Positions 1 to 64,000 of a DNA stretch of 64,000 bases are shown one piece after another; position 1 is the first letter of the stretch, and each line of letters starts with the position of its first letter. Position numbers and translations under genes: made by a program. The stretch is from NCBI RefSeq assembly GCF_018389385.1, contig NZ_CP062698.1, positions 2,049,501-2,113,500 of the forward strand, read 5' to 3'. The DNA is from Anthocerotibacter panamensis C109 (lineage in GTDB: Bacteria; Cyanobacteriota; Cyanobacteriia; Gloeobacterales; Anthocerotibacteraceae). Below the pieces are notes generated by a model that worked only from the letters and a program-made list of their open reading frames with translations, made no database searches and was not told where the DNA came from.

Positions 1-1
1 C

Positions 2-1495
2 GCTGACCTCCTGAAGCCGCTCCCCCTGGCCCCGAGTAACGGGTTACAGCCCTCCCACCAGCGCCTTGCTGACCAGTTGGCTACCCCTTGGCTGCGGACA
101 CACGACCCCTATCCGGTGGTCCAGCTCTGTGGCGACGATCTGGCGGCCAAACGCGCCATTGTCCGCGCCGCCTGTACGCAGGCCGGGTGGAGTCTGCTGC
201 GGCTGGCACTCCCCGCGCCAGCCATTACCATCAGCAGTTTTCAGGCGCTACGTCGGCGTATTGAGCGTGCTGCTCTGTTGACCAAAAGTGTACTTCTGCT
301 CGATTGTGACCAGTTAAATGCCGCCGATAGTCTGACGCACCAACTCCTCGGTCAGCTTGTGGAGCAGGTACAGACTCCATGCCTGATTACCAGCCGCGAC
401 CGCTACGCCTTTGCACAGCGGCCCCTAGTCACCTATGATGTCCCCCAACTGACCGCTGATGAGCAGCGTGCGGTCTGGCAGACAGCGCTAGGACCCATTG
501 CCTCCGCGCTCAACGGGCAAGTGGAAGCCCTCGTGGCCCAGTTCAACCTCGGGGCTCCTGCGATCCAGGTCGCTTGTACCCAAGCTCTAAACCAATTTCA
601 GGCAGCACAAAACCCCGATGACCTCCCGATTGCAGACTTTGGAGCGGCCCTCTGGACCATCTGTCGAATGCAAGCCCGCCCCCGCCTCGACGACTTGGCC
701 CAGCACATCACAGCCCAGGTAGATTGGGAAGACTTAGTTCTGCCTCGGCAACAGTCCAACATCCTCCGTGAGATCGCAGCACACGTCCACCAGCGCACCA
801 CGGTATACCGTAGTTGGGGCTTTGCAGGCCGTAGCGGACGGGGTTTGGGCATCACAGCGCTCTTTTATGGCGTCAGTGGCACGGGTAAAACCACCGCTGC
901 TGAAGTCCTGTCTACCGCCCTCAACCTTGACCTCTACCGCATCGACCTCTCACAGGTAGTCAGTAAGTACCTAGGTGAGACCGAAAAAAACCTGCGTCAG
1001 GTCTTCAATGCCGCTGAGGAAGGGGGGGTCATCCTCCTGTTTGACGAAGCCGATGCCCTCTTTGGCAAACGCACCGAGGTCAAAGACTCCCACGACCGCC
1101 ACGCCAATGTCGAGGTCAGCTATCTGCTCCAGCGCATGGAAGCCTATCAGGGACTCGCCATTCTGACTACGAACATGAAAAGTGCGCTCGACAACGCCTT
1201 CCAACGCCGGATACGGTTTGTGGTCGAATTTCCCTTCCCGGACGCCACCCAGCGGGCGGAACTCTGGCGGCGTGTTTTCCCTAAAGCTATGCCCCAGGAA
1301 GGTTTAAACGTTCAACAGCTCGCGCAGTTGAGCGTTTCTGGAGGCAGTATCCGCAATATCGCGCTCAATGCCGCCTTTATCGCCGCCGATACCGGAGAGC
1401 CAGTCATGATGAAACACATCCTGGTCGCAGCCCGCAGCGAGTATATCAAATTAGGTAAAGGTCTGACAGACGCCGAGATTAAAGGCTGGCTGTGA
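2..1495 (+). CDS. AAA+ ATPase, contractile-injection-system type (5' end outside window)
   Basis: The reading frame is open from the first bases, so the true start lies left of the window; a TTG at 77 is only an internal codon. The C-terminal half is a complete AAA+ module: Walker A GVSGTGKTT (nt 869-895), Walker B ILLFDEADALF (about nt 1030-1062), a sensor-1 Asn in LTTNMKSALD and the arginine stretch FQRRIRFVVEFPFPDA. The part before it is a poorly conserved, apparently non-ATPase region. This arrangement, with the RRIRFVVEFPFPD signature and the SGGSIRNIALNAAF segment, matches the AAA ATPases encoded in phage-tail-like contractile injection loci (Afp15/PVC15 type). That family assignment is from memory. 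The neighbour to the right is unrelated, so any such locus must lie to the left. Confidence 0.85.
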   Translation, partial: ADLLKPLPLAPSNGLQPSHQRLADQLATPWLRTHDPYPVVQLCGDDLAAKRAIVRAACTQAGWSLLRLALPAPAITISSFQALRRRIERAALLTKSVLLLDCDQLNAADSLTHQLLGQLVEQVQTPCLITSRDRYAFAQRPLVTYDVPQLTADEQRAVWQTALGPIASALNGQVEALVAQFNLGAPAIQVACTQALNQFQAAQNPDDLPIADFGAALWTICRMQARPRLDDLAQHITAQVDWEDLVLPRQQSNILREIAAHVHQRTTVYRSWGFAGRSGRGLGITALFYGVSGTGKTTAAEVLSTALNLDLYRIDLSQVVSKYLGETEKNLRQVFNAAEEGGVILLFDEADALFGKRTEVKDSHDRHANVEVSYLLQRMEAYQGLAILTTNMKSALDNAFQRRIRFVVEFPFPDATQRAELWRRVFPKAMPQEGLNVQQLAQLSVSGGSIRNIALNAAFIAADTGEPVMMKHILVAARSEYIKLGKGLTDAEIKGWL

Positions 1496-1635
1496 GTGGC
1501 CTTACCTAACCATATATTTAGAAGAATTAGCGCGTGACGAACTATATTTAGTGTCATAATCCACTATTCTGATAAATAAGTCAGGCTCTCCCCAGCGGGT
1601 TATATTTGATAGGCTCTGGCCCGGTCGAGGTGGAA

Positions 1636-2655
1636 ATGTTATTAGAGTCCGTAGCCCGTCAAACCGCCGAAGAAGTGGCCGTACAGGTCTTAGAGTTTAG
1701 TCTCCCCAGCCCTGACGACCCCAATTTTGAGCATGCCCTGGAGTCTGCTTGGTTAGTGTGTGACCGCTTTGACCTCCAGACGGATATCTGGCGCGGGCGC
1801 TTGCTACGCGCGGCTCGTGACCGAGAGAAAGATGCCACCAAAGGGGGCTCCTTCGAACGCTGGCTCACCACCAAAGAAATCAACCGCTCGCGCGCCTATC
1901 GCCTCATCGAGTTGGCTGATTGTGCTGATCGCTTCCTGGCTGAACATCCTCTAGCCCACGACGACCTCAATCATTTTAGTAAAGCGGCCTTCGTCAGTGC
2001 CGCCAAAGCCGAGCCTTCAGTCCAGGCTCTAGTCGTCGAACAGGCCCGCCGCGGCGAGCGTGTGACCCAGCGGCAAGTCGAGCATATGCAAGAAGAATGG
2101 CTCTTAGCCAACGCCGAAATCCTGCCCCAAATCATCCGGGAACGGGTCGCTGACAGTACCCTGCCTTCTCGTTCCGCCGCCAAAGTCGCTCAGGTACTTG
2201 CTGAATTAGAAGCCCCCGAGCGCGAAATCTTCTGTGAAGCTCTGGTTCACAACCCCGACCTTTCTACCCTCCGGCAGGTCGCCCAGGACGCCCAAGTCAT
2301 CAACAACACCCTCTCCAACCTCGCGCGTGTCCAGGTCTTGGCCGAAGAAACCCTGGCCCGCGAAGCCCTCGCCGAGGCGGCCCGCCATGGAATCCTCGCC
2401 CCGACGCTGGAGATGTTGCGTTGGGCTGCACGGGTGGAGCGCTCCCTCAGTCAGCTCTACACTGCGTGGCAGCGCCTTGGAGCCCTCCACGACCAGCTCC
2501 AGGGTGCTGCTCCAACCCAGTCGATCCGCGACCTGCTCCAAGCCCTTGAGCCTCTGACGCAGCCCACCCCTGCCATCGATGTCGGGGCATTGCGCCTCAC
2601 CGCCCAGATCTCGTGCACCGAGCGTTGGGTCAGCCCCGTCAACGGGGAACCTTAA
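1636..2655 (+). CDS. Unknown protein with a possible helix-turn-helix segment
   Basis: This 339-residue protein starts at ATG 1636, preceded at 5 nt by GAGG (1627-1630); an in-frame TTG at 1606 has no such site. It is soluble and strongly helical, with no signal peptide or membrane segment. Near residues 65-95 a stretch reads ERWLTTKEINRSRAYRLIE, which resembles a DNA-binding helix-turn-helix of the kind seen in plasmid or phage regulators (DUF3102-like at most). The remainder is Ala/Leu/Glu-rich helices. It lies 140 nt after the AAA+ gene on the same strand and 72 nt before the sigma factor. I do not recognise the family, and the DNA-binding idea is weak inference. Confidence 0.7.
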   Translation: MLLESVARQTAEEVAVQVLEFSLPSPDDPNFEHALESAWLVCDRFDLQTDIWRGRLLRAARDREKDATKGGSFERWLTTKEINRSRAYRLIELADCADRFLAEHPLAHDDLNHFSKAAFVSAAKAEPSVQALVVEQARRGERVTQRQVEHMQEEWLLANAEILPQIIRERVADSTLPSRSAAKVAQVLAELEAPEREIFCEALVHNPDLSTLRQVAQDAQVINNTLSNLARVQVLAEETLAREALAEAARHGILAPTLEMLRWAARVERSLSQLYTAWQRLGALHDQLQGAAPTQSIRDLLQALEPLTQPTPAIDVGALRLTAQISCTERWVSPVNGEP

Positions 2656-2727
2656 AGCAATCGTTACGTCAAACTAAAAAGTGCTTCCCGGCGTCAGAGT
2701 TAATGTAGTGGTTGAGGCGGTAACCCA

Positions 2728-3381
2728 ATGGCAATGGACAATGCGCTTCCCCTGTCCTGGCTTCCTGAGCGATTCCAGCCGGTCCCTGTCCAACAACTCT
2801 CCGTGATCGAACTGGTCGAGCGCTGCCAAAGGGGGCTACTGCCCGACCGTGCCGCCTTCTCCGAACTGTTACGTCGGCATCAGGTCTATGTAGACCGCCT
2901 CCTGTTTCACTTGGCCCCCGAATGGCCCGACCGGCCCGATTTGGCCCAGGAAGTGTGGCTTAGAGTCTACCGCTCGATCAAGCGCTTGGAGGAGACCCGC
3001 AAGTTCCGGGGTTGGTTGAGCCGTATCACCACCAATCTCTTCTACGACGAGCTACGCAAGCGCAAACGCCAACGCCCAGCCCTCTCCCTTGATGCCCCGA
3101 TTATCACCGCTGAGGGCAGCGTTGATTGGGACCTGCCCACGCTCGACCAGGGTCCGGCTGAAGCCCTCGCCTCCCAGGAATTCTATGACCGGCTCAATCG
3201 GGCCATTGCTGACTTGCCTGAAGTCTTCAGGACCACTATTATTTTGAGGGAGTTGGAAGGGTTGGCCTACGAAGAGATTGCGGAATGTCTCAACATCTCG
3301 GTTGGCACAGTCAAGTCCCGGATTGCTCGGGCGCGGCGTCGCCTCCAGGAGGAGCTCACCCCCTACCTCAACGATGCCTAG
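2728..3381 (+). CDS. ECF-type RNA polymerase sigma factor (SigG-like)
   Basis: A 217-residue sigma-70 family protein with only regions 2 and 4, as in extracytoplasmic-function sigma factors. Region 2 spans about residues 50-115 (PDLAQEVWLRVYRSI, then FRGWLSRITTNLFYDELRKRKR split by a short gap). Region 4 covers about 150-210 (LPEVFRTTIILRELEGL, then the recognition helix in NISVGTVKSRIARARRRL). The linker between them is acidic, with a WDLPT segment. The next gene looks like its anti-sigma factor, so the pair probably senses a signal at the cell envelope. Cyanobacterial SigG is the closest type I can name; this is by general resemblance. Confidence 0.92.
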   Translation: MAMDNALPLSWLPERFQPVPVQQLSVIELVERCQRGLLPDRAAFSELLRRHQVYVDRLLFHLAPEWPDRPDLAQEVWLRVYRSIKRLEETRKFRGWLSRITTNLFYDELRKRKRQRPALSLDAPIITAEGSVDWDLPTLDQGPAEALASQEFYDRLNRAIADLPEVFRTTIILRELEGLAYEEIAECLNISVGTVKSRIARARRRLQEELTPYLNDA

Positions 3382-3416
3382 GAACGCCACCCAATGAGCT
3401 CTGTGGAGTGGGCACC

Positions 3417-3836
3417 ATGCTTGATGACAAACACTTCGAACGGCTCAGTGCCTATCTAGATGGGGAGTTAAGCCCCCAGGAATGTCGTGCTGTAGAAGCG
3501 TGGCTGCAATCCAATCCTGAAGCCCAGCAGTCCTATTGCAGGCTCCGTCGCCTCTCCTGTGCCTTGGACTATGTCCCAGCCGGACCTGGAACAGAAATTG
3601 ATCCCGAGCGTCTCTTTAGACGAGCCCAAAAGCATACGGTAGCCCTTTGGAGTTCCGTAGGCGGGGCTGCAGCCGCAGTGGTGGTGGGGATGCTCTACTT
3701 GCCAGCCCTGATGGCACCCATGCAGGCCCTGGGTACCCCTACTGTGCGCATCAGCCAGTATCTTCTAGAGGATACGGCCCCAGTGGACCCCTACACGGTT
3801 TTACTTAGCGATGAAATGGTGGCTCCACAAAAATAG
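3417..3836 (+). CDS. Anti-sigma factor, single-pass membrane protein
   Basis: This 139-residue protein follows the sigma factor by 35 nt. The chosen ATG (3417) has GGAG at 3405-3408; longer in-frame starts would overlap the sigma gene. The N-terminus (FERLSAYLDGELSPQE) has the YLDGEL motif typical of anti-sigma domains (RsgI/RseA/zinc-finger anti-sigma group). No clear HxxxCxxC zinc motif is visible, only isolated cysteines at about residues 23, 41 and 48. One hydrophobic segment (about residues 77-100) would place the N-terminus in the cytoplasm and a short C-terminal tail outside. Its 3' end overlaps the next gene by 26 nt, pointing to co-translation. Confidence 0.85.
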   Translation: MLDDKHFERLSAYLDGELSPQECRAVEAWLQSNPEAQQSYCRLRRLSCALDYVPAGPGTEIDPERLFRRAQKHTVALWSSVGGAAAAVVVGMLYLPALMAPMQALGTPTVRISQYLLEDTAPVDPYTVLLSDEMVAPQK

Positions 3837-4134
3837 TTTCTGTTTTCTGCTCGGGTTCCTTCTCCTGGGGTTTCCAGTACAGGTCCTGGCTGGAGAATGT
3901 AAATCAGAAATTGATCGTCGTTTCACGGACCGTATGAATCTTCTCAATGAGAAAATTCGCCGCACACAGGTTACGCTCAAGGTACTCCTGGACAATACGA
4001 ATACCCCGGATGATGTGATCCGCTCCTTCTCCCAGGACCTTTCCCGCCTGCGCCAGCAACGGGACGGCATGGCTCTCGAATGGATTCTCATCCTCCGTCG
4101 CAATCAAGAGCCCGAGGACTGTGGCCGCCCCTGA
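3811..4134 (+). CDS. Small exported helical protein of the sigma/anti-sigma operon
   Basis: A 107-residue protein whose start lies inside the anti-sigma gene (26-nt overlap, different frame). It has a signal peptide (about residues 1-27, ending VQVLAG), then a mature part of roughly 80 residues predicted to be two charged helices (IDRRFTDRMNLLNEKIRR; DDVIRSFSQDLSRLRQQRD). Two cysteines, one near the mature N-terminus and one near the end, could form a disulfide. The layout recalls small periplasmic stress sensors such as CpxP/Spy or CnrX, but I see no defining motif. Its position beside a membrane anti-sigma factor suggests it may modulate that factor; this is inference. Confidence 0.75.
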   Translation: MKWWLHKNSFCFLLGFLLLGFPVQVLAGECKSEIDRRFTDRMNLLNEKIRRTQVTLKVLLDNTNTPDDVIRSFSQDLSRLRQQRDGMALEWILILRRNQEPEDCGRP

Positions 4135-4156
4135 AGCGCGTCTGGAGAACCGTACG

Positions 4157-5188
4157 ATGAGTAAACTACAGTGGACGCTCCTGGGGGGGCTGTTGGTCCT
4201 GACTCTGGGTCTGGGGCTTTGGTCTGGTTGGCAACAGATGCTCCAGCCCGTGGGGGGAGTGCCGGTCCGGGTCCGCATCCAACCGGGCATGGGAGCCACC
4301 GCCATCGGTCAACTCCTCGAACAAAAGAAAATTATCCGCTCCGCTCTGGGTTTTCAGATTTACCTCTGGAGCCATCGTCTGGGCAACAAGCTAAGAGCGG
4401 GTCTCTATGACCTCGACCCCCAATATCCTGTCCCTGACCTTACGCGCCAGTTGGTGGAGGGACGCGTGGTTCAGGCCCGGTTCACGATCCCTGAGGGCTG
4501 GAATCTACAGCAGATAGCCCATTTTTTTGCTCAAAACAACTACTTCCCCGAGGACAAGTTTTGGACCCTGGTTAAGGGCAAAGACCGCCTCCAGGTGCCT
4601 TGGCTACCGCAGCAGCTCACCCAATTGGAGGGCTTCCTTTTTCCAGATACCTATCAGATGGATCTCGACCAGGTGAGTGCATCTTTTGTGGTCCGTCAGA
4701 TGCTCACCCGCTTTGAACAGGTCGCGCTGCCTCTTTACAAAGCAAACAAAACCTCACTCTCTTTAGTGGAATGGGTGACCCTGGCGAGCATCGTCGAGAA
4801 AGAAGCTGTGGTCCCCCAAGAGCGCCCGTTGATCGCGGGCGTTTTTCTAGCCCGCCTGCGTCTGGGTATTCCCCTGGGCTCTGACCCGACCGTGGAATAT
4901 GCCTTCAACCTCACCCAAACTCCCGACCGCCGTCTCACCACCCGCGAAGTTCGCCAGCCTTCGCCCTACAATACCTATGTCCATCCAGGTCTGCCGCCAA
5001 CACCCATTGCTGCTAGCGGTTTAGCTAGTCTCCAGAGCGTTACAGCTCCAGCAACCACCGACTATCTGTTCTTTGTCGCCCGCTACGATGGCACCCATAT
5101 CTTTAGCCGTACCCTCCAGGAACATGAACGCGCTAAACGACAGATTCAGACACAACGTCGCCAACGGGTCCAGAGTCCATTACCCTAG
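4157..5188 (+). CDS. mltG: Endolytic peptidoglycan transglycosylase MltG
   Basis: A 343-residue YceG/MltG family protein that cuts nascent glycan strands at the inner membrane. The ATG at 4157 has GGAG at 4143-4146; a GTG at 4121 would add 12 residues and overlap the previous gene. A membrane anchor (about residues 6-27) precedes the LysM-like region, and the catalytic domain contains ASIVEKEA, with the conserved catalytic Glu, then PLGSDPTVEYAF and SPYNTYVHPGLPPTPI, all hallmark MltG motifs. It starts 22 nt after the small exported gene and so may share the envelope-stress transcript. The following gene encodes a YqeG-type phosphatase. Confidence 0.95.
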   Translation: MSKLQWTLLGGLLVLTLGLGLWSGWQQMLQPVGGVPVRVRIQPGMGATAIGQLLEQKKIIRSALGFQIYLWSHRLGNKLRAGLYDLDPQYPVPDLTRQLVEGRVVQARFTIPEGWNLQQIAHFFAQNNYFPEDKFWTLVKGKDRLQVPWLPQQLTQLEGFLFPDTYQMDLDQVSASFVVRQMLTRFEQVALPLYKANKTSLSLVEWVTLASIVEKEAVVPQERPLIAGVFLARLRLGIPLGSDPTVEYAFNLTQTPDRRLTTREVRQPSPYNTYVHPGLPPTPIAASGLASLQSVTAPATTDYLFFVARYDGTHIFSRTLQEHERAKRQIQTQRRQRVQSPLP

Positions 5189-5227
5189 AGGCAGGAACCT
5201 TGCCCGAACCGCCTCTTACTCCTTGTT

Positions 5228-5731
5228 ATGAATTATCAACAGTTACTCACCCCTACTATTACCTGCTCAGGTTCTGTCGTAGACCTGGATCTCGATGCCC
5301 TGGTGGAGCGGGGGATCAAAGGTCTTATCTTGGATTTTGATGACACCCTGCTACCTCTGGGCGCGTTGGTGGTGGACCCAGCAGTAGCCCAATGGGTAGA
5401 CCGAGCGAAAGCGCTCTTTCAGGTGTGGATTGTCAGCAATAACCCCAACCGGAAGTTTTTGACCACGATGGGTAACTTACTGGGCGTCCAGACCATCCAT
5501 GCAGCCAATAAGCCCTCCCGTAAGGCACTACGCCGTGTCCTCGAAAGTATGCAGTTGACCGCTGCTCAGGTGGCAGTCATTGGCGACCGCCTGCTCACTG
5601 ATGTCCTAGTGGGCAACCGCCTCGGCATGACAACCATCCTCGTCGCCCCCCCCGGTCCCTCCCGCATCTTCTGGCGGGGTGGTCTGATCCGCCGCCTGGA
5701 GAACTTTTTAGTCCGCCCAATAGGAGGGTAA
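5228..5731 (+). CDS. YqeG family HAD-type phosphatase
   Basis: A 167-residue HAD superfamily protein of the YqeG subgroup. Motif I is LILDFDDTLLP (nucleophile and acid/base Asp), motif II is in WIVSNNP, motif III is the Lys in AANKPSRKAL and motif IV is VIGDRLLTDV. Length and motif order fit the family, whose bacterial members are poorly characterised; a phosphatidylglycerophosphate phosphatase role is known for a related eukaryotic or plant group. It lies 39 nt after mltG on the same strand and is probably co-transcribed. Confidence 0.92.
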   Translation: MNYQQLLTPTITCSGSVVDLDLDALVERGIKGLILDFDDTLLPLGALVVDPAVAQWVDRAKALFQVWIVSNNPNRKFLTTMGNLLGVQTIHAANKPSRKALRRVLESMQLTAAQVAVIGDRLLTDVLVGNRLGMTTILVAPPGPSRIFWRGGLIRRLENFLVRPIGG

Positions 5732-5770
5732 TATTTAAAATATTGAACCTATCTTTTACATTAATATTTC

Positions 5771-6304
5771 CTATGTCCCCTCCACTTTATACGCTGGCTC
5801 TAGCAGCTTTTGGATCTTGGGGTCGTCTAAGAGGTGTTGCCCGTATTCGAGGAGCAACTCGCGGGCTTCGTCGCGTCGATACGGAACAGCCAACAGGTCG
5901 CCAAAAACTAAAATTTCGCGCGGAGTCCGCCTCTTGTAGATCCATGCCTCAAAGCCTCGCTCGGACAACTGTTGAAAGAGTTCGATAGAGCGGGTCTTAG
6001 CCTTGTCCGTGAGGCTCAAGGAAGGCTGTTGCTGCCCCAGGAATTGCCCCACTTGCGGATAATCCCGACCATAGTTGCTATCCAATTGTAGGATGGCCTC
6101 TGTTTTACCATCCGGCCCCAGCAAGACCACCACTTGACCGAAGGAGCGCACGTAGACCAGCCGCTTAAAGGTCGGACGCTCTTCCTGACGCGTGGGTTGA
6201 CCGTAGCGAGCCAGGATCTCCGTTTCGGTTTGGCCCAAAGCAAAGGCATGAGCTGGGAGCGTATACCATGCGCTTAGCAGCAGGCTAACGATGAGCCGTC
6301 GCAT
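5771..6304 (-). CDS. Exported protein of unknown function, BamE/SmpA-like start
   Basis: This 177-residue protein has a signal peptide (MRRLIVSLLLSAWY onward, cleaved near residues 20-22 after PAHA). The mature protein opens with LGQTETEILARYGQP, a pattern common at the start of BamE/SmpA-like small periplasmic domains (a G-x-s-x-x-e-V-x-x-x-x-G-x-P type), followed by a region of alternating strands. The second half is helical and basic. I chose ATG 6304 because it starts the signal peptide; it overlaps the end of coaX by 20 nt, so the two are probably co-transcribed. Function unknown. Confidence 0.75.
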   Translation of the reverse strand: MRRLIVSLLLSAWYTLPAHAFALGQTETEILARYGQPTRQEERPTFKRLVYVRSFGQVVVLLGPDGKTEAILQLDSNYGRDYPQVGQFLGQQQPSLSLTDKAKTRSIELFQQLSERGFEAWIYKRRTPREILVFGDLLAVPYRRDEARELLLEYGQHLLDDPKIQKLLEPAYKVEGT

Positions 6305-6968
6305 AAATTCCCCACAAGCTAACCTGGGCATCGTGGACATCAAAAAGATGGGGCACCCAGCGGTAAACTAGGGCACTATCGCCGCCGGTCGCAATGACCT
6401 TACCCTTTGGTTGGCTCAGACGCCACGCTATCAAGTACTGTTCCAGGCCCGCCAGCGTCAATTTCACAACCCCGCTCTGGATCGCCTGGGCGGTGTCGTG
6501 AGCCATCGGCGGCGGCAGTTGTTCTGGCAGTTGGACCTCAGGAAGACGGGCGGTATGACTGTGGAGTGCCTGGAATTGCATATGGAACCCCGGCATAATG
6601 CAGCCCCCCACAAACTGCCCCAACGGATCCGCAGCAGTGAGCGTAATCGCGGTACCAAAATCGACGACCAACACTGGAAAACCATAGCGATAACCCGCCC
6701 CCAGTAGATTGAGCGCCCGGTCCACCCCTAGGGTTTCATAGCTCCCCCGCAGCGACAGGTCATCTAGGTCCAAGACCCGTACCTTACGGTAAAAACGCCA
6801 ACGCTCTAGACGATCCGGGACAACCGAAGCCACTACGATTTCTTGAGCCCGTTCAAAGACGCGCTCATCCCAATAACTGTGGCTGTAATCAGCAGCAAGG
6901 ACCAACTCCCCACGCTCGAACCATCCCCAATGCTGATGCGTATTCCCGATATCAATCGCCAACCACAT
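6285..6968 (-). CDS. coaX: Type III pantothenate kinase
   Basis: A 227-residue CoaX protein catalysing ATP-dependent phosphorylation of pantothenate, the first step of coenzyme A synthesis. The ASKHA-fold motifs are visible: the phosphate-binding LAIDIGNTH at the start, GVDRALNLLGA, the central LVVDFGTAITLTAAD with the catalytic Asp, GGCIMPG, and VIATGGDSAL near the C-terminus. It is a little shorter than the usual 240-260 residues. It lies downstream of psaB on the same strand, separated by a strong hairpin at 7010-7039, so it probably has its own promoter. Confidence 0.95.
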   Translation of the reverse strand: MWLAIDIGNTHQHWGWFERGELVLAADYSHSYWDERVFERAQEIVVASVVPDRLERWRFYRKVRVLDLDDLSLRGSYETLGVDRALNLLGAGYRYGFPVLVVDFGTAITLTAADPLGQFVGGCIMPGFHMQFQALHSHTARLPEVQLPEQLPPPMAHDTAQAIQSGVVKLTLAGLEQYLIAWRLSQPKGKVIATGGDSALVYRWVPHLFDVHDAQVSLWGIYATAHR

Positions 6969-7009
6969 AGATGTTCGTTCCCTGACTGTAGCTATCGTAC
7001 CAATAATGC

Positions 7010-7039
7010 AGTAGGGGCACGGTTACCCATGCCCCTACT
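7010..7039. terminator. Hairpin between psaB and coaX, likely terminator
   Basis: A perfect 10-bp inverted repeat (AGTAGGGGCA at 7010-7019 and TGCCCCTACT at 7030-7039) with a 10-nt loop lies 20 nt beyond the psaB stop. In the psaB direction it is followed by GCATTATT rather than a long T run, so termination may be imperfect or the hairpin may protect the psaAB mRNA 3' end. Confidence 0.6.
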
Positions 7040-7059
7040 CTTTTAGCTCTTAAGCTGCG

Positions 7060-9309
7060 TCAGGTACTCAAACCTGCCGTAGAAGCGATGACGAAGGCCG
7101 CGTAGGTCAAGATATACCCCACAGTGAAGTGAGCGAGACCAATCAGACGACCCTGCACGATGGACATAGCCACCGGTTTATCCTTCCAGCGGACGAGGTT
7201 AGCGAGCGGAGTACGCTCGTGCGCCCAGACCAAGGTCTCAATCAGCTCCTGCCAATAACCACGCCAAGAGATCAGGAACATGAAGCCTGTTGCCCAGACC
7301 AAGTGTCCAAAAAGGAACATCCAGGACCAGACCGACAGGTTGTTCACCGCTGCACTAGGGCCGTAGCCATTGATCAGGGGCGAAGAGTACGCCCAGAGGT
7401 AATCGCGCAGCCAACCCATCAGGTAGACGGAGTTGGTGTTGAAGGAAGCGACGTTATCCGTCCAGATCGCCAAATGCTTCCAGTGCCAGTAGAACGTTAT
7501 CCACCCGAGGGTGTTCAGCATCCAGAACATGGAGAGGTAGAAGGCGTCCCAAGCAGAGATATCGCACGTACCACCCCGTCCCGGCCCATCGCAGGGGAAC
7601 GCATAGCCGAAGTCCTTTTTATCGGGCATCAGCTTGGTACCCCGAGCATCCAACGCACCCTTGACCAGAATCAAGACCGTGGTATGAATCCCCAGTGCAA
7701 TAGCGTGGTGGACCAGAAAGTCACCAGGACCGATGGGCAGGAAGACGGGAGTTTCCAGCTTGCCGTAGCCATTGTCAAAACAGGTCTTGAGGATACCCGT
7801 GGCTGCTTCGGTCAAACCAGGACCACCGTTGACCGAGCAGAACCAGCCCAGACCGAAGGTCCCTGCCGCTGCCGGGGTAGTCCCCAGAGTCGCGTTATCT
7901 TGCAGGAAACCGAAGATCGGAGCCATACCGGGAATGAGTACCCCAGACTGGGCTTGGACCCACTGAGCAAAGACCGGCTCGATCAAGATCTGGTCCTCAG
8001 GACGCCCAAAAGCCTGCATTACGTCGTTGTGGACGTAAAGACCCAGGGTATGGAAGCCCAGGAACAGCGAGACCCAGGACAGGTGCGAGATAATCGCTTC
8101 TTTGTGGGCCAGCACTCGTGCCAGGACGTTGTCCTTGTTAGCCTCGGGGTCATAGTCCCTGACCCAGAAAATCGCCGCATGCGCAAAAGCTCCAACCAAC
8201 AGAAAACCTGCAATGTACTGGTGATGGGTGTACAAAGCAGCCATTGTGGTGTGATCCTTCGCCATGAAGGCGTAGGGTGGCAGGGCATACATCTGCTGCG
8301 CCACCAGCGAAGTCACCGTCCCCAAAGAAGCCAGGGCTAGCGAGAGCTGGAAGTGCAGAGAGTTATTGACCGTGTCGTAGAGGCCCCGGTGACCAGCACC
8401 GACCCCCGGCCAGACCTGACCATCCACCAATTCCTTCAGGTTGTGACCAATCCCGAAGTTTGTCCGGTACATGTGACCGGCGATGATGAAGATGACCGCG
8501 ATCGCCAGATGGTGGTGGGCTATATCCCCCAACGGTAGAGAACCAGTCTGAGGGTTGAGGCCCCCAATAAAGGTCAGAATCGGTGGGCTCCCGTTGGCTC
8601 CAGGTTGTGCGTAAGCTCCCCAGTTACCCGTGAAGAAAGCACTCAGACCCGCATCATGGGGAGCAATCTGGAGGAAGTTGCTCCAGTTAACTTCCTTACC
8701 GTAGGCCCGAGGAATTGCCACATGGACCATGTGACCCGCCCAGGCCAGGGAAGAGACCCCAAAGAGTGCCGAGAGGTGGTGGTTGAGGCGGGATTCCGCG
8801 TTCTTGAACCAAGCGAGCGAAGGACGGAAGCGCGGTTGCAGGTGCAGCCAGCCCGCCGCCAAAAACAGCGCCGCCAACAGGATCAAGAAAATGGCCCCTT
8901 CGTACAACTCACTGTTGTGCCGGATGCCGATGGTATACCAGAAGTAGTACAGCCCCGAGTACATGATGTTGACCGGGCCGCTTCCTCCTTCAGGGGTGAA
9001 GGCTTTGACCGCCCCAGGACCGAAGTGAGGGTCAAAGATAGCGTGGGCAATGGGCTTGACCTTGGTCGGGTCGGTGAGCCATTGCTCGAAGTTACCTTGC
9101 CAAGCAACGTGGAAGTTAAAGCTAGAAGCCCACAAAAAGATGATGGCAATGTGACCGAAGTGGGAGGCGAAGATCTTTTGATACAGCGTCTCCTCTGTCA
9201 TCCCATCGTGACTTTCAAAGTCGTGGGCTGTCGCAATCCCGTACCAAATCCGACGTGTGGTCGGGTCTTGGGCCAGGTCCTGGCTAAATTTGGGAAACCG
9301 TGTTGCCAT
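7060..9309 (-). CDS. psaB: Photosystem I P700 chlorophyll a apoprotein A2
   Basis: A 749-residue photosystem I core subunit with the usual multi-helix layout. The F-X iron-sulfur ligands are in [12 protein letters not shown] (about residue 560), and the P700 axial histidine is in [13 protein letters not shown]. His-rich antenna helices such as [13 protein letters not shown] and [11 protein letters not shown] bind chlorophylls. The N-terminus [20 protein letters not shown] is canonical. The length is slightly above the usual 735-740. Its ATG follows the psaA stop by 9 nt, and the SD sequence AGGAG overlaps that stop codon, so the two are translationally linked. Confidence 0.99.
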
Positions 9310-9318
9310 GACTTTCTC

Positions 9319-11676
9319 CTATATCGCCAGGAATCTAGCTATGAAGAACGCCCACGTTGTGACGATCCCTCCTAGCAGATAGTGGGCTACACCAACCGCA
9401 CGACCCTGCGTGATGCTCAGCGCCCGAGGCTGAATGGTGGGGACAATTTTGAGCTTGTTGTGCGCCCACACGATGGACTCAATCAACTCTTGCCAGTAGC
9501 CACGGCCACTAAACAGGAACATCAGCGAGAAAGCCCAGACGAAGTGCGCGCCGAGGAAGAACAACCCATAGGCCGCCGAAGGACCGCCGTAGGAGTTGAT
9601 CACCGGAGCAGCCTGCGCCCATAGGAAGTCCCTGAGCCAACCGTTGATGTTCACCGAAGAAGCTGCAAACTGAGTAAAGGCTTGAGTCGTCCCATTGCCC
9701 AGCAGTACATCAGTACTCGGGACGATATGTTCGACAGCCTTAGTCGTCGCATTTAGGGTGCCGTAGACATCAGACTGCATCTTCCAAGAGAAGTGGAAGA
9801 TCACAATCGAGATGCAGTTGTACATCCAGAACAGACCCAAGAAAACGTGGTCCCAGGCGGAAGATTGGCACGTACCACCCCGGCCCGGTCCGTCGCAAGG
9901 GAACCGGAAGCCCAGGTTCGCCTTGTCAGGAATAAGCCGCGAGGAACGGGCAAAGAGCACGCCTTTGAGCAGAATTAGGATCGTGACATGGATGGTCAGA
10001 GCATGGATGTGGTGGATCATGAAGTCTGCCGTTCCCAGAGGAACCGGGGCGATGGAGATCTTCTGTACCACTTCACCCGCAACCGTCGCAGGCAGGGCAA
10101 GCACGTTGCCACCCCAGACCGGTGACGTCGCTGCACTCACCCAAGGCGCAGTGCTGTTGGGGCCAAAGGCCGCAGCATTGACCGATTGGATCCACTGGGC
10201 GAAGACAGGTTGGAGTTGAATGCCCCAGTCTGCGAACATATCCCCCGGACGGCCCAAAGCCTGCATCGTGTCGTTGTGGACGTAGAGGCCAAAGCTGTGG
10301 AAGCCCAGGAATAAGCAGACCCAGTTGAGATGGGAAATAATGGCATCACGATGGCGTAAAACGCGATCCAGCAGGTTGTTTTGGTTCACTGCCGGGTCGT
10401 AGTCACGCACCATAAAGATGGCCGCGTGGGCACCCGCTCCAACGATCAAAAATCCGCCGATCCACATGTGGTGGGTAAACAGCGAGATTTGGGTGGGGTA
10501 ATCAATACCCATGTAGGGATAGGGATTCATGGCGTACATGTGGTGCGCCACAATGATTGACAGCGAACCCACCATCGCCAGGTTAATGGCGAGTTGAGCG
10601 TGCCAGGAGGTAGTCAGGACTTCATAGAGTCCCTTATGACCTTCTCCGGTGAAAGGCCCTTTGTGGGCTTCGAGGATCTCTTTGATCGAGTGACCCAAGC
10701 CCAAGGGATTCCAGGGACCGTTGGTGCGGTACATGTGGCCTGCAATGATAAACATCACCGCAATCGCCAAATGGTGATGGGCAATGTCCGTCATCCACAG
10801 GGAGCCTGTTTGGGGATTTAGCCCACCTTTGAAGGTGAGGAAGTCCGAATAAACAGCCCAGTTCCCGGTAAAGAAGGGGAGGAGTCCTTGCTTGAAGCTT
10901 GGGAAGAAATTGCCCATCGCTTCGGTGCTGAAGGCATATTCATGCGGCAGAGGAATATCCGCTGCTTTCATGCCCTTGTCCAGCATCTGGTTCACCGGCA
11001 GCGCCACATGGATGAGGTGACCAGTCCAGGCCAAAGAACCCAGACCCAGCAAACCTGCCAGATGGTGATTGAGCATAGATTCCACATTCTGGAACCACTC
11101 GAGCTTGGGAGCACGGACGTGGTAGTGAAACCAACCGCCGAAGAACATCAAGCCCGCCGCTACCAGAGCACCCACAGCCGTCGCCAGCAATTGAGTCTGG
11201 TTGGTGTAGCCCACAGCCCGCCAGAGGTGAAACAGGCCGGAAGTCATGACGATCCCGCCCTGTTCAAAGCCTTTAGCGGCAGTAGCCGGATCGTTGAGCA
11301 CTTCCTGCCCAAAAACAGGAATAGCGAACTGGGCACTGGGCCTCAGTCCGGTGGGATTGTCAATCCAAGACGCGTAGTTGGAGGACAACGCCCCGTAGAA
11401 AAAGAAAATGCTCGCCCAGATGAAAACGATCCCTAAGTGACCGAAGTGGGCAGCAAAAATCTTACGGGCAATGTCCTCTCGGTCCGACGTTTGGACTTCA
11501 AAGTCATGGGCAAGCGCATGGAGGTCCCAGATCCACGTTGTGGTCTTGGGTCCCCGAGCCAGAGAACGCTCAAACCAACCCGGTTTCCCCCATTTTTCAA
11601 TGGAAGTTGGTACCGGATTGTTATCAACCGTTGCTCTAGTCTGCGGTCGCTCCTGCCCCTGAGGGGTCATCGTCAT
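9319..11676 (-). CDS. psaA: Photosystem I P700 chlorophyll a apoprotein A1
   Basis: A 785-residue photosystem I core subunit, about 30 residues longer than the usual 750-755. The F-X motif [12 protein letters not shown] (about residue 595), the P700 histidine in [14 protein letters not shown] and the antenna helices ([24 protein letters not shown]) are all present. The extra length lies mainly in two loops: the segment between FAQWIQSVN and [10 protein letters not shown], and the lumenal loop between KMQSDVYGT and NINGWLRDF. Both are compared from memory with common cyanobacterial sequences. It is the first gene of a tight psaA-psaB pair with its own upstream region (11677-11899). Confidence 0.99.
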
Positions 11677-11772
11677 AGGAGTTTTCCTCAGTTACGAAGA
11701 ACAGGTCTCCTAAAGCCGTTCATGTGAAAAAAGCATGATGGCGCTATGTCCGGCCCTAGAAGACTCACACGC

Positions 11773-11801
11773 ATTATAGGTCAAGCGTTTCCCCGCTTTA
11801 A
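11773..11801 (-). promoter_or_regulatory. psaA promoter candidate with HLR1-like half-sites upstream
   Basis: Reading the minus strand, a perfect TATAAT lies at 11778-11773 and a weak -35 (TTAAAG) at 11801-11796, spacing 17. The start would be near 11766, giving a leader of about 90 nt to the psaA ATG. Further upstream are TTTACAAAT (minus strand, about 11822-11814) and TTGTTACAAAT (plus strand, about 11843-11853), resembling half-sites of the HLR1 element bound by RpaB at photosystem I genes. The half-site match is incomplete. Confidence 0.45.
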
Positions 11802-11899
11802 GTCGCTTCACAATTTGTAAAATCTCTAAGCCTTATCCCAAGTTTGTTACAAATCACAAGTGTTTAAAACTTAGGGGCTATGTCCTCATCCGCGAATGA

Positions 11900-13156
11900 T
11901 TAGCGCTTGGGACGGGTATTGTAGGAACCGGAGTAGCCATCCCAGTTACCGCGACGGCGTTCAGTATCGGAGCTGGCGACGGCTTCTTCTGTCGTAGTCA
12001 ACTTACCTCGGAGCAATTGGGCCATCTCGTTGGGGACTGGGGAGTATTTCTCCGCCACCTCACCCGTAATGATGCCACCCTTGACTAGGGCATGGAGCAC
12101 TTGGTTCATCGTCTGCATCCCTTCGTAGGAGCAGGTGGGGATGAGTTGGGCCAGCTCATCATATACCCCCCGGTCAATATAGTCCTGGGCGGTCACCGTA
12201 TTGATGAAAATTTCCATGACCGCCCGACGACCCCCGTCATTGGAGGGGACGAGCATCTGAGAGACAATAGCCACCAGGGATTCAGCGATTTGGTGGCGCA
12301 TGGGCTCTTGTTCGCTGGGTGGGTAGATATTGAGGATCCGGTCAATCGTGGCGACAGCACTGTTGGTGTGCAGAGTCCCAAAGACAAGATGACCGGTCTG
12401 GGCTGCCTTTAGCGCAACCTCAACGGTGAGGCGGTCGCGCATCTCCCCGATGAGAATAATATCCGGGTCTTCGCGCAAGACCGAGCGCAAAGCCCGATCA
12501 AAACTCTGGGTGTGGATGCCCACTTCGCGCTGGCGGATGGAGCACTTGATCGACTGGTGGACGTATTCAATCGGGTCTTCGATAGAAATAATGTTCTTTT
12601 TGTAGTTTTCGTTGAGATAGCGCACCATGGCAGCTAAGGTCGTGGATTTACCGGAGCCTGTGGGGCCGGTCACAAGGACCAAACCTTTGGGATTTTCGGA
12701 GATGTCCTTGAGTTTGGTAGGCAGACCCAGTTCGTCGATACCTTTAGCCAATAGAGGAATCAGGCGGACGACCATGGCAGGGCCGAGCAGGCTAAAAAAT
12801 AAGTTTACCCGGCAGCGGATCATCCCTGGGAAAAAAACTGCTGTGTCGTATTCCTGCTCTTGGTCATAACGCTTGATTTGCTCAGGAGCAAGGATATCGG
12901 TCACCCAGCGTCGGAAGACTTCCTCGCTGACGGAGGGCAGATTAAAGAGTTCGATTTCGCCTCGTATACGAAAGCGCGGCGGTTCACCCGAGCACAGGTG
13001 GATATCCGAGGCGTTGAGCTGCATGGCCCGACTGACCAAATCCCTGAAAGCCATCGTCTCGTAAGCCCTGGCATCTGCGCCTTGGTCACTGCGTGCAAAT
13101 TGCTGGGTACGCGGTGGCTTAGGGCTTAAGGTGACAGTATCCAGGGGTTCCTGCAT
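11900..13156 (-). CDS. pilT: Type IV pilus retraction ATPase, PilT family
   Basis: A 418-residue secretion ATPase of the PilT group, which drives pilus retraction at the inner membrane. Walker A is GPTGSGKST (164-172), the Asp box is SIEDPIEYVH (191-200), Walker B is DIILIGEMRD (232-241) and the His box is TGHLVFGTLHT (254-264). The ATG at 13156 is preferred over a TTG two codons upstream. The classical PilT C-terminal AIRNLIRE motif is not recognisable; DELAQLIPTCSYEGM sits in that region, so this may be a cyanobacterial PilT2/PilU-like paralogue. The last 30 residues are polar and basic. The gene lies between psaA and petN on the same strand. Confidence 0.92.
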   Translation of the reverse strand: MQEPLDTVTLSPKPPRTQQFARSDQGADARAYETMAFRDLVSRAMQLNASDIHLCSGEPPRFRIRGEIELFNLPSVSEEVFRRWVTDILAPEQIKRYDQEQEYDTAVFFPGMIRCRVNLFFSLLGPAMVVRLIPLLAKGIDELGLPTKLKDISENPKGLVLVTGPTGSGKSTTLAAMVRYLNENYKKNIISIEDPIEYVHQSIKCSIRQREVGIHTQSFDRALRSVLREDPDIILIGEMRDRLTVEVALKAAQTGHLVFGTLHTNSAVATIDRILNIYPPSEQEPMRHQIAESLVAIVSQMLVPSNDGGRRAVMEIFINTVTAQDYIDRGVYDELAQLIPTCSYEGMQTMNQVLHALVKGGIITGEVAEKYSPVPNEMAQLLRGKLTTTEEAVASSDTERRRGNWDGYSGSYNTRPKR

Positions 13157-13206
13157 AGCCAAGGTCTCGTGCGCTTTTCCCTAGCGTACCCGCTCTGTCA
13201 AGAGAA

Positions 13207-13335
13207 TTAGCGGCGACGTGAAGCGTTCTTCGCCCGACGATTGTCACGCCACGAGGCAATTGTAAGATAGGCAACCCCCCCAGTGACCAAAACGAGGAGC
13301 ACCACAATCGCCATAAAGAGGATGGATTCTAGCAT
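13207..13335 (-). CDS. 42-residue single-pass membrane protein next to petN
   Basis: Found by reading the gap between pilT and petN. The ATG (13335-13333) lies 9 nt after the petN stop, with GGGG as a weak ribosome site. It encodes one hydrophobic helix (about residues 4-25, with a GG pair) followed by a short, strongly basic tail (WRDNRR...SRRR) predicted to face the cytoplasm. No residues identify a known subunit. The design, a helix ending in YLT and then a WRDxRR tail, recalls small photosynthetic assembly proteins such as Psb35, but that is memory-based and unproven. The coupling to petN supports a real gene. Confidence 0.65.
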   Translation of the reverse strand: MLESILFMAIVVLLVLVTGGVAYLTIASWRDNRRAKNASRRR

Positions 13336-13344
13336 CGCTAGCCC

Positions 13345-13434
13345 CTACAGCCCGCCACGGCCCCAGACGGTGAGCGCCAGCGAGAAGACAAAGAAGATAA
13401 TGAGCGCAACCCAACCAAGGGTAAAAAGGTCCAT
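13345..13434 (-). CDS. petN: Cytochrome b6f complex subunit PetN
   Basis: A 29-residue protein (MDLFTLGWVAL ... VWGRGGL) that matches PetN throughout: the MD-[IL]-[LF]-TLGWV start, one transmembrane helix and the VWGR-x-G end. PetN is the smallest subunit of the cytochrome b6f complex and contributes one helix at the edge of each monomer. Its 90-nt length is below ordinary gene-calling limits. It is followed after 9 nt by the 42-residue protein. Confidence 0.93.
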   Translation of the reverse strand: MDLFTLGWVALIIFFVFSLALTVWGRGGL

Positions 13435-13659
13435 TGTTAAGCCCAGGTACACATCGCTTTGCCTTTAATCATAGATGAGGCTCGGCCCCTTTGCGCGCGC
13501 GGGCACGATAAAAGTTTACTAACTACAACGCTATGTGAAAGTAGCGGTTATACAAGCGATATTATGGGCTCTAGCAGGATTCCTAGTTCCCGGAAGACCT
13601 GTGTGCACCCGTCCCCCACCTGGGATACTTTAGATGAGGAGCACCACGGAGCTACGACT

Positions 13660-14976
13660 TTGGTTGCAACGCCCTATCAAACCACCCGTTCCCACGACCT
13701 GTTTACCCATGCCAAAACCCTGATGCCGGGTGGCGTCAACTCCCCCGTCCGCGCCTTCAAGTCCGTAGGAGCGGAGCCCGTCTTCATTGCACGCGCCAGT
13801 GGGGCTTACCTGTGGGACGAGGACGGCAATCGCTATATCGACTACATCGGCACTTGGGGTCCGGCCATTGTCGGCCATGCACACCCCGAAGTCCAGGCAG
13901 CCTTGGTCGCTGCTATCCCCAATGGCACTAGTTTTGGAGCCCCGTCGCGTCTGGAGAATGTCCTCGCTGAAATGGTGATTGAGGCGGTGCCCTCCATCGA
14001 AATGGTCCGTTTTGTCAATTCTGGGACCGAAGCCACGATGTCTGCGGTGCGCCTCGCGCGCGCCTACACCAGCCGCGAGAAACTCCTCAAGTTCAGCGGC
14101 TGCTACCACGGGCATGGCGATCTGTTTTTAGTCCAAGCGGGTTCCGGGGTGGCGACTCTGGGCTTACCGGACTCTCCAGGCGTCCCTCAGGCGGTGACCA
14201 GCCAGACGCTCACTGTTCCTTACAACGATCTACCCGCGCTAGAGGCGATGTTTACACAGTACCCGGACAGCATCGCCGGAGTTATTCTCGAACCTGTGGT
14301 GGGCAACGCCGGATGTATCCCACCCTTGCCCGGTTTTCTTGAAGGGGTCCGGGCCTTGACGAACAAATATGGGGCATTGCTCATCTTTGATGAAGTCATG
14401 ACCGGCTTCCGCCTCGCCTATGGTGGAGCCCAGGAGCGCTTTGGTATTGACCCGGATTTGACCTGCTTGGGTAAGATTATCGGGGGAGGGCTTCCGGTTG
14501 GAGCCTACGGGGGCAAGCGCGAAATCATGGAAATGGTCGCTCCTGCCGGTCCCATGTATCAAGCCGGGACGCTCTCTGGCAATCCCCTTGCCATGACCGC
14601 AGGCATCAAAACGCTCGAGTTACTCCAGAGACCAGGAACCTATACCTATCTCGAAGACATCACTACATCCCTGAGCCAAGGTCTGCTCAAAGCAGCTCAG
14701 GAAACCGGCCATACCGCCTGCGGTAATCAAGTGGGCGCGATGACGACCCTATTCTTCTGCGCCGGTCCGGTGACGAGCTACGAGCGTGCCAAAGCCTCCG
14801 ACCGGGAAAAATTTGGCCGCTTCCACCGGGGTATGATGCGTGCGGGTATTTATCTAGCTCCTTCTCAATTCGAAGCGGGGTTCCTTTCTCTGGCCCACAC
14901 ACAAGCCGATATTGACGAGACGATCCGCGCTGCCCGTCACGTCCTCGCGCAGATTCCCGCCGCGGGGATGGAGTGA
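13660..14976 (+). CDS. hemL: Glutamate-1-semialdehyde 2,1-aminomutase
   Basis: A PLP enzyme that converts glutamate-1-semialdehyde to 5-aminolevulinate, feeding heme and chlorophyll synthesis. The frame is open back to 13459, but the family N-terminus ([23 protein letters not shown]) fits a TTG start at 13660, preceded by GGAG at 13648-13651. This gives 438 residues, close to the usual 430. The PLP lysine is K272 in [17 protein letters not shown]; the cofactor-binding [10 protein letters not shown] and FDEVMTGFR motifs are present. Its TGA overlaps the GTG start of the next gene. Confidence 0.96.
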
Positions 14977-15983
14977 ACGTACAGCGCTGGATCAACCGCC
15001 GTCGCCCGGATTGGCAGCGCTTGGAAGCCATCCTCCAAACAGAGCAAGGAGTCCTCTCTGGGGAGGATTTACAGGCACTAGGCGGGCTTTACCGTCAGGT
15101 CAGCGCCGATCTTGCTAAGGCGCAGATGCGGCGCATGGGCTCAGACCTCACCGGTTATCTCCAGGGTTTGACCCTCAAGGCCCACAACTTGATCTATCAG
15201 CCGCCCGTCTTCTCTTGGCCCACAGCCGCCCGTACTTTTCTGAAGCAGTTACCCAGCCAGATCCGTACCCTATGGCCCTATATCGCCACAAGCACAGCCA
15301 TTTTTTTGGGGGGAATGGTAGTGGGTGGCATTCTTTACTTGAGTGATGCCACGTTTATCCAGACCATGCTCTCCGCTGAGGCTATCGAGGGGGTCGAGAA
15401 GAAGCGGCAATTGTGGGTCACTTCGACGACTGCCGTTGCCCCGCTCAGCAGTTCCTCCCTGATGACCAATAATATCTCCGTCGCCTTTACAGCTTTTGCC
15501 GGAGGGATGCTCTTTGGTCTAGGGACGGTTTATATTCTTTTCTTCAACGGGGTCTTACTGGGTGCAGTGAGTCTCTTTGTCGCGGAGAATGGCTTGTCTT
15601 TCCCTTTTTGGGCCTTTGTTAGTGCCCATGGGGTGCCAGAGTTGAGTGCGGTCTTTATAGCTGGGGCGGCGGGTCTGATGCTGGCTGAGGCGCTCATCCG
15701 CCCCTGGCCCTATCGTCGCGCAGACCGTCTCACCCTCCAGAGCCGTCGTGCTGTTCCTTTGCTGATCCTGGTTGTGGCGCTCTTGGTCGTAGCTGGCATT
15801 ATTGAGGGATTCATCTCGCCCAATGACGGCATCCAGCCGCTGGTGAAGTACGGTATTGGCCTGGGAGAGATGGCTTTATTAGGGATTTTTGTTCGCTGGG
15901 GGAGCCGTAGGACTTTAGATTCCCCCGCTCCAGACGTAGAGTATCCCGTGCCGGGGGCAGAAAATCAGGCATCCTTGCGCTGA
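14973..15983 (+). CDS. Stage II sporulation protein M (SpoIIM/DUF95) family membrane protein
   Basis: A 336-residue integral membrane protein with a cytosolic N-terminal helical region (about 1-90), then five or six hydrophobic segments. The [32 protein letters not shown] and [20 protein letters not shown] regions are typical of SpoIIM-type proteins, widespread in cyanobacteria and unrelated to sporulation there. The GTG start overlaps the hemL stop (GTGA), so translation is coupled. The role is not established; a membrane channel or partner for a co-encoded RDD or MoxR protein is seen elsewhere but not here. Confidence 0.88.
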
Positions 15984-16022
15984 AAGGCTTACTGGGCAAG
16001 CGTGTCAATATCCCACTCAGGA

Positions 16023-16050
16023 TAAAGCCGTATCGTGGGATACGGCTTTA
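16023..16050. terminator. Bidirectional terminator between spoIIM-like gene and typA
   Basis: A perfect 12-bp inverted repeat (16023-16034 and 16039-16050, TAAAGCCGTATC and its complement) with a 4-nt GTGG loop sits between two convergent genes. The arms end in TTTA on either strand, consistent with a shared intrinsic terminator. Confidence 0.8.
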
Positions 16051-16083
16051 AGCATTAGAGCAAGAGCGCTAGTTTGAGCGGAC

Positions 16084-17877
16084 TTACTTTCTCACTTTCA
16101 GCTTGTGCTTGCGCAACCGAATCGACTGCGGGGTGACTTCCACTAGTTCATCGTCGCCGATATACTCCAAAGCCCGCTCCAGACTCATAATGATGGGGGT
16201 CTTGAGGTGGACTAGTTCATCGCCGCCCGCCGAGCGCATGTTGGTGAGTTTTTTCACCTTGCAGATGTTGATTTCCAGGTCTGTGTTGCGGTTGTGTTCC
16301 CCGACGATCATGCCCGAATAGACCCGCGTCCCCGGCGTGATGAAGAATACCCCACGGTCCTCAGCACCCTGCAAAGCGTAGTAAGTAGCCTCTCCCGTTT
16401 CAAAGGAAATAAGAACTCCAGAACGCAAACCCCCAATCTCCCCCGCCGAAGGCTGGTAATCATAGAAGGAGTGGTTCATGATGCCCTCACCCTTCGTGTA
16501 GCGGATAAACTCCGTGCGAAAGCCAATCAGTCCCCGAGCGGGGATGATGAACTCGATTTGAGTACGGCCATTGCCATAGCCAATCATGTTCTGCATCTCA
16601 GCCTTACGACGGCCCAAATTCTCAATGCAAGAGCCTGAGGAAAAATCGGGCACATCCAGGATCAGCAGTTCGTAGGGCTCATAGACCTGACCATTGACCT
16701 GACGGAAAATGACCTGCGGCTTGGAGACCTGAAACTCATAACCCTCACGGCGCATTGTCTCGATGAGGATGCCCAAGTGCAATTCACCACGCCCCGATAC
16801 CAAGAAACGATCTGGGGAATCGGTCTCCTCGATACGCAAGGAAATATTCGTCTCCAACTCCCGCATCAGCCGGTCGCGCAACTGCCGGGACGTGACAAAC
16901 TTGCCCTCTTGACCCGCAAAAGGCGAATCATTGACGGAGAACGTCATCTGCAGGGTCGGCTCATCGACCTTGATCAAGGGTAGCGCCTGAGGATTGTCGG
17001 GGCTGGTCAGGGTCTCACCAATATTGATGTCAGCAAACCCGGCGATAGCGACGATGTTTCCAGCACTTGCCTGGGGGAGTTCCACCCGACCCAAGCCCTC
17101 AAAGCCGAGGAGCTTAGCGACTTTTCCGCGTTGAATTGTGCCGTCTTCGCGGATCAGAGCAATCGTTTCTCCAGAGCGAACCGTGCCATTGTGAATGCGT
17201 CCAATCGCTAGCCGCCCGAGATATTCCGAGTAATCGAGCGTGGTCATCTGCATCTGGAAGGGCTTTTCAGAATCCCCCACCGGAGCCGGGACATAGCGCA
17301 GAATACCTTCAAAGAGCGCCTTCATGTCTACATGCTCATCGCCCAAGTCTGTCACGGCAAAGCCCCCCAAGCCTGACCCGAAGAGGACCGGGAAATCAGC
17401 TTGGTCATCGTCTGCGCCCAGTTCAATGAAAAGGTCCAAAACTTTGTCCACCGCGCTATGGGGGTCAGCCTGGGGCCGGTCGATTTTGTTGACCAGGACC
17501 ATCGGTTTAAGCCCTTTCTCTAGCGCTTTTTTGAGCACAAAGCGCGTCTGCGGCATCGGGCCTTCGTTGGCGTCTACAATCAACAGGCACCCATCCACCA
17601 TGCCCAACACCCGCTCCACCTCGCCGCCGAAGTCAGCGTGGCCGGGGGTATCGACAATGTTGATGAGGTAATCTTTATAGCGGACAGCAGCATTTTTAGA
17701 AAAAATTGTGATGCCCCGCTCCCGCTCCAATTCGTTGGAGTCTAAAACACAGGTGGCGACCTGTTCATTTTCCCGGAAGATCCCGGACTGCTTGAGGAGC
17801 GCATCGACCAGGGTCGTCTTGCCGTGGTCAACGTGGGCAATGATGGCAATGTTGCGAATGGACTGATTAACTGTCAT
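16084..17877 (-). CDS. typA: Ribosome-associated GTPase TypA/BipA
   Basis: A 597-residue translational GTPase of full length. G1 is [10 protein letters not shown]2 lies in [12 protein letters not shown]3 is [15 protein letters not shown] and G4 is [11 protein letters not shown]-like domains III and V and the TypA-specific C-terminal domain follow ([21 protein letters not shown]). It binds ribosomes and helps assembly and stress adaptation. The ATG at 17877 gives the canonical start ([16 protein letters not shown]). Monocistronic by position. Confidence 0.97.
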
Positions 17878-18015
17878 GATGGACCGCTGAACGCGAGGTG
17901 GCTTTACAAAACTTTAAAACCTGCTCCACTTTAGCATTTTTTAGAGGAGTAAGGTTAGGTCACGGCACTCTTTGAGCAAGATACAGGCTAGTACCTGCGT
18001 ACAGCCCTAAAATGG

Positions 18016-18117
18016 GATAGTTCAGAGCCGACCTATATGTACATGCGCTTGGCCCAAATGACTGTCGCGGAATATCTCGACGGCGAACAGGACAGCCCCG
18101 TTCGCCATGAATATCTG
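18016..18117 (+). repeat. 5' block of tandem duplication (partner 18645-18746)
   Basis: 102 nt including 21 nt upstream of the start codon and the first 27 codons of the Uma2 gene recur at 18645-18746 with four mismatches by eye. The upstream part (GATAGTTCAGAGCCGACC) may carry the leader or promoter end of both copies. Confidence 0.95.
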
Positions 18118-18594
18118 GACGGCCAAGTATTTAACATGACGGGGAGCAGTGCAGAGCACAATCTCATCGCTGGGAATATCTACAGCCGGTTGCGCAGCCA
18201 CCTGCGCGGGGGTACGTGTCGCGCCTTCATGAGCGATATGAAGGCCAGAATTGAGACGATGAATACTTTCTACTACCCTGACGTACTTGTGACCTGTGAC
18301 TCCGAGGACCGGGAGCGCTATTTCAAAAGCTTTCCCTGCTTGATTATTGAAGTGCTCTCTCCAGGAACAGAAACAGTAGACTGTCGGGAGAAACTTTTGG
18401 CCTACCAGAAATTGCCCAGTCTACGTGAGTATGTGTTAGTAGCTCAGGATGCGGTCACTATCGAAGTCTATCGCCGAGACGAGCAGGGGCAGTGGTGGCT
18501 GGTGCGTCTGGGCGAGAAAGATACGCTGCACCTGGAGACAGTAGGGCTAACAATGACCATGAGTGAAGTTTACGAGGATGTATTTCCACTTTGA
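18037..18594 (+). CDS. Uma2 family endonuclease (DUF820), copy 1
   Basis: A 185-residue protein with the PD-(D/E)xK nuclease-like fold of the Uma2 family, very common and multi-copy in cyanobacteria. The active-site elements are FYYPDVLVTCD (Asp), CLIIEVLSPGTE (Glu) and REKLLAYQK (Lys). The N-terminal MTVAEYLDGEQDSPVRHEYL is the standard Uma2 opening. No target is established for these proteins. Its first 31 and last 60 or so residues are nearly identical to the next gene, while the middle differs strongly. Confidence 0.92.
   Translation: MYMRLAQMTVAEYLDGEQDSPVRHEYLDGQVFNMTGSSAEHNLIAGNIYSRLRSHLRGGTCRAFMSDMKARIETMNTFYYPDVLVTCDSEDRERYFKSFPCLIIEVLSPGTETVDCREKLLAYQKLPSLREYVLVAQDAVTIEVYRRDEQGQWWLVRLGEKDTLHLETVGLTMTMSEVYEDVFPL
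18385..18581 (+). repeat. 3' block of tandem duplication (partner 19011-19207)
   Basis: About 197 nt coding for the C-terminal third of the Uma2 protein recur at 19011-19207 with only a handful of mismatches, mostly silent. Between this block and the 5' block the two copies diverge strongly at both DNA and protein level. Confidence 0.95.
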
Positions 18595-18665
18595 ATTTAC
18601 TTGCTCAAACTTTTTGCTTTGCCGAAAACTCCTCCTAGAATAGAGATAGTTCAGAGCCGACCCAT

Positions 18666-19220
18666 ATGTACATGCGCTTGGCCCAAATGACTGTCGCGGA
18701 ATATCTCAATGGCGAACAGGACAGTCCCGTTCGCCATGAATATCTGAAGGGGCAGGTGTTTGCCATGGCCGGAGGTAGTCGAGAGCACAATCAAATTTCC
18801 TTGAACCTCGCTACGCGTATTCGTACCCATATTCGGGGCGGACCTTGCCGTGCCTATGTAGCAGATATGAAGCTAAAGGTAGCGGCAGATATTTTCTACT
18901 ACCCTGACGTACTTGTGACCTGTGACCCCGAGGACCGGGCGCGTTTCTTTAACGTAAATCCTTGCCTGATTGTGGAAGTTGTTTCGCCCGGTACCGAAGC
19001 CGTAGACCGTCGGGAGAAACTTTTGGCCTACCAGAAGTTGCCCAGCCTACGTGAGTATGTGTTGGTAGCTCAGGATGCGGTCACTATCGAAGTCTATCGC
19101 CGAGACGAGCAGGGGCAGTGGTGGCTGGTGCGTCTGGGCGAAAAAGATACGCTGCACCTGGAGACAGTAGAGCTAACAATGACCATGAGTGAAGTTTACG
19201 AGGATGTCTTCTCGCTCTAG
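18666..19220 (+). CDS. Uma2 family endonuclease (DUF820), copy 2
   Basis: A 184-residue second copy, 71 nt after the first. The nuclease-like residues are kept (FYYPDVLVTCD, CLIVEVVSPGTE, REKLLAYQK). Residues 32-118 differ widely from copy 1 (for example SREHNQISLNLATRIRTHI against SAEHNLIAGNIYSRLRSHL), including one codon deletion, while both ends are almost the same. The leader upstream of the start is duplicated too, so both may be expressed alike. Confidence 0.92.
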   Translation: MYMRLAQMTVAEYLNGEQDSPVRHEYLKGQVFAMAGGSREHNQISLNLATRIRTHIRGGPCRAYVADMKLKVAADIFYYPDVLVTCDPEDRARFFNVNPCLIVEVVSPGTEAVDRREKLLAYQKLPSLREYVLVAQDAVTIEVYRRDEQGQWWLVRLGEKDTLHLETVELTMTMSEVYEDVFSL

Positions 19221-19239
19221 TGAGGTCAGGTCTAACCCT

Positions 19240-19761
19240 TTACCAGCCCATCGTCCCTGGTGAGCCCTTAAAAGGCCCTACAATATCTGATGTGATCCAA
19301 CCACCATAAAAGTCTCCCGGTTGGGGTTGAACGCGTTCTTCGTCCACATAGCAAGCATCAACTTTACTGGGATAAAAAGCTAAGTAGCCTGCCAAACTTT
19401 GAAAAGCGGGGCTGGGAGTCGGGTAGTACCAAGCGACATGGGCGACTTGTTTTTCGTGAACCGTCAAGTCATAGTAGCGGGCCACGCCCTTGAATTCACA
19501 GAAAGTCTGGCGCACGTTGGCTGTGAAATACTGCATTTGCACATCCTCGGGTGGGATGTAGTAGACCGGGGGGTGGCTGGTCTCCAGGACGCGCTTGGTG
19601 CGCCGGGAGTCGGCGATGACTACATCATTGAACACAATGCGGACGTGCTTTGCGGAGTCCTCTAGGCGCGGGGGACGCGGATAGTCCCATACGGATTCCT
19701 GTCCGGGAGCAGCAGGTTGGCGGGGGACCATGACGACCTCCTTGGATTCTTTTTTCACCAT
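19240..19761 (-). CDS. DUF427 domain protein
   Basis: A 173-residue protein. ATG 19761 has a strong AGGAG at 5 nt spacing; an upstream TTG (19785) has none. The DUF427 core is recognisable from IVFNDVVIADSRRTKRVLETSHPPVYYIP through FCEFKGVARYYDL and VAWYYPTPSPAFQSLAGYLAFYP, where the Cys-x-x-K/Trp pattern is conserved. The function of the family is unknown. The first 25 or so residues are polar. It is convergent with the Uma2 pair and divergent from aroA. Confidence 0.88.
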   Translation of the reverse strand: MVKKESKEVVMVPRQPAAPGQESVWDYPRPPRLEDSAKHVRIVFNDVVIADSRRTKRVLETSHPPVYYIPPEDVQMQYFTANVRQTFCEFKGVARYYDLTVHEKQVAHVAWYYPTPSPAFQSLAGYLAFYPSKVDACYVDEERVQPQPGDFYGGWITSDIVGPFKGSPGTMGW

Positions 19762-19820
19762 GACTGCTCCTGGACGGTAGGTCAAGCGGTAGGCTAAAAG
19801 AGCCGCTACCTGCGTTATCT

Positions 19821-21119
19821 GTGAACGATTTGCTACACCTGCGGGCCAAGACAGGTCTGCGCGGGACCATCACGGTACCCGGAGACAAATCCATCTCCCA
19901 CCGTGCTCTAATGTTTGGGGCTTTGGCCGAGGGGACTACCCGTATTCTCGGCATCCTTCCTGGTGAGGACTGCCTCAGCACGGCGCAGTGCTTACGTCAG
20001 ATGGGCGTCGGGATAACTGCCTTCTCGGAGCCGGAGGTTTTGGTTACAGGCGTAGGCTTGGGGGGGTTGCGTGAGCCGCAAGAGGTGCTTGACAGTGGCA
20101 ATTCGGGGACGACCCTGCGCCTGATGCTGGGGGTGACCAGTTCGCAACCGGAGCTGTACGTGACCTGGACCGGGGACGATTCCCTACGTCGGCGGCCCAT
20201 GGGTCGGGTAGTCCAGCCTTTGCAACAGATGGGGGCACGGATTTGGGGCCGTCAAGGAGGAAAGTTTGCTCCTCTGGCGGTTCAGGGTACTGCTCTAAAG
20301 CCGATTCACTACGTCAGCCCGGTCGCCTCGGCTCAGGTGAAATCGGCGATTCTCCTGGCGGGACTGCTGGCGGACGGGGAGACTTTGGTAAGCGAACCGC
20401 ATACCTCGCGCGACCACACCGAGCGGATGCTCAGCGCGTTTGGTTGTCCGGTGGCAGTGGTGGGCTCGACGGTAGCTGTCCAGGGTCCAGCTCGCCTCAC
20501 GGCGCAGACGGTGGTCGTGCCTGGGGATATCAGTTCGGCGGTCTTCTGGCTGGTGGCAGCGTCTATCACCCCCGAGAGTGACCTGATGCTCCTCAATGTC
20601 GGGCTCAATCCCACCCGTACCGGAGCCCTGGAGGTGCTAGGGGCGATGGGCGCGGATATCGAGATGGTGAACCCAAGAGAAGTCTGCGGGGAGCCGGTGG
20701 GGGACCTGCGCGTCCGTTCGGCCCAACTTCACGCAACAACCATTGACGGAGCCTTGATCCCCCGCCTTATCGATGAAATCCCTATCCTGGCGGTGGCTGC
20801 AACCCAGGCGACAGGAACGACTGTTGTCCGCGATGCCCAGGAGCTGCGGGTGAAAGAATCCGACCGACTCTGGGCGGTTGCTAACCAATTGGGCGCTCTG
20901 GGCGCAGATATCAGCGAACGCCCGGATGGTCTGGAGATTACCGGCGGGCGTAGGCTTACTGGGGTACAGGTCCAGAGTTTGGGGGATCACCGTATGGCGA
21001 TGAGTCTAGCGGTTGCCTCCCTGGTCTGTACGGGAGAACTGATCCTGGAAGGAGCGGAATGCGCGGCAGTCTCCTATCCGGGGTTCTACGAGACGCTGCG
21101 GAATTTAGCCCCTGAGTAG
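19821..21119 (+). CDS. aroA: 3-phosphoshikimate 1-carboxyvinyltransferase (EPSP synthase)
   Basis: A 432-residue enzyme joining PEP and shikimate-3-phosphate in aromatic amino acid synthesis. The GTG start (19821) leads into [17 protein letters not shown] (substrate-binding Lys and Ser). [15 protein letters not shown] carries the glyphosate-region motif, and [19 protein letters not shown] and [12 protein letters not shown] are the C-terminal active-site motifs. Within the first of these segments the residue before the second Gly is Ser (NSGTT), rather than Ala of the common NAGTA form, so it is a class variant. It appears monocistronic. Confidence 0.96.
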
Positions 21120-21182
21120 AAATAGCTTCGATGACCGCATAGGCTAATACTCAGTAACATAGGGCGATACCCATTGTGGGCG

Positions 21183-21211
21183 TTGCCCAAAATTATCTTA
21201 GTACTTATAGT
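21183..21211 (+). promoter_or_regulatory. Promoter candidate of the toxin-antitoxin pair
   Basis: TTGCCC (21183-21188) and TATAGT (21206-21211) are separated by 17 nt, a reasonable sigma-70 match, 50 nt before the antitoxin ATG. The -35 overlaps a small inverted repeat (TGGGCGTTGCCCA). Confidence 0.4.
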
Positions 21212-21261
21212 AAATTGAGTGACGATACAAACGTCAATCCACAGGTACCAAGGTCGGCAAC

Positions 21262-21555
21262 ATGAACATCCATTTTCAGGATTTCCGTCCCGTGAAAGAG
21301 GATACACACGCGGATAGCCGGGGTCGCTTAACATTGGGTCAAATAGCAAAGGATAAAAAGTACCGCGTTCTGGTCAATGATGCCGGACAAGTTCTCCTTG
21401 ACCCTGTAGTGAGTATTCCCGAACGTGAACTATGGCTCTGGAATAATCCTGAAGCTCTTGCTTCGGTGCAACGGGGTTTACAGCAGGCGGCAGAAGGAAA
21501 AGGGCGCTATCTGGGCTCCTTCGCTCAGTATGCCGACTTGGAAATTGAAGACTGA
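21262..21555 (+). CDS. Antitoxin of a RelE-type toxin-antitoxin pair
   Basis: A 97-residue protein. The first half (DSRGRLTLGQ, YRVLVNDAGQVLLDPV) has the beta-rich pattern of swapped-hairpin AbrB/SpoVT-like antitoxins; the second half (IPERELWLWNNPEALASVQ, GLQQAAEGKG) is the helical toxin-binding tail seen in these families. It overlaps the next gene by one base (TGATG), the usual arrangement for a type II module in which the antitoxin is made first. Confidence 0.82.
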   Translation: MNIHFQDFRPVKEDTHADSRGRLTLGQIAKDKKYRVLVNDAGQVLLDPVVSIPERELWLWNNPEALASVQRGLQQAAEGKGRYLGSFAQYADLEIED

Positions 21556-21845
21556 TGCCATCCCAGCTTGAATTCCAACCTGAAGCAGAAAGTACATTAG
21601 AACTTCTGAAGAAAACAGACCTCAAGAAGCTGAAAAAAGTCCAGAAGACGTTAGGACTTTTAGAACGTAACCCGCGCCACCCAAGTCTACAGACCCACGA
21701 CTTCGATTCCTTAACAGGCCCGAATAAAGAGAAGGTTTTTGAATCTTATGTTGAGAACAATACCCCCGCTGCCTGGAGGGTCTTCTGGTACTACGGACCT
21801 GGGGCGGGAGTGCTGACGATTATTGCTATCACGCCTCACCCCTAA
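21555..21845 (+). CDS. RelE/YoeB-like toxin
   Basis: A 96-residue basic protein of RelE-superfamily size. A lysine-rich helix (KKTDLKKLKKVQKTLGLLERNPRHP) is followed by LQTHDFDSLTGPNKEKVFESYVENNTPAAWRVFWYYGPG, the region that carries catalytic residues and the strand-rich end (GVLTIIAITPHP) in mRNA-cleaving members. The order antitoxin-toxin and the 1-nt overlap support the assignment. Target specificity cannot be read from sequence. Confidence 0.85.
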   Translation: MPSQLEFQPEAESTLELLKKTDLKKLKKVQKTLGLLERNPRHPSLQTHDFDSLTGPNKEKVFESYVENNTPAAWRVFWYYGPGAGVLTIIAITPHP

Positions 21846-21862
21846 GGTTTCAGGCTACCACC

Positions 21863-22693
21863 ATGCTCTACATCGTCCCCACACCCATCGGCAACCTGGA
21901 AGACCTGACCTTCCGGGCACTCAAGGTTTTGCAGCATGTGGACCAGATTGTGGCGGAGGACACGCGGCATACGCGCAAACTGCTCCAGCACTACGACATC
22001 CATAGGCCCCTGTTGAGCTACCACGAGCACAGCCCGCCGGAGCGCCTCCAAGAGATTTTGCGTCATTTGCATGAGGGCAAGACGCTGGCGCTGGTGAGTG
22101 ATGCGGGGATGCCGGGGATCGCAGATCCGGGGCAGGAGTTGATTGCAGCCTGTTGGCAGGAGGGGATTGCGCTGGAGGTGCTGCCGGGAGCCAATGCCGG
22201 GTTGACCGCCCTGGTGGGGTCGGGGTTGGCGACAGGACGATTTGTGTTTGAGGGATTTTTGCCCGCGCGCGGGGCTGAGCGGCAGGCGCGTCTCGCTCAG
22301 TGTGCACGAGAGGAACGAACCTTGATCTTCTATGAAGCGCCCCACCATCTCGGACAGACCCTCCAGGATTTGGCGCACTGGTTTGGAGCTGAGCGAGAAG
22401 TAGCCCTGGCCCGCGAGTTGACTAAGGTCCATGCCGAACTGTGGCTGGGGACCTTGGCGGGAGCCCTAGCGCACTTCGACCAACCCCGAGGTGAGTTTAC
22501 GTTGGTGGTCCAGGGGGCGCAACGGGTGGAAGAAGCCATGGATGATGCCTACTTGCAAAAAGCACTGGGGGAACTGACGGCTCAGGGACTCAGCCGGTCT
22601 GCTGCCGCCCGCCTTTTGGCGCAACAGACCGGCATCTCCCGCAAACGGATCTATCAACTCACCCTAAACCCAGGCCACAATGAAGGAGCGTGA
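21863..22693 (+). CDS. rsmI: 16S rRNA (cytidine(1402)-2'-O)-methyltransferase
   Basis: A 276-residue RsmI protein of the tetrapyrrole-methylase fold. Family motifs include YIVPTPIGNLEDLTFRAL at the N-terminus, AEDTRHTRKLLQHY, LVSDAGMPGIADPG (SAM loop), PGANAGLTALVGSGL and FYEAPHHL. The C-terminal extension (LSRSAAARLLAQQTGISRKRIYQL) is the usual HTH-like domain. It methylates C1402 of 16S rRNA. The stop overlaps a GTG of the next frame, and the two genes are probably co-transcribed. Confidence 0.96.
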   Translation: MLYIVPTPIGNLEDLTFRALKVLQHVDQIVAEDTRHTRKLLQHYDIHRPLLSYHEHSPPERLQEILRHLHEGKTLALVSDAGMPGIADPGQELIAACWQEGIALEVLPGANAGLTALVGSGLATGRFVFEGFLPARGAERQARLAQCAREERTLIFYEAPHHLGQTLQDLAHWFGAEREVALARELTKVHAELWLGTLAGALAHFDQPRGEFTLVVQGAQRVEEAMDDAYLQKALGELTAQGLSRSAAARLLAQQTGISRKRIYQLTLNPGHNEGA

Positions 22694-22707
22694 AGGAGTA
22701 CGGTGCG

Positions 22708-23592
22708 ATGAAAGGCTGGTTTTGCCCCGAGGAAGGCTTGCTCAAGATCAGCGGCGCGGATAGCCGTGACTTCCTTCACCGTATGGTCTCCTGTAATGTC
22801 CAGAATTTGAAGACCGCTCAGGTGATCCCCGGTACGCTGCTCAATGCCCTAGGCCGCCCGCTCGCGCCTTTCTGGTGTTGGGGGCTGCCCGAGGAAGTAT
22901 TTTTGCTCCAGACGCCCGCCGCCTGCCTGGAGGCCCTGGCAATGCGCCTTGAGCGCTATGTCTTCACCGAAGACGTGACCATTGCCGCAGCGCCCGGACG
23001 ACTCTGGCAACTGGTAGGCTATCCCGAAGCCACACCCCAAGCCGAAGCATTCCTGACCAACCCAGAGGCGATTCCCGCTCCAGGCTATTTAGCTCGCGAG
23101 TTTGATGGGGTCTTTTGGAGCCCGACGGACGAAGACCTCAGCGCCCATTGGCAAACCCTCGGCTATCGTGCCCTCAGCCCTGAAGAGGCCGAGTGCCACC
23201 GCATCGAACAGGGTCAACCCGCCTGGGGTAAAGAGATCCTCGATGACCAAATCCCTCTGGGGATGGGCTGGGACCGGGCTTTTGACCATAACAAAGGCTG
23301 CTACCCCGGCCAGGAAGTTATTTCGCGGCTCACCTACGTCGGTCACCCACCCTATCAATTATTGGGCGTAAAGCTTAAAGAATTGTTTCAGGAATTACCT
23401 GCAACTTTACAAAAAGAAGGGGAAAGTATAGGTTTCTTAACTAGCTGCACACAATCAGAAACCCTAGGATTGGTAGGGCTTGTCCGGGTCCGTTGGGGTA
23501 GGGCAAAGGCTGGAGACTCCGTAAAAGTGGCTTTTGGAGAAAAAGTAGTAGATGCTACGATTTTTTCTGTGCCCTTTGGTAGAAGTGTCTAA
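22708..23592 (+). CDS. ygfZ: Folate-binding YgfZ/GcvT-like protein (iron-sulfur maintenance)
   Basis: A 294-residue protein of the YgfZ family, which uses tetrahydrofolate to support iron-sulfur cluster enzymes. The signature KGCYPGQEVISR is intact, including the conserved Cys. ATG 22708 has AAGGAG at 22693-22698 (9 nt spacing); a GTG at 22690 overlapping rsmI would add six residues but has poor spacing. The C-terminal third changes to AT-richer codon use after about nt 23350 (Lys/Phe/Leu in AAA, TTT and TTA), unlike the upstream part. Confidence 0.93.
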   Translation: MKGWFCPEEGLLKISGADSRDFLHRMVSCNVQNLKTAQVIPGTLLNALGRPLAPFWCWGLPEEVFLLQTPAACLEALAMRLERYVFTEDVTIAAAPGRLWQLVGYPEATPQAEAFLTNPEAIPAPGYLAREFDGVFWSPTDEDLSAHWQTLGYRALSPEEAECHRIEQGQPAWGKEILDDQIPLGMGWDRAFDHNKGCYPGQEVISRLTYVGHPPYQLLGVKLKELFQELPATLQKEGESIGFLTSCTQSETLGLVGLVRVRWGRAKAGDSVKVAFGEKVVDATIFSVPFGRSV

Positions 23593-23766
23593 ACATACAG
23601 GCGTCTAGAGCGGGGATCGCCCACTAGGCATGAAGTAAAGAAGTATTGCAGTGAAGCCGTCAAAGGCCCCTCGGCGCGACAAAATTCTCAATATCTGGAA
23701 CGGGGATCACCGCTAAACTTTCAGCTACTGTATAAGTCACTACAACGCACGTCGGGGGAGCCAACC

Positions 23767-23961
23767 ATGAACCCAGATCTGAACCGTGTCCAAGTCCAAC
23801 CAGACACCCGCAACCACCAGGGCTTCTTTATCGCTGAAGAAGAATTCTTCCTGGTCGAAGAGACGCCCAGTGGTTGGGCGCGGATTTGTTCCGATGCCTT
23901 CAGCGATGGCTATATGCGTTGCCATTTGGTCAACCCTGACGATTTAAGGCACCTTAGGTAA
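23767..23961 (+). CDS. 64-residue acidic protein of unknown function
   Basis: ATG 23767 is preceded by a strong GGGGGAG (23753-23759), which supports a true small gene. The protein is soluble and acidic, with EEEFFLVEETPSGW and a C-terminal MRCHLVNPDDLRHL. No motif gives a function. It is convergent with, and overlaps by 8 nt, the flavin reductase gene. Confidence 0.7.
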   Translation: MNPDLNRVQVQPDTRNHQGFFIAEEEFFLVEETPSGWARICSDAFSDGYMRCHLVNPDDLRHLR

Positions 23962-25066
23962 CTGGACTCAGGCGATGTAGCGCTCTTTGGGCCACCTCCC
24001 GATACCGCACTTCGCCTGAGAGCAATTGACCCATGCGCCGAGTCGTTCCGGGACGTTTGATCCCCAGACGATAGCCCAGTTCCGGGAAGCGGTAGAACAC
24101 GCTTGCAAGACGGCTGGCCCACTTTAAATCTTCTCCCCAATATTCATGGACTGCGGCTGTGTAGGCTGCTAGGGCCTGTTCGTCCCCGCCTAGGGCTTGA
24201 TCAAGGAATTGGGCGGCGAGTACTCCTGTGTGCAAAGAAGGGCGGATGCCCTCAGCGGTGAAGGGGTCCACGATCCCGGCACTTTCGCCCACCAGGAGCG
24301 CACAACGGGTATGTAAAGGCGTGTTCCCCTGCCAGAGGAGGAGGGGATGGCCGTGGAGGGTAACTCCCGCCAAGGAGAGGCCAAACCCTTCTATATAGCG
24401 GGCAAGGGGCGTCTTGAGGTCCACTTTTTGCCGCCCGAAAGTTCCGATGCCGATGGAGTGGCAGCCTGCTTTGGGAAAGTTCCACAGGTAGCCTGCTTTG
24501 ACCATGCCAAACTCGAAATGGGCCGTGTCGGGTTGGGGTACGGGTGCGGGAATCTCAACTTCGATGGCCCCCCCAATCGTAATTTTGCGCTTGTCCAGAC
24601 CGAGCCAGCGGGCGGTGTTGCCTTTTGCCCCGTCCGCGCCTACTAGATAGCGCCCGTCGAATTCCCCGCATGTGGTCTGCACCCGCCAACCTTCCGGCAA
24701 GGGTGAAATTCCGAGGACGGGCGTGCCTGACTTGAGAAGCGCTCCTTGCCGCTGAGCCTGAGTGACGAGAAACTGGTCAAATTCGTCGCGCCGGACCATC
24801 CACATCGGTTCGGGCAGATCCAGGGGGGCTTCGACGACATCGCCCAACGTCCAGGTATAGCGGATCCTATGGACTCTGGCTGAAATTACCGGGCTGAAGT
24901 CAAAGTCAAACCATTCCTGGACTACCGGGGGAATCCCGCCCCCACAAGGTTTGTAGCGCGGGAGGGTCTCTTTTTCGAGGACGAGGACCGAACGGCCCCG
25001 GCGGGCGAGGTGATAGGCGGTCGCCCCGCCGCCCGGTCCCGCACCGATCACAATGCAGTCGTACAT
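23954..25066 (-). CDS. Geranylgeranyl reductase family FAD-dependent protein
   Basis: A 370-residue flavoprotein. ATG 25066 leads straight into the dinucleotide-binding motif VIGAGPGGGATAYHLARRG; a TTG 16 codons upstream is less likely. The KPCGGG motif, LVGADGAKGNTARWLG and LLVGESAGIVDPFTAEGI are typical of the ChlP/GGR-like superfamily, which reduces isoprenoid chains. Canonical ChlP is usually about 405 residues with longer motifs, so this may be a paralogue acting on another isoprenoid or quinone. It is followed 54 nt upstream on the same strand by the sugar dehydrogenase gene. Confidence 0.88.
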   Translation of the reverse strand: MYDCIVIGAGPGGGATAYHLARRGRSVLVLEKETLPRYKPCGGGIPPVVQEWFDFDFSPVISARVHRIRYTWTLGDVVEAPLDLPEPMWMVRRDEFDQFLVTQAQRQGALLKSGTPVLGISPLPEGWRVQTTCGEFDGRYLVGADGAKGNTARWLGLDKRKITIGGAIEVEIPAPVPQPDTAHFEFGMVKAGYLWNFPKAGCHSIGIGTFGRQKVDLKTPLARYIEGFGLSLAGVTLHGHPLLLWQGNTPLHTRCALLVGESAGIVDPFTAEGIRPSLHTGVLAAQFLDQALGGDEQALAAYTAAVHEYWGEDLKWASRLASVFYRFPELGYRLGIKRPGTTRRMGQLLSGEVRYREVAQRALHRLSPVT

Positions 25067-25119
25067 GGGGTACTGAGGCACTACAGATCTGTTGTACCGC
25101 GAGTCCGGCCCCAAACTCC

Positions 25120-26286
25120 CTACTTCCTCCAGTTAGCTTGCGAATCGAGCCTGCCATTGACTACAGCCAAGTGGTAGATCTTTCCATCCAAGGCGCTGAA
25201 ATATAACTCGTTCTGACGGTCTATGCCAAAGGAAGTAATCTTCAAATCGGTCTGGAGCAGTTCTCGCCTTTGCCGATTCTCATTATCGAAGGCCCAAATC
25301 CGACCGGAGCCGAAATCAGCGAAGATGTACGCCCCGACGAGTTGGGCAAGACGCTGCCCCCGATAGACATAGCCCCCGGTGATGGAGGTACCCAAGTCGT
25401 GCCCGTACTCAGTGATGGGGGCAGTATAGTCTTGGGGGAGACAACCGGGCCTGTAGCAGGTGCTTCCCTCTTGGAGGTTCCAGCCGTAGTTTTGACCTTT
25501 TTCGATGAGGTCCACTTCTTCGACAGCATCCTGACCCACATCCGCCAGCCAGAGCCTGCCGGTGGGCGGATCAAAGCTGAAGCGCCAGGGGTTGCGCAGA
25601 CCATAGGCGTAGATTTCTTCGCGATAGCCTTGGGTATTTCCGACCAAGGGATTGTCTGGAGGAATGCCATAGTTCTTGCCAGCGGCGGGGTTATCGACGT
25701 CAATACGCAGCAGTTTTCCGAGTAAGGTGGCGCGGTTTTGAGCATTGCCTAAGGGATCGCCTCCTGAGCCCCCGTCCCCCAGCCCAATATAGAGATAGCC
25801 ATCAGGACCGAAGGCTAACTGTCCCCCGTTGTGGTTGGCGTAGGGTTGGTCAATGGTCAGGAGGATAGATTCGCTCGCGGGATTAGCCCGGTTGGGATCG
25901 CCGGGGTCCACTTGATAGCGGGCAATCACCGTGCGGCGGGGGTTGTCTGCGGTGTAGTTGAGGTAGAAGTAGCCGTTTTGGGCGTAGTCGGGGTGAAAGG
26001 CGAGCCCCAACAGCCCCAATTCTCCCCCGGCTAATACCCGGTCTCCCAAGTCGAGAAATACCCCTGCCTGTTGCGCCGCAGGCGTGTTGGCGAAGACCCG
26101 GATTTGCCCCCCTTGTTCGACGACCAAGAGCCGCTCGCTCCCGTCAGGGGGGTGCTGAATATCCAACGGATTGGTAAACGTGAGGTTGGAGAAAGCAGGC
26201 TCCACGCGTAGCGGGCTTTGCGCGAGTGCAGCAGCAGAAATGGCCAGCCCGCCCAAAGTCAGTAAACCCATTAAGAAGTGGCGCAT
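25120..26286 (-). CDS. Exported PQQ-dependent sugar dehydrogenase (GDH/sorbosone type)
   Basis: A 388-residue six-bladed beta-propeller protein. ATG 26286 starts a signal peptide (MRHFLMGLLTLGGLAISAAALAQ). Family motifs include LGLAFHPDYAQNGYFYLNY, NHNGGQLAFGPDGYLYIGLGDGG with the catalytic His, IYAYGLRNPWRFSFDP and GDPNRANPASE. Members oxidise aldoses, or sorbosone, in the periplasm with PQQ, but many cyanobacteria lack PQQ synthesis and the true role is often unknown. Two Cys in the STCYRPGCLPQ loop may form a disulfide. Confidence 0.92.
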   Translation of the reverse strand: MRHFLMGLLTLGGLAISAAALAQSPLRVEPAFSNLTFTNPLDIQHPPDGSERLLVVEQGGQIRVFANTPAAQQAGVFLDLGDRVLAGGELGLLGLAFHPDYAQNGYFYLNYTADNPRRTVIARYQVDPGDPNRANPASESILLTIDQPYANHNGGQLAFGPDGYLYIGLGDGGSGGDPLGNAQNRATLLGKLLRIDVDNPAAGKNYGIPPDNPLVGNTQGYREEIYAYGLRNPWRFSFDPPTGRLWLADVGQDAVEEVDLIEKGQNYGWNLQEGSTCYRPGCLPQDYTAPITEYGHDLGTSITGGYVYRGQRLAQLVGAYIFADFGSGRIWAFDNENRQRRELLQTDLKITSFGIDRQNELYFSALDGKIYHLAVVNGRLDSQANWRK

Positions 26287-26389
26287 AGTGCTAGCAGTCA
26301 GTGCAGATCTACCCTGCACCAATCGCTCCCAACGGACAACCGCCGGGAGGAGCAATAGGTAGCATCGATTTTATGCCGCACGCCAGTCT

Positions 26390-27010
26390 TTAGACGTGTA
26401 GATTCCTGCGCTGCTTATTTTTGAAGCGAGAAGCAGTCCCCCAGCCGCCAAGGACGCAGAGCCCCAGCAGTGTCGCGGGCTCCGGGACACGCCGGATCTG
26501 CAACTGATAGCGGAAGTTTGAATCACCGCCGCCAGTGAAGATGCCGTTGCCTCCATTGAGCGGGTCACCCGGGTCGCCAAAACCAGAGACTGCGACGAAA
26601 TACGTGCCTGAGTTTTGGATCAAAAAAGCACTGATGAGCGAAGAGGCATCCACCCCAGAGTCGTCATCGAATTGCACAAGCCCGCCCTGAGGGTCGTAGA
26701 GGGCCAGAATAGTATCTCGGTTGGAGGAGCCCAAGGCTTGGAGGACAGAGGTCTCTACATCGAAGAGGTCCCCTGCTGCGGCAAAAAACGAATAGTAATC
26801 CGCCGTATCATTGGGGGGAGTGCCCTGAAACGTCGTATTGTTTTTGGTTCCGATTACATTGATGGTGCTATCGGAGGAATTTAGGAATTGGGCTGTGGCG
26901 ATGGAGTCGTTTGGCTCAAGTTCGGTAAAAGTAGCAGCCCCCGCAGGATTTCCCCAAAGTAGGCTTGCTCCAAGTACGACTGCGACCAGCCCTTCGCATA
27001 AATACTTCAC
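26390..27010 (-). CDS. PEP-CTERM sorted exported protein with PPC-like domain
   Basis: A 206-residue protein with a GTG start and an N-terminal signal peptide ending near AGAA. The mature part (ELEPNDSIATAQFL ... DTADYYSFFAAAGDLFDVET ... GTYFVAVSGFGDPGDP) fits a bacterial pre-peptidase C-terminal (PPC) domain. The end has the full PEP-CTERM layout: RVPEPATLLGL, a hydrophobic stretch and a basic tail (RFKNKQRRN). This directs exosortase-dependent sorting; no exosortase gene lies in the window. It is divergent from phoD. Confidence 0.88.
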   Translation of the reverse strand: MKYLCEGLVAVVLGASLLWGNPAGAATFTELEPNDSIATAQFLNSSDSTINVIGTKNNTTFQGTPPNDTADYYSFFAAAGDLFDVETSVLQALGSSNRDTILALYDPQGGLVQFDDDSGVDASSLISAFLIQNSGTYFVAVSGFGDPGDPLNGGNGIFTGGGDSNFRYQLQIRRVPEPATLLGLCVLGGWGTASRFKNKQRRNLHV

Positions 27011-27087
27011 TGCGCACCCTCACGTATCTCGAAGGCAGTCTAGGGCAAGGAAATTAACGTCGTGTTAAGGAGCCCGAGCAACGTCTT

Positions 27088-27136
27088 CTTAACCAAACAC
27101 TAATATCTTCTTAATGTTGGCTCAGTTAAATATAAC
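27088..27136 (+). promoter_or_regulatory. Candidate Pho box and -10 element of phoD
   Basis: Three 8-nt units at 11-nt spacing (CTTAACCA at 27088, ACTAATAT at 27099, CTTAATGT at 27110) match the PhoB/SphR repeat pattern YTTAAYYW at 8, 5 and 7 of 8 positions. A TATAAC at 27131-27136 lies 13 nt after the last unit, and the phoD ATG follows 22 nt later. The geometry is that of an SphR-activated promoter. Confidence 0.6.
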
Positions 27137-27158
27137 CTGCACTCCAGACAGGTTTGAG

Positions 27159-28850
27159 ATGAAGCGACGTGAGGCGGGTATATCTATACTTGGTTTTTCA
27201 TTCCTGGCAACGGCACCCGCTCGGGCCAACACCCCTCTGCCTGCAACCCTGCCCAATGGCGTTGCCGCCGGGGATGTCACCCAAACCTCTGCTGTGCTCT
27301 GGACACGCAGTACGATTGCCGGCAATGTGACTTTTGAGTACGGTACCGACCCCAGTTTCACCGTCGCCCAACGCCTCACCAAGCGCAACACCATCCCCAG
27401 CAAACCCTTCAAACTTCCGGTGCAGGGCCTGACCCCGGACAATACTTATTTCTATCGGGTGACCAACACCGCAGGCGACCAAGCCACGGGTACCTTCCGC
27501 ACCCCCGCAGCCTCGGGCTTTCAGGGCATGCGCTTTGGGATATCGGGCGACTGGCGCGGCGAACTGAGCCCCTATCCGGCTATCCGCAATGTCCCTGGAC
27601 GCGACCTAGATTTCTTTGTCGAATTTGGCGATACCATCTACGCTGACTTCCCTTCACCGGCGGTGCCCCTCGCTCAGACCTCGACGATTAGCCAATTCCG
27701 AGCCAAGCACAACGAAGTCTACAGCGCCCGCTTTGGCCTCAATACTTGGGCGGACCTCCGAGCCACGACCGCCATCTTCTCGGTCATTGACGACCACGAA
27801 GTGACAGATAACTTTGCCGGGGGTGCACCTCCAGCCTCGGACACGCGCTTTGCCGGTCAAGCAGGGAATTTTATCAACGAAACCACGCTGTATAACAACG
27901 GCTTGCAGGTCTTCCAGGAATTCAACCCGATCCGCAACGAGTACTACGGGGAAACAGGCGACCCCCGGACAGCCAACAAGCGTAAACTCTATCGCTTCCG
28001 CACTTTTGGTCAGGACGCGGCCATGTTTCTGCTGGACACCCGTTCTTTCCGCGACCAAGAGCTAACCCCGATCACCAACCCGCTCGACCCGGCGCAGATC
28101 GGAGCGTTCCTCACTGCTGCTTTTAACCCCGCCCGGACCATCTTAGGGGCGCAACAACTGTCAGATCTCCAAAATGACCTACAAGCGGCCCAGCAAGCGG
28201 GCATCACCTGGAAATTCGTACTGGTCCCCGAACCCATCCAGAACCTGGGTATCCTGGGCGCTGAGGACCGCTTTGAGGGCTATGCGGCGGAGCGGACGGC
28301 CCTGCTGAGTTTCATTGCCACCAATAACATCACTAACGTCGTCTTTGTCACTGCTGACATCCACGGCACGGTGATTAACGATGTCTCCTACCAAACGGCC
28401 CCCTTCGGCCCTTCGATTCCCACCGGGGCCTTTGAGATCTCTACTGGGTCCGTGGCTTTTGACGCGCCCTTCGGTCCGACAGTGGCCTTTCTGGCCTTTG
28501 TCCTCCAATTTCCGGGAGCCCTCTCCCCCACCGTCTATGCAGCACTGCCCCCTGCCAGCCAGGAAGCCTACATCACCGGGCTCATCAATGGCGGGCTCAC
28601 GGGGCTGGGCTATCCTGCGATTGGGTTGGACGGCTTTGCTCCTGCCACGCTGGTATCGGGTGGCTACACTGCCACCAACAGCTACGGTTGGACCGAGTTC
28701 GATATCGATCAGGCTACACAGGTACTCACAGTCACAACCTACGGCATCCCCTTCTACACCCAAGCCCAAATCGAAAACCCTACCACCCAAGCCGAGGTCC
28801 TCAGTCGCGTGCCTGCTATCTTGAGCCAGTTTACTGTCCAGCCTGTGTAG
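27159..28850 (+). CDS. phoD: PhoD-type alkaline phosphatase/phosphodiesterase
   Basis: A 563-residue exported metallophosphatase. ATG 27159 starts a signal peptide (MKRREAGISILGFSFLATAPARA) with a twin Arg pair suggestive of Tat export, as in other PhoD proteins. An N-terminal fibronectin-like domain (TSAVLWTRST, LTPDNTYFYRVTN) precedes the catalytic part: GISGDWRGEL, VEFGDTIYAD, FSVIDDHEVTDNF and VTADIHG hold the metal ligands. It would release phosphate from esters when phosphate is short, consistent with the Pho box upstream. Confidence 0.95.
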   Translation: MKRREAGISILGFSFLATAPARANTPLPATLPNGVAAGDVTQTSAVLWTRSTIAGNVTFEYGTDPSFTVAQRLTKRNTIPSKPFKLPVQGLTPDNTYFYRVTNTAGDQATGTFRTPAASGFQGMRFGISGDWRGELSPYPAIRNVPGRDLDFFVEFGDTIYADFPSPAVPLAQTSTISQFRAKHNEVYSARFGLNTWADLRATTAIFSVIDDHEVTDNFAGGAPPASDTRFAGQAGNFINETTLYNNGLQVFQEFNPIRNEYYGETGDPRTANKRKLYRFRTFGQDAAMFLLDTRSFRDQELTPITNPLDPAQIGAFLTAAFNPARTILGAQQLSDLQNDLQAAQQAGITWKFVLVPEPIQNLGILGAEDRFEGYAAERTALLSFIATNNITNVVFVTADIHGTVINDVSYQTAPFGPSIPTGAFEISTGSVAFDAPFGPTVAFLAFVLQFPGALSPTVYAALPPASQEAYITGLINGGLTGLGYPAIGLDGFAPATLVSGGYTATNSYGWTEFDIDQATQVLTVTTYGIPFYTQAQIENPTTQAEVLSRVPAILSQFTVQPV

Positions 28851-28920
28851 CAACCGCCCCAGATATCGCTGCCGCCCTGACCAGACGCTAAAATTCTTCA
28901 AGCGTACATAGGTCTTAAGC

Positions 28921-31053
28921 ATGAAGAAAGTGTGGCGACGGTTAAACCTAGGGGTGAGCGGTATTCTGCTCTTGGCGAGTTGTCTGGTAAATCCGGTTTG
29001 GGCTGTAGAACCGCGCCTGATCACCCAAATGGATTTGCTGGATTTCACTTGGCTCGCCGACCCGCAGATTAGCCCGGACGGCTCGCGCATCGTCTATCTC
29101 CAAGTCACTGCCGACCGCAAAAAAGATGGCTACCAGACTGCGCTATGGCTCGCCTCGACTGCCGGGGGACCGCCGCGCCCCTTGACGGGCGGCGGACGGG
29201 ACTCCACCCCGCGTTGGTCGCCCGATGGCCGCCAGATTGCTTTCCTGCGCGTAGCCGAAAAAGACGGTAAACCCACCGCCGCCCAAGTCTATCTGCTCTC
29301 CCTTGATGGGGGAGAGGCCCAAGCCCTGACGGATCTGCCTGAAGGCGTCGGAGCCCCGGTCTGGTCCCCAGACGGTAGACAGATCGCCTTCACCTCTGGC
29401 ACCCTACCTGAAGACCTGGACGAGAAAAAAGAAAAACCCGAGCATGAGAGCGACGTGCGGGTCGTCACCCAGGCTATCTACCGCTTTGACAATGGGGGCT
29501 ACTTGGACTTCAGCCGCAAGGACCACCTGTGGACCGTGCAGCTACCCGCCACCCCCAGTACCAAAGTCAAACCCAAACCCATCACCACAGGCAAATTCGA
29601 TGAAGGGATGCTCCGGTGGTCTCCAGATGGCACTAAAATCTATTTCCTCACCGACCGCGCCTCCGAACCCTCCTACCATGAGCCTGACACCGACCTCTAC
29701 GCCATCAGCGCCCAAGGCGGACCCATCACCAAAGTGGTAGACATCGATGGCCCGGTCGGGAACTACACCCTGAGCCCTGATGGCAAACGGGTCGCCTTCG
29801 TCGGCTTCCTCAACCACAAACCCACCCGCTCCTACAACCAGACCGACCTCTTCGTCGCAGACCTCACTCCGGGCGCAGCCGTCAAAAACCTGACGGCTGC
29901 CTACGATTACGACATCACCGACAATCTGTCCGCCGACCAGCATTCCCCCCGTGGCGGACAACCTGCCGACCCTGTGTGGAGTCAAGATGGACGTTTCGTC
30001 TATATCGTGGGGAGCGAAAAAGGTACTGCCAACCTCAAGCGCATCGATGCCGAAACGGGTCAGGTAGCGCCCTTCACTCAGGGCGACCAGGAAGTGCTCT
30101 CCTACACCGCCACTCCAGACGCCTCGAAGATGGCCCTGATTGTGACCAGCCCGACCAACATCAATGACCTCTACCTAACCAGCAACGGCGACCTGACCCA
30201 ACGTACCCAGGTCAACAAACCCCTTTTCGACCGGCTCCAAATCAGTACCCCTGAAGCCATCACCTACCCTAGTTTCGACGGGCAACTGATCCAAGCTTGG
30301 GTGCTCAAACCGCCCGGATTTGACCCCAAAAAGAAATATCCCCTCATCCTCAACATCCACGGTGGTCCCCACATCGCCTATGGCTATACTTTTTTTCATG
30401 AGTTTCAATGGATGGCTGCCAAGGGCTACGTCGTCCTCTACCCCAATCCCCGTGGCAGTACCACCTACGGTCAAGATTTTGGCAATATCATCCAGTACCG
30501 CTATCCCGGCGACGACTACAAAGACCTGATGGCGGGTGTGGATTACCTCCTCGGTCAGGGCTATATCGATGCCAAACGTCTGGGTGTGACCGGAGGCAGC
30601 GGCGGGGGGCTGCTCACTAACTGGACGATTACCCAGACCAACCGCTTCCAAGCGGCGGTATCGCAGCGCTCTATCGCTGACTGGGCTTCGTGGTGGTATT
30701 CAGCCGATTTCACCTTGTTCCAGCCTTCTTGGTTCCGAGGGGCTCCCTTTCAGGAAACGGCTAATTTCGCCGCTCGTTCTCCCATCACCTACATCGATAA
30801 AGTCCAGACCCCCTTGATGCTCATCGAAGGGGAGGCGGATTACCGGACCCCCTCTGGCTCGGGGGGAGAAACCATGTTCCGAGCGCTCAAATACCTCAAA
30901 AAACCCACTGCCATGGTGCGCTTCCCCGGTGAGAGCCACGAACTCTCGCGCTCAGGCAAGCCTTGGCACCGAGTCGAACGGTTGGAGCACATCGTCAACT
31001 GGTTCGACAAGTATCTGCTGGGCAAAAAAATCGACCGCTACGACGTGCCTTGA
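28921..31053 (+). CDS. Exported S9 family (prolyl oligopeptidase-type) peptidase, copy 1
   Basis: A 710-residue serine peptidase with a signal peptide (about 1-27, ending VWA). Residues about 45-430 form a beta-propeller with WSPDGRQIAF repeats. The alpha/beta hydrolase domain then has ILNIHGGPH, the nucleophile in VTGGSGGGLLT, the Asp in EGEADYRTP and the His in FPGESHELSR, so the triad is complete. It belongs to the acylaminoacyl peptidase/DPP-like group. Its 3' end overlaps the convergent thiE gene by 16 nt. Confidence 0.94.
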   Translation: MKKVWRRLNLGVSGILLLASCLVNPVWAVEPRLITQMDLLDFTWLADPQISPDGSRIVYLQVTADRKKDGYQTALWLASTAGGPPRPLTGGGRDSTPRWSPDGRQIAFLRVAEKDGKPTAAQVYLLSLDGGEAQALTDLPEGVGAPVWSPDGRQIAFTSGTLPEDLDEKKEKPEHESDVRVVTQAIYRFDNGGYLDFSRKDHLWTVQLPATPSTKVKPKPITTGKFDEGMLRWSPDGTKIYFLTDRASEPSYHEPDTDLYAISAQGGPITKVVDIDGPVGNYTLSPDGKRVAFVGFLNHKPTRSYNQTDLFVADLTPGAAVKNLTAAYDYDITDNLSADQHSPRGGQPADPVWSQDGRFVYIVGSEKGTANLKRIDAETGQVAPFTQGDQEVLSYTATPDASKMALIVTSPTNINDLYLTSNGDLTQRTQVNKPLFDRLQISTPEAITYPSFDGQLIQAWVLKPPGFDPKKKYPLILNIHGGPHIAYGYTFFHEFQWMAAKGYVVLYPNPRGSTTYGQDFGNIIQYRYPGDDYKDLMAGVDYLLGQGYIDAKRLGVTGGSGGGLLTNWTITQTNRFQAAVSQRSIADWASWWYSADFTLFQPSWFRGAPFQETANFAARSPITYIDKVQTPLMLIEGEADYRTPSGSGGETMFRALKYLKKPTAMVRFPGESHELSRSGKPWHRVERLEHIVNWFDKYLLGKKIDRYDVP

Positions 31054-32057
31054 AGTTGGGTAAGCAGTTCCCGTGTGGCCTGTCTAGGGTCGGAGGCTGC
31101 CATGATAGCCCGCACAACAGCGACGCGCTGCGCTCCGGCAGCCTGTACCGTCGCGAGGTTGCTCTGGTCGATCCCCCCGATGGCAAAGCTAGGGATGGGG
31201 CTATGTTGGGCGCAATAGCGAACATAGTCCAGCCCGACAGGAATGCGCCCTGCTTTGGTGGGTGTCGCATAGACCGGGCCAACCCCAAGGTAGTCTGCAC
31301 CCTCGGCTATAGCCCGCTGCGCTTGTTGCGGGCTGTGGGTAGACTGACCGATGAGGGCGGTCGGGCCGAGGATGTGACGAGCAAGGCTGATAGGGGCGTC
31401 CTCCTGGCCTAGATGTACCCCATCCGCTTGGATAGCGAGGGCGAGATCAGGGCGGTCATTGAGTATGAAGAGGGCTCCGTAGCGGTCACAGAGCACGCGC
31501 AGGGCGCGACCAAGTTCTAGAATGCCCTGGGCGTCGCGGTCTTTTTCGCGCAGTTGGACCAGGGTCAGCCCACCAGCGAGCGCGGCTTCGACTTGGGTGA
31601 GTAGGTTGGAGCCGGGGCTCGTGACCAGATAGAGCAGACTGACTGCGAGGCGTTCACGAAGATCTGAGGGCAGGAGTTGCTGCTCCAGGATGTAGACCTG
31701 ATAGCGGTACTGCTTCATCTGGAGGGCAAAAGCGCTGTCATAGAGCTTGCCATACTCCTCTAGGACGCGTAGGGCTTCTTGGATGCGGCTGAGGTTGGCC
31801 CGCAAGACGGCCCGCAGGTCGCGGCGTTCGGTCTCCAAGGGCGTGGTGAGTCCGGTCCCCAAGTCGTGGGCGGTGTCGCGGTGCACCCGGATCTGATCGG
31901 TGTGCCAGGAGGCTAATTCTTGGCGCAAAAGCTTCACGGCCTCGCTCAGGCGGGCATCTTCCAGCCCGAAGCGGCACCACTCCTCAAGGACCCTTAGCCC
32001 CTCGCGGGCACGGTCGAGGTTGGCATCCAGAATACGCAAGACAACGTTACTTCTCAC
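31038..32057 (-). CDS. thiE: Thiamine phosphate synthase with N-terminal cyanobacterial extension
   Basis: A 339-residue protein. The C-terminal ~200 residues are ThiE: LVQLREKDRD, FILNDRPDLALAIQADGVHLGQEDA, IGQSTHS, YLGVGPVYATPTKAG and IPSFAIGGI match the pyrophosphate- and pyrimidine-binding motifs. The N-terminal ~140 residues (ILDANLDRAREGLRVLEEWCRF; LRANLSRIQEALRVLEEY) form a helical domain fused to ThiE in cyanobacteria. It joins thiazole and pyrimidine phosphates to make thiamine phosphate. The GTG start overlaps the previous gene by 11 nt. Confidence 0.95.
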   Translation of the reverse strand: MRSNVVLRILDANLDRAREGLRVLEEWCRFGLEDARLSEAVKLLRQELASWHTDQIRVHRDTAHDLGTGLTTPLETERRDLRAVLRANLSRIQEALRVLEEYGKLYDSAFALQMKQYRYQVYILEQQLLPSDLRERLAVSLLYLVTSPGSNLLTQVEAALAGGLTLVQLREKDRDAQGILELGRALRVLCDRYGALFILNDRPDLALAIQADGVHLGQEDAPISLARHILGPTALIGQSTHSPQQAQRAIAEGADYLGVGPVYATPTKAGRIPVGLDYVRYCAQHSPIPSFAIGGIDQSNLATVQAAGAQRVAVVRAIMAASDPRQATRELLTQLQGTS

Positions 32058-33084
32058 AAGACTTGCGCCAGACGCTCCAGGCTACATAGCTGAGGAGGAT
32101 GGTTGCTCCCGCTGTGTAGGTCCAGCCTGCCGGAAGCCCGGTCAGCGCCAGAGCGAGGCAGCCCGCCCACAGCGTCAGAGCATACATGGTCAAGACCGTG
32201 AAGCGGTGGGAGAGGCCGACTTTGAGGAGTTGGTGGTGCAGGTGCCGCTTGTCGGGCTTGAAGGGAGATTGACCTTTACTCAAGCGCTGAATGATCACCG
32301 AAGCGGTATCGAGAATGGGGACGCTAAGGATGAGCAGGGGGACAACAATAGCAGCCGTAGTGACTAGTTTTACTACCCCGATGACCGAGAGTCCAGCGAG
32401 CATAAAGCCTAGGAAATAAGCCCCGCCATCACCCATGAAGATCTGCGCCGGATTGAAATTGTAGCGCAAAAAGCCCAGCGCCGCCCCCGCCAGCGCCGCC
32501 GCAATCAAGGCTGCAGCCCACTGTTGGGTGAGTAGGGCGACTATCAACGTCACACAGGCGGCGATACCGCTGATACCCGCTGCGAGGCCATCCAGTCCAT
32601 CGATAAAGTTGATGGCATTGGTCACACCCACTAGCCACAGGAGCGTCAAAGGCAAACTGAGCACCCCTAACTGCCAAACCCCCAACCCAGGCAGGGAAAC
32701 CGCCTCGATTTGGACGCCTACAGTCCAAGCAGCCCAGGCGATAGCGCCTTGAGCAGCCAGACGCGGCAAGGCGGGCAGCGAGAAGAGGTCATCGGCTAGC
32801 CCCACCAAAAACATCAAAACCGATCCAATCGTCACGCCCCAGACTTCGTACTCTTTATCCGGCGGCAGCGTCCCAAACCAACCCAGCCCCCACACTAAAA
32901 GCAGGGCAGTAGTGACACCTGTAAAAATGGAGACCCCCCCCAGACGAACCATCGGTTGGGTGTGGACCTTGCGTTCGTTGGGTACATCTAGTTGACTGCT
33001 CCTGAGGCCGACAGCACGGACAGCCGGGGTTGTCCATAGGACCACCATCGCTGCACACAGAAACGCCACCAGGATATAGACCAC
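32047..33084 (-). CDS. WecA/TagO-like polyprenyl-phosphate sugar-1-phosphate transferase
   Basis: A 345-residue, roughly 10-helix membrane enzyme of the MraY/WecA superfamily. The Asp-rich motif VGLADDLFSLP, NAINFIDGLDGLAAGIS, FMGDGGAYFLGF and the C-terminal HLHHQLL are the catalytic and substrate-binding motifs. It transfers a HexNAc-1-phosphate to undecaprenyl phosphate, starting cell-surface polysaccharide. The HLHH motif favours the WecA/TagO side over MraY. The GTG start has GAGGAG upstream. It is first in a two-gene unit with thiE. Confidence 0.94.
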   Translation of the reverse strand: MVYILVAFLCAAMVVLWTTPAVRAVGLRSSQLDVPNERKVHTQPMVRLGGVSIFTGVTTALLLVWGLGWFGTLPPDKEYEVWGVTIGSVLMFLVGLADDLFSLPALPRLAAQGAIAWAAWTVGVQIEAVSLPGLGVWQLGVLSLPLTLLWLVGVTNAINFIDGLDGLAAGISGIAACVTLIVALLTQQWAAALIAAALAGAALGFLRYNFNPAQIFMGDGGAYFLGFMLAGLSVIGVVKLVTTAAIVVPLLILSVPILDTASVIIQRLSKGQSPFKPDKRHLHHQLLKVGLSHRFTVLTMYALTLWAGCLALALTGLPAGWTYTAGATILLSYVAWSVWRKSCEK

Positions 33085-33369
33085 TGCTTCTCCTCAGATG
33101 GACCGGGCAATAGCACCTGCGGCACCGTGCCGGAAACTCACCTAATTATGCTCGATTGCGCGGACCCTGCGGCACCGGGATCCCAAGTAAAATCTTTAGA
33201 CCGCTCTATAGCCGCGCACCACAGCCAATGGGAGACGAGGCTCCAAGGTCGAGACTTCGTTGGCTACAACCGTTCAGGCTAAAGGCTCCTGCCCAAAGTG
33301 TGATCCCATTGGACAGAATGAGCATTTATGCTTAAGATTTACAAAGCAAACGGTGAAACATACCCAGTC
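33085..33369. other. Divergent intergenic region, no gene seen
   Basis: Between the divergent transferase and prk genes I see no supported reading frame or RNA motif in this part; the prk promoter candidate follows it. Confidence 0.5.
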
Positions 33370-33399
33370 TTGTAACAAATGTTGCACTCCTGGTACTAT
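33370..33399 (+). promoter_or_regulatory. prk promoter candidate
   Basis: TTGTAA (33370-33375) and TACTAT (33394-33399) are 18 nt apart, with TGG just before the -10 (extended -10 form). The start would be about 50 nt before the prk ATG. Confidence 0.45.
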
Positions 33400-33455
33400 G
33401 AAGACGCCTACGCCTCGGTATGCACGCTTACACGCTGTTGGGAGAGTTTTGTCTC

Positions 33456-34445
33456 ATGGTCACCAAACCGGACCGGATTGTAATGATAGGTGTTGGGGGA
33501 GATAGTGGATGTGGAAAGTCCACATTCCTGCGCCGCCTGCGTGACTTATTCAGTGATGACCTGATCACGACCATCTGTCTCGATGACTATCATAGCCTGG
33601 ACCGGAAACAACGCAAGGTTACGGGCATCACGGCGCTTGACCCCCGAGCCAACAATTTTGACCTGATGGCCGAGCAGGTAGCCACCCTGAAGCGGGGGGA
33701 GCGCATTCAAAAGCCCATCTACAATCATGAGACCGGGGAGCTTGATCCACCTGAGGAGATTGTCCCGACCCCCATCATTATTATCGAGGGCCTGCATCCT
33801 TTTTACGATGAGCGTGTGCGCGACCTACTCGACTTCAAGATCTACTTCGACCTGAGCGATGCGATCAAAGTCCAATGGAAAGTCCAGCGCGATATGGCTG
33901 AGCGTGGGCACACGTACGACGATGTCATGAAGGCCATCAACTCCCGCAAGCCTGACTTTACCGCCTATATTGATCCTCAGAAGCAATTCGCTGATGTCAT
34001 TCTGGAGATCCTGCCTAGCGAATTGCCCGAGAAGCCCGGAGGTCTCAAGATCGTCAAAGCTCGTCTGGTGCAACAGGAAGGTAACCCAGTCTACGACCCA
34101 GCTTACCTCTTTGATAAAGCCATCTCAGACCTGTGCTGGCGGCCCAAATTTGATAACTCCGACCCTGAACTTACCTTCTGCTACGGTCAGGACCGCTACT
34201 TCAACAAGCACATCTCCTTTCTCTCTATCGATGGTGAGTTTCATCCCAAAGATGCCCACAACCTCGAAGAAAAACTGCGTAACACCTCCGAGCGCCACTA
34301 CGGCGAGTTGGCGAGTTTGGTGGTCAAGCGCACAGAGTTTCCGGGCTCCAATGATGGAACAGGTTTCTTCCAGGTGTTGATTGGGCTCAAGATGCGGGAG
34401 ATTTACCAAAAATTGACTACCCCCGCTTTAGTGACATCCAATTAA
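33456..34445 (+). CDS. prk: Phosphoribulokinase
   Basis: A 329-residue Calvin-cycle kinase making ribulose-1,5-bisphosphate. ATG 33456 gives the canonical N-terminus; an ATG at 33420 adds 12 residues without support. The P-loop GDSGCGKST contains Cys19, and Cys41 lies in ICLDDYHS; these are the N-terminal redox pair of oxygenic phototrophs. The usual C-terminal pair (CGRKLTC) is missing: the aligned stretch reads WRPKFDNSDPELTFCYG, with cysteines only at 227 and 242. The rest (LDPRANNFDL, YNHETGELDPPE, IEGLHPFYDERVRD, GTGFFQVLIGLKMR) is typical. tkt follows 63 nt downstream. Confidence 0.97.
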   Translation: MVTKPDRIVMIGVGGDSGCGKSTFLRRLRDLFSDDLITTICLDDYHSLDRKQRKVTGITALDPRANNFDLMAEQVATLKRGERIQKPIYNHETGELDPPEEIVPTPIIIIEGLHPFYDERVRDLLDFKIYFDLSDAIKVQWKVQRDMAERGHTYDDVMKAINSRKPDFTAYIDPQKQFADVILEILPSELPEKPGGLKIVKARLVQQEGNPVYDPAYLFDKAISDLCWRPKFDNSDPELTFCYGQDRYFNKHISFLSIDGEFHPKDAHNLEEKLRNTSERHYGELASLVVKRTEFPGSNDGTGFFQVLIGLKMREIYQKLTTPALVTSN

Positions 34446-34508
34446 ACTGCATGATGAGCGCCCCTCAAGGCGCGGATTCAGGGGCAGGTACATTCACAAG
34501 AGGTATCC

Positions 34509-36506
34509 ATGACGGCGACGCTTACCCCAAAAACCACTGAACGCCTTGACGAGTTGTGTATCAACTCCATCCGCTTCCTGGCTGTCGATGCGGTCCAAAA
34601 AGCCAATTCCGGCCACCCAGGTTTACCTATGGGATGCGCCCCCATGGCTTACGTGTTGTGGACGCAATTTCTCCAACACAATCCCTTAAACCCGAAATGG
34701 ACGAACCGGGACCGCTTTATTCTCTCGGCGGGCCATGGTTCGATGCTCCTCTACGGCCTGCTCCATCTGACGGGTTATGACCTGACGCTCGAAGACCTGA
34801 AGCAGTTTCGCCAATGGGGCAGCAAGACCCCCGGTCACCCGGAAAACTTCATGACCGCTGGGATCGAGACCACCACCGGCCCTCTGGGTCAGGGGGTAGG
34901 CAACGCTGTGGGTATGGCGATGGTCGAGGCGCATCTGGCGGCTAAATTCAACCGTCCCGGCTTCCCCATCGTGGAGCACTACACCTATGTGATTCTTGGC
35001 GATGGCTGCAATATGGAGGGTGTGGCCTCCGAGGCGGCGTCTCTAGGCGGGCACTTGGGCCTAGGTAAGCTCATCATGCTCTACGACGACAACCACATCT
35101 CCATTGATGGCGACACCGCTCTGGCCTTTACCGAGGATGTGGGTGCGCGTTACGAAGCCTATGGCTGGCATGTGCAGGTTGTCGCCGACGGCAATACGGA
35201 CCTGGTGGGTATTGCGAACGCCATTGAGGCGGCCAAAGCTGTCACTGATAAGCCCAGCCTGATTAAGATCCGCACGACTATTGGCTACGGCTCCCCCAAC
35301 AAAGCGGGGACCGAGGGCATTCACGGTTCTGCCCTAGGCGAAGCCGAGGTGAGCCTGACCAAGCAAAACCTGGGTTGGCCTTTGGAGCCGAAGTTCTATA
35401 TCCCGGATGAAGCGCTTCAGGAGTTCCGCAAGTCGTTGGCGAAAGGCGCTACGGCTGAGGCTGAGTGGAATGACCTCTTTGCTCGCTACAAGGCCGAGTA
35501 CCCTGAACTGGCTGCTGAGTATGAGCGGGTCACGACGACCACCCTCCCCGAAGGTTGGGCGGACGTTTTGCCCACCTACCAGCCCACGGATAAGCCCAAT
35601 GCCACGCGTAACCACTCGGGGATCTGCCTGAATGCCCTGGCAAAAACCCTGCCCGAACTGTTGGGCGGCTCGGCGGACCTCGCCCATTCCAACATGACCT
35701 ATCTCAAAGGCTTGCCTGATTATCAGTCGGGCTCCTACACCGGTCGCAATCTGCGCTTCGGGGTCCGGGAGCACGGTATGGCTGCCATTCTCAACGGTAT
35801 GGTTCTCCATAAGGGAGTCATTCCCTATGGCGCGACCTTCTTGGTCTTTTCGGACTATATGCGCGGGGCGATGCGTCTATCGGCTTTGGCGGGGCTAGGG
35901 GTACCTTATATCCTCACCCACGACTCTATTGGTCAGGGGGAAGATGGCCCGACCCACCAGCCCGTGGAAGTCATTCCTTCGCTCAGGGCCATCCCCGATA
36001 TGCTTGTCATCCGTCCTGCTGACGGCAATGAGACTTCGGGAGCCTGGAAAATAGCGATTGAGAAGCGCGATACCCCGACCAGTCTGATCCTGACCCGTCA
36101 GCCGGTACCCAACCTGCCCGGTACTTCTATTGGTGCAGTGGCTTTGGGAGCCTACACCCTAGTGGACAGCGAAGGCACCCCCGACCTGATTTTGATTGCT
36201 ACCGGCTCTGAAGTGCAGCTAGCCCTCGAAGCCGCCAAGCAGCTTGATGCCAAAGTCCGGGTGGTCTCAATGCCTTCTTGGGAACTCTTCGAGGCTCAGC
36301 CTCAGGAGTACAAAGACTCAGTACTCCCGCCTGTAGTCACGAAACGGCTCTCCATCGAAGCAGCCTCCTCCTTTGGTTGGGCGAAGTATGCCAGTGCTCA
36401 CGTCAGCATTGATACTTTCGGAGCCTCCGCTCCCGGCGGCACCTGCATGAAGGAGTTCGGCTTCACAGTCGAGAACGTGGTGGCGAAAGCTAAAGCGTTA
36501 CTCTGA
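34509..36506 (+). CDS. tkt: Transketolase
   Basis: A 665-residue thiamine-diphosphate enzyme of the Calvin and pentose phosphate cycles. The ThDP motif runs from [18 protein letters not shown] to YDDNHIS; other markers are [41 protein letters not shown] and the [17 protein letters not shown] segment. The length is canonical. It lies 63 nt after prk and ends in an intrinsic terminator, so prk-tkt probably form one unit supplying and using pentose phosphates. Confidence 0.98.
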
Positions 36507-36525
36507 ATTCCTGCCACAACTTTAT

Positions 36526-36559
36526 AAAAGGGCTCCTGGTTCGCTGGGAGCCCTTTTTT
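36526..36559 (+). terminator. Intrinsic terminator of tkt
   Basis: An 11-bp stem (AAAAGGGCTCC with GGAGCCCTTTT) and a 10-nt loop is followed by a T run, 20 nt after the tkt stop. Confidence 0.9.
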
Positions 36560-36832
36560 GTAAGATGAGTGCTGATTCGCTGGAGGACTGTAGACCTTGC
36601 CTTGAGCAAGTCTCCCTTAATCATTGAACTGAATTCATCGCGCAGTTTGAGAACGTAACTATTTACCAAATTTTGGTATCTTTGGCTAAATCTGCCTCAT
36701 TTGAAATCGCTGGACAAAAACTGCGCTTTTCAAGGTAAACGGGAGTATCATTTCTTTACTTAGCGGCTTCGGCTGTATGGAGCAGTTCACTTCAACACCT
36801 AGCCTTGTTATGGGTAGGTGTGCTATTCCTGC
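36560..36832. other. Intergenic region between tkt terminator and gntK
   Basis: No gene seen. A weak inverted repeat (ACACCTA at 36795-36801, TAGGTGT at 36815-36821) lies just past the gntK stop and may end that transcript. Confidence 0.4.
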
Positions 36833-37321
36833 CTAAATATTCAACCCCCGGCGAATTTCCTGGACAATCGCTTCCGGGGTCAGACTGATATCGATAGCAA
36901 GGGCATCAGTAGGTTCTTCTAGGGCATCGAACTGGCTTTGGAGCAGGGAGTCAGGCATAAAGTGGCCTTGACGCTGGACGAGGCGGGCTTGGATTAGAGC
37001 AAAGCTGCCATGCAGATAGACGAAGCACACCCGGTCGGACTGGAGCAGGTTCCGGTACTGCGCTTTGAGAGCAGAGCAGGCGAGAACAGTCTTGCGGTTT
37101 TCGTTCAGCCAGACCGTAATTGCAGCTTTGAGGACGTCTAGCCATCCGGCGCGGTCTTGGTCTGTGAGCGGGATACCCCGCTGCATCTTTTCGATATTGG
37201 CGGCGGGGTGAACATCGTCGGCATCGCTAAATTCCCAGCCTAAAGCCTCAGCTAGCATCCGACCAACGGTAGTTTTCCCCGACCCGGTAACCCCTATTAC
37301 AACGATGACGGTGATAGGCAT
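36833..37321 (-). CDS. gntK: Gluconokinase
   Basis: A 162-residue GntK-type kinase phosphorylating gluconate to 6-phosphogluconate. ATG 37321 starts just before the P-loop (VIGVTGSGKTT); a longer frame upstream would overlap the divergent gene. DADDVHPAANIEKMQRGIPLTDQDR, VLACSALKAQYR and GHFMPDSLLQSQFDALEEP are family motifs. Full length for the family. It is divergent from an exported protein with 70 nt between start codons. Confidence 0.95.
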   Translation of the reverse strand: MPITVIVVIGVTGSGKTTVGRMLAEALGWEFSDADDVHPAANIEKMQRGIPLTDQDRAGWLDVLKAAITVWLNENRKTVLACSALKAQYRNLLQSDRVCFVYLHGSFALIQARLVQRQGHFMPDSLLQSQFDALEEPTDALAIDISLTPEAIVQEIRRGLNI

Positions 37322-37391
37322 GGGTCTATCTAGCTCCAATGCGGTGGGCAGGGGGACGGTAAAATGGACAAGTCTTGTCAGAAGTTCCCCC

Positions 37392-37766
37392 ATGAAAAAG
37401 CTACTAGTCCTCAGCCTATCGCTGGCTCTGGCTCAACCACTCCCGGCTCAAGTGCAAGCTTTTGTACGCAGCGAGGTAGATCAGGCTCAAGCTTATATTA
37501 ACGAGATTTGTGTCCAGGAGTTGCGTGGAACCTGTCAGGCATCTTTCACTGGAGAAAAGCTTCTGATTCTCCCCGACAGTAATCTGAGCGCCTGTATTAA
37601 GTCACTGGAGGAAAAAGACTTCAGTTGTCCTGGAGACTATGCCAAACAAGGGGTCATCAAGATGTTGGATGTGATCCAGCGGCGGGCACGCAATATTGCA
37701 CGCGGGCTACAGATTGAAATCGTCATTGACGGCAAACCCTTCTTTACAAGGACACGTCAACGCTGA
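37392..37766 (+). CDS. Exported protein of unknown function
   Basis: A 124-residue protein with a clear signal peptide (MKKLLVLSLSLALAQPLPAQVQA), which fixes the start at ATG 37392. The mature part has four cysteines (CVQ, CQA, CIK, CPG), enough for two disulfides, and ends basic (FFTRTRQR). No family recognised. It shares its short upstream region with gntK. Confidence 0.75.
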   Translation: MKKLLVLSLSLALAQPLPAQVQAFVRSEVDQAQAYINEICVQELRGTCQASFTGEKLLILPDSNLSACIKSLEEKDFSCPGDYAKQGVIKMLDVIQRRARNIARGLQIEIVIDGKPFFTRTRQR

Positions 37767-37872
37767 TCCTCTTCACGCTGTCTCTATCAGGAGCATACTC
37801 AAGCTAGGGCTGTGGGATTAAAAAATAAACTGATCTAAAAGTGGATTTCTTAAAAAAATAATCTAATTCTGT

Positions 37873-37878
37873 TACAAT
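37873..37878 (+). promoter_or_regulatory. leuA -10 element candidate
   Basis: TACAAT preceded by TGT (extended -10) lies at 37873-37878. It overlaps an in-frame ATG at 37877, arguing that translation begins at the later ATG, 37907. Confidence 0.4.
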
Positions 37879-37906
37879 GGCGACCATCCAAGTTCACCCC
37901 TTAGCC

Positions 37907-39526
37907 ATGACTGCTTCAGTACCTACGGCCCAACCGGAACACGTCCTGATTTTCGATACCACCCTGCGTGATGGCGAGCAGTGCCCCGGCGCAACGCTCA
38001 ACACGCCTGAGAAGTTGGAAGTAGCCCGCCAACTAGCTCGACTTGGGGTGGACATCATCGAAGCAGGCTTTCCCTTTGCCAGCCCAGGGGATTTTGAAGC
38101 GGTGCGGCTCATTGCCGAGCAGGTCCAAGGACCGATCATCTGCGGCCTCGCCCGCGCCCTGCCGGGGGATATCAAGCGTTGTGCCGAAGCTGTAGCCCCA
38201 GCGAGCCGCCGCCGGATACATACTTTTCTTTCGACTTCGGATATTCATCTGCAATATCAGTTGCGCAAAACCCGCGCTGAAGTCCTAGCTATTGCCGCAG
38301 AGATGGTTGGCTACAGTCGTTCTCTGGTAGAGGACGTAGAATTTTCGCCCATGGATGCCGGACGCACCGAGCCAGAATTCCTCTATCGCGTCATTGAAGC
38401 AGCAATTCAGGCTGGAGCCAGAACCATCAATATCCCCGACACCGTAGGCTACACTACCCCGCAAGAATTTGGTCAGCTCATCGCAGGCATCCGGGCTAAC
38501 GTTCCGGGCATTGAAGGCGTAGTGCTCTCCGTCCACTGCCACAATGACCTTGGCCTCGCTGTTGCCAATTCCCTGGAGGCAGTCAAAAATGGGGTGCGTC
38601 AGATCGAGTGCACGATCAATGGCATCGGCGAACGGGCGGGGAATGCCTCTTTAGAAGAAATCGTCATGGCCCTTTTTGTCCGCCGCAACTACTTCAATCC
38701 CTATTTCGGGCGACCGGTCGCGTGTCAAGACCCGCTCACCCAGATCAAGACCCAGGAGATCTACCGTACCTCGCGCTTGGTCTCGAACCTGACCGGGATG
38801 CTCGTCCAGCCCAACAAGGCCATCGTCGGAGCCAATGCCTTCGCCCACGAGTCGGGCATCCATCAAGACGGTCTGCTCAAGAACAAGAACACCTATGAGA
38901 TCATGGATGCCCAGAGCATCGGGCTCACCGATAATACGTTGGTTTTGGGTAAACACTCGGGGCGGAATGCCTTCCGGTCACGGTTGGAGGAATTGGGCTA
39001 TCAACTCAGCGATGACGACCTCAATCGTGCTTTCCTGCGCTTCAAAGACTTAGCGGACAAAAAGAAGACCGTGAGCGACTGGGACCTAGAGGCCATCGTC
39101 AACGACGAACTGCGCGTTGCACCCCAAGCCTTTACCCTGGAGCGCGTCCAGGTGAGTTGCGGCGACCACGGGCTACCGACAGCTACGGTACAACTGCTGG
39201 GACCGGACGGTATTGAACTGGTGGATGCCGCTGTGGGTACCGGTCCAGTGGATGCGGTCTACAAGGCCATCAACCGCATTGTCCAAGTCCCCAATGAGCT
39301 GATCGAGTTCTCGGTCCAATCGGTCACTGCCGGGATTGATGCCATCGGGGAGGTCACGATCCGCCTGCGTCACAACCAGCAGACCTACAGCGGTCACAGT
39401 GCCAACACGGATATTATTGTCGCTTCGGCCCGCGCCTATATCAGCGCCCTCAACAAGCTCTACCAAACCCTCAAAGAAGGCTCCCAGCCCATGCTCCTCT
39501 CTCGCCAGGAAGCTAAAGAGGTCTAG
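37907..39526 (+). CDS. leuA: 2-isopropylmalate synthase
   Basis: A 539-residue enzyme condensing acetyl-CoA with 2-oxoisovalerate, the first step of leucine synthesis. The N-terminal TIM barrel has [14 protein letters not shown] (metal and substrate site), [14 protein letters not shown] with metal-binding His residues, and [15 protein letters not shown]. The C-terminal LeuA dimer domain (about 400-530), containing [15 protein letters not shown], mediates leucine feedback. A start at 37877 would add ten residues, but that ATG lies inside a -10 element. No attenuator or T-box was seen upstream. Confidence 0.96.
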
Positions 39527-39668
39527 GGTCAGGACCATTACTTGCGGGGAAATACAGGGAGCCGAGCGGTTCATCCTTTATCAAAATTACATAAAAACCC
39601 CTTCCCCGGAAGCTTGAGACCGAGTAATCTCAGTAGTATTACCCCCTCTTCGTCCCCGAGTGCTTCCC

Positions 39669-39818
39669 ATGATTACCTCCCCCGCTCCTTCTAACCGTAA
39701 ATTTACCGATCAGCAAAGGAAACCCGTCTCATCCATTTCTTGGCGGTTGTTAGGATTTTGGTTGAGCACCCATGTAATACTCATCTTTGTCCTGGCGCAC
39801 GTGCTGCATCTTTTATAA
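39669..39818 (+). CDS. Possible 49-residue single-pass membrane protein
   Basis: An open frame of 50 codons in the otherwise empty stretch after leuA. It encodes a polar, basic N-terminal half (SNRKFTDQQRKPVSS) and one hydrophobic helix (about residues 26-49, LLGFWLSTHVILIFVLAHVL) running to the C-terminus. There is no strong ribosome-binding site, only a GAG 9 nt upstream. Layout and composition fit a small membrane subunit, but I recognise no family. The rest of 39527-39974 shows only a short CTTCCCCGGAAG hairpin after leuA. Confidence 0.4.
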   Translation: MITSPAPSNRKFTDQQRKPVSSISWRLLGFWLSTHVILIFVLAHVLHLL

Positions 39819-39974
39819 AATCGGGATTGGCATCACACCAGAGCATGGCGACAAGTGCAGCGTTTAGCCATTAGAGAAAAAAGTTATCTTGACCAATCAC
39901 AGAAGAAAAGGGTCCTCTTTACTCAACAAGAGGTTCATCTTTCAAAGAAACACTTACTGGAATCGGAGATAGGT

Positions 39975-40631
39975 TTAGGGTTTGCGCTGCGATTGCTGCG
40001 CAGGAAGGAGCCCTGCAACAAGGTGCATATCCCACTGACAAAGGCCCAACAGAAGCAGGCAGACCGACATCATGGTACCCGTCCCCAGGAATTGCCAATC
40101 GCTCCAGGCATAAAAGATAGCAGCGCATAGACCGTGAAGGACCCCGGCGAGGACTAGAGCACGCGAGCGCAGCCTAACCCCGGTCCCCAGATAGCCAAGG
40201 GCACTTAAGGTCAACCACAACGGACCTAGATGGAGCACCACAGGTTCCCAGGCAGTGAGGATGCCCACGTTAGTGAGCATCAGCCCCAGCGCCAGGAGCC
40301 CCACCCAACCTGCCACCAACCCCACGACCCGCTCCGCCATCACCCAGCACCAGCACAGCGCCACCATCCCCACCGCCCCCAAAACCGTGCACAGCGACCA
40401 GACCACGGCCTGCACGGACCAGTCGAGGGCCAAAAATTGCGCCGTCCCGAAGATGAGTCCCGTCAGGAGCCCCCACCCCACAAAAACTTGGTCCACACGG
40501 GTGAAATCCGCCTCAAACAGCGTCACCCGCCCCAACCGCCACCGTATTTGCCATAACCCAATCAAGTCTGAGCAGTGAAGGACCACCTGTTTGCGGCGCA
40601 AAATAGGTTCAGTTGAACTGAAAAATGTCAT
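39975..40631 (-). CDS. Multi-pass membrane protein of unknown function
   Basis: A 218-residue protein with about six hydrophobic segments from residue 50 onward and a soluble N-terminal stretch (EPILRRKQVVLHCSDLIGLWQIRWRLGR). Glycine-, leucine- and tryptophan-rich helices carry no catalytic motif I can name. It probably represents a cyanobacterial conserved hypothetical family. It is divergent from the second S9 peptidase gene. Confidence 0.7.
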   Translation of the reverse strand: MTFFSSTEPILRRKQVVLHCSDLIGLWQIRWRLGRVTLFEADFTRVDQVFVGWGLLTGLIFGTAQFLALDWSVQAVVWSLCTVLGAVGMVALCWCWVMAERVVGLVAGWVGLLALGLMLTNVGILTAWEPVVLHLGPLWLTLSALGYLGTGVRLRSRALVLAGVLHGLCAAIFYAWSDWQFLGTGTMMSVCLLLLGLCQWDMHLVAGLLPAQQSQRKP

Positions 40632-40731
40632 CTGTCTTGGAGCGTAAATGTCTATAGCTTAACAAAAAAATACAATTCTCTATGGTATGCTCAAAAAAAT
40701 TTGGCTTGACCCCTACCGCTGGAGTAGTGTG

Positions 40732-42675
40732 ATGAAACGTGTATCCGTCGTTTTGGCGGCCCTTTTACTGATGTCTTCACCCTTGATTGCTTCGACTGGT
40801 GAGATTGTCCCCAACGAGAATTTAGTCGTTGATGGGATTCCCAAGATTCCGGCTACCCTGGCGGACACGGTTGGGCGCTATACCGAATTCCGCGCCGCAG
40901 GCTTCTTGAGCTGGCATCCGACCCGGCGTGAAATGCTCATCTCGACCCGCTTTGGAGACACCAATCAGGTCCATCAGGTGAAATTTCCCGGAGGAGACCG
41001 CAAGCAGCTCACCTTTTTCCCAGACCGAATTCAAGGAGCCTCCTACCCGCCCACCGGGGAGGCTGACTATTTCCTTTTTAATAAAGACACTGGGGGCAAT
41101 GAATTTAGCCAAATCTACCGCTATGACTTCACCACCGGGGCGGTCACCCTGCTGACCGATGGCAAATCGCGCAACAGCGGCGGGGTCTGGTCCACCCAAG
41201 GCAGCCAGGTGCTCTACACCTCCACCCGCCGCAACGGTAAGGACACCGACCTCTATATTATGGACCCCCGTGACCCCAAGACGGACCGACTCCTGACGGA
41301 GGTCGAGGGCGGGGGCTGGTTTCCGCTGGATTGGTCCCCGGATGACCGGACTGCCCTTGTCCAGGAATATGTCTCTATCAACGAGAGCTATCTCTGGCTC
41401 TTTGACACCACGACCGGAAAGAAGACTTTACTTACGCCCAAGGGTGGTCCTGAGAAGATTTCCTATGGTGCGGCGAAGTTCAGTCCCGACGGCAAGGGTC
41501 TCTATGTCACGAGTGATGCGGGCTCTGAGTTTCAGCGGCTCACCTACCGTCCCCTCAAGGGCGATGCTGCGGTGGTCCTGACTGCCAATATTGCCTGGGA
41601 TGTAGAAGACTTTGATCTTTCCCGCGATGGTAAATGGCTCGCCTTTGTCACCAATGAAGATGGGGTCAGCGTACTCCACATGCTCAATACGACTACCCGC
41701 AAAGAACAGGCGGTCCCCAAGCTACCCATCGGTGTCATCAATGGTCTCTCCTGGCACAAGGGGGGGGAAGACCTCGCCTTCAGTTTGGTCTCTGCTCGCT
41801 CCACCGCCGACGTATACACCCTCAATAGGGCAAAGGGCACCTTGGAACGCTGGACCGAAAGTGAGACCGGCGGGCTCAACACCACCACCTTCAGCACGCC
41901 TGAACTCATCCGCTGGCAAAGTTTTGATAACCGGCAGATCTCCGGTTTTCTCTATCGCCCATCCCCCAAGTTCACCGGCAAGCGCCCTGTCGTTATCGAT
42001 ATCCACGGCGGACCGGAGGGGCAGTATCGACCGGGCTTTTTGGGACGCACCAACTACTATCTCAATGAACTTGGGGTAGCCCGCATCTATCCGAACGTGC
42101 GCGGTTCTTCAGGCTATGGCAAGACCTTCCTCAAACTCGACAACGGAATCCTCCGGGAGGACTCAGTCAAGGATATCGGAGCACTCCTCGACTGGATCAA
42201 GACCCAACCGGACCTCGACAGTGACCGGGTGATGGTGACTGGGGGCAGCTACGGCGGCTATATGACGCTGGCGGTTGCCACCAACTACAACGACCGCATC
42301 TGTTGTTCTTTAGATGTGGTGGGCATCTCCAACTTCGTGACCTTCCTGGAGCGCACCGAGAGCTACCGTCGGGACTTGCGCCGGGTGGAGTACGGCGACG
42401 AACGCGACCCAGCCATGCGAGCATTCATGCTCAAGACTGCGCCTTTAAATAATGCCAGCAAAATCACCAAACCGCTCTTCGTCGTCCAAGGCAAAAACGA
42501 CCCCCGCGTGCCCATCAACGAAGCGGAACAGATGGTTGCCACGGTCAAGAAAAATGGCCGTGAGGTCTGGTATCTGGTCGCTAAAGATGAAGGTCATGGC
42601 TTCGCCAAAAAGAAAAACAGCGACTATCAGTTTTACGCGACGATTGCCTTTATGCAGGAGCATCTGTTGCAGTAG
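40732..42675 (+). CDS. Exported S9 family (prolyl oligopeptidase-type) peptidase, copy 2
   Basis: A 647-residue serine peptidase. ATG 40732 has GGAG at 7 nt and starts a signal peptide (MKRVSVVLAALLLMSSPLIAS). A beta-propeller region (FSPDGKGLYVTSD; WSPDDRTALVQ) precedes the hydrolase domain: VVIDIHGGPEGQYRPGF, the nucleophile in VTGGSYGGYMTL, the Asp in QGKNDPRVP and the His in KDEGHGFAKK. It is only distantly like the S9 peptidase at 28921 and probably has other substrates. Confidence 0.94.
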   Translation: MKRVSVVLAALLLMSSPLIASTGEIVPNENLVVDGIPKIPATLADTVGRYTEFRAAGFLSWHPTRREMLISTRFGDTNQVHQVKFPGGDRKQLTFFPDRIQGASYPPTGEADYFLFNKDTGGNEFSQIYRYDFTTGAVTLLTDGKSRNSGGVWSTQGSQVLYTSTRRNGKDTDLYIMDPRDPKTDRLLTEVEGGGWFPLDWSPDDRTALVQEYVSINESYLWLFDTTTGKKTLLTPKGGPEKISYGAAKFSPDGKGLYVTSDAGSEFQRLTYRPLKGDAAVVLTANIAWDVEDFDLSRDGKWLAFVTNEDGVSVLHMLNTTTRKEQAVPKLPIGVINGLSWHKGGEDLAFSLVSARSTADVYTLNRAKGTLERWTESETGGLNTTTFSTPELIRWQSFDNRQISGFLYRPSPKFTGKRPVVIDIHGGPEGQYRPGFLGRTNYYLNELGVARIYPNVRGSSGYGKTFLKLDNGILREDSVKDIGALLDWIKTQPDLDSDRVMVTGGSYGGYMTLAVATNYNDRICCSLDVVGISNFVTFLERTESYRRDLRRVEYGDERDPAMRAFMLKTAPLNNASKITKPLFVVQGKNDPRVPINEAEQMVATVKKNGREVWYLVAKDEGHGFAKKKNSDYQFYATIAFMQEHLLQ

Positions 42676-42692
42676 TGCTGTCGCGTTTAGGC

Positions 42693-44057
42693 TCAGCGTC
42701 GATTGACGCGGACTTTCATTCCCTGGGCGGGGCGTAGGGTCAAAGAGGGCTCGGGGGTCACCGGGGCGACTAGGGTGAAGTGCACTTGGCGGGCGATGGT
42801 TGCCAAAATAAGCAGGGCTTCCATCAAGGCAAAACTTTTGCCGATACAGATGCGCGGACCATCTCCAAAGGGGAAGTAGGCTCCCCGTGGCAATTGCCGC
42901 TCTAGATCTGCTCCCCAGCGCTCTGGACGAAAAAGCTCCGGGTCCACAAAATAGCGTGGGTCACGGTGCATGGTCCATTGGCTCAGCAGGAGGACACACC
43001 CTTTGGGTACAGCGTAGCCGCCGATTTCAGTGTCCTGGCTCGTCTCGCGGCTCAGGATGGTCACCGGGGGATAGAGGCGTAGCGCTTCTTTGATGACCCC
43101 ATCGGTGTAGTGCAGCCGGGGCAGGTCCGCCAAGGTCGGGGGGCGGTCGTCCAAAACTTCGCTGAGTTCGTGGATCAGACGCTCCTCAGCGTCGAGATGT
43201 TGGGACAGCAGCAGCCATGCCCAGCACAGAGTGTTAGCGGTGGTTTCGTGTCCAGCCAGCATCAGGGTCGCTACTTCATCGCGTAGTTGGAGGTCGCTCA
43301 ATTGACTCCCATCCGCTTCATCTCGGGCTTCCATCAACAGCGAGAGCAGGTCACCCGTATCATCCGGGCGGCGGTGGCGCTCCGCAAGAATGGTATAGAT
43401 GCGCTCATCCATGCGCTCGATAGCCTCCCGGTAGCGACGGTCCTCAGGCTGCAAGAACCATTCCCAGACCACAAAGTTCTGGTTGCGCCTACGCTCGAAC
43501 CAATGGATTGCCACCGCTAATGCGTGGGCAACATCTTGGGCTTCAGGGTCGCTCACTTCCCAACTAAAGATCGTCTTCATCACAAGGTCTAGGGTGAGGC
43601 GCATCATGTCCCGGTGCAGGTCCCGAGTCTCGCCTTCCTGCCAGATAGCCAACATCCGCTCGGCAAAGGCGACCATGGTATGGCTGTAGGCGTGGATGCG
43701 CCGTTGGTGAAACACGGGTTGCATGAGTTTGCGCTGGTGCAGCCAAATATCCCCTTCACTGGTCAAGAGCCCTTCACCCAACAAGCGGTGCAGGGAGCGC
43801 AACCCCCGGCTTTTGCTGAAGACCTGCGGATTTTTCAGGACATGTTCGACCAATTCCGGTTCATTGAGCAGGCATACCGGGGTCAGCCCAAAGCGCAGAG
43901 GCACGATAGAGCCATAAGTCCGGGCACAGTGGCTCAAGAAGCCCAGGGGATCGCGCCCAAAATCCAAGAGATTCCCGACCAAAGAACTGCGGTGTGGGCC
44001 AGGGAGTTGAAAGATTTCCTGACTCAGGTCTACGGAGCCTGAGAAGAAATTGACCAT
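42693..44057 (-). CDS. Cytochrome P450
   Basis: A 454-residue soluble P450. The I-helix oxygen-binding motif is LMLAGHETTANTL, the K-helix ExxR is in IKEALRLYPPV, the PERF-like motif is FRPERW, and the heme loop FPFGDGPRICIGKSFA holds the Cys ligand. The N-terminal PGPHRSSLVGNLLDFGRDPLGFL is the usual proline-rich start. The type resembles fatty-acid or retinoid hydroxylases of bacteria (CYP110/CYP102-like) but substrate cannot be read from sequence. No redox partner gene is adjacent. Confidence 0.94.
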   Translation of the reverse strand: MVNFFSGSVDLSQEIFQLPGPHRSSLVGNLLDFGRDPLGFLSHCARTYGSIVPLRFGLTPVCLLNEPELVEHVLKNPQVFSKSRGLRSLHRLLGEGLLTSEGDIWLHQRKLMQPVFHQRRIHAYSHTMVAFAERMLAIWQEGETRDLHRDMMRLTLDLVMKTIFSWEVSDPEAQDVAHALAVAIHWFERRRNQNFVVWEWFLQPEDRRYREAIERMDERIYTILAERHRRPDDTGDLLSLLMEARDEADGSQLSDLQLRDEVATLMLAGHETTANTLCWAWLLLSQHLDAEERLIHELSEVLDDRPPTLADLPRLHYTDGVIKEALRLYPPVTILSRETSQDTEIGGYAVPKGCVLLLSQWTMHRDPRYFVDPELFRPERWGADLERQLPRGAYFPFGDGPRICIGKSFALMEALLILATIARQVHFTLVAPVTPEPSLTLRPAQGMKVRVNRR

Positions 44058-44176
44058 TTCCCCCTCCAGAGCTTGCTCTATTGTTCAAGTTGGTGCTGAA
44101 GTGAGTATCCACCCTGAGAGGGACGGTCAGGAGGCTACAGGCAGCACTGCTTCACAGACCTTTGGGCAAGCGGCTG

Positions 44177-44656
44177 CTACCTCCCTTTCAAGTGCGCAAT
44201 AGCTCCCTCAGTCCCTTGTACTGCCTGTAGGTAATCTCCTGGAGCGATCAGGATTTGGGTACCGCGCACGCCGGCTGAGATCGAGATGAATTCGTATCGT
44301 TCAGCCTGCTCATCGAGATAGACCGGGTAGTCTTTTTTGCAGGCGAGGGCTGTGACGCCGCCTCGAATATAGCCGGTTAATGGCTGCACGTCTTTTAGGG
44401 GCACAAGCTCTACTTTGCGCTGTCCGCTGAGGCGGGCTAGGGCCTTCAGGTCCAACGCCGCATCGCCGGGGATCACTGCCAATAAAACCGTTTTTTGGTC
44501 GCCATAGACAACCAGGGTTTTAAAGACTTGCTCGGGCGGCAGGCCAATTTTGCGGGCTACCGACTCCGCCGACAGGTCTTCGGGATCGACTTCGTAGGTG
44601 CACAGCCGGTAGGAGATGCTCAACTTGTCGAGGATGCGAACCGCATTGGTTTTCAT
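44177..44656 (-). CDS. ybaK: Cys-tRNA(Pro) deacylase YbaK/EbsC
   Basis: A 159-residue editing protein that removes cysteine misattached to tRNA-Pro. KTNAVRILDKLSISYRLCTYEVD, VFKTLVVYGD, LLAVIPGDAALDLKALA, GYIRGGVTALACKK (with the catalytic-region Lys) and ISISAGVRGTQILIAPGDYL all match the family, and length is typical. It follows the hydrolase gene on the same strand. Confidence 0.96.
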   Translation of the reverse strand: MKTNAVRILDKLSISYRLCTYEVDPEDLSAESVARKIGLPPEQVFKTLVVYGDQKTVLLAVIPGDAALDLKALARLSGQRKVELVPLKDVQPLTGYIRGGVTALACKKDYPVYLDEQAERYEFISISAGVRGTQILIAPGDYLQAVQGTEGAIAHLKGR

Positions 44657-44707
44657 GTCGTTTTAACTAAATCGCGCCAAGAAACCGGGCTCTTTAAGAG
44701 GATATGC

Positions 44708-45574
44708 CTAGCCTGCGAGAAATTCCACCACGACTTGATTAAACTCCTCAACTTTTTCTCGGACCGGCCAGTGTCCGCAGTCCCGCAGGATATGCAAACG
44801 GGAACCCTTAATCCGTTGGTGTGCCTGCCGTGCTAGAGCAAGCGGTACGAGTTGGTCCTGTTCGCCATGGATGATCAACGTGGGGACCTGTAGGGCTAGT
44901 AGCTTGTCATAGTAGTTCGTGCGCAGCCCGCGCCAATCAATCTCATTGCGCTGGAGGGAGCGGAAGGCATGAGCTGCACCGGGCTGTTGAAGACGCTGGA
45001 TCACGTTGGTAATCAGCGCTTCGGTGATGACCTCCCGACGATAGATGATATTCTCCAGACTCCGACGCACCTGTGCCCGGTCAGTGCGGACCCAAGCCCA
45101 AACCAATTCATCTACAAGCGGGCAGTGGACCAAGAGATAGGCGAGCGGAGCCAGAGGCAGTTCGCCTCCCAGACCGTAGCTGCCTGCTAGCACCAGTTTC
45201 TCTACCCGCTCGGGATGCCGTAGGGCAAAACCCAGCCCAATTCCACCCCCTAAGGAGATTCCGACCAGACTGGCGCGTTCTAGGTCCAGCGCATCCATGA
45301 GTTTGCCCAGAAAGCGGAGGTAATAAGCGAGGGTGTACTCGATATAGGGCTTGTCACTCCTGCCGTAGCCCGGTAGATCGGGGGCGAAGACGCGGTGGTT
45401 TTGGGCGAGGGGTGCCAGGAGGTATTTGTAGCTCAAGGAAGCAGAATCAAGGGCACCACCATGGAGTAATATGACCGGCGAACCGGTTTTGCCAACGGTG
45501 AGGCAGGAGATGTGCAGACCGGTCACCTTTAGGGTCCGCCGCCGTAGATCGGCTTTTGCCATGCGCGACCGCAT
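44708..45574 (-). CDS. Alpha/beta hydrolase
   Basis: A 288-residue alpha/beta hydrolase fold protein of the MhpC group. LLHGGALDS is the oxyanion-hole segment, LVGISLGGGIGLGFAL holds the nucleophile Ser, an Asp lies in IHGEQDQLVPL and the His in LRDCGHWPVREK, so the triad is intact. The substrate is unknown. It starts at ATG 45574 and lies divergent from the guanidine operon. Confidence 0.9.
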   Translation of the reverse strand: MRSRMAKADLRRRTLKVTGLHISCLTVGKTGSPVILLHGGALDSASLSYKYLLAPLAQNHRVFAPDLPGYGRSDKPYIEYTLAYYLRFLGKLMDALDLERASLVGISLGGGIGLGFALRHPERVEKLVLAGSYGLGGELPLAPLAYLLVHCPLVDELVWAWVRTDRAQVRRSLENIIYRREVITEALITNVIQRLQQPGAAHAFRSLQRNEIDWRGLRTNYYDKLLALQVPTLIIHGEQDQLVPLALARQAHQRIKGSRLHILRDCGHWPVREKVEEFNQVVVEFLAG

Positions 45575-45703
45575 TGAGACGGTTTGACCCTCAGTCTAGC
45601 CCTCGGGAAAGCCCTGCACGGTAAGTCTTTCGGATCGGTGAGCAAGACCCCCCAGAGCTATTCGCTCAGGCTGTGGGGATGACCCTGGAAGAAGTGCAAA
45701 AGC

Positions 45704-45709
45704 TATAAT
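45704..45709 (+). promoter_or_regulatory. -10 element candidate of the guanidine operon
   Basis: A perfect TATAAT lies about 90 nt upstream of the riboswitch. No good -35 is seen at 17 nt, so an activator may be needed. The rest of 45575-45799 shows nothing else. Confidence 0.35.
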
Positions 45710-45799
45710 CCTTATAAAACTCGTTTGCTCTTTTGTAGCATCCAATACCAACTGCTGTCAGACCTAAGCGTATTCTCTTGGCAGGCAAGATAAACACCC

Positions 45800-45908
45800 T
45801 ACATCTAGGGTAGCTTCTAGGGTTCCGGCTCCTTTGGAGTGACTGGTCCGAGAGAAGCAGCCGGGGGTTACCACCGGTGTCACGGCGGGAGAAAAGCCCG
45901 GGAGGATG
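45800..45908 (+). promoter_or_regulatory. Guanidine-I (ykkC) riboswitch
   Basis: The ykkC class signature elements occur in order: CTAGGGTTCCG (45817-45827), ACTGGTCCGAGAGA (45842-45855), and ACGGCGGGAGAAAAGCCCG with GGGAG after it (45882-45904). These are the conserved nucleotides of the guanidine-I aptamer (ykkC/mini classes differ). The GGATG/CATCC hairpin (45904-45918) lies just before the GGAG used by gdmH (45923-45926), which suggests control of translation rather than termination, since no T run follows. Binding of guanidine would turn the operon on. Confidence 0.93.
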
Positions 45909-45934
45909 TTGCCCATCCCCTTGGAGTGCACGTT

Positions 45935-47110
45935 GTGACTATAGATAAAGACCCCAATCAGCTCTTCGAACGCCATCAAACCCAAGGTTGGCGCTCCGCC
46001 CAAAAAGAAGAAACCCTCTCTGAAGCTGCCTGGAATGCCGAGACTGCCCGCGCCCGCGAACTGGGACTTGAAGCAGCTCCTAGCATCCAGGACCGCACGA
46101 TCAGCACCTTTTCGCGCGGTGAATTACCCCATTTCGCGGGTATCAATACCTTTTTAAAAGCGCCCTATCTCGAAGATGTGCGTCAGGTGGGCAACTATGA
46201 TGTGGCGATTCTCGGAGTCCCCTTGGATACCGGCACCACCTACCGCCCCGGCACTCGCTTCGGTCCTCAGGGCATCCGCCGCATTTCTGCGCTCTACACC
46301 CCCTATAACTTTGAGTTGGGGGTAGACCTCAGAGAGCAGATCACCCTCTGCGACTTGGGCGATGTCTTCGTCATTCCTGCCAACATCGAAAAAGCCTTTG
46401 ACCAGATCTCCAGGGCGATGAGCCACGTTTTCCGCTCGGGGACGTTCCCGATCATCCTGGGCGGGGACCATTCCATCGGCTACCCGACCGTGCGCGGAGT
46501 CGCCCCCCATATCAAGGGCAATGTCGGCATCATCCACTTTGACCGTCACGTCGATACTCAAGAGACGGACCTAGACGAGCGGATGCACACCTGCCCTTGG
46601 TTTCACGCCACCAATATCTCCAATGCCCAAGCTAAAAACCTGGTCCAGATGGGCATTGGTGGCTGGCAGGTGCCCCGCGCTGGGGTCAAGATCTGCCGGG
46701 AGCGCGAGACCACGATCCTCACGGTGACCGATATCTGTGAGATGGGCTTGGACAAAGCCGTAGACATCGCCCTCTCTGTCGCCAGCGACGGCACCGATGC
46801 GGTCTACATGAGCTTTGATATCGACTCAATCGATGCAGGCTTTGTGCCGGGGACGGGTTGGCCCGAACCGGGCGGACTCCTGCCGCGCGAAGCTCTCTAT
46901 ATGGTCCAGCGCATCGCCCGCGAAGCCAATCTCTGTGGTCTGGAAGTAGTTGAAGTCTCCCCGCCCTACGACATCTCCGACATCACCTCTTTGATGGCGA
47001 CCCGCGTAATTATGGATGTCCTCGCCGCTCTCGTCGATAGCGGGAAATTACCGCGCCGGACCCCGAGTTATCTCAATTGTGACCCGTCAACCGAACCCTG
47101 GGCGCTCTAG
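45935..47110 (+). CDS. gdmH: Nickel-dependent guanidine hydrolase
   Basis: A 391-residue ureohydrolase-fold enzyme (arginase/agmatinase superfamily), the size of Synechocystis GdmH (Sll1077), which hydrolyses guanidine to urea and ammonia with Ni. The GTG start at 45935 has GGAG at 8 nt; a longer frame would run into the riboswitch. Metal ligands appear at H179 (GGDHS), D203, H205 and D207 (FDRHVDT) and D295, D297 (SFDIDSID). The FDRHVDTQE motif, with Arg in place of the Ala of agmatinases, and the long N-terminal extension (HQTQGWRSAQKEE) favour GdmH. The riboswitch, nickel chaperones and transporter downstream support the role. Confidence 0.94.
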   Translation: MTIDKDPNQLFERHQTQGWRSAQKEETLSEAAWNAETARARELGLEAAPSIQDRTISTFSRGELPHFAGINTFLKAPYLEDVRQVGNYDVAILGVPLDTGTTYRPGTRFGPQGIRRISALYTPYNFELGVDLREQITLCDLGDVFVIPANIEKAFDQISRAMSHVFRSGTFPIILGGDHSIGYPTVRGVAPHIKGNVGIIHFDRHVDTQETDLDERMHTCPWFHATNISNAQAKNLVQMGIGGWQVPRAGVKICRERETTILTVTDICEMGLDKAVDIALSVASDGTDAVYMSFDIDSIDAGFVPGTGWPEPGGLLPREALYMVQRIAREANLCGLEVVEVSPPYDISDITSLMATRVIMDVLAALVDSGKLPRRTPSYLNCDPSTEPWAL

Positions 47111-47112
47111 CC

Positions 47113-47478
47113 ATGCACGAGGTGGACATGACCAAAGCCCTGGTCCTCAGCCTCAAGGAATGGTGGGTCGCCTCGGGTCAGCCCAAGGTAGAACGGGTGC
47201 ATTTGGTCGTCGGTGCCTTCACCGGAGTCGAGCCCGTGAGTCTCGCCTTTGCTTTTGAGACTCAAAAGTGCGGGACTTTTTTAGAAGCAGCAGCCTTGGT
47301 GATCCGCGAGACGCCCTTCATTGCCTACTGCCAACCCTGCCGCCAGGAATATCAGCCCGCAATCGGGACGTGCTACGGCTGCCCTACCTGTGGTAGTCCT
47401 CTGGAAGAGATCCGCTCCGGGCGCGAACTCAAAATTGACCATGTGGAGTACAGCCAGCCAGGAGTTGCCCATGCATGA
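47113..47478 (+). CDS. hypA: HypA-type nickel chaperone (GhaA)
   Basis: A 121-residue HypA homologue, two nucleotides after gdmH. It starts [10 protein letters not shown], with the Ni-binding His2, and has the zinc domain [11 protein letters not shown] and GCPTCGSP (two CxxC pairs). No hydrogenase genes are nearby, so its client is most likely GdmH, as shown for the GhaA/GhaB pair of cyanobacterial guanidine operons. Its 3' end overlaps hypB by 8 nt. Confidence 0.93.
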
Positions 47479-48172
47479 AGTATTTGACGCCGTTTTAGGA
47501 ACTAATCTGCTCCATGCCAATCAGCACTTGGCTGACCACAACCGAGCGCACTTCGACGAAATGGGTGTTTTCTGCGTCAACCTCATGTCCGGTCCCGGTG
47601 CGGGCAAAACGTCCCTACTCGAAAAAGCCCTAGTGGACCTCAAAAACCATTTCCGGGTTGCGGTCATCGAAGGGGACATGACCACCCAACTCGATGCTGA
47701 ACGTCTCCGAGCCACCGGAGTCCCGGTCATCGCTATCAACACAGGCCGCGCCTGCCATCTCGATGCCAAGATGGTCCATGGTGGACTACACTTGTTGGCC
47801 CGAGAAGCGAGCCTGGACCAGTTCGACCTGCTTATCGTCGAGAATGTGGGTAATCTGGTTTGCCCCGCCGAATTTGAGGTTGGGGAGCACTGCAAAATCG
47901 CCCTACTTTCAATCACCGAAGGCGAAGATAAGCCCCTCAAGTATCCGTTGATGTTTCACGAGGCGGACTGCGTGGTGGTAACCAAACTAGACCTCGCCCC
48001 CTATCTGGATTTTGACCGGGTCAAGCTGGAAGCTAATCTTCATGAGATCAATCCCGAAGCGCCCATCTTTTGGGTTTCCAGTAAAAACGGGTCGGGGTTG
48101 GGCGACTGGCTCCACTGGTTAGCGCAACGCGTCTATACCCATCGGGCGGCTCAACCCCTAGCCGTCAGCTAA
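47471..48172 (+). CDS. hypB: HypB-type nickel GTPase (GhaB)
   Basis: A 233-residue HypB homologue that supplies Ni with GTP hydrolysis. ATG 47471 has GGAG at 6 nt; a longer frame upstream lies within hypA. G1 is [12 protein letters not shown], the switch region is [14 protein letters not shown], and [12 protein letters not shown] with [16 protein letters not shown] is the metal-site region. [11 protein letters not shown] is the G4 motif. The His-rich N-terminal nickel store found in many HypBs is absent. Confidence 0.94.
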
Positions 48173-48196
48173 CGATTCTGTACGAGTGAGGAACCC

Positions 48197-49228
48197 ATGG
48201 CTAACCATTACCTGCGCCGCTTGCTTCTGCCCCTCCTGCTTCCCTTCTGGCTCTTGACGGCCTGTCAGTCAAGTACGCCCACCGCCACCGCTCCCGCCAC
48301 GAGTACGACTACTGTGAAGCTGGGTTTCAGCGCTTGGCCCGGTTGGTTTCCGTGGCAAGTAGCCGAGGAGAAGGGGCTGTTTGCAAAAAATGGGGTCAAG
48401 GTCGAGTTGGTTTGGTTCGAGGGCTACCTGGATTCGATCAATGCGCTAGCGGGCGGAAAATTGGACGCCAATTCCCAGACTCTCAACGATACGCTCAGTT
48501 CTGTCGCCGCCGGGGCTGAGCAGGTCATCGTCCTGGTCAATGACAACTCCACCGGCAATGACAAGATCATCGTCAAAGCAGGTATCACCTCCGTCAAAGA
48601 CCTCAAGGGCAAGAAAGTCGCCGCAGAACTGGGCACCGTGGACCACTACTTGCTGCTGTTGGGCTTGGAGAAAGAAGGACTGAGCCCCAAAGACATCAAC
48701 TTCCAGCCTTTGGAGACAGGGGCAGCGGCAGCGGCTTTTGTCTCCGGGAAACTCGATGCCGTCGGGGTCTTCGCGCCCTTTACGACCACCGCGCTCAAGC
48801 GCTCCGGCTCAAAAGCCCTCTTCACCTCTAAAGAATTCCCCGGTGCGATCCCTGACCATCTGGTTTTCACCAAAAAATTCGTCACCGAACACCCCGAAGA
48901 AGTCCAGAAACTTGTCACCACGTGGTATGACACCCTCGACTACATCAAAGCCAACCCCGCTGAAGCAGTACAGATCATGGCGAAGCGGGCTGGGGTCACA
49001 CCCGCAGAATACCAAGACTACGATAGCGGAACCACGATTTTTACCCTCCAGCAAAACCTACAAGCCTTTGCCCCCGGCGACGACATCACCCACCTCAACT
49101 TCGCCGCCAACCGTATCACCGACTTCCTAGTGCGCTCTGGGTTGACCAAGACCAAAGCAAAACTAGAGGGTATCCTGGATGACCGCTTCGTTAAGGAATA
49201 TGCCAAACAAAAAGGGGCCACGCCCTAG
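48197..49228 (+). CDS. ABC transporter substrate-binding lipoprotein (guanidine-operon type)
   Basis: A 343-residue lipoprotein of the NitT/TauT/SsuA group. The signal peptide ends in lipobox LLTAC, with acylated Cys23, then a Ser/Thr/Ala-rich linker. Binding-domain motifs include VKLGFSAWPGWFPWQVAEEKG, GKLDANSQTLNDTL and GKLDAVGVFAPFTTTAL. In cyanobacterial guanidine operons this transporter type imports guanidine. It lies 24 nt after hypB. Confidence 0.93.
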   Translation: MANHYLRRLLLPLLLPFWLLTACQSSTPTATAPATSTTTVKLGFSAWPGWFPWQVAEEKGLFAKNGVKVELVWFEGYLDSINALAGGKLDANSQTLNDTLSSVAAGAEQVIVLVNDNSTGNDKIIVKAGITSVKDLKGKKVAAELGTVDHYLLLLGLEKEGLSPKDINFQPLETGAAAAAFVSGKLDAVGVFAPFTTTALKRSGSKALFTSKEFPGAIPDHLVFTKKFVTEHPEEVQKLVTTWYDTLDYIKANPAEAVQIMAKRAGVTPAEYQDYDSGTTIFTLQQNLQAFAPGDDITHLNFAANRITDFLVRSGLTKTKAKLEGILDDRFVKEYAKQKGATP

Positions 49229-49298
49229 CCGTTTGGTAGCGCTCCCGACGCAGCTGCTTTGAGGTTCCCTGCATAGTAGAAAAAACCGGAGTTTCAGG

Positions 49299-50150
49299 AT
49301 GAGCGCGACCACCGATGCTGCTACCCAAGAAACGTTGAGCGATAGGCCCTTGCGCCGCTTTCTGGCTCCGGCTCGCTTCTGGCGGCTGCGCGAGGAGGTT
49401 TCGCCCCGGCTCTATAGCCTGCTGGGGGTGGCCTCGGTGGCCGTGCCCTTGCTGGCTTGGACGCTGTTGAGCCTGAGTGGTTGGGTCGAGCCCCTGTTCT
49501 TGCCTAGTCCCTTTAAAGTCCTTCAGGCGTTTGTCACCCTGTTCACCGATAAGGGGCTGTTGGTAGATGTCGGGGTGAGCCTTGCTCGGGTGAGTGGAGG
49601 ATTTTTTCTCGGGGCGTTGGTCGCGATTCCCTTAGGTCTGTTGATGGGCAGCTTCAAGAGTTTTCAGGCTGCCTTTGAACCGGCTATTGGACTGGTGCGC
49701 TATATGCCTGCTACGGCCTTCATTCCGCTGTTGATCCTCTGGTTGGGGATTGGAGAGCCGACCAAACTGGCCTTGATTTTTATCGGCACGGTCTTCTTCA
49801 ACACGCTGATGGTTGCAGACGCCGCCCGCCTTGTGCCCAAAGACCTGATCAATGTCTCCTACACCCTGGGAGCCAACCGCCGTCAAGTTTTCTTTCAGGT
49901 CCTCATCCCCCATGCGCTCCCAGGCATCCTTGACGCCTTGCGGGTCAATATGGCCGCCGCCTGGAATCTGGTGATCGTCTCAGAACTGGTCGCGGCTCAA
50001 TCGGGGCTTGGCTATCAGATCCTGCGGGCTCAGAAATTTTTACTCACCGACAATATCTTCGTCGGTCTAATCTTAATTGGCTTGATTGGCCTGCTGACCG
50101 ATCTTTGCTTTGGCTGGCTCAGGAGCACCCTAGCCGCGTGGGCAGATTAG
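49299..50150 (+). CDS. ABC transporter permease (guanidine-operon type)
   Basis: A 283-residue inner-membrane permease of the NitT/TauT family with about six helices (LYSLLGVASVAVPLLAW onward). The cytoplasmic EAA loop reads LGANRRQVFFQVLIPHALPGI, which contacts the ATPase. It lies between the binding protein and ATPase genes; its stop is one nucleotide before the ATPase start, indicating coupling. Confidence 0.95.
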   Translation: MSATTDAATQETLSDRPLRRFLAPARFWRLREEVSPRLYSLLGVASVAVPLLAWTLLSLSGWVEPLFLPSPFKVLQAFVTLFTDKGLLVDVGVSLARVSGGFFLGALVAIPLGLLMGSFKSFQAAFEPAIGLVRYMPATAFIPLLILWLGIGEPTKLALIFIGTVFFNTLMVADAARLVPKDLINVSYTLGANRRQVFFQVLIPHALPGILDALRVNMAAAWNLVIVSELVAAQSGLGYQILRAQKFLLTDNIFVGLILIGLIGLLTDLCFGWLRSTLAAWAD

Positions 50151-50151
50151 T

Positions 50152-50931
50152 ATGGCCCCGCTCCTCGAAGTATCCGGGCTCGTCAAAACGTTTCCCACCA
50201 AAGGAACGCCTCTTTTGGTATTAGATCACATCGATATGGTGGTCCGGCGCGAGGAGTTTGTATCGATAGTCGGCGCTTCTGGTTCGGGCAAGTCCACGCT
50301 ATTAAACATCATCGCTGGTTTGGTGCCTGCTTCCTCGGGTACCGTGCGGCTTCAGGGGCAGACGGTGACCGGACCGGGACCGGATTTGGGGATGGTTTTT
50401 CAGAGCTATACGCTCTATCCGTGGCTGACCGTCGCCCAGAATATCGGCTTTGGCCCGCGCCTCGAAGGGCAGCGTAAGCGCGAAATTGCCGAGCGGGTGG
50501 CTTATTACATGGATGTGGTTGGTCTGAGCAAGTTTGCAGAGGCCCTGCCTAAGCAGCTCTCCGGCGGGATGAAGCAGCGTGTCGCCATTGCCCGCGCCCT
50601 CGCCAACGAGCCACAAGTCTTGCTGATGGATGAACCGTTCGGAGCTTTAGATGCCCAGACCCGTAGCCTCCTTCAGGAATTTATGCTCCAGATCTGGCGC
50701 GAGACCAAAAAAACCATCCTGATGATCACCCACGATATCGAAGAAGCCATCTTCTTGAGCCAGCGGGTCTATGTGCTCTCCTCCCAGCCTGGACGCGTCA
50801 AGGCCGAACTCCCCGTTCCCTTGACCGGCGAGCGCACTCCCGACAGCAAGGAAGACCCCCAATTTCAACAACTCGCCCATGAACTACGTAATCTTCTGCG
50901 CCAAGAAGCCCTGCACACCCTGGACCACTAG
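50152..50931 (+). CDS. ABC transporter ATP-binding protein (guanidine-operon type)
   Basis: A 259-residue ATPase of the NitT/TauT group. Walker A is GASGSGKST, the Q-loop is in MVFQSYTLYPW, the signature is LSGGMKQRVAIARAL, Walker B is VLLMDEPFGALDAQT, and the H-loop is MITHDIEEAIFL, all intact. It energises import through the preceding permease. It is the last gene of the operon; a terminator follows at 51028. Confidence 0.96.
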   Translation: MAPLLEVSGLVKTFPTKGTPLLVLDHIDMVVRREEFVSIVGASGSGKSTLLNIIAGLVPASSGTVRLQGQTVTGPGPDLGMVFQSYTLYPWLTVAQNIGFGPRLEGQRKREIAERVAYYMDVVGLSKFAEALPKQLSGGMKQRVAIARALANEPQVLLMDEPFGALDAQTRSLLQEFMLQIWRETKKTILMITHDIEEAIFLSQRVYVLSSQPGRVKAELPVPLTGERTPDSKEDPQFQQLAHELRNLLRQEALHTLDH

Positions 50932-51027
50932 CTAGGCTGTGACCACGATCACTGCTTTCCCCTTCCAAAAGCCGGATTATAGGCGTGTTGAGTTCCTGAC
51001 CACCCTACGTAATCAATATCCCCCACC

Positions 51028-51057
51028 GCCCCTGGCTCGACCGGGGGCTTATATTTT
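51028..51057 (+). terminator. Intrinsic terminator of the guanidine operon
   Basis: GCCCCTGG (51028-51035) pairs with CCGGGGGC (51041-51048) around a CTCGA loop, followed by TTATATTTT. It lies 97 nt after the last transporter gene. Confidence 0.75.
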
Positions 51058-51418
51058 GGAGCCAAAGGCCGGAGTCAAGCGTCCCCTTAGAACAAATAAC
51101 AATATCCATCTCGGACTATAATCTTAAGAACTTCCAGACCAAGCGTTTCTCTTGTACCCTCCTTTTCCTGAGTACACTGTATGCTCTGTTACTGTGCATC
51201 CTGGATTTTGGGTAATATACTAACAAGAAAGTCAAGCGTTATGCGTTTTGAAGGGTTGCTTCACTGGCTGGAGATAGTTTATGATGACGCTCTGCCTATC
51301 GACGTTTGCTCCACCCCACGAGTAAAATAAAGCAACTCGAATCTGGAACGCTTGTTTATTTTCCTGTTATGTTTAAACTAGATAAGTCTCCCAACTCAAT
51401 CGGATGGAGGAGTAGCGG
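51058..51418. other. Intergenic region upstream of unknown/dockerin pair
   Basis: No gene seen. The stretch is AT-richer than its surroundings and holds a TATACT (51216-51221) without a clear -35, so I cannot place a promoter firmly. The unusually strong GGAGGAG at 51406-51412 serves the following TTG. Confidence 0.4.
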
Positions 51419-52186
51419 TTGTCCTACATAATTTCACGCACGGCCTATTTCACCCCCAAGCAAAGGGGTGGAGCCTACGAAACCCGCTACCTGACAGTGG
51501 TAGACTTATGGGAGCCTGACAAGAATATGGCCCGCAAGTTTACTCGCTATCCCACATCGACCATCAAGAAACTCCAGGCACAAGGAATTGAGGATGCCGA
51601 GGTGATTGAAATATTGACTCCTGAGGAAGAAGCTGAACGTTTAGGCCAATTCCCCAATCCTGAACCTGAGGCTGAGACCGCACAGTCTCAAGTCGTCAAC
51701 ACGCCAAATATGCAGCTAAAGCTCCGTGTCCCTACCCCCAAGCGCTTACAAGCCTCAGAAGACCAGACCGATCTGGAAATAGAATCAGCACAGCGCCCCA
51801 AACCACAGCCGGTCCGGCGCGATAGGGTATTGACGCGCTTTGATGAAGTGGCTCCGGTAACAGGGGGTCCGCAACGCGGATATGTCCATCTCGGGCGAGC
51901 CAACAACGGATCAGAGCGCCTGGAGAGCATGAAGTGTAAGGATGCTGTTAGTTTCACTTACTACTATCCCTCAGGGCAGGACCTAGGTCAGATTTTTGTA
52001 TGCTGGTATGCCCTCAAAGATGGGCGGGTAATGCCCAGTCTAGAGGCGTTTGGAGATACCTGGATTGCCCTCAGATATATGCTGGATGTGGTCCAGGCAG
52101 TGGCAAATATAGACTTTAATGGGTTTACACCCGCCGATCTCTGTTCAATGCTAGAAGACCTAGGCTTCCGCGATATGACCGCATGA
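51419..52186 (+). CDS. Two-domain protein of unknown function
   Basis: A 255-residue protein starting with TTG, supported by a strong GGAGGAG 6 nt upstream. The N-terminal ~65 residues form a domain with an ETRYLTVVDLWEPD strand; residues ~66-130 are a low-complexity linker (Glu-, Pro- and Gln-rich, EPEAETAQSQ; RPKPQPVRR). The C-terminal ~120 residues form another domain (VSFTYYYPSGQDLGQIFVC, MLEDLGFRDM). No signal peptide. Its stop overlaps the start of the dockerin gene (ATGA), indicating translational coupling. No family recognised. Confidence 0.75.
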   Translation: MSYIISRTAYFTPKQRGGAYETRYLTVVDLWEPDKNMARKFTRYPTSTIKKLQAQGIEDAEVIEILTPEEEAERLGQFPNPEPEAETAQSQVVNTPNMQLKLRVPTPKRLQASEDQTDLEIESAQRPKPQPVRRDRVLTRFDEVAPVTGGPQRGYVHLGRANNGSERLESMKCKDAVSFTYYYPSGQDLGQIFVCWYALKDGRVMPSLEAFGDTWIALRYMLDVVQAVANIDFNGFTPADLCSMLEDLGFRDMTA

Positions 52187-53241
52187 GAAACTGGCCGCTT
52201 TGGCTCACCGTCTTGGCGGGGGTTGTGCTGGCTCCTAGTCTGTGGGCAGATCCTGGCGATGTCAATGGGGATGGCAAAGCGGATCAGTACGATTTGCAGG
52301 TATTGCAGCAGTATCTCAAGGGCAAAGCCCTGCTCACTTGGCCTCAGACTCAGGCTGCCGATCTCAATGAAGATGGTCTGGTAGACCAGCAAGACGTGGC
52401 CCTCCTCCAGCAGCACCTCGCCCCCAAAAGCATCCCGGCAGTGACGGCAGGACGGGAGCGTAACGGTGGCGGACGGGTCATCGACCAAAAAACGGGCCAA
52501 CCCCTAGCTGGAGCTGTGGTTGCGGTGCCCGATGAAAAGATCCAGGTGACTACAGACGACGAGGGTCGCTTTACTTTACCGCAGCCGGTTAAAAGCGACC
52601 GGATTTTAACGGTCAAAGCGGGTCGTTATGCTCCATTTTCTCTGACCCTCAACAAAGAACAGGGAGTGCCACAACAGCTAGGGCTGGAGCAGTTGACCGC
52701 TCGGGTGAGCGTTCTGGATGACGAAGTGCGCCATCTGGGTGACGATGCATTCGATCCGAGCTCAGCCAATGCTGGGGACTTCCGGTTACCCACCGAGGGA
52801 ACTAACCTCCGACGCACCTTCTCCTTGACCGCGCTACCTGACCAGGACCCTTACCTCAAGATCGGTTCTCTCATCGGGATAGATACCCCCGACTCCGTAC
52901 TGGCTGGTCAATCCAAACTCCCGGCGCAAAATACCTTCCGCGATACGCCGACTGCCGCTTTTCGGGTGTACCTCAACGGTACCTTGGCTAAGAGGATCAC
53001 CGTCAATGGGGACAATGTCATCATTCCGCTACCCCGTTGGCTACTCAAGCTCGGCACCAATGAAGTTGTTTTGGCGACAGCGAGTTCTGACCCAGGGAAG
53101 TTGGGCAATGCCCAGAACCTAGACGGAGCGCTGCTTAACCGTGCTACTACCGGGATTGGCTACGATGACATCGAGCTCGCTCATGTCCTCTTGGTCATCC
53201 CCAACCGCGAGGAGCGTACCTTTTTTACCGCCCAGCCGTGA
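52183..53241 (+). CDS. Exported dockerin type I protein with carboxypeptidase-regulatory-like domain
   Basis: A 352-residue exported protein with a signal peptide (about 1-22, ending WA). Two calcium-binding F-hand repeats follow, D26-x-N28-x-D30 to D37 and D60-x-N62-x-D64 to D71, the layout of a dockerin type I domain. Then comes a carboxypeptidase regulatory-like beta-sandwich (VIDQKTGQPLAGAVVAVPDEK; DDEGRFTLPQP), and a C-terminal beta-rich part (NTFRDTPTAAFRVYLNGTL; GYDDIELAHVLLVIP) like a carbohydrate-interaction or galactose-binding fold. Dockerins bind cohesins in cellulosomes, but no cohesin is encoded nearby. It is coupled to the previous gene. Confidence 0.85.
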   Translation: MRNWPLWLTVLAGVVLAPSLWADPGDVNGDGKADQYDLQVLQQYLKGKALLTWPQTQAADLNEDGLVDQQDVALLQQHLAPKSIPAVTAGRERNGGGRVIDQKTGQPLAGAVVAVPDEKIQVTTDDEGRFTLPQPVKSDRILTVKAGRYAPFSLTLNKEQGVPQQLGLEQLTARVSVLDDEVRHLGDDAFDPSSANAGDFRLPTEGTNLRRTFSLTALPDQDPYLKIGSLIGIDTPDSVLAGQSKLPAQNTFRDTPTAAFRVYLNGTLAKRITVNGDNVIIPLPRWLLKLGTNEVVLATASSDPGKLGNAQNLDGALLNRATTGIGYDDIELAHVLLVIPNREERTFFTAQP

Positions 53242-53299
53242 ATTGAGCCTATGCGCCCAGCGCTTTCTTGGATCTTGACTGTCTGTATGTGCGCCCTGC

Positions 53300-53737
53300 T
53301 CAGAGCGAGGAAGCGGTCCGGTCTAGTTTGACCACCAACACCGAACACCAACTCTCCGCAACCACCTGAGAGCTTACTGACCCTTTCAACACCCGCTCTA
53401 CTCCTTTGAGTCCCCGCGAACCAATAATAATGAGGTCGGCTTTGTAGATGCGCGCAAGACGCAGGATTTCATCCGCCGGGTCTCCCATGACGACTTCGCG
53501 CTCGACCGGGTAAGGCAAGTCTTTGGTCAGGGCATCAAAGAAATGCTCGATGTCTTGAAAAATGCTGACCTCATCGCCATTGCCAGGTACGTCCAAGGGA
53601 GTGTCAAAATCGGGGGGTGTCATGGCATGGGCCAGCACCAGACGGCAGTGCACGGGAAGGTTTAAGTCCCCGAGGCTGTCAAGAACCCGATTGGCTGTGG
53701 GGGCATGGTCTACAGCGACCAGAACAGTGTTGAGCAT
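53300..53737 (-). CDS. Universal stress protein (UspA family)
   Basis: A 145-residue single-domain USP. The N-terminal TVLVAVDHAPTANRVL and the C-terminal ATP-binding motif IIIGSRGLKGVERVLKGSVS (G-x2-G-x9-G-S type) are present, suggesting an ATP-binding member. No partner gene is close by; the gene is convergent with the dockerin gene and divergent from the next one. Confidence 0.94.
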   Translation of the reverse strand: MLNTVLVAVDHAPTANRVLDSLGDLNLPVHCRLVLAHAMTPPDFDTPLDVPGNGDEVSIFQDIEHFFDALTKDLPYPVEREVVMGDPADEILRLARIYKADLIIIGSRGLKGVERVLKGSVSSQVVAESWCSVLVVKLDRTASSL

Positions 53738-53814
53738 GGCATTTCGCCTCTATACCTTTCACTTTAGCTTGTTCTTAGCTACTAAGACCCTCGCAGTCAA
53801 AGTATACAGAACGG

Positions 53815-54720
53815 GTGGGTAGAAGCTTGTCTGGGGTCACCCTGGGCGGTAAGCTCAGACAAACGCCCGCCGGTAGCCCCGTGACCCTCAAAAAAAACAT
53901 CCTCCAGGTCGGCTCCTTGGAATGGTATTACCTGGAGAGCTGCCCTAGTAGAGCAATCAGCCACCCGCCCGTCGTGTTCCTACATACCCTGGTCTCCCAG
54001 AGCTACGGTTGGCGCGAAGTGCTCCCTGCTTTGGCCCAGCGCGGGGTGCGGGCACTAGCTCCCGATTGGATTGGCTACGGGAATTCTGCCAAACCGGAGA
54101 AACAAGACTTTGCTTACACCTCAGAAAGACTCCTCCAGGCGCTTAACGACTTTCTAGATACCCTCGAACTGACGACATGCGCCTTAGTGGTCCAGGGCTT
54201 TTTGGGTGCAGTCGGTCTCCAGTACGCCCTCAGAAATCCCACACGGGTCACCCGACTTGCCATCCTGAACACGCCCCTCAGTACCCAAGCCCGCCTGCCC
54301 TGGAAAATCAAACAAATGGGTCTGCCGTTAGCAGGGGAGATGATGACCCAAGACCCCCTGCTGGTAGACCGGACCCTGGAGGGCGCAGGCGGCAAGGTCA
54401 TCCCCGAAAATCACCTTAGAGTCTACCGGCGTCCCTTCCTAGAAAGCTCCAACGCCGGACGTGCACTCCTTGCCACCATCCGCAATCTGGACCTCCCTCA
54501 GGCGATGACCGAACTGGAAGCGGGACTCCCCAAGTGGCAAGCCCCCACGCTACTCCTATGGGGTACCCGCGATCCCTGGCTCCCCGTCGCCATGGCAGAA
54601 GCCACCGCCCGCACCCTGCCCCAAGGGAAGATTATTCCCTTGGACCAAGCCGGACACTATCCCCAAGAGGATCAGCCAGAAGCGGTAGTCCAGGCGCTCG
54701 TTGACTTCCTCAGTCGCTAA
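53815..54720 (+). CDS. Alpha/beta hydrolase-fold protein lacking the nucleophile
   Basis: A 301-residue protein of haloalkane-dehalogenase-like layout: VVFLHTLVSQSYGWREVLPAL, APDWIGYGNSAKPEKQDFAYT, LWGTRDPWLPVAMAEAT and DQAGHYPQEDQPE. The nucleophile elbow, normally G-x-(S/D)-x-G (VVQDWGG in DhlA), reads VVQGFLGAVG, with Gly where the nucleophile should be. The acid and His positions appear kept. It starts with GTG 53815; a later GTG at 53881 is also possible. Catalysis by the standard mechanism is unlikely, so the role may be binding. Confidence 0.85.
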   Translation: MGRSLSGVTLGGKLRQTPAGSPVTLKKNILQVGSLEWYYLESCPSRAISHPPVVFLHTLVSQSYGWREVLPALAQRGVRALAPDWIGYGNSAKPEKQDFAYTSERLLQALNDFLDTLELTTCALVVQGFLGAVGLQYALRNPTRVTRLAILNTPLSTQARLPWKIKQMGLPLAGEMMTQDPLLVDRTLEGAGGKVIPENHLRVYRRPFLESSNAGRALLATIRNLDLPQAMTELEAGLPKWQAPTLLLWGTRDPWLPVAMAEATARTLPQGKIIPLDQAGHYPQEDQPEAVVQALVDFLSR

Positions 54721-54748
54721 TAGGAATAGAGCCAACTATCTCCTGTAC

Positions 54749-54865
54749 TCACCTGAGCGCCTGAACCAACCCGCTCATGAACAGGACCGCTAGGAGCGCC
54801 ACTAGGGGTGCGATTTCAATGGTGGGAGTAGGAGTAAGGTACTGGAGTATGCAGGGTCGTTTCAT
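54749..54865 (-). CDS. Possible 38-residue single-pass membrane protein
   Basis: Found by reading the gap after the hydrolase gene. It encodes a short basic N-terminus (MKRPCILQYLTPTPT) and one hydrophobic helix (about 17-36, IAPLVALLAVLFMSGLV) ending in QALR. Size and design match small photosystem subunits such as PsaJ, PsaM or the Gloeobacter-specific PsaZ, but I cannot match it to any of them. GGAG lies only one base before ATG, too close for an ideal ribosome site. Confidence 0.45.
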   Translation of the reverse strand: MKRPCILQYLTPTPTIEIAPLVALLAVLFMSGLVQALR

Positions 54866-55176
54866 TCTCCGCGTTAAAGACTCAAATTCAAGGATGAGGG
54901 ATGTACCCCCCGGATAAATGGCACTGACATAAATGACACAGCTTATTGCACGGTAAGTCTTGAAAACCTTGCCTGAAGATAATCCTAGCCAATTGAACTG
55001 ACATTTTTTTAGAACCCTGTCACCGCTTCATTGGGACTGTTTTCTCATCTAAATGAGAATGAAAAGACCCTGGGCAAGTATGCCCACTTATTTGCATAAA
55101 GCCTACCTTTCCCCCTCAGCTTTGGGAATATCATGCTCATGGAGTTTCTATGAACCCTTGGAGTGATTTAGAAAAC
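54866..55176. other. Intergenic region with a perfect inverted repeat
   Basis: No gene seen. At 55042-55059, TTCTCAT and ATGAGAA are perfect complements around a CTAA spacer; it could be an operator or a hairpin at the 3' end of the carotenoid oxygenase gene. Confidence 0.4.
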
Positions 55177-56616
55177 CTAAATAGCTTTACTGAAGAAGCC
55201 TGGACTCCAAGTGCCGTGCAGACCATGAGGGACATGATGGGGAAGGTGGAGTTGGGCTATGGGACCAGCCGCAATATTTTGGGCATCAAAAAAGATGACA
55301 TCCGTGCGATGGACATCTCCTCGATAAACCAGACTGACCACCCAGCCTCCGTCCTCCTCCACCGCCCCTGGACGCGGGATGAAGACCGGCTCTCCGACGT
55401 AGCCATCTGGGTCAAAGCTATAGCGTTCCTCCAGCCTCTTTACAAAATCGAACCGCCCCACTGCCTGCATGGGGCCATTGGCGGTAGGTGCGTGGGCGCT
55501 GGCTAAATAGGCCCAGCGGTGAGACTGCCCGACGAAGTTAGGGGCAACTTGAGGGAACTCGCAGGCGCGCGGGGCATGCATCCGAGTCGTCAGGCGGCGA
55601 GCCTTGAGATCAAGGGTAGTGCGCCAGAGTCGCCCTGCCGGGATTTGGGTGAAGTCTGTCTCCTTAAAGTCCCGGTCCTCCTGAGCTTTGAGGTATTCCT
55701 CGTAGCGAATGCTGTCGATGATGACTAGCCCATCCTGCTCATAGGCATTGACATGGTGGAAGATAAAAAACGGTTCCGCCTCCAGTTCAATTACAGGGCT
55801 ACCGTCCCGAGGCAAGACCAGGATGCGTGTCGGCTCCCCTTTGGCAAAGTGTAGGCACTCCGCCGCCCCCTTCATTCCGAACAAGAAAGGCCAAGGGTCA
55901 AGGGCCATCGGATTTTGAAAAAAGATAGCGTAGTGGGGTGTGATCACAAAATCATGGATGAAAGCGAGTCCCTGAAGTTTTTCGACCCGCTGCCTCACGA
56001 TCTTGCCGGAGGGGTTCAGTTCCCAGAGGTGTAAGCGACTCTGTAGGCCCACTTCTACCCCAAAATTGACCAAGTGACCAGTCTGAGGATCGAGCCGGGG
56101 ATGGGCGGAGAAAGGCAATTTCCCAACCAGTGGGTCCAGACCTGTAGTGGCGAGGGTATAGGGATCGAGCCGGTGCGGAGGGGCTGCTTCCCACAGTGCC
56201 CAGAGCTTTTGGGCATAGTAGAGGACATTGGTGTTGGCGACATTCTTATTATTGAAATCGAATAGGTTGGCCCAAAACCCGCCTGGTTTGAGGGTTCCAA
56301 AGACGTTTTTATAGAGAATTCGCCCCGCTTGTTGCTCTTCCTGAAAAGCCTGCGTCCGCACGTAGCGGTTACGAAAATGGACCCGCCCATCACGGAAGGT
56401 GAGCGCTGAGACCATGCCGTCTCCGTCAAAAGGATGCCGATAGGAGACCCCACCCAGCTCGAACTGCCCCGGACCATTGCGCCAAAGAGTGCCCTGAAGC
56501 TCCGACGGCAATTCCCCTTCGATATCCTCAAGCCAGTAGTCGTACTCTTGTGTGAGTGTTTCGTAACCTCTGGCCCAGGCGGCCAAATTGGGCTTTAGCG
56601 AGGCAGTGGTCGTCAT
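55177..56616 (-). CDS. Carotenoid oxygenase (RPE65/CCD family)
   Basis: A 479-residue non-heme iron dioxygenase with a seven-bladed propeller. Markers are LPSELQGTLWRNGPGQFE, HPFDGDGMVSALTF, FSAHPRLDPQTG, FIHDFVITPHYAIFFQNP, FFIFHHVNAYEQDG and the C-terminal HVPHGLHGTWSPGF; the four histidine ligands are in the FSAHP, FIHDF, FHHVN and VPHGLHG segments. It is of apocarotenoid oxygenase (retinal-forming) type by size. Substrate is unknown; cleavage to retinal or other apocarotenoids is the inferred role. Confidence 0.95.
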   Translation of the reverse strand: MTTTASLKPNLAAWARGYETLTQEYDYWLEDIEGELPSELQGTLWRNGPGQFELGGVSYRHPFDGDGMVSALTFRDGRVHFRNRYVRTQAFQEEQQAGRILYKNVFGTLKPGGFWANLFDFNNKNVANTNVLYYAQKLWALWEAAPPHRLDPYTLATTGLDPLVGKLPFSAHPRLDPQTGHLVNFGVEVGLQSRLHLWELNPSGKIVRQRVEKLQGLAFIHDFVITPHYAIFFQNPMALDPWPFLFGMKGAAECLHFAKGEPTRILVLPRDGSPVIELEAEPFFIFHHVNAYEQDGLVIIDSIRYEEYLKAQEDRDFKETDFTQIPAGRLWRTTLDLKARRLTTRMHAPRACEFPQVAPNFVGQSHRWAYLASAHAPTANGPMQAVGRFDFVKRLEERYSFDPDGYVGEPVFIPRPGAVEEDGGWVVSLVYRGDVHRTDVIFFDAQNIAAGPIAQLHLPHHVPHGLHGTWSPGFFSKAI

Positions 56617-56879
56617 TACGTTAAGATGCGCAACATTCCTACATAATAAGGCAGGGATGGTTTCCTGTCTTGCCCTTTGCCTAAATTATATAACTATATC
56701 AAAGTTTAATTTATTGACTTAGGGCTTCAATATACAGTAATAGCTTGTATGTTCGAAGGTTCCTTGCCTAAAGATGAAATAAACCAGCAACATTAAATTT
56801 TTGTAGCTAAAAGGCGCGACAAAACACGGATCTACTTATACAATGATAGAGAATCTTGATGGTGTTTGGAGCAAGTTTC

Positions 56880-57197
56880 ATGAAACGGCTTTTGTTAGCA
56901 GTGCTTTCTCTTAGCGTTATGACAATTCCTGTCCGTGCTGAAAACCCTTTTATCGCGCCCCCGAGCGTACTGACCTCAGTCTGCACAAACCCCAACCTTG
57001 ATGCTTCCTCGGACGAGTACAACTACTGCTGGTCTATTGTATACCCACAAGTCTGTGCCTACCGCACAACCCATGGGAACTTCACGAGCCCTACTTTCCC
57101 AAGGTACATGAGTAATTGGAATTCGTTTTGCGATGCTGTCTACTATGGAATTATCCCCATACCGAATGGCATTGTCCCCGTACCTCCTTCGAAATAG
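56880..57197 (+). CDS. Exported cysteine-containing protein of unknown function
   Basis: A 105-residue protein. ATG 56880 starts a signal peptide (MKRLLLAVLSLSVMTIPVRA). The mature part has four cysteines (SVCTNP, NYCWSI, QVCAYR, SFCDAV), enough for two disulfides, plus Tyr/Asn/Pro-rich segments ending IPNGIVPVPPSK. No family recognised. A GCGACA/TACAAT promoter candidate with 17-nt spacing lies at 56816-56844. Confidence 0.72.
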   Translation: MKRLLLAVLSLSVMTIPVRAENPFIAPPSVLTSVCTNPNLDASSDEYNYCWSIVYPQVCAYRTTHGNFTSPTFPRYMSNWNSFCDAVYYGIIPIPNGIVPVPPSK

Positions 57198-57326
57198 ATG
57201 AGTGAAGACTAAGCATGTAATGTGCTTGCTATCGGGTAATACCGGGGCACCTCGAAAGTTCAAGCTTATTGCGAATAGTGGCGGTAGAGTACTGGTTTCA
57301 AGCCCCACTTATTGAGAATAAGGCAA

Positions 57327-58688
57327 TTAATCGAGGTGCCCACCGTTAGAAACCAACTTCAATAGCTTTTCTCGCTGGGGTAGTTTCCAGTACATGAAGG
57401 TTTGAGGGAGGCATTTAGCCATCTGTGATACCCACCGTTTAGCACCCTCGGTTGCTAGTTCTCCTTGCAACTCTATTAGTGTCAACCACTCTAAGGAGTA
57501 ATCTGTGAATGGGGTGAAAGGCTGTTCGCATAGGATTTTATAAGCATCCTCTAGGATTACTTTGAAGGTTGGACTGCTAGCTAAGTTACATACGCGTACC
57601 ACACCTATCAATGCTTCTGGCGTTTCATGAACTGCGCAGCTTTGCTGGTAGTAAGCTAGAGCTATTTTCTCTCTTCTCTGAAATTCAGCACATAACCCAA
57701 GCATAAATAGCGCAGAGGCTTTATAACGTTTTACCTCATCATTATAGGCAAGAGCTAACAGCCGTTGGATTAACCGTTCAGCCTCGTCGTACTGCCCTGC
57801 ATGAATATAGCAAAACCCCAGGTTATTTAAGAGGCCATAGTTTTTATACATTGGGAAATCCGTCCTCGTACTTGCCAAGTAGTACTCGATAGCTGCTTCC
57901 CATTCTCCTCGAATAGCAGAAATATTGCCCAAATTCTCACAACAATGACCATAGATAGCATCGAGCTTGAACCGTTGCGCTATATCCAAAACTTCCCTGC
58001 AATACTGTTCAACCTTATCGAAGTGGCCCGCAACAAAATCTAGGTTGCTCAGATTTACCAGCACCCGCGCCCTAAGTTTTTGAACTTCTTCTTGTTCCTT
58101 ATTTAACTCATTAGTTTTTTTTCTACCCTTACCTTTTGTCTGTGTCGTAGTTGGGTAGGCAATTTCGCTGAGGCGCAATCCCATATGATAAAACTTGCGC
58201 GCTTCCTCATTCTGACTGAGCTGACTGGCGCAGTTACCCATGTTGATATAGAGCTGGGCTTCCACCAGGGGGAAGTCTCCTGTATCCTTCAGGATATTGA
58301 GTGCTGTGGCAAATTCTGAAGAAGCTGCGTCATATTGGTTTAGCTCCAGATAAGCATTGGCTCGTTGCAGATGAATTTCACAGGTCAGGTCAGCGATAGA
58401 GCGGGGTTTGCCAGGAGCATTACTCAGTATCAGACTTTTGATTGCAAAGGGCTCGTTTAGGCGCGATACTAGCTCATCGCCGCCCGCTCGCCTGAAGAAA
58501 TGCGTCCGTGCATCTTCGGGGAGGACATCCAGGATAGCTTGGAGTTTCCTAGAGCTGATATCCTGCCGCAAATTCCGAAAGCGCGAGATCTCCGAAGCGG
58601 ATACCTCGCCCTTGGTCTGCTTAGCCACCCGTGCCGCCACGATGCCTAGCTCATTGAAGGTTTCATCCAGCGCTTTACCCGGTTGCAC
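57327..58688 (-). CDS. TPR-repeat protein with N-terminal regulatory-type domain
   Basis: A 453-residue protein with a GTG start (AAGGGG 7-8 nt upstream). The N-terminal ~75 residues (AARVAKQTKGEVSASEISRFRNLRQDISSRKLQAILDVLP) resemble an XRE-like helix-turn-helix. From about residue 100 on there are several TPR units (for example AQLYINMGNCASQLSQNEEA, CCENLGNISAIRGEWEAAIE and GLLNNLGFCYIHAGQYDEAE). The gene is visibly AT-richer than its neighbours, hinting at transfer. This HTH-plus-TPR design is common in cyanobacterial regulators. The target is unknown. Confidence 0.82.
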   Translation of the reverse strand: MQPGKALDETFNELGIVAARVAKQTKGEVSASEISRFRNLRQDISSRKLQAILDVLPEDARTHFFRRAGGDELVSRLNEPFAIKSLILSNAPGKPRSIADLTCEIHLQRANAYLELNQYDAASSEFATALNILKDTGDFPLVEAQLYINMGNCASQLSQNEEARKFYHMGLRLSEIAYPTTTQTKGKGRKKTNELNKEQEEVQKLRARVLVNLSNLDFVAGHFDKVEQYCREVLDIAQRFKLDAIYGHCCENLGNISAIRGEWEAAIEYYLASTRTDFPMYKNYGLLNNLGFCYIHAGQYDEAERLIQRLLALAYNDEVKRYKASALFMLGLCAEFQRREKIALAYYQQSCAVHETPEALIGVVRVCNLASSPTFKVILEDAYKILCEQPFTPFTDYSLEWLTLIELQGELATEGAKRWVSQMAKCLPQTFMYWKLPQREKLLKLVSNGGHLD

Positions 58689-58871
58689 TTGCTATCCCCT
58701 TCCACCCTTACATGGTAAATTAGCACGCCTTCAATTTCCTGACTACGGGAGAGAACCCACGGTCCATTCTTTTTCACGCAATCTGGCAGCAGAGGAGACG
58801 ACAGAGATTTGTTCTTGTAAAGCACTTAACTTAATTTATGGCTCGCAAATAGGCTATACTCAGTAAGGCAC

Positions 58872-58945
58872 GCGCTCGTAGCTCAGTGGATTAGAGCATC
58901 TGACTACGGATCAGAGGGTCGGGAGTTCGAATCTCTCCGAGCGCA
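58872..58945 (+). tRNA. tRNA-Arg (anticodon ACG)
   Basis: A 74-nt cloverleaf: acceptor GCGCTCG/CGAGCGC, D-loop with GCTCAGTGGATTAGAGC, anticodon loop CTACGGA (ACG) on a TCTGA/TCAGA stem and a T-arm with GTTCGAATC. The discriminator is A; CCA is not encoded. Confidence 0.96.
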
Positions 58946-58956
58946 TAACCAAAACC

Positions 58957-58981
58957 TGACCTTGCCCCGATTTAGTGGACA
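58957..58981. other. Possible insertion-sequence terminus
   Basis: This 25-nt stretch, beginning TGACCTTGCCCC and ending GTGGACA, 11 nt after the tRNA, looks like an IS3-family inverted-repeat end. No transposase or second end is present, so it is at most a relic. The 160 nt after it hold no gene. Confidence 0.2.
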
Positions 58982-59143
58982 GTGGCTTTATGCTACCTGC
59001 TGTCGGACAACATAGTAGACTTTCTCAAATTTGACCTCAAAATTGAGGTCATGGACGATGATGGCCTGCCGTAATAAAGCGGGGCTGCCTAAAAGCGGCG
59101 TAAAGCCCCCGGATTTATTCGTGGGGAGTGTCAATATTAAGGT

Positions 59144-60763
59144 ATGCGCATTGCCTTGGTACAACTCAACCCGCGGGTGGGGGACCTGACTGCCAATAGT
59201 CAGGCGATAGCCCAAGCAGTCCTGAGCTTGGACCCCCAACCGGATCTGGTGGTGACCCCGGAACTCTCCCTGGTCGGCTATCCGCCCCGTGACCTCCTAT
59301 TGCAGCCCGCCTTTGTCCAGACCGTCTGGCACGAAGCTGAACAGCTCGCCCAACGTCTTGCTCATACAGCTCCGGTCCTCGTCGGTGCCCCGGTAGCCAA
59401 CCCCCAGAGTCTTGGACGTCCGCTCTATAACAGCGCTCTTCTTCTCCATCAGGGGCGTATTGCCGATAGCCTGCACAAGACGCTCCTACCCACCTATGAT
59501 GTCTTCGATGAGGACCGCTACTTCGAGCCCTACGTCGGCTCCCGAGTGATCCGAGTGGGCAAGGAGTTGGTCGGTGTGAGCATCTGCGAGGACCTCTGGA
59601 ATGACCGCGACTATTGGTCCCGTCCCCGCTATCACCACGACCCTGTCCAATCTTTAGTCGCGCAGGGTGCCAGCTTGCTAGTCAACCTATCCGCTTCTCC
59701 CTACACCCGCGACAAACAGCGCCTCCGGGAAGACATGCTCTGCAAGCTCGCCTACAAACACCGTTTACCCTTGGTCTATGTCAATCAGGTTGGGGGCAAC
59801 GACGACCTGATCTTCGATGGCTATAGCCTGATGCTCAACGCCCAAGGGGACGTGATAGCCCGTGCGCGGGGTTTTGCCCCCGATATCTTGGTCGTAGATG
59901 AGACTGGAGGGCGGCTTTGTGCACTGCTGGAGCCTGAAGAAGAGCTATGGGAAGCGTTGGTCCTAGGGACGCGGGACTACGTGCGCAAATGTGGGTTTCG
60001 CCAAGTCCTCTTGGGTCTGTCGGGGGGCATCGACTCAGCCCTCACCGCCGCTATCGCCTGTGACGCTCTTGGGTCTAAGAATGTCCTCGGGGTCTTGATG
60101 CCCTCGCCGTACTCCAGTTCTGGGAGCGTGAGCGACAGTCTGACCCTCGCTCAAAACCTGGGTATGCAGACCCTCACGCTCCCTATCGCCCCCGCCATGG
60201 ATGCCTATGACCAGATCCTCCAGGAGGCTTTCACTGGCTACAGCCCGGACGTGACCGAGGAGAATATTCAGGCGCGCATCCGGGGCAATCTCTTGATGGC
60301 CCTCTCCAATAAATACGGAGCCCTCTTGCTGACCACAGGCAACAAATCAGAATTAGCCGTGGGCTACTGCACCCTCTACGGTGACATGTCTGGGGGGCTT
60401 GGGGTTATCGCCGACCTGCCCAAAACCCAAGTCTACACCCTGGCCCATTGGCTCAACCGAGACGGGACGATACTCCCGGAAGCCATCCTCACCAAGGCTC
60501 CCTCCGCCGAACTGCGCCCCGACCAAACAGACCAGGATGCCCTCCCCCCCTACGAACTACTCGACGCCATCCTCGAGCGGCACCTTGCAGACCACCAAGG
60601 AGCCGAAGAGATTATCCGAGCGGGTTACCCTCCCGTTGTCGTCACCCAAATTCTGGCATGGGTGAAACGCGCTGAATTCAAGCGCCATCAGACCCCTCCA
60701 GGACTCAAAGTGACCGACCGCGCCTTTGGCACCGGCTGGCGGATGCCTATTGCCCGCGCCTGA
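59144..60763 (+). CDS. nadE: Glutamine-dependent NAD+ synthetase
   Basis: A 539-residue bifunctional enzyme making NAD from deamido-NAD. The N-terminal nitrilase-type glutaminase has VTPELSLVGYPPRD (Glu), SLHKTLLPTYDVFDE (Lys) and VGVSICEDLW (Cys). The C-terminal synthetase starts near residue 285 with LGLSGGIDSALTAA, the ATP-pyrophosphatase motif, and includes TGNKSELAVGYCTLYGDM. Length is normal for cyanobacteria. Confidence 0.97.
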   Translation: MRIALVQLNPRVGDLTANSQAIAQAVLSLDPQPDLVVTPELSLVGYPPRDLLLQPAFVQTVWHEAEQLAQRLAHTAPVLVGAPVANPQSLGRPLYNSALLLHQGRIADSLHKTLLPTYDVFDEDRYFEPYVGSRVIRVGKELVGVSICEDLWNDRDYWSRPRYHHDPVQSLVAQGASLLVNLSASPYTRDKQRLREDMLCKLAYKHRLPLVYVNQVGGNDDLIFDGYSLMLNAQGDVIARARGFAPDILVVDETGGRLCALLEPEEELWEALVLGTRDYVRKCGFRQVLLGLSGGIDSALTAAIACDALGSKNVLGVLMPSPYSSSGSVSDSLTLAQNLGMQTLTLPIAPAMDAYDQILQEAFTGYSPDVTEENIQARIRGNLLMALSNKYGALLLTTGNKSELAVGYCTLYGDMSGGLGVIADLPKTQVYTLAHWLNRDGTILPEAILTKAPSAELRPDQTDQDALPPYELLDAILERHLADHQGAEEIIRAGYPPVVVTQILAWVKRAEFKRHQTPPGLKVTDRAFGTGWRMPIARA

Positions 60764-60767
60764 TTGC

Positions 60768-62021
60768 CTAGGAGCGGCCTAAGGGTAGGTGAATGGTAAA
60801 AGTACTGCCCGCGCCTGCGGTGCTCTGTACAGAAATCGTGCCCTGGTGATGTTTAACAATCGTCTGGGCAATGGCGAGCCCCAGCCCAAAACCCCCTGCT
60901 TCTCGTGTCCGAGCTTCATCCACCCGATAAAACCGCTCGAACAGGTGCCCAAGGTGGGCAGCCGGGATACCCACACCTGTATCGACCACCTGAACCGCTA
61001 CCCCATCGCCCGAGCGCTCCACCCGGACCTCAATTCGCCCCCCGACCGGCGTGTATTTGATGGCGTTGGTGATCAGGTTCGTGAACAGGCGGTAGAGTTG
61101 GCTCTGCTGTCCCACCAGGTGGATCTCCCCCGGAGGAAGCCGTATCTGGAAGTCCTGGGCCTTTGCCACACTCAGAGGGGCCAGTTCTTCGTGGAGGTCC
61201 GTCAAGATTGTGTGGAGAGAACAGCAGATGCGCCCCACCGGGACTCCGCTATCGATACGAGCAAGCCACAGTAGATCCTCAGTCAGGTCTTTCATCCGTT
61301 GGGCTGTCTGAACAATGACTGCAAATTTTTCGTAGGTGTCTGGGGAGAGGACCTCCGGCTGGTGCAGGGCTCCTTGAGCTGTCGCCAAAATGGTCGCCAC
61401 GGGAGTGCGTAACTCGTGGGAGGCATCGCCCGTAAATTGCTGGAGCCTTCGATAGCTCTCTACAATCGGGACCATGGCCCGCCCTGCCAGTAGCCAAGCG
61501 CATCCCCCTGTGATACCCAGGAGTACCGGAAAGGCCAGCAGTATCCCCACGAGGACCCCGTGCACCAGTTCCTCTTCTTTCTTGCCCATTTGGAGGAATC
61601 CTCCCGGAAGGCGTAAGGTCAGTTGGCGATAGTGCCCTTGGGTTCCCGATAGGGTGGCGTACCCAGGGCGCAGGGTGTCCCGAGGTACCCGTGCAGCGGC
61701 CTCTCCACCCTGCCAGGACAGCTTACCCTCACGGGTGTACCAGCGTAGATAGGTGTGCTCGGGTATGGTGTGCTCCAAGTCTTCCTGGAAATCGCTGTGC
61801 CTAAGCCCCCCTAAGCTAATGGAGAAGCCTCGCTCGGCCAAATGCTCGCGCGATTCCCGGCCCAGCGTGCTGTTGACTAGGGTTTCCAGGGTCCGGTCTA
61901 CAGCCTGCTCCTCGGCCACATGCACCACAGCCAAGAAGGTCGCCGCTGTCAACAGCAGAACGAACCCCATCACTAGGGCATACCACAAGGTCAGATTCCA
62001 GCGGGTACGAGCAAAAACCAC
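60768..62021 (-). CDS. Sensor histidine kinase
   Basis: A 417-residue membrane kinase with GTG start. Two transmembrane segments (about 10-35 and 155-180) flank a ~120-residue periplasmic sensing region. A HAMP-like stretch leads to the dimerisation box DASHELRTPVATI (phospho-His), then an N box (LFTNLITNAIKYTP), G1 (DTGVGIP), F (LFERFYRVDEAR) and G2 (GFGLGLAIAQ). It follows the response regulator by 3 nt. The pair looks like the RppA/RppB (NrsR/S) type; the signal is not known. Confidence 0.94.
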   Translation of the reverse strand: MVFARTRWNLTLWYALVMGFVLLLTAATFLAVVHVAEEQAVDRTLETLVNSTLGRESREHLAERGFSISLGGLRHSDFQEDLEHTIPEHTYLRWYTREGKLSWQGGEAAARVPRDTLRPGYATLSGTQGHYRQLTLRLPGGFLQMGKKEEELVHGVLVGILLAFPVLLGITGGCAWLLAGRAMVPIVESYRRLQQFTGDASHELRTPVATILATAQGALHQPEVLSPDTYEKFAVIVQTAQRMKDLTEDLLWLARIDSGVPVGRICCSLHTILTDLHEELAPLSVAKAQDFQIRLPPGEIHLVGQQSQLYRLFTNLITNAIKYTPVGGRIEVRVERSGDGVAVQVVDTGVGIPAAHLGHLFERFYRVDEARTREAGGFGLGLAIAQTIVKHHQGTISVQSTAGAGSTFTIHLPLGRS

Positions 62022-62024
62022 TGT

Positions 62025-62693
62025 CTAGTCCTCGAAGCGATAACCCACCCCATAGACTGTCTGGATGAGCGGTTTACCAAAGCCTTGGTCCACTTTTTGG
62101 CGCAACAATCGGACCTGCGCTGCTACTACGTTACTCTCTGGTTCGGCGCTGATCTCCCAGAGGCGCTCTAGGATCTGGTCGCGGGTGAGGACCTGACCCG
62201 GATGGGTGAGGAAGTATTCCAAGAGTTGAAATTCCTTGCGGTTGAGGGGAATGGCCTTGCCCTCGCGGTAGGCGGTCATGGTGTTGCAGTTGAGGATGAC
62301 CCCGCCGGCTGTGAGCACATGGTCCTGGAAGTGACTGGGGCGGCGCAAGAGGGCGCGGACTCGGGCGAGGAGTTCTTCGATGTCGAAGGGTTTTACCATG
62401 TAGTCGTCCGCCCCGCTGTCAAGACCCACCACTTTATCCCGAGCGAGGTCCCGAGCGGTGAGCAATAATACCGGAGCCATTTGGCCCTCAGCCCGCAACC
62501 GACGGCACACTTCCACCCCCGACAGCCCCGGTACCATCCAGTCGAGGATGAGCAGGTCATAGCGCACCTGTTGGGTGAGGAGCCAACCCTCATCTCCCCG
62601 ATAGACCACATCTACCACATGCCCCGCTGTCGTCAGAATACCCTTGATGGCATGAGCTAGATTTTCTTCGTCTTCGACCAGGAGCAGGCGCAT
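62025..62693 (-). CDS. OmpR/PhoB-type response regulator
   Basis: A 222-residue regulator. The receiver has the acidic pocket (LVEDEE), phospho-acceptor D51 in LILDWMVPG, Thr in LLLTARD and Lys in MVKPFD. A winged-helix output domain follows (about 125-222: LNRKEFQLLEYFLTHPGQVLTRDQ; TVYGVGYRFED). The DWMVPGLSG start of the receiver resembles RppA-type cyanobacterial regulators. A direct repeat at 62733-62754 upstream may be its own binding site. Confidence 0.95.
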   Translation of the reverse strand: MRLLLVEDEENLAHAIKGILTTAGHVVDVVYRGDEGWLLTQQVRYDLLILDWMVPGLSGVEVCRRLRAEGQMAPVLLLTARDLARDKVVGLDSGADDYMVKPFDIEELLARVRALLRRPSHFQDHVLTAGGVILNCNTMTAYREGKAIPLNRKEFQLLEYFLTHPGQVLTRDQILERLWEISAEPESNVVAAQVRLLRQKVDQGFGKPLIQTVYGVGYRFED

Positions 62694-62732
62694 AGCGTGG
62701 GGTCAGTCGGACTCACCCATCCTAAAGGCACA

Positions 62733-62754
62733 CGGTGAAACTACCGTGAAAGTA
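62733..62754 (-). promoter_or_regulatory. Candidate autoregulatory direct repeat
   Basis: Two adjacent 11-nt units, CGGTGAAACTA (62733-62743) and CCGTGAAAGTA (62744-62754), agree at 9 of 11 positions. They lie about 40 nt upstream of the response regulator ATG, the geometry of OmpR/PhoB-type operators. A weak -10 (TAGGAT, minus strand 62725-62720) lies between. Confidence 0.5.
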
Positions 62755-62778
62755 GCCGATCCAGTCACCCAGCCACAA

Positions 62779-62817
62779 GAAAAAAGTAGCTGGCGTTGCT
62801 TTGAGCATCACGCCAGC
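62779..62817 (-). terminator. Intrinsic terminator of the 84-residue gene
   Basis: On the minus strand, GCTGGCGT (62817-62810) pairs with ACGCCAGC (62796-62789), with an inner TGCT/AGCA pair, followed by TACTTTTTTC. It ends the transcript of the gene at 62989-63243 before the response regulator. From 62818 to 62988 I see nothing else. Confidence 0.75.
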
Positions 62818-62988
62818 CACACTCGGGGGGGATAGAGAAGTTCAAAAATCGGGGCTGCCTGACTACTCAGGCTTCCTCGTGACGGGCAAGAGCGCATGGA
62901 CCCTAGCGGACTCATAATGTTTTATAAGGCGTACCTCTCAGATCTATGCACGCATAACGGAGCTGCCCCCTCAGAAAAATCAGATTTC

Positions 62989-63243
62989 CTAGGAACTGTC
63001 TTGCGCCTCAGCCTTAGCTTGGCCCTGTTCTTCGAGGCGCTGAAGGATAAGCAATTCGGCAGCGGCGAGATTTTGACCAGCAAAAGCCCAAAAATCAGCG
63101 AAGAAAGCAGCATTGGTAGCCGTAGACTGCGCGTAGACTTCAGCTTCGTCCGTGCACAAGCGCCGCAGGGCATTGAGGACGGGCATAAAACCGCATTGCT
63201 GGATCAATGCCTGGATTTGTGTATCTAGTTCTCCTCGCTCCAT
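62989..63243 (-). CDS. 84-residue helical protein of unknown function
   Basis: ATG 63243 has GGGGGAG close upstream, which supports this start over an in-frame one 15 codons before. The protein is helical: LDTQIQALIQQCGFMPVLNALRRLC, then FFADFWAFAGQNLAAAELLILQRLEE, ending acidic and polar. No motif recognised. It has its own terminator (62779-62817) and is divergent from the following small gene. Confidence 0.72.
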   Translation of the reverse strand: MERGELDTQIQALIQQCGFMPVLNALRRLCTDEAEVYAQSTATNAAFFADFWAFAGQNLAAAELLILQRLEEQGQAKAEAQDSS

Positions 63244-63427
63244 CCTGCTCCCCCGCACAGTCCTCCAGCCCATCGTGCCATACCCCAAGCTAAATAGGAC
63301 AACTCGGGCTTGCAGGCTAACATAAATGATATAATTACTGTATCAAGAAATACCTTTAGTGCTTTCTTTTGTAGCGTTTTGTTTCAATACTGTGTTCCAC
63401 TGGGACATAGAAAAGGAAGGGTTGGTC

Positions 63428-63607
63428 ATGATGCATCTGCACGATAACCGGTTCAAGTACGATAGAACGCTCCCCCGCATGCCGGGGGAGGTGCTCAAGG
63501 CCAGCCTGGATCTAGAATTGAGCGTCGCAGTTGGGGTCGCGCTCCTGATGACAGGCTCACTGGGGTGGATTTTGTTCACCCTCGTGCGGACGGTGTTGGG
63601 ACATTAG
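63428..63607 (+). CDS. 59-residue single-pass membrane protein
   Basis: ATG 63428 is preceded by AAGGAAGG at 7 nt. The basic, polar N-terminus (HLHDNRFKYDRTLPRMPGE) is followed by a hydrophobic helix (about 33-57, VAVGVALLMTGSLGWILFTLV). No family recognised. A perfect TATAAT at 63330-63335 lies about 90 nt upstream. Its stop overlaps the stop of the convergent AsmA-like gene by 4 nt. Confidence 0.7.
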   Translation: MMHLHDNRFKYDRTLPRMPGEVLKASLDLELSVAVGVALLMTGSLGWILFTLVRTVLGH

Positions 63608-64000
63608 TTCCAGCGCAGGTTGCGCACCGAACTTACCTGATTGACGGGGCCATCGACGCTAAAAGAGAAGTTGCGCGGTTGTGCAGGTGCAGAGGGTAAG
63701 ACGTTGGAGAGCAAGCCCCTGAGCAGGTCGCCCCCCCGTCCTCCGCCTGCGTTTTGGGCCAAAACCCCGCGTACTTCCAGACGTGCATCCCGGTCCACCA
63801 ACCGTAAATCACCTCTGGCCTCCATCCTGAGGCTTGTACCTTCGTAGGTGAAGTTGTCGGTGCTCGCTGTGCCCTCGCGGAGGGTAAAGTCCCCGCCCAA
63901 CCTGTCGAAGCGCCCCGTATTCAACCGGCTCACAGCCCCGAGGAGCGTGTCGATGCTAAAGCCGCTCCCCTGGCTAAAACCCTCGGTCGCCCCCAAAAGC
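63604..64000 (-). CDS. AsmA-like C-terminal domain protein (5' end outside window)
   Basis: The frame is open to the right edge, so this is the last ~130 residues of a larger gene. The part seen (FDRLGGDFTLREGTAST, NFTYEGTSLRMEARGDLRLVDRDARLEVRGVLA, NFSFSVDGPVNQVSSVRNLRW) is the beta-rich end typical of AsmA/TamB-like envelope proteins that move lipids. Assignment is by pattern only. Confidence 0.8.
   Translation of the reverse strand, partial: LLGATEGFSQGSGFSIDTLLGAVSRLNTGRFDRLGGDFTLREGTASTDNFTYEGTSLRMEARGDLRLVDRDARLEVRGVLAQNAGGGRGGDLLRGLLSNVLPSAPAQPRNFSFSVDGPVNQVSSVRNLRWN

Follow-up and report, generated by a model that had tools for sequence, protein, structure and literature searches.

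The prk locus

The window, a 64,000-nucleotide stretch of the Anthocerotibacter panamensis genome (a single contig of 4,187,797 bases), carries on its forward strand an open reading frame at positions 33456 to 34445 whose translation gives a phosphoribulokinase (PRK, gene prk) of 329 residues followed by a stop codon. An alternative in-frame ATG at 33420, 36 bases upstream, would add 12 residues, but comparison with homologs favours 33456 as the probable start. The protein scores 424.9 bits against the NCBIfam phosphoribulokinase profile PRK07429 (cut-off 236), matches the PF00485 domain, and is about 53-60% identical to cyanobacterial PRKs of solved structure; the T. elongatus PRK solved in complex with GAPDH and CP12 (6gve) matches at E 1.2e-131. 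A Foldseek search with the predicted fold places 6hzk (E 1.3e-41), 6kev and 6gve among the top matches and also finds the Arabidopsis and Chlamydomonas PRKs. The closest named relative is Candidatus Cyanaurora vandensis (Anthocerotibacteraceae), at 86% identity. The enzyme is an ordinary Calvin-cycle PRK of the Gloeobacterales, and a member of the order-wide loop variant described below.

Transketolase (tkt, 34509 to 36506) follows on the same strand, 63 bases 3' of prk. The two genes are adjacent wherever the DNA beyond prk was available in the Gloeobacterales, and at none of the crown loci examined, which suggests that prk and tkt (33456-36506), neighbours on one strand, form an order-specific Calvin-cycle gene pair. 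Within the spacer between them (34446-34508) lies a short inverted repeat (gcgcccctcaaggcgc) that might act as a weak terminator or attenuator; no Rfam families were found in window positions 25000-45000. The genome has a second PRK-family gene (L002, positions 1111-2109, reverse strand, 332 residues) of a cyanobacteria-specific PRK group, copies of which are carried by many cyanobacteria in the search. Structures of this group are deposited as 9qkn, 9qko and 9qkp. The paralog shares the PRK family kinase domain with the window PRK, the match being partial and only about 37% identical; the regulatory loop is missing from it, and residue 19 is Ala.

The C-terminal loop of PRK in the Gloeobacterales

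The translation holds exactly four cysteines, at residues 19, 41, 227 and 242, so that, as the first-pass annotation had it, C227 and C242 are the only ones outside the N-terminal pair. Cys19 (codon 33510-33512, forward strand, as are all codons given here), in the P-loop, and Cys41 (33576-33578) align with the classical N-terminal redox pair, as had been proposed, and both are cysteine in 78 of 78 crown sequences and in all eight Gloeobacterales in which this region can be read, the prk of one further genome (G002) being cut by a contig end. The class IA PRKs have in addition a C-terminal C-x5-C, typically CGRKLTC, and its reported absence is borne out by alignment with the T. elongatus PRK (6gve), the S. 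elongatus PRK (6kev/6hzk) and their relatives. Crown enzymes read W-x-P-C-G-R-K-L-T-C-S-Y-P-G where the window reads W-R-P-K-F-D-N-S-D-P; the aligned stretch is WRP, a gap of three residues, then KFDNSDPELTF. The Cys-Gly-Arg of CGRKLTC is deleted, with the junction between Pro230 and Lys231 (34145-34146), and where 78/78 crown sequences have the second cysteine of the pair the window has Asn234 (34155-34157), as do all Gloeobacterales.

Neither of the remaining cysteines occupies a canonical position. Those positions lie three and nine residues after an invariant tryptophan, whereas C227 (34134-34136) immediately precedes this residue, Trp228, and C242 (34179-34181) immediately precedes an invariant Tyr243-Gly244. 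These anchors rule out that C227 and C242 are a misaligned canonical pair. Both are cysteine in 9/9 Gloeobacterales and in none of the 78 crown sequences aligned in detail, which have D, N, H, Y, E or T at the first position and Y, F, H, S, A or N at the second.

The Gloeobacterales are the earliest-branching cyanobacteria, the sister group of all others. We compared nine species-level genomes of the order: that of the window (G000), Cyanaurora (G001), G002, four of one genus that we take as Gloeobacter (G003-G006), G007 and G008. All nine lack the canonical C-x5-C and have both C227 and C242, within a loop D-[LV]-C-W-[RK]-P-(8 residues)-[LI]-T-F-C-Y-G that occurs in none of 96 crown loci. In those 96 loci (80 and 16 from two sets, several of them near-identical), all of the same PRK type and all readable at the loop, the C-x5-C is preserved without exception. 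A DNA pattern for CGRKLTC matched in 259 of the 390 genomes of the class. Among sampled genomes that escaped this pattern, those in which a PRK of this type could be read through the loop have CGKKLTC, CGTKLTC, CGRRLTC, CGRQLTC or CNAKFTC there, and therefore keep both cysteines; in the other sampled negatives a protein check found the prk gene fragmentary or did not find it, and protein searches of two members of group f4 (G009, G033) gave nothing beyond distant PRK-like matches. The converse DNA pattern, for TFCYG, matched prk in 9/9 Gloeobacterales and elsewhere only scattered, chance-like places. The loop change is an order-wide trait of the Gloeobacterales and not an oddity of one strain. 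Identical loss in many well-regulated cyanobacterial PRKs, which the first-pass annotation had named as counting against its reading, is not seen in the crown loci examined, although all Gloeobacterales tested share the trait. An annotation or frame error is ruled out by the identical loop in nine genomes, and strain-specific decay by the order-wide occurrence together with synonymous codon variation, as the codons for Cys227 and Cys242 alternate between TGC and TGT while the cysteines are kept.

The invariance of C227 and C242 is by itself weak to modest evidence: the Gloeobacterales set is invariant at 62% of all positions and at 46% of those between 190 and 260. More telling is where the changes fall. 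Nine of the 22 Gloeobacterales-diagnostic residues lie within 222-242, against 1.4 expected (hypergeometric P about 8e-7 for a segment picked post hoc), and this clustering indicates that the loop has been specifically remodelled. Between residues 200 and 265 no crown PRK has a cysteine at any non-canonical position, and C227 and C242 bracket the same loop that lost the canonical pair. Invariant in the Gloeobacterales and never cysteine in the crown group, the pair therefore looks relocated, not lost.

CP12, GAPDH and FTR

The window genome encodes both CP12 and GAPDH. The CP12 of the window genome (L003, positions 1495-1719, reverse strand; PF02672, E 1.4e-30) has the AWD-VEEL core, here AWDAVEEL, and both cysteine pairs (CEIKGDGSKEC and CDSNPDAAEC), and a four-cysteine CP12 with this core is found in 9/9 Gloeobacterales genomes. 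As CP12 is intact, nothing here points to a loss of control by CP12. The single GAPDH of the window genome is Gap2-like and has the QRLLDASHRDLRR segment. On the PRK side, R50, R53 and K54 are invariant, R50 in the 78 crown and eight Gloeobacterales sequences; R50 corresponds to Chlamydomonas Arg64 by offset (Cys55 being Cys41) and not by residue-by-residue alignment. Work cited in PMC9406205 implicates Arg64 in the PRK-GAPDH complex. Short second CP12-like proteins are encoded in two genomes (L148 in G007, L149 in G008); these keep the N-terminal cysteine pair and lack the C-terminal, GAPDH-binding pair.

A search of the nine Gloeobacterales genomes for the catalytic subunit of ferredoxin-thioredoxin reductase (FTR) found it in five (G000, G001, G002, G006 and G008) and did not find it in G003, G004, G005 and G007. 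Genomes with and without FTR have the same loop, so the trait is not explained by FTR loss, and we discard such a link. Within the Gloeobacteraceae the subunit is found in two genomes (G006 and G008, the latter with 8% estimated contamination) and not in four, and a family-wide loss may therefore not be universal.

Possible roles of the C227/C242 pair

The lost pair lies at a well-studied site. In Anabaena and Arabidopsis PRK the C-terminal pair is the chief site of thioredoxin action, its oxidation partly inhibits the cyanobacterial enzyme, and formation of the GAPDH/CP12/PRK complex requires the C-terminal and not the N-terminal disulfide (Fukui et al. 2022, PMC9199185). In the Synechocystis PRK the potential of C229-C235 is near that of TrxA, which reduces the N-terminal pair minimally (PMC13214033). 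This published work agrees with the role in redox control and CP12 complex formation that had been stated for the second pair, and it makes the suggestion that the window PRK may be regulated differently a reasonable one; what that suggestion passed over is the invariance of C227 and C242, which it had treated as incidental.

Both pairs are conserved in class IA PRKs, the C-terminal one not in class IB (PMC9199185). The window PRK resembles the class IA enzymes of the beta-cyanobacteria Anabaena 7120, Synechocystis, S. elongatus and T. elongatus in sequence (about 55-60% identity across the full length), in fold, in Cys19/Cys41 and in the presence of CP12 in the genome, and differs from them in lacking the C-x5-C (CGR deleted, Asn for the second Cys) and in having the invariant C227 and C242. 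By literature description it is like the class IB enzymes of diatoms and other chromists in keeping the N-terminal pair and not the canonical C-terminal one, but differs from them in that two other cysteines stand in for the missing pair in the Gloeobacterales, whose CP12 has four cysteines; the CP12 studied in diatoms has two, and no PRK/GAPDH/CP12 complex is known there.

We modelled the window PRK with AlphaFold2 from 25 sequences (mean pLDDT 85.9). C227 falls in a predicted strand 226-228 and C242 in a predicted strand 240-248, equivalent to strands 224-226 and 240-249 of a canonical PRK modelled by the same procedure. If the two strands, whose partners the secondary structure does not name, pair in a hairpin register with a residue sum of 469, C227 would stand opposite C242. 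Such a site would probably be at the base of the hairpin, the canonical bond being at its tip, and as the geometry of the two differs the same effects on CP12 are not assured.

The reading we tentatively favour, with a probability of roughly 0.45, is that the C-terminal pair has been relocated in the Gloeobacterales and that C227 and C242 form an alternative, hairpin-bridging disulfide of similar role. We prefer it because the canonical pair is absent while CP12 keeps its PRK-facing cysteines. C227 and C242 would be opposed across the hairpin of strands 226-228 and 240-248; in the dark they would be oxidised to a disulfide, which would stiffen the loop otherwise braced by the canonical bond and permit CP12/GAPDH/PRK assembly, and in the light thioredoxin would reduce it. 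A possible switch of this kind has to be weighed against an outright loss of the C-terminal one, with C227 and C242 as buried structural or packing thiols and with control exerted only through C19-C41 and CP12 binding, complex formation then possibly being weaker or redox-independent. The missing canonical pair, the conserved N-terminal pair and CP12, and the many nearby residues that are invariant without a redox role are all compatible with such a loss, and a precedent is offered by the diatoms, whose PRKs are without the pair and in which the absence of a GAPDH/CP12/PRK complex has been ascribed to the absent PRK cysteines (PMC9406205, PMC7992989). Two new invariant cysteines would, however, be unexpected in a region where crown PRKs have only the canonical pair, and the Gloeobacterales CP12, unlike that of diatoms, retains the N-terminal cysteine pair that faces PRK. 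We regard simple loss as less likely, although a serious contender.

A C227-C242 bond might also be constitutive, structural or intersubunit, so that the hairpin is locked, PRK is always competent for CP12 and the redox state of CP12 is the sole switch. In the canonical enzyme this loop contacts the other subunit, and assembly of the complex is promoted by the disulfide within it (PMC9199185). The putative position at the base of the hairpin would likewise suit a stabilising bond. Stable disulfides are uncommon in the bacterial cytosol, which speaks against a static bond, and we consider this arrangement improbable.

If relocation is the correct reading, C227-C242 could be a second thioredoxin switch that evolved independently at this PRK loop, and the two sides of the deepest cyanobacterial split would then use alternative disulfides to shut down the Calvin cycle in the dark through CP12; for this stronger proposal we have less confidence, and put it forward as a speculative possibility. 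Compatible with any of these mechanisms is an origin in which the Gloeobacterales arrangement is ancestral and CGRKLTC arose on the stem of the thylakoid-bearing cyanobacteria. The Gloeobacterales PRKs form one fully supported clade in our tree, and the outgroup and paralogous PRKs compared have neither the loop nor either of the two pairs; replacement within the Gloeobacterales is, however, equally parsimonious, and the tree does not place the root. The stem branch of the clade is long, at 1.6 changes per column, and the outgroup PRKs, lacking the loop, do not polarise the change. We hold an ancestral Gloeobacterales arrangement to be plausible, at somewhat less than even odds.

A search of the literature, which was not exhaustive, found no mention of the Gloeobacterales PRK loop, and prk was not seen among the genes reported as transferred in a study of carbon metabolism in the order (PMC13237429). 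Relative to the literature searched, the loop is a new, order-wide variant of a well-studied PRK regulatory site. A 2022 review describes two conserved PRK cysteine pairs in oxygenic phototrophs (PMC9025218); a whole order breaks this rule and yet keeps CP12. The Gloeobacterales PRK thereby offers a natural experiment on whether GAPDH, CP12 and PRK can assemble only when the canonical C-terminal disulfide is there. The loop bears on the first origin of light/dark control of carbon fixation, and in the Gloeobacterales the light/dark switch of PRK may be differently wired.
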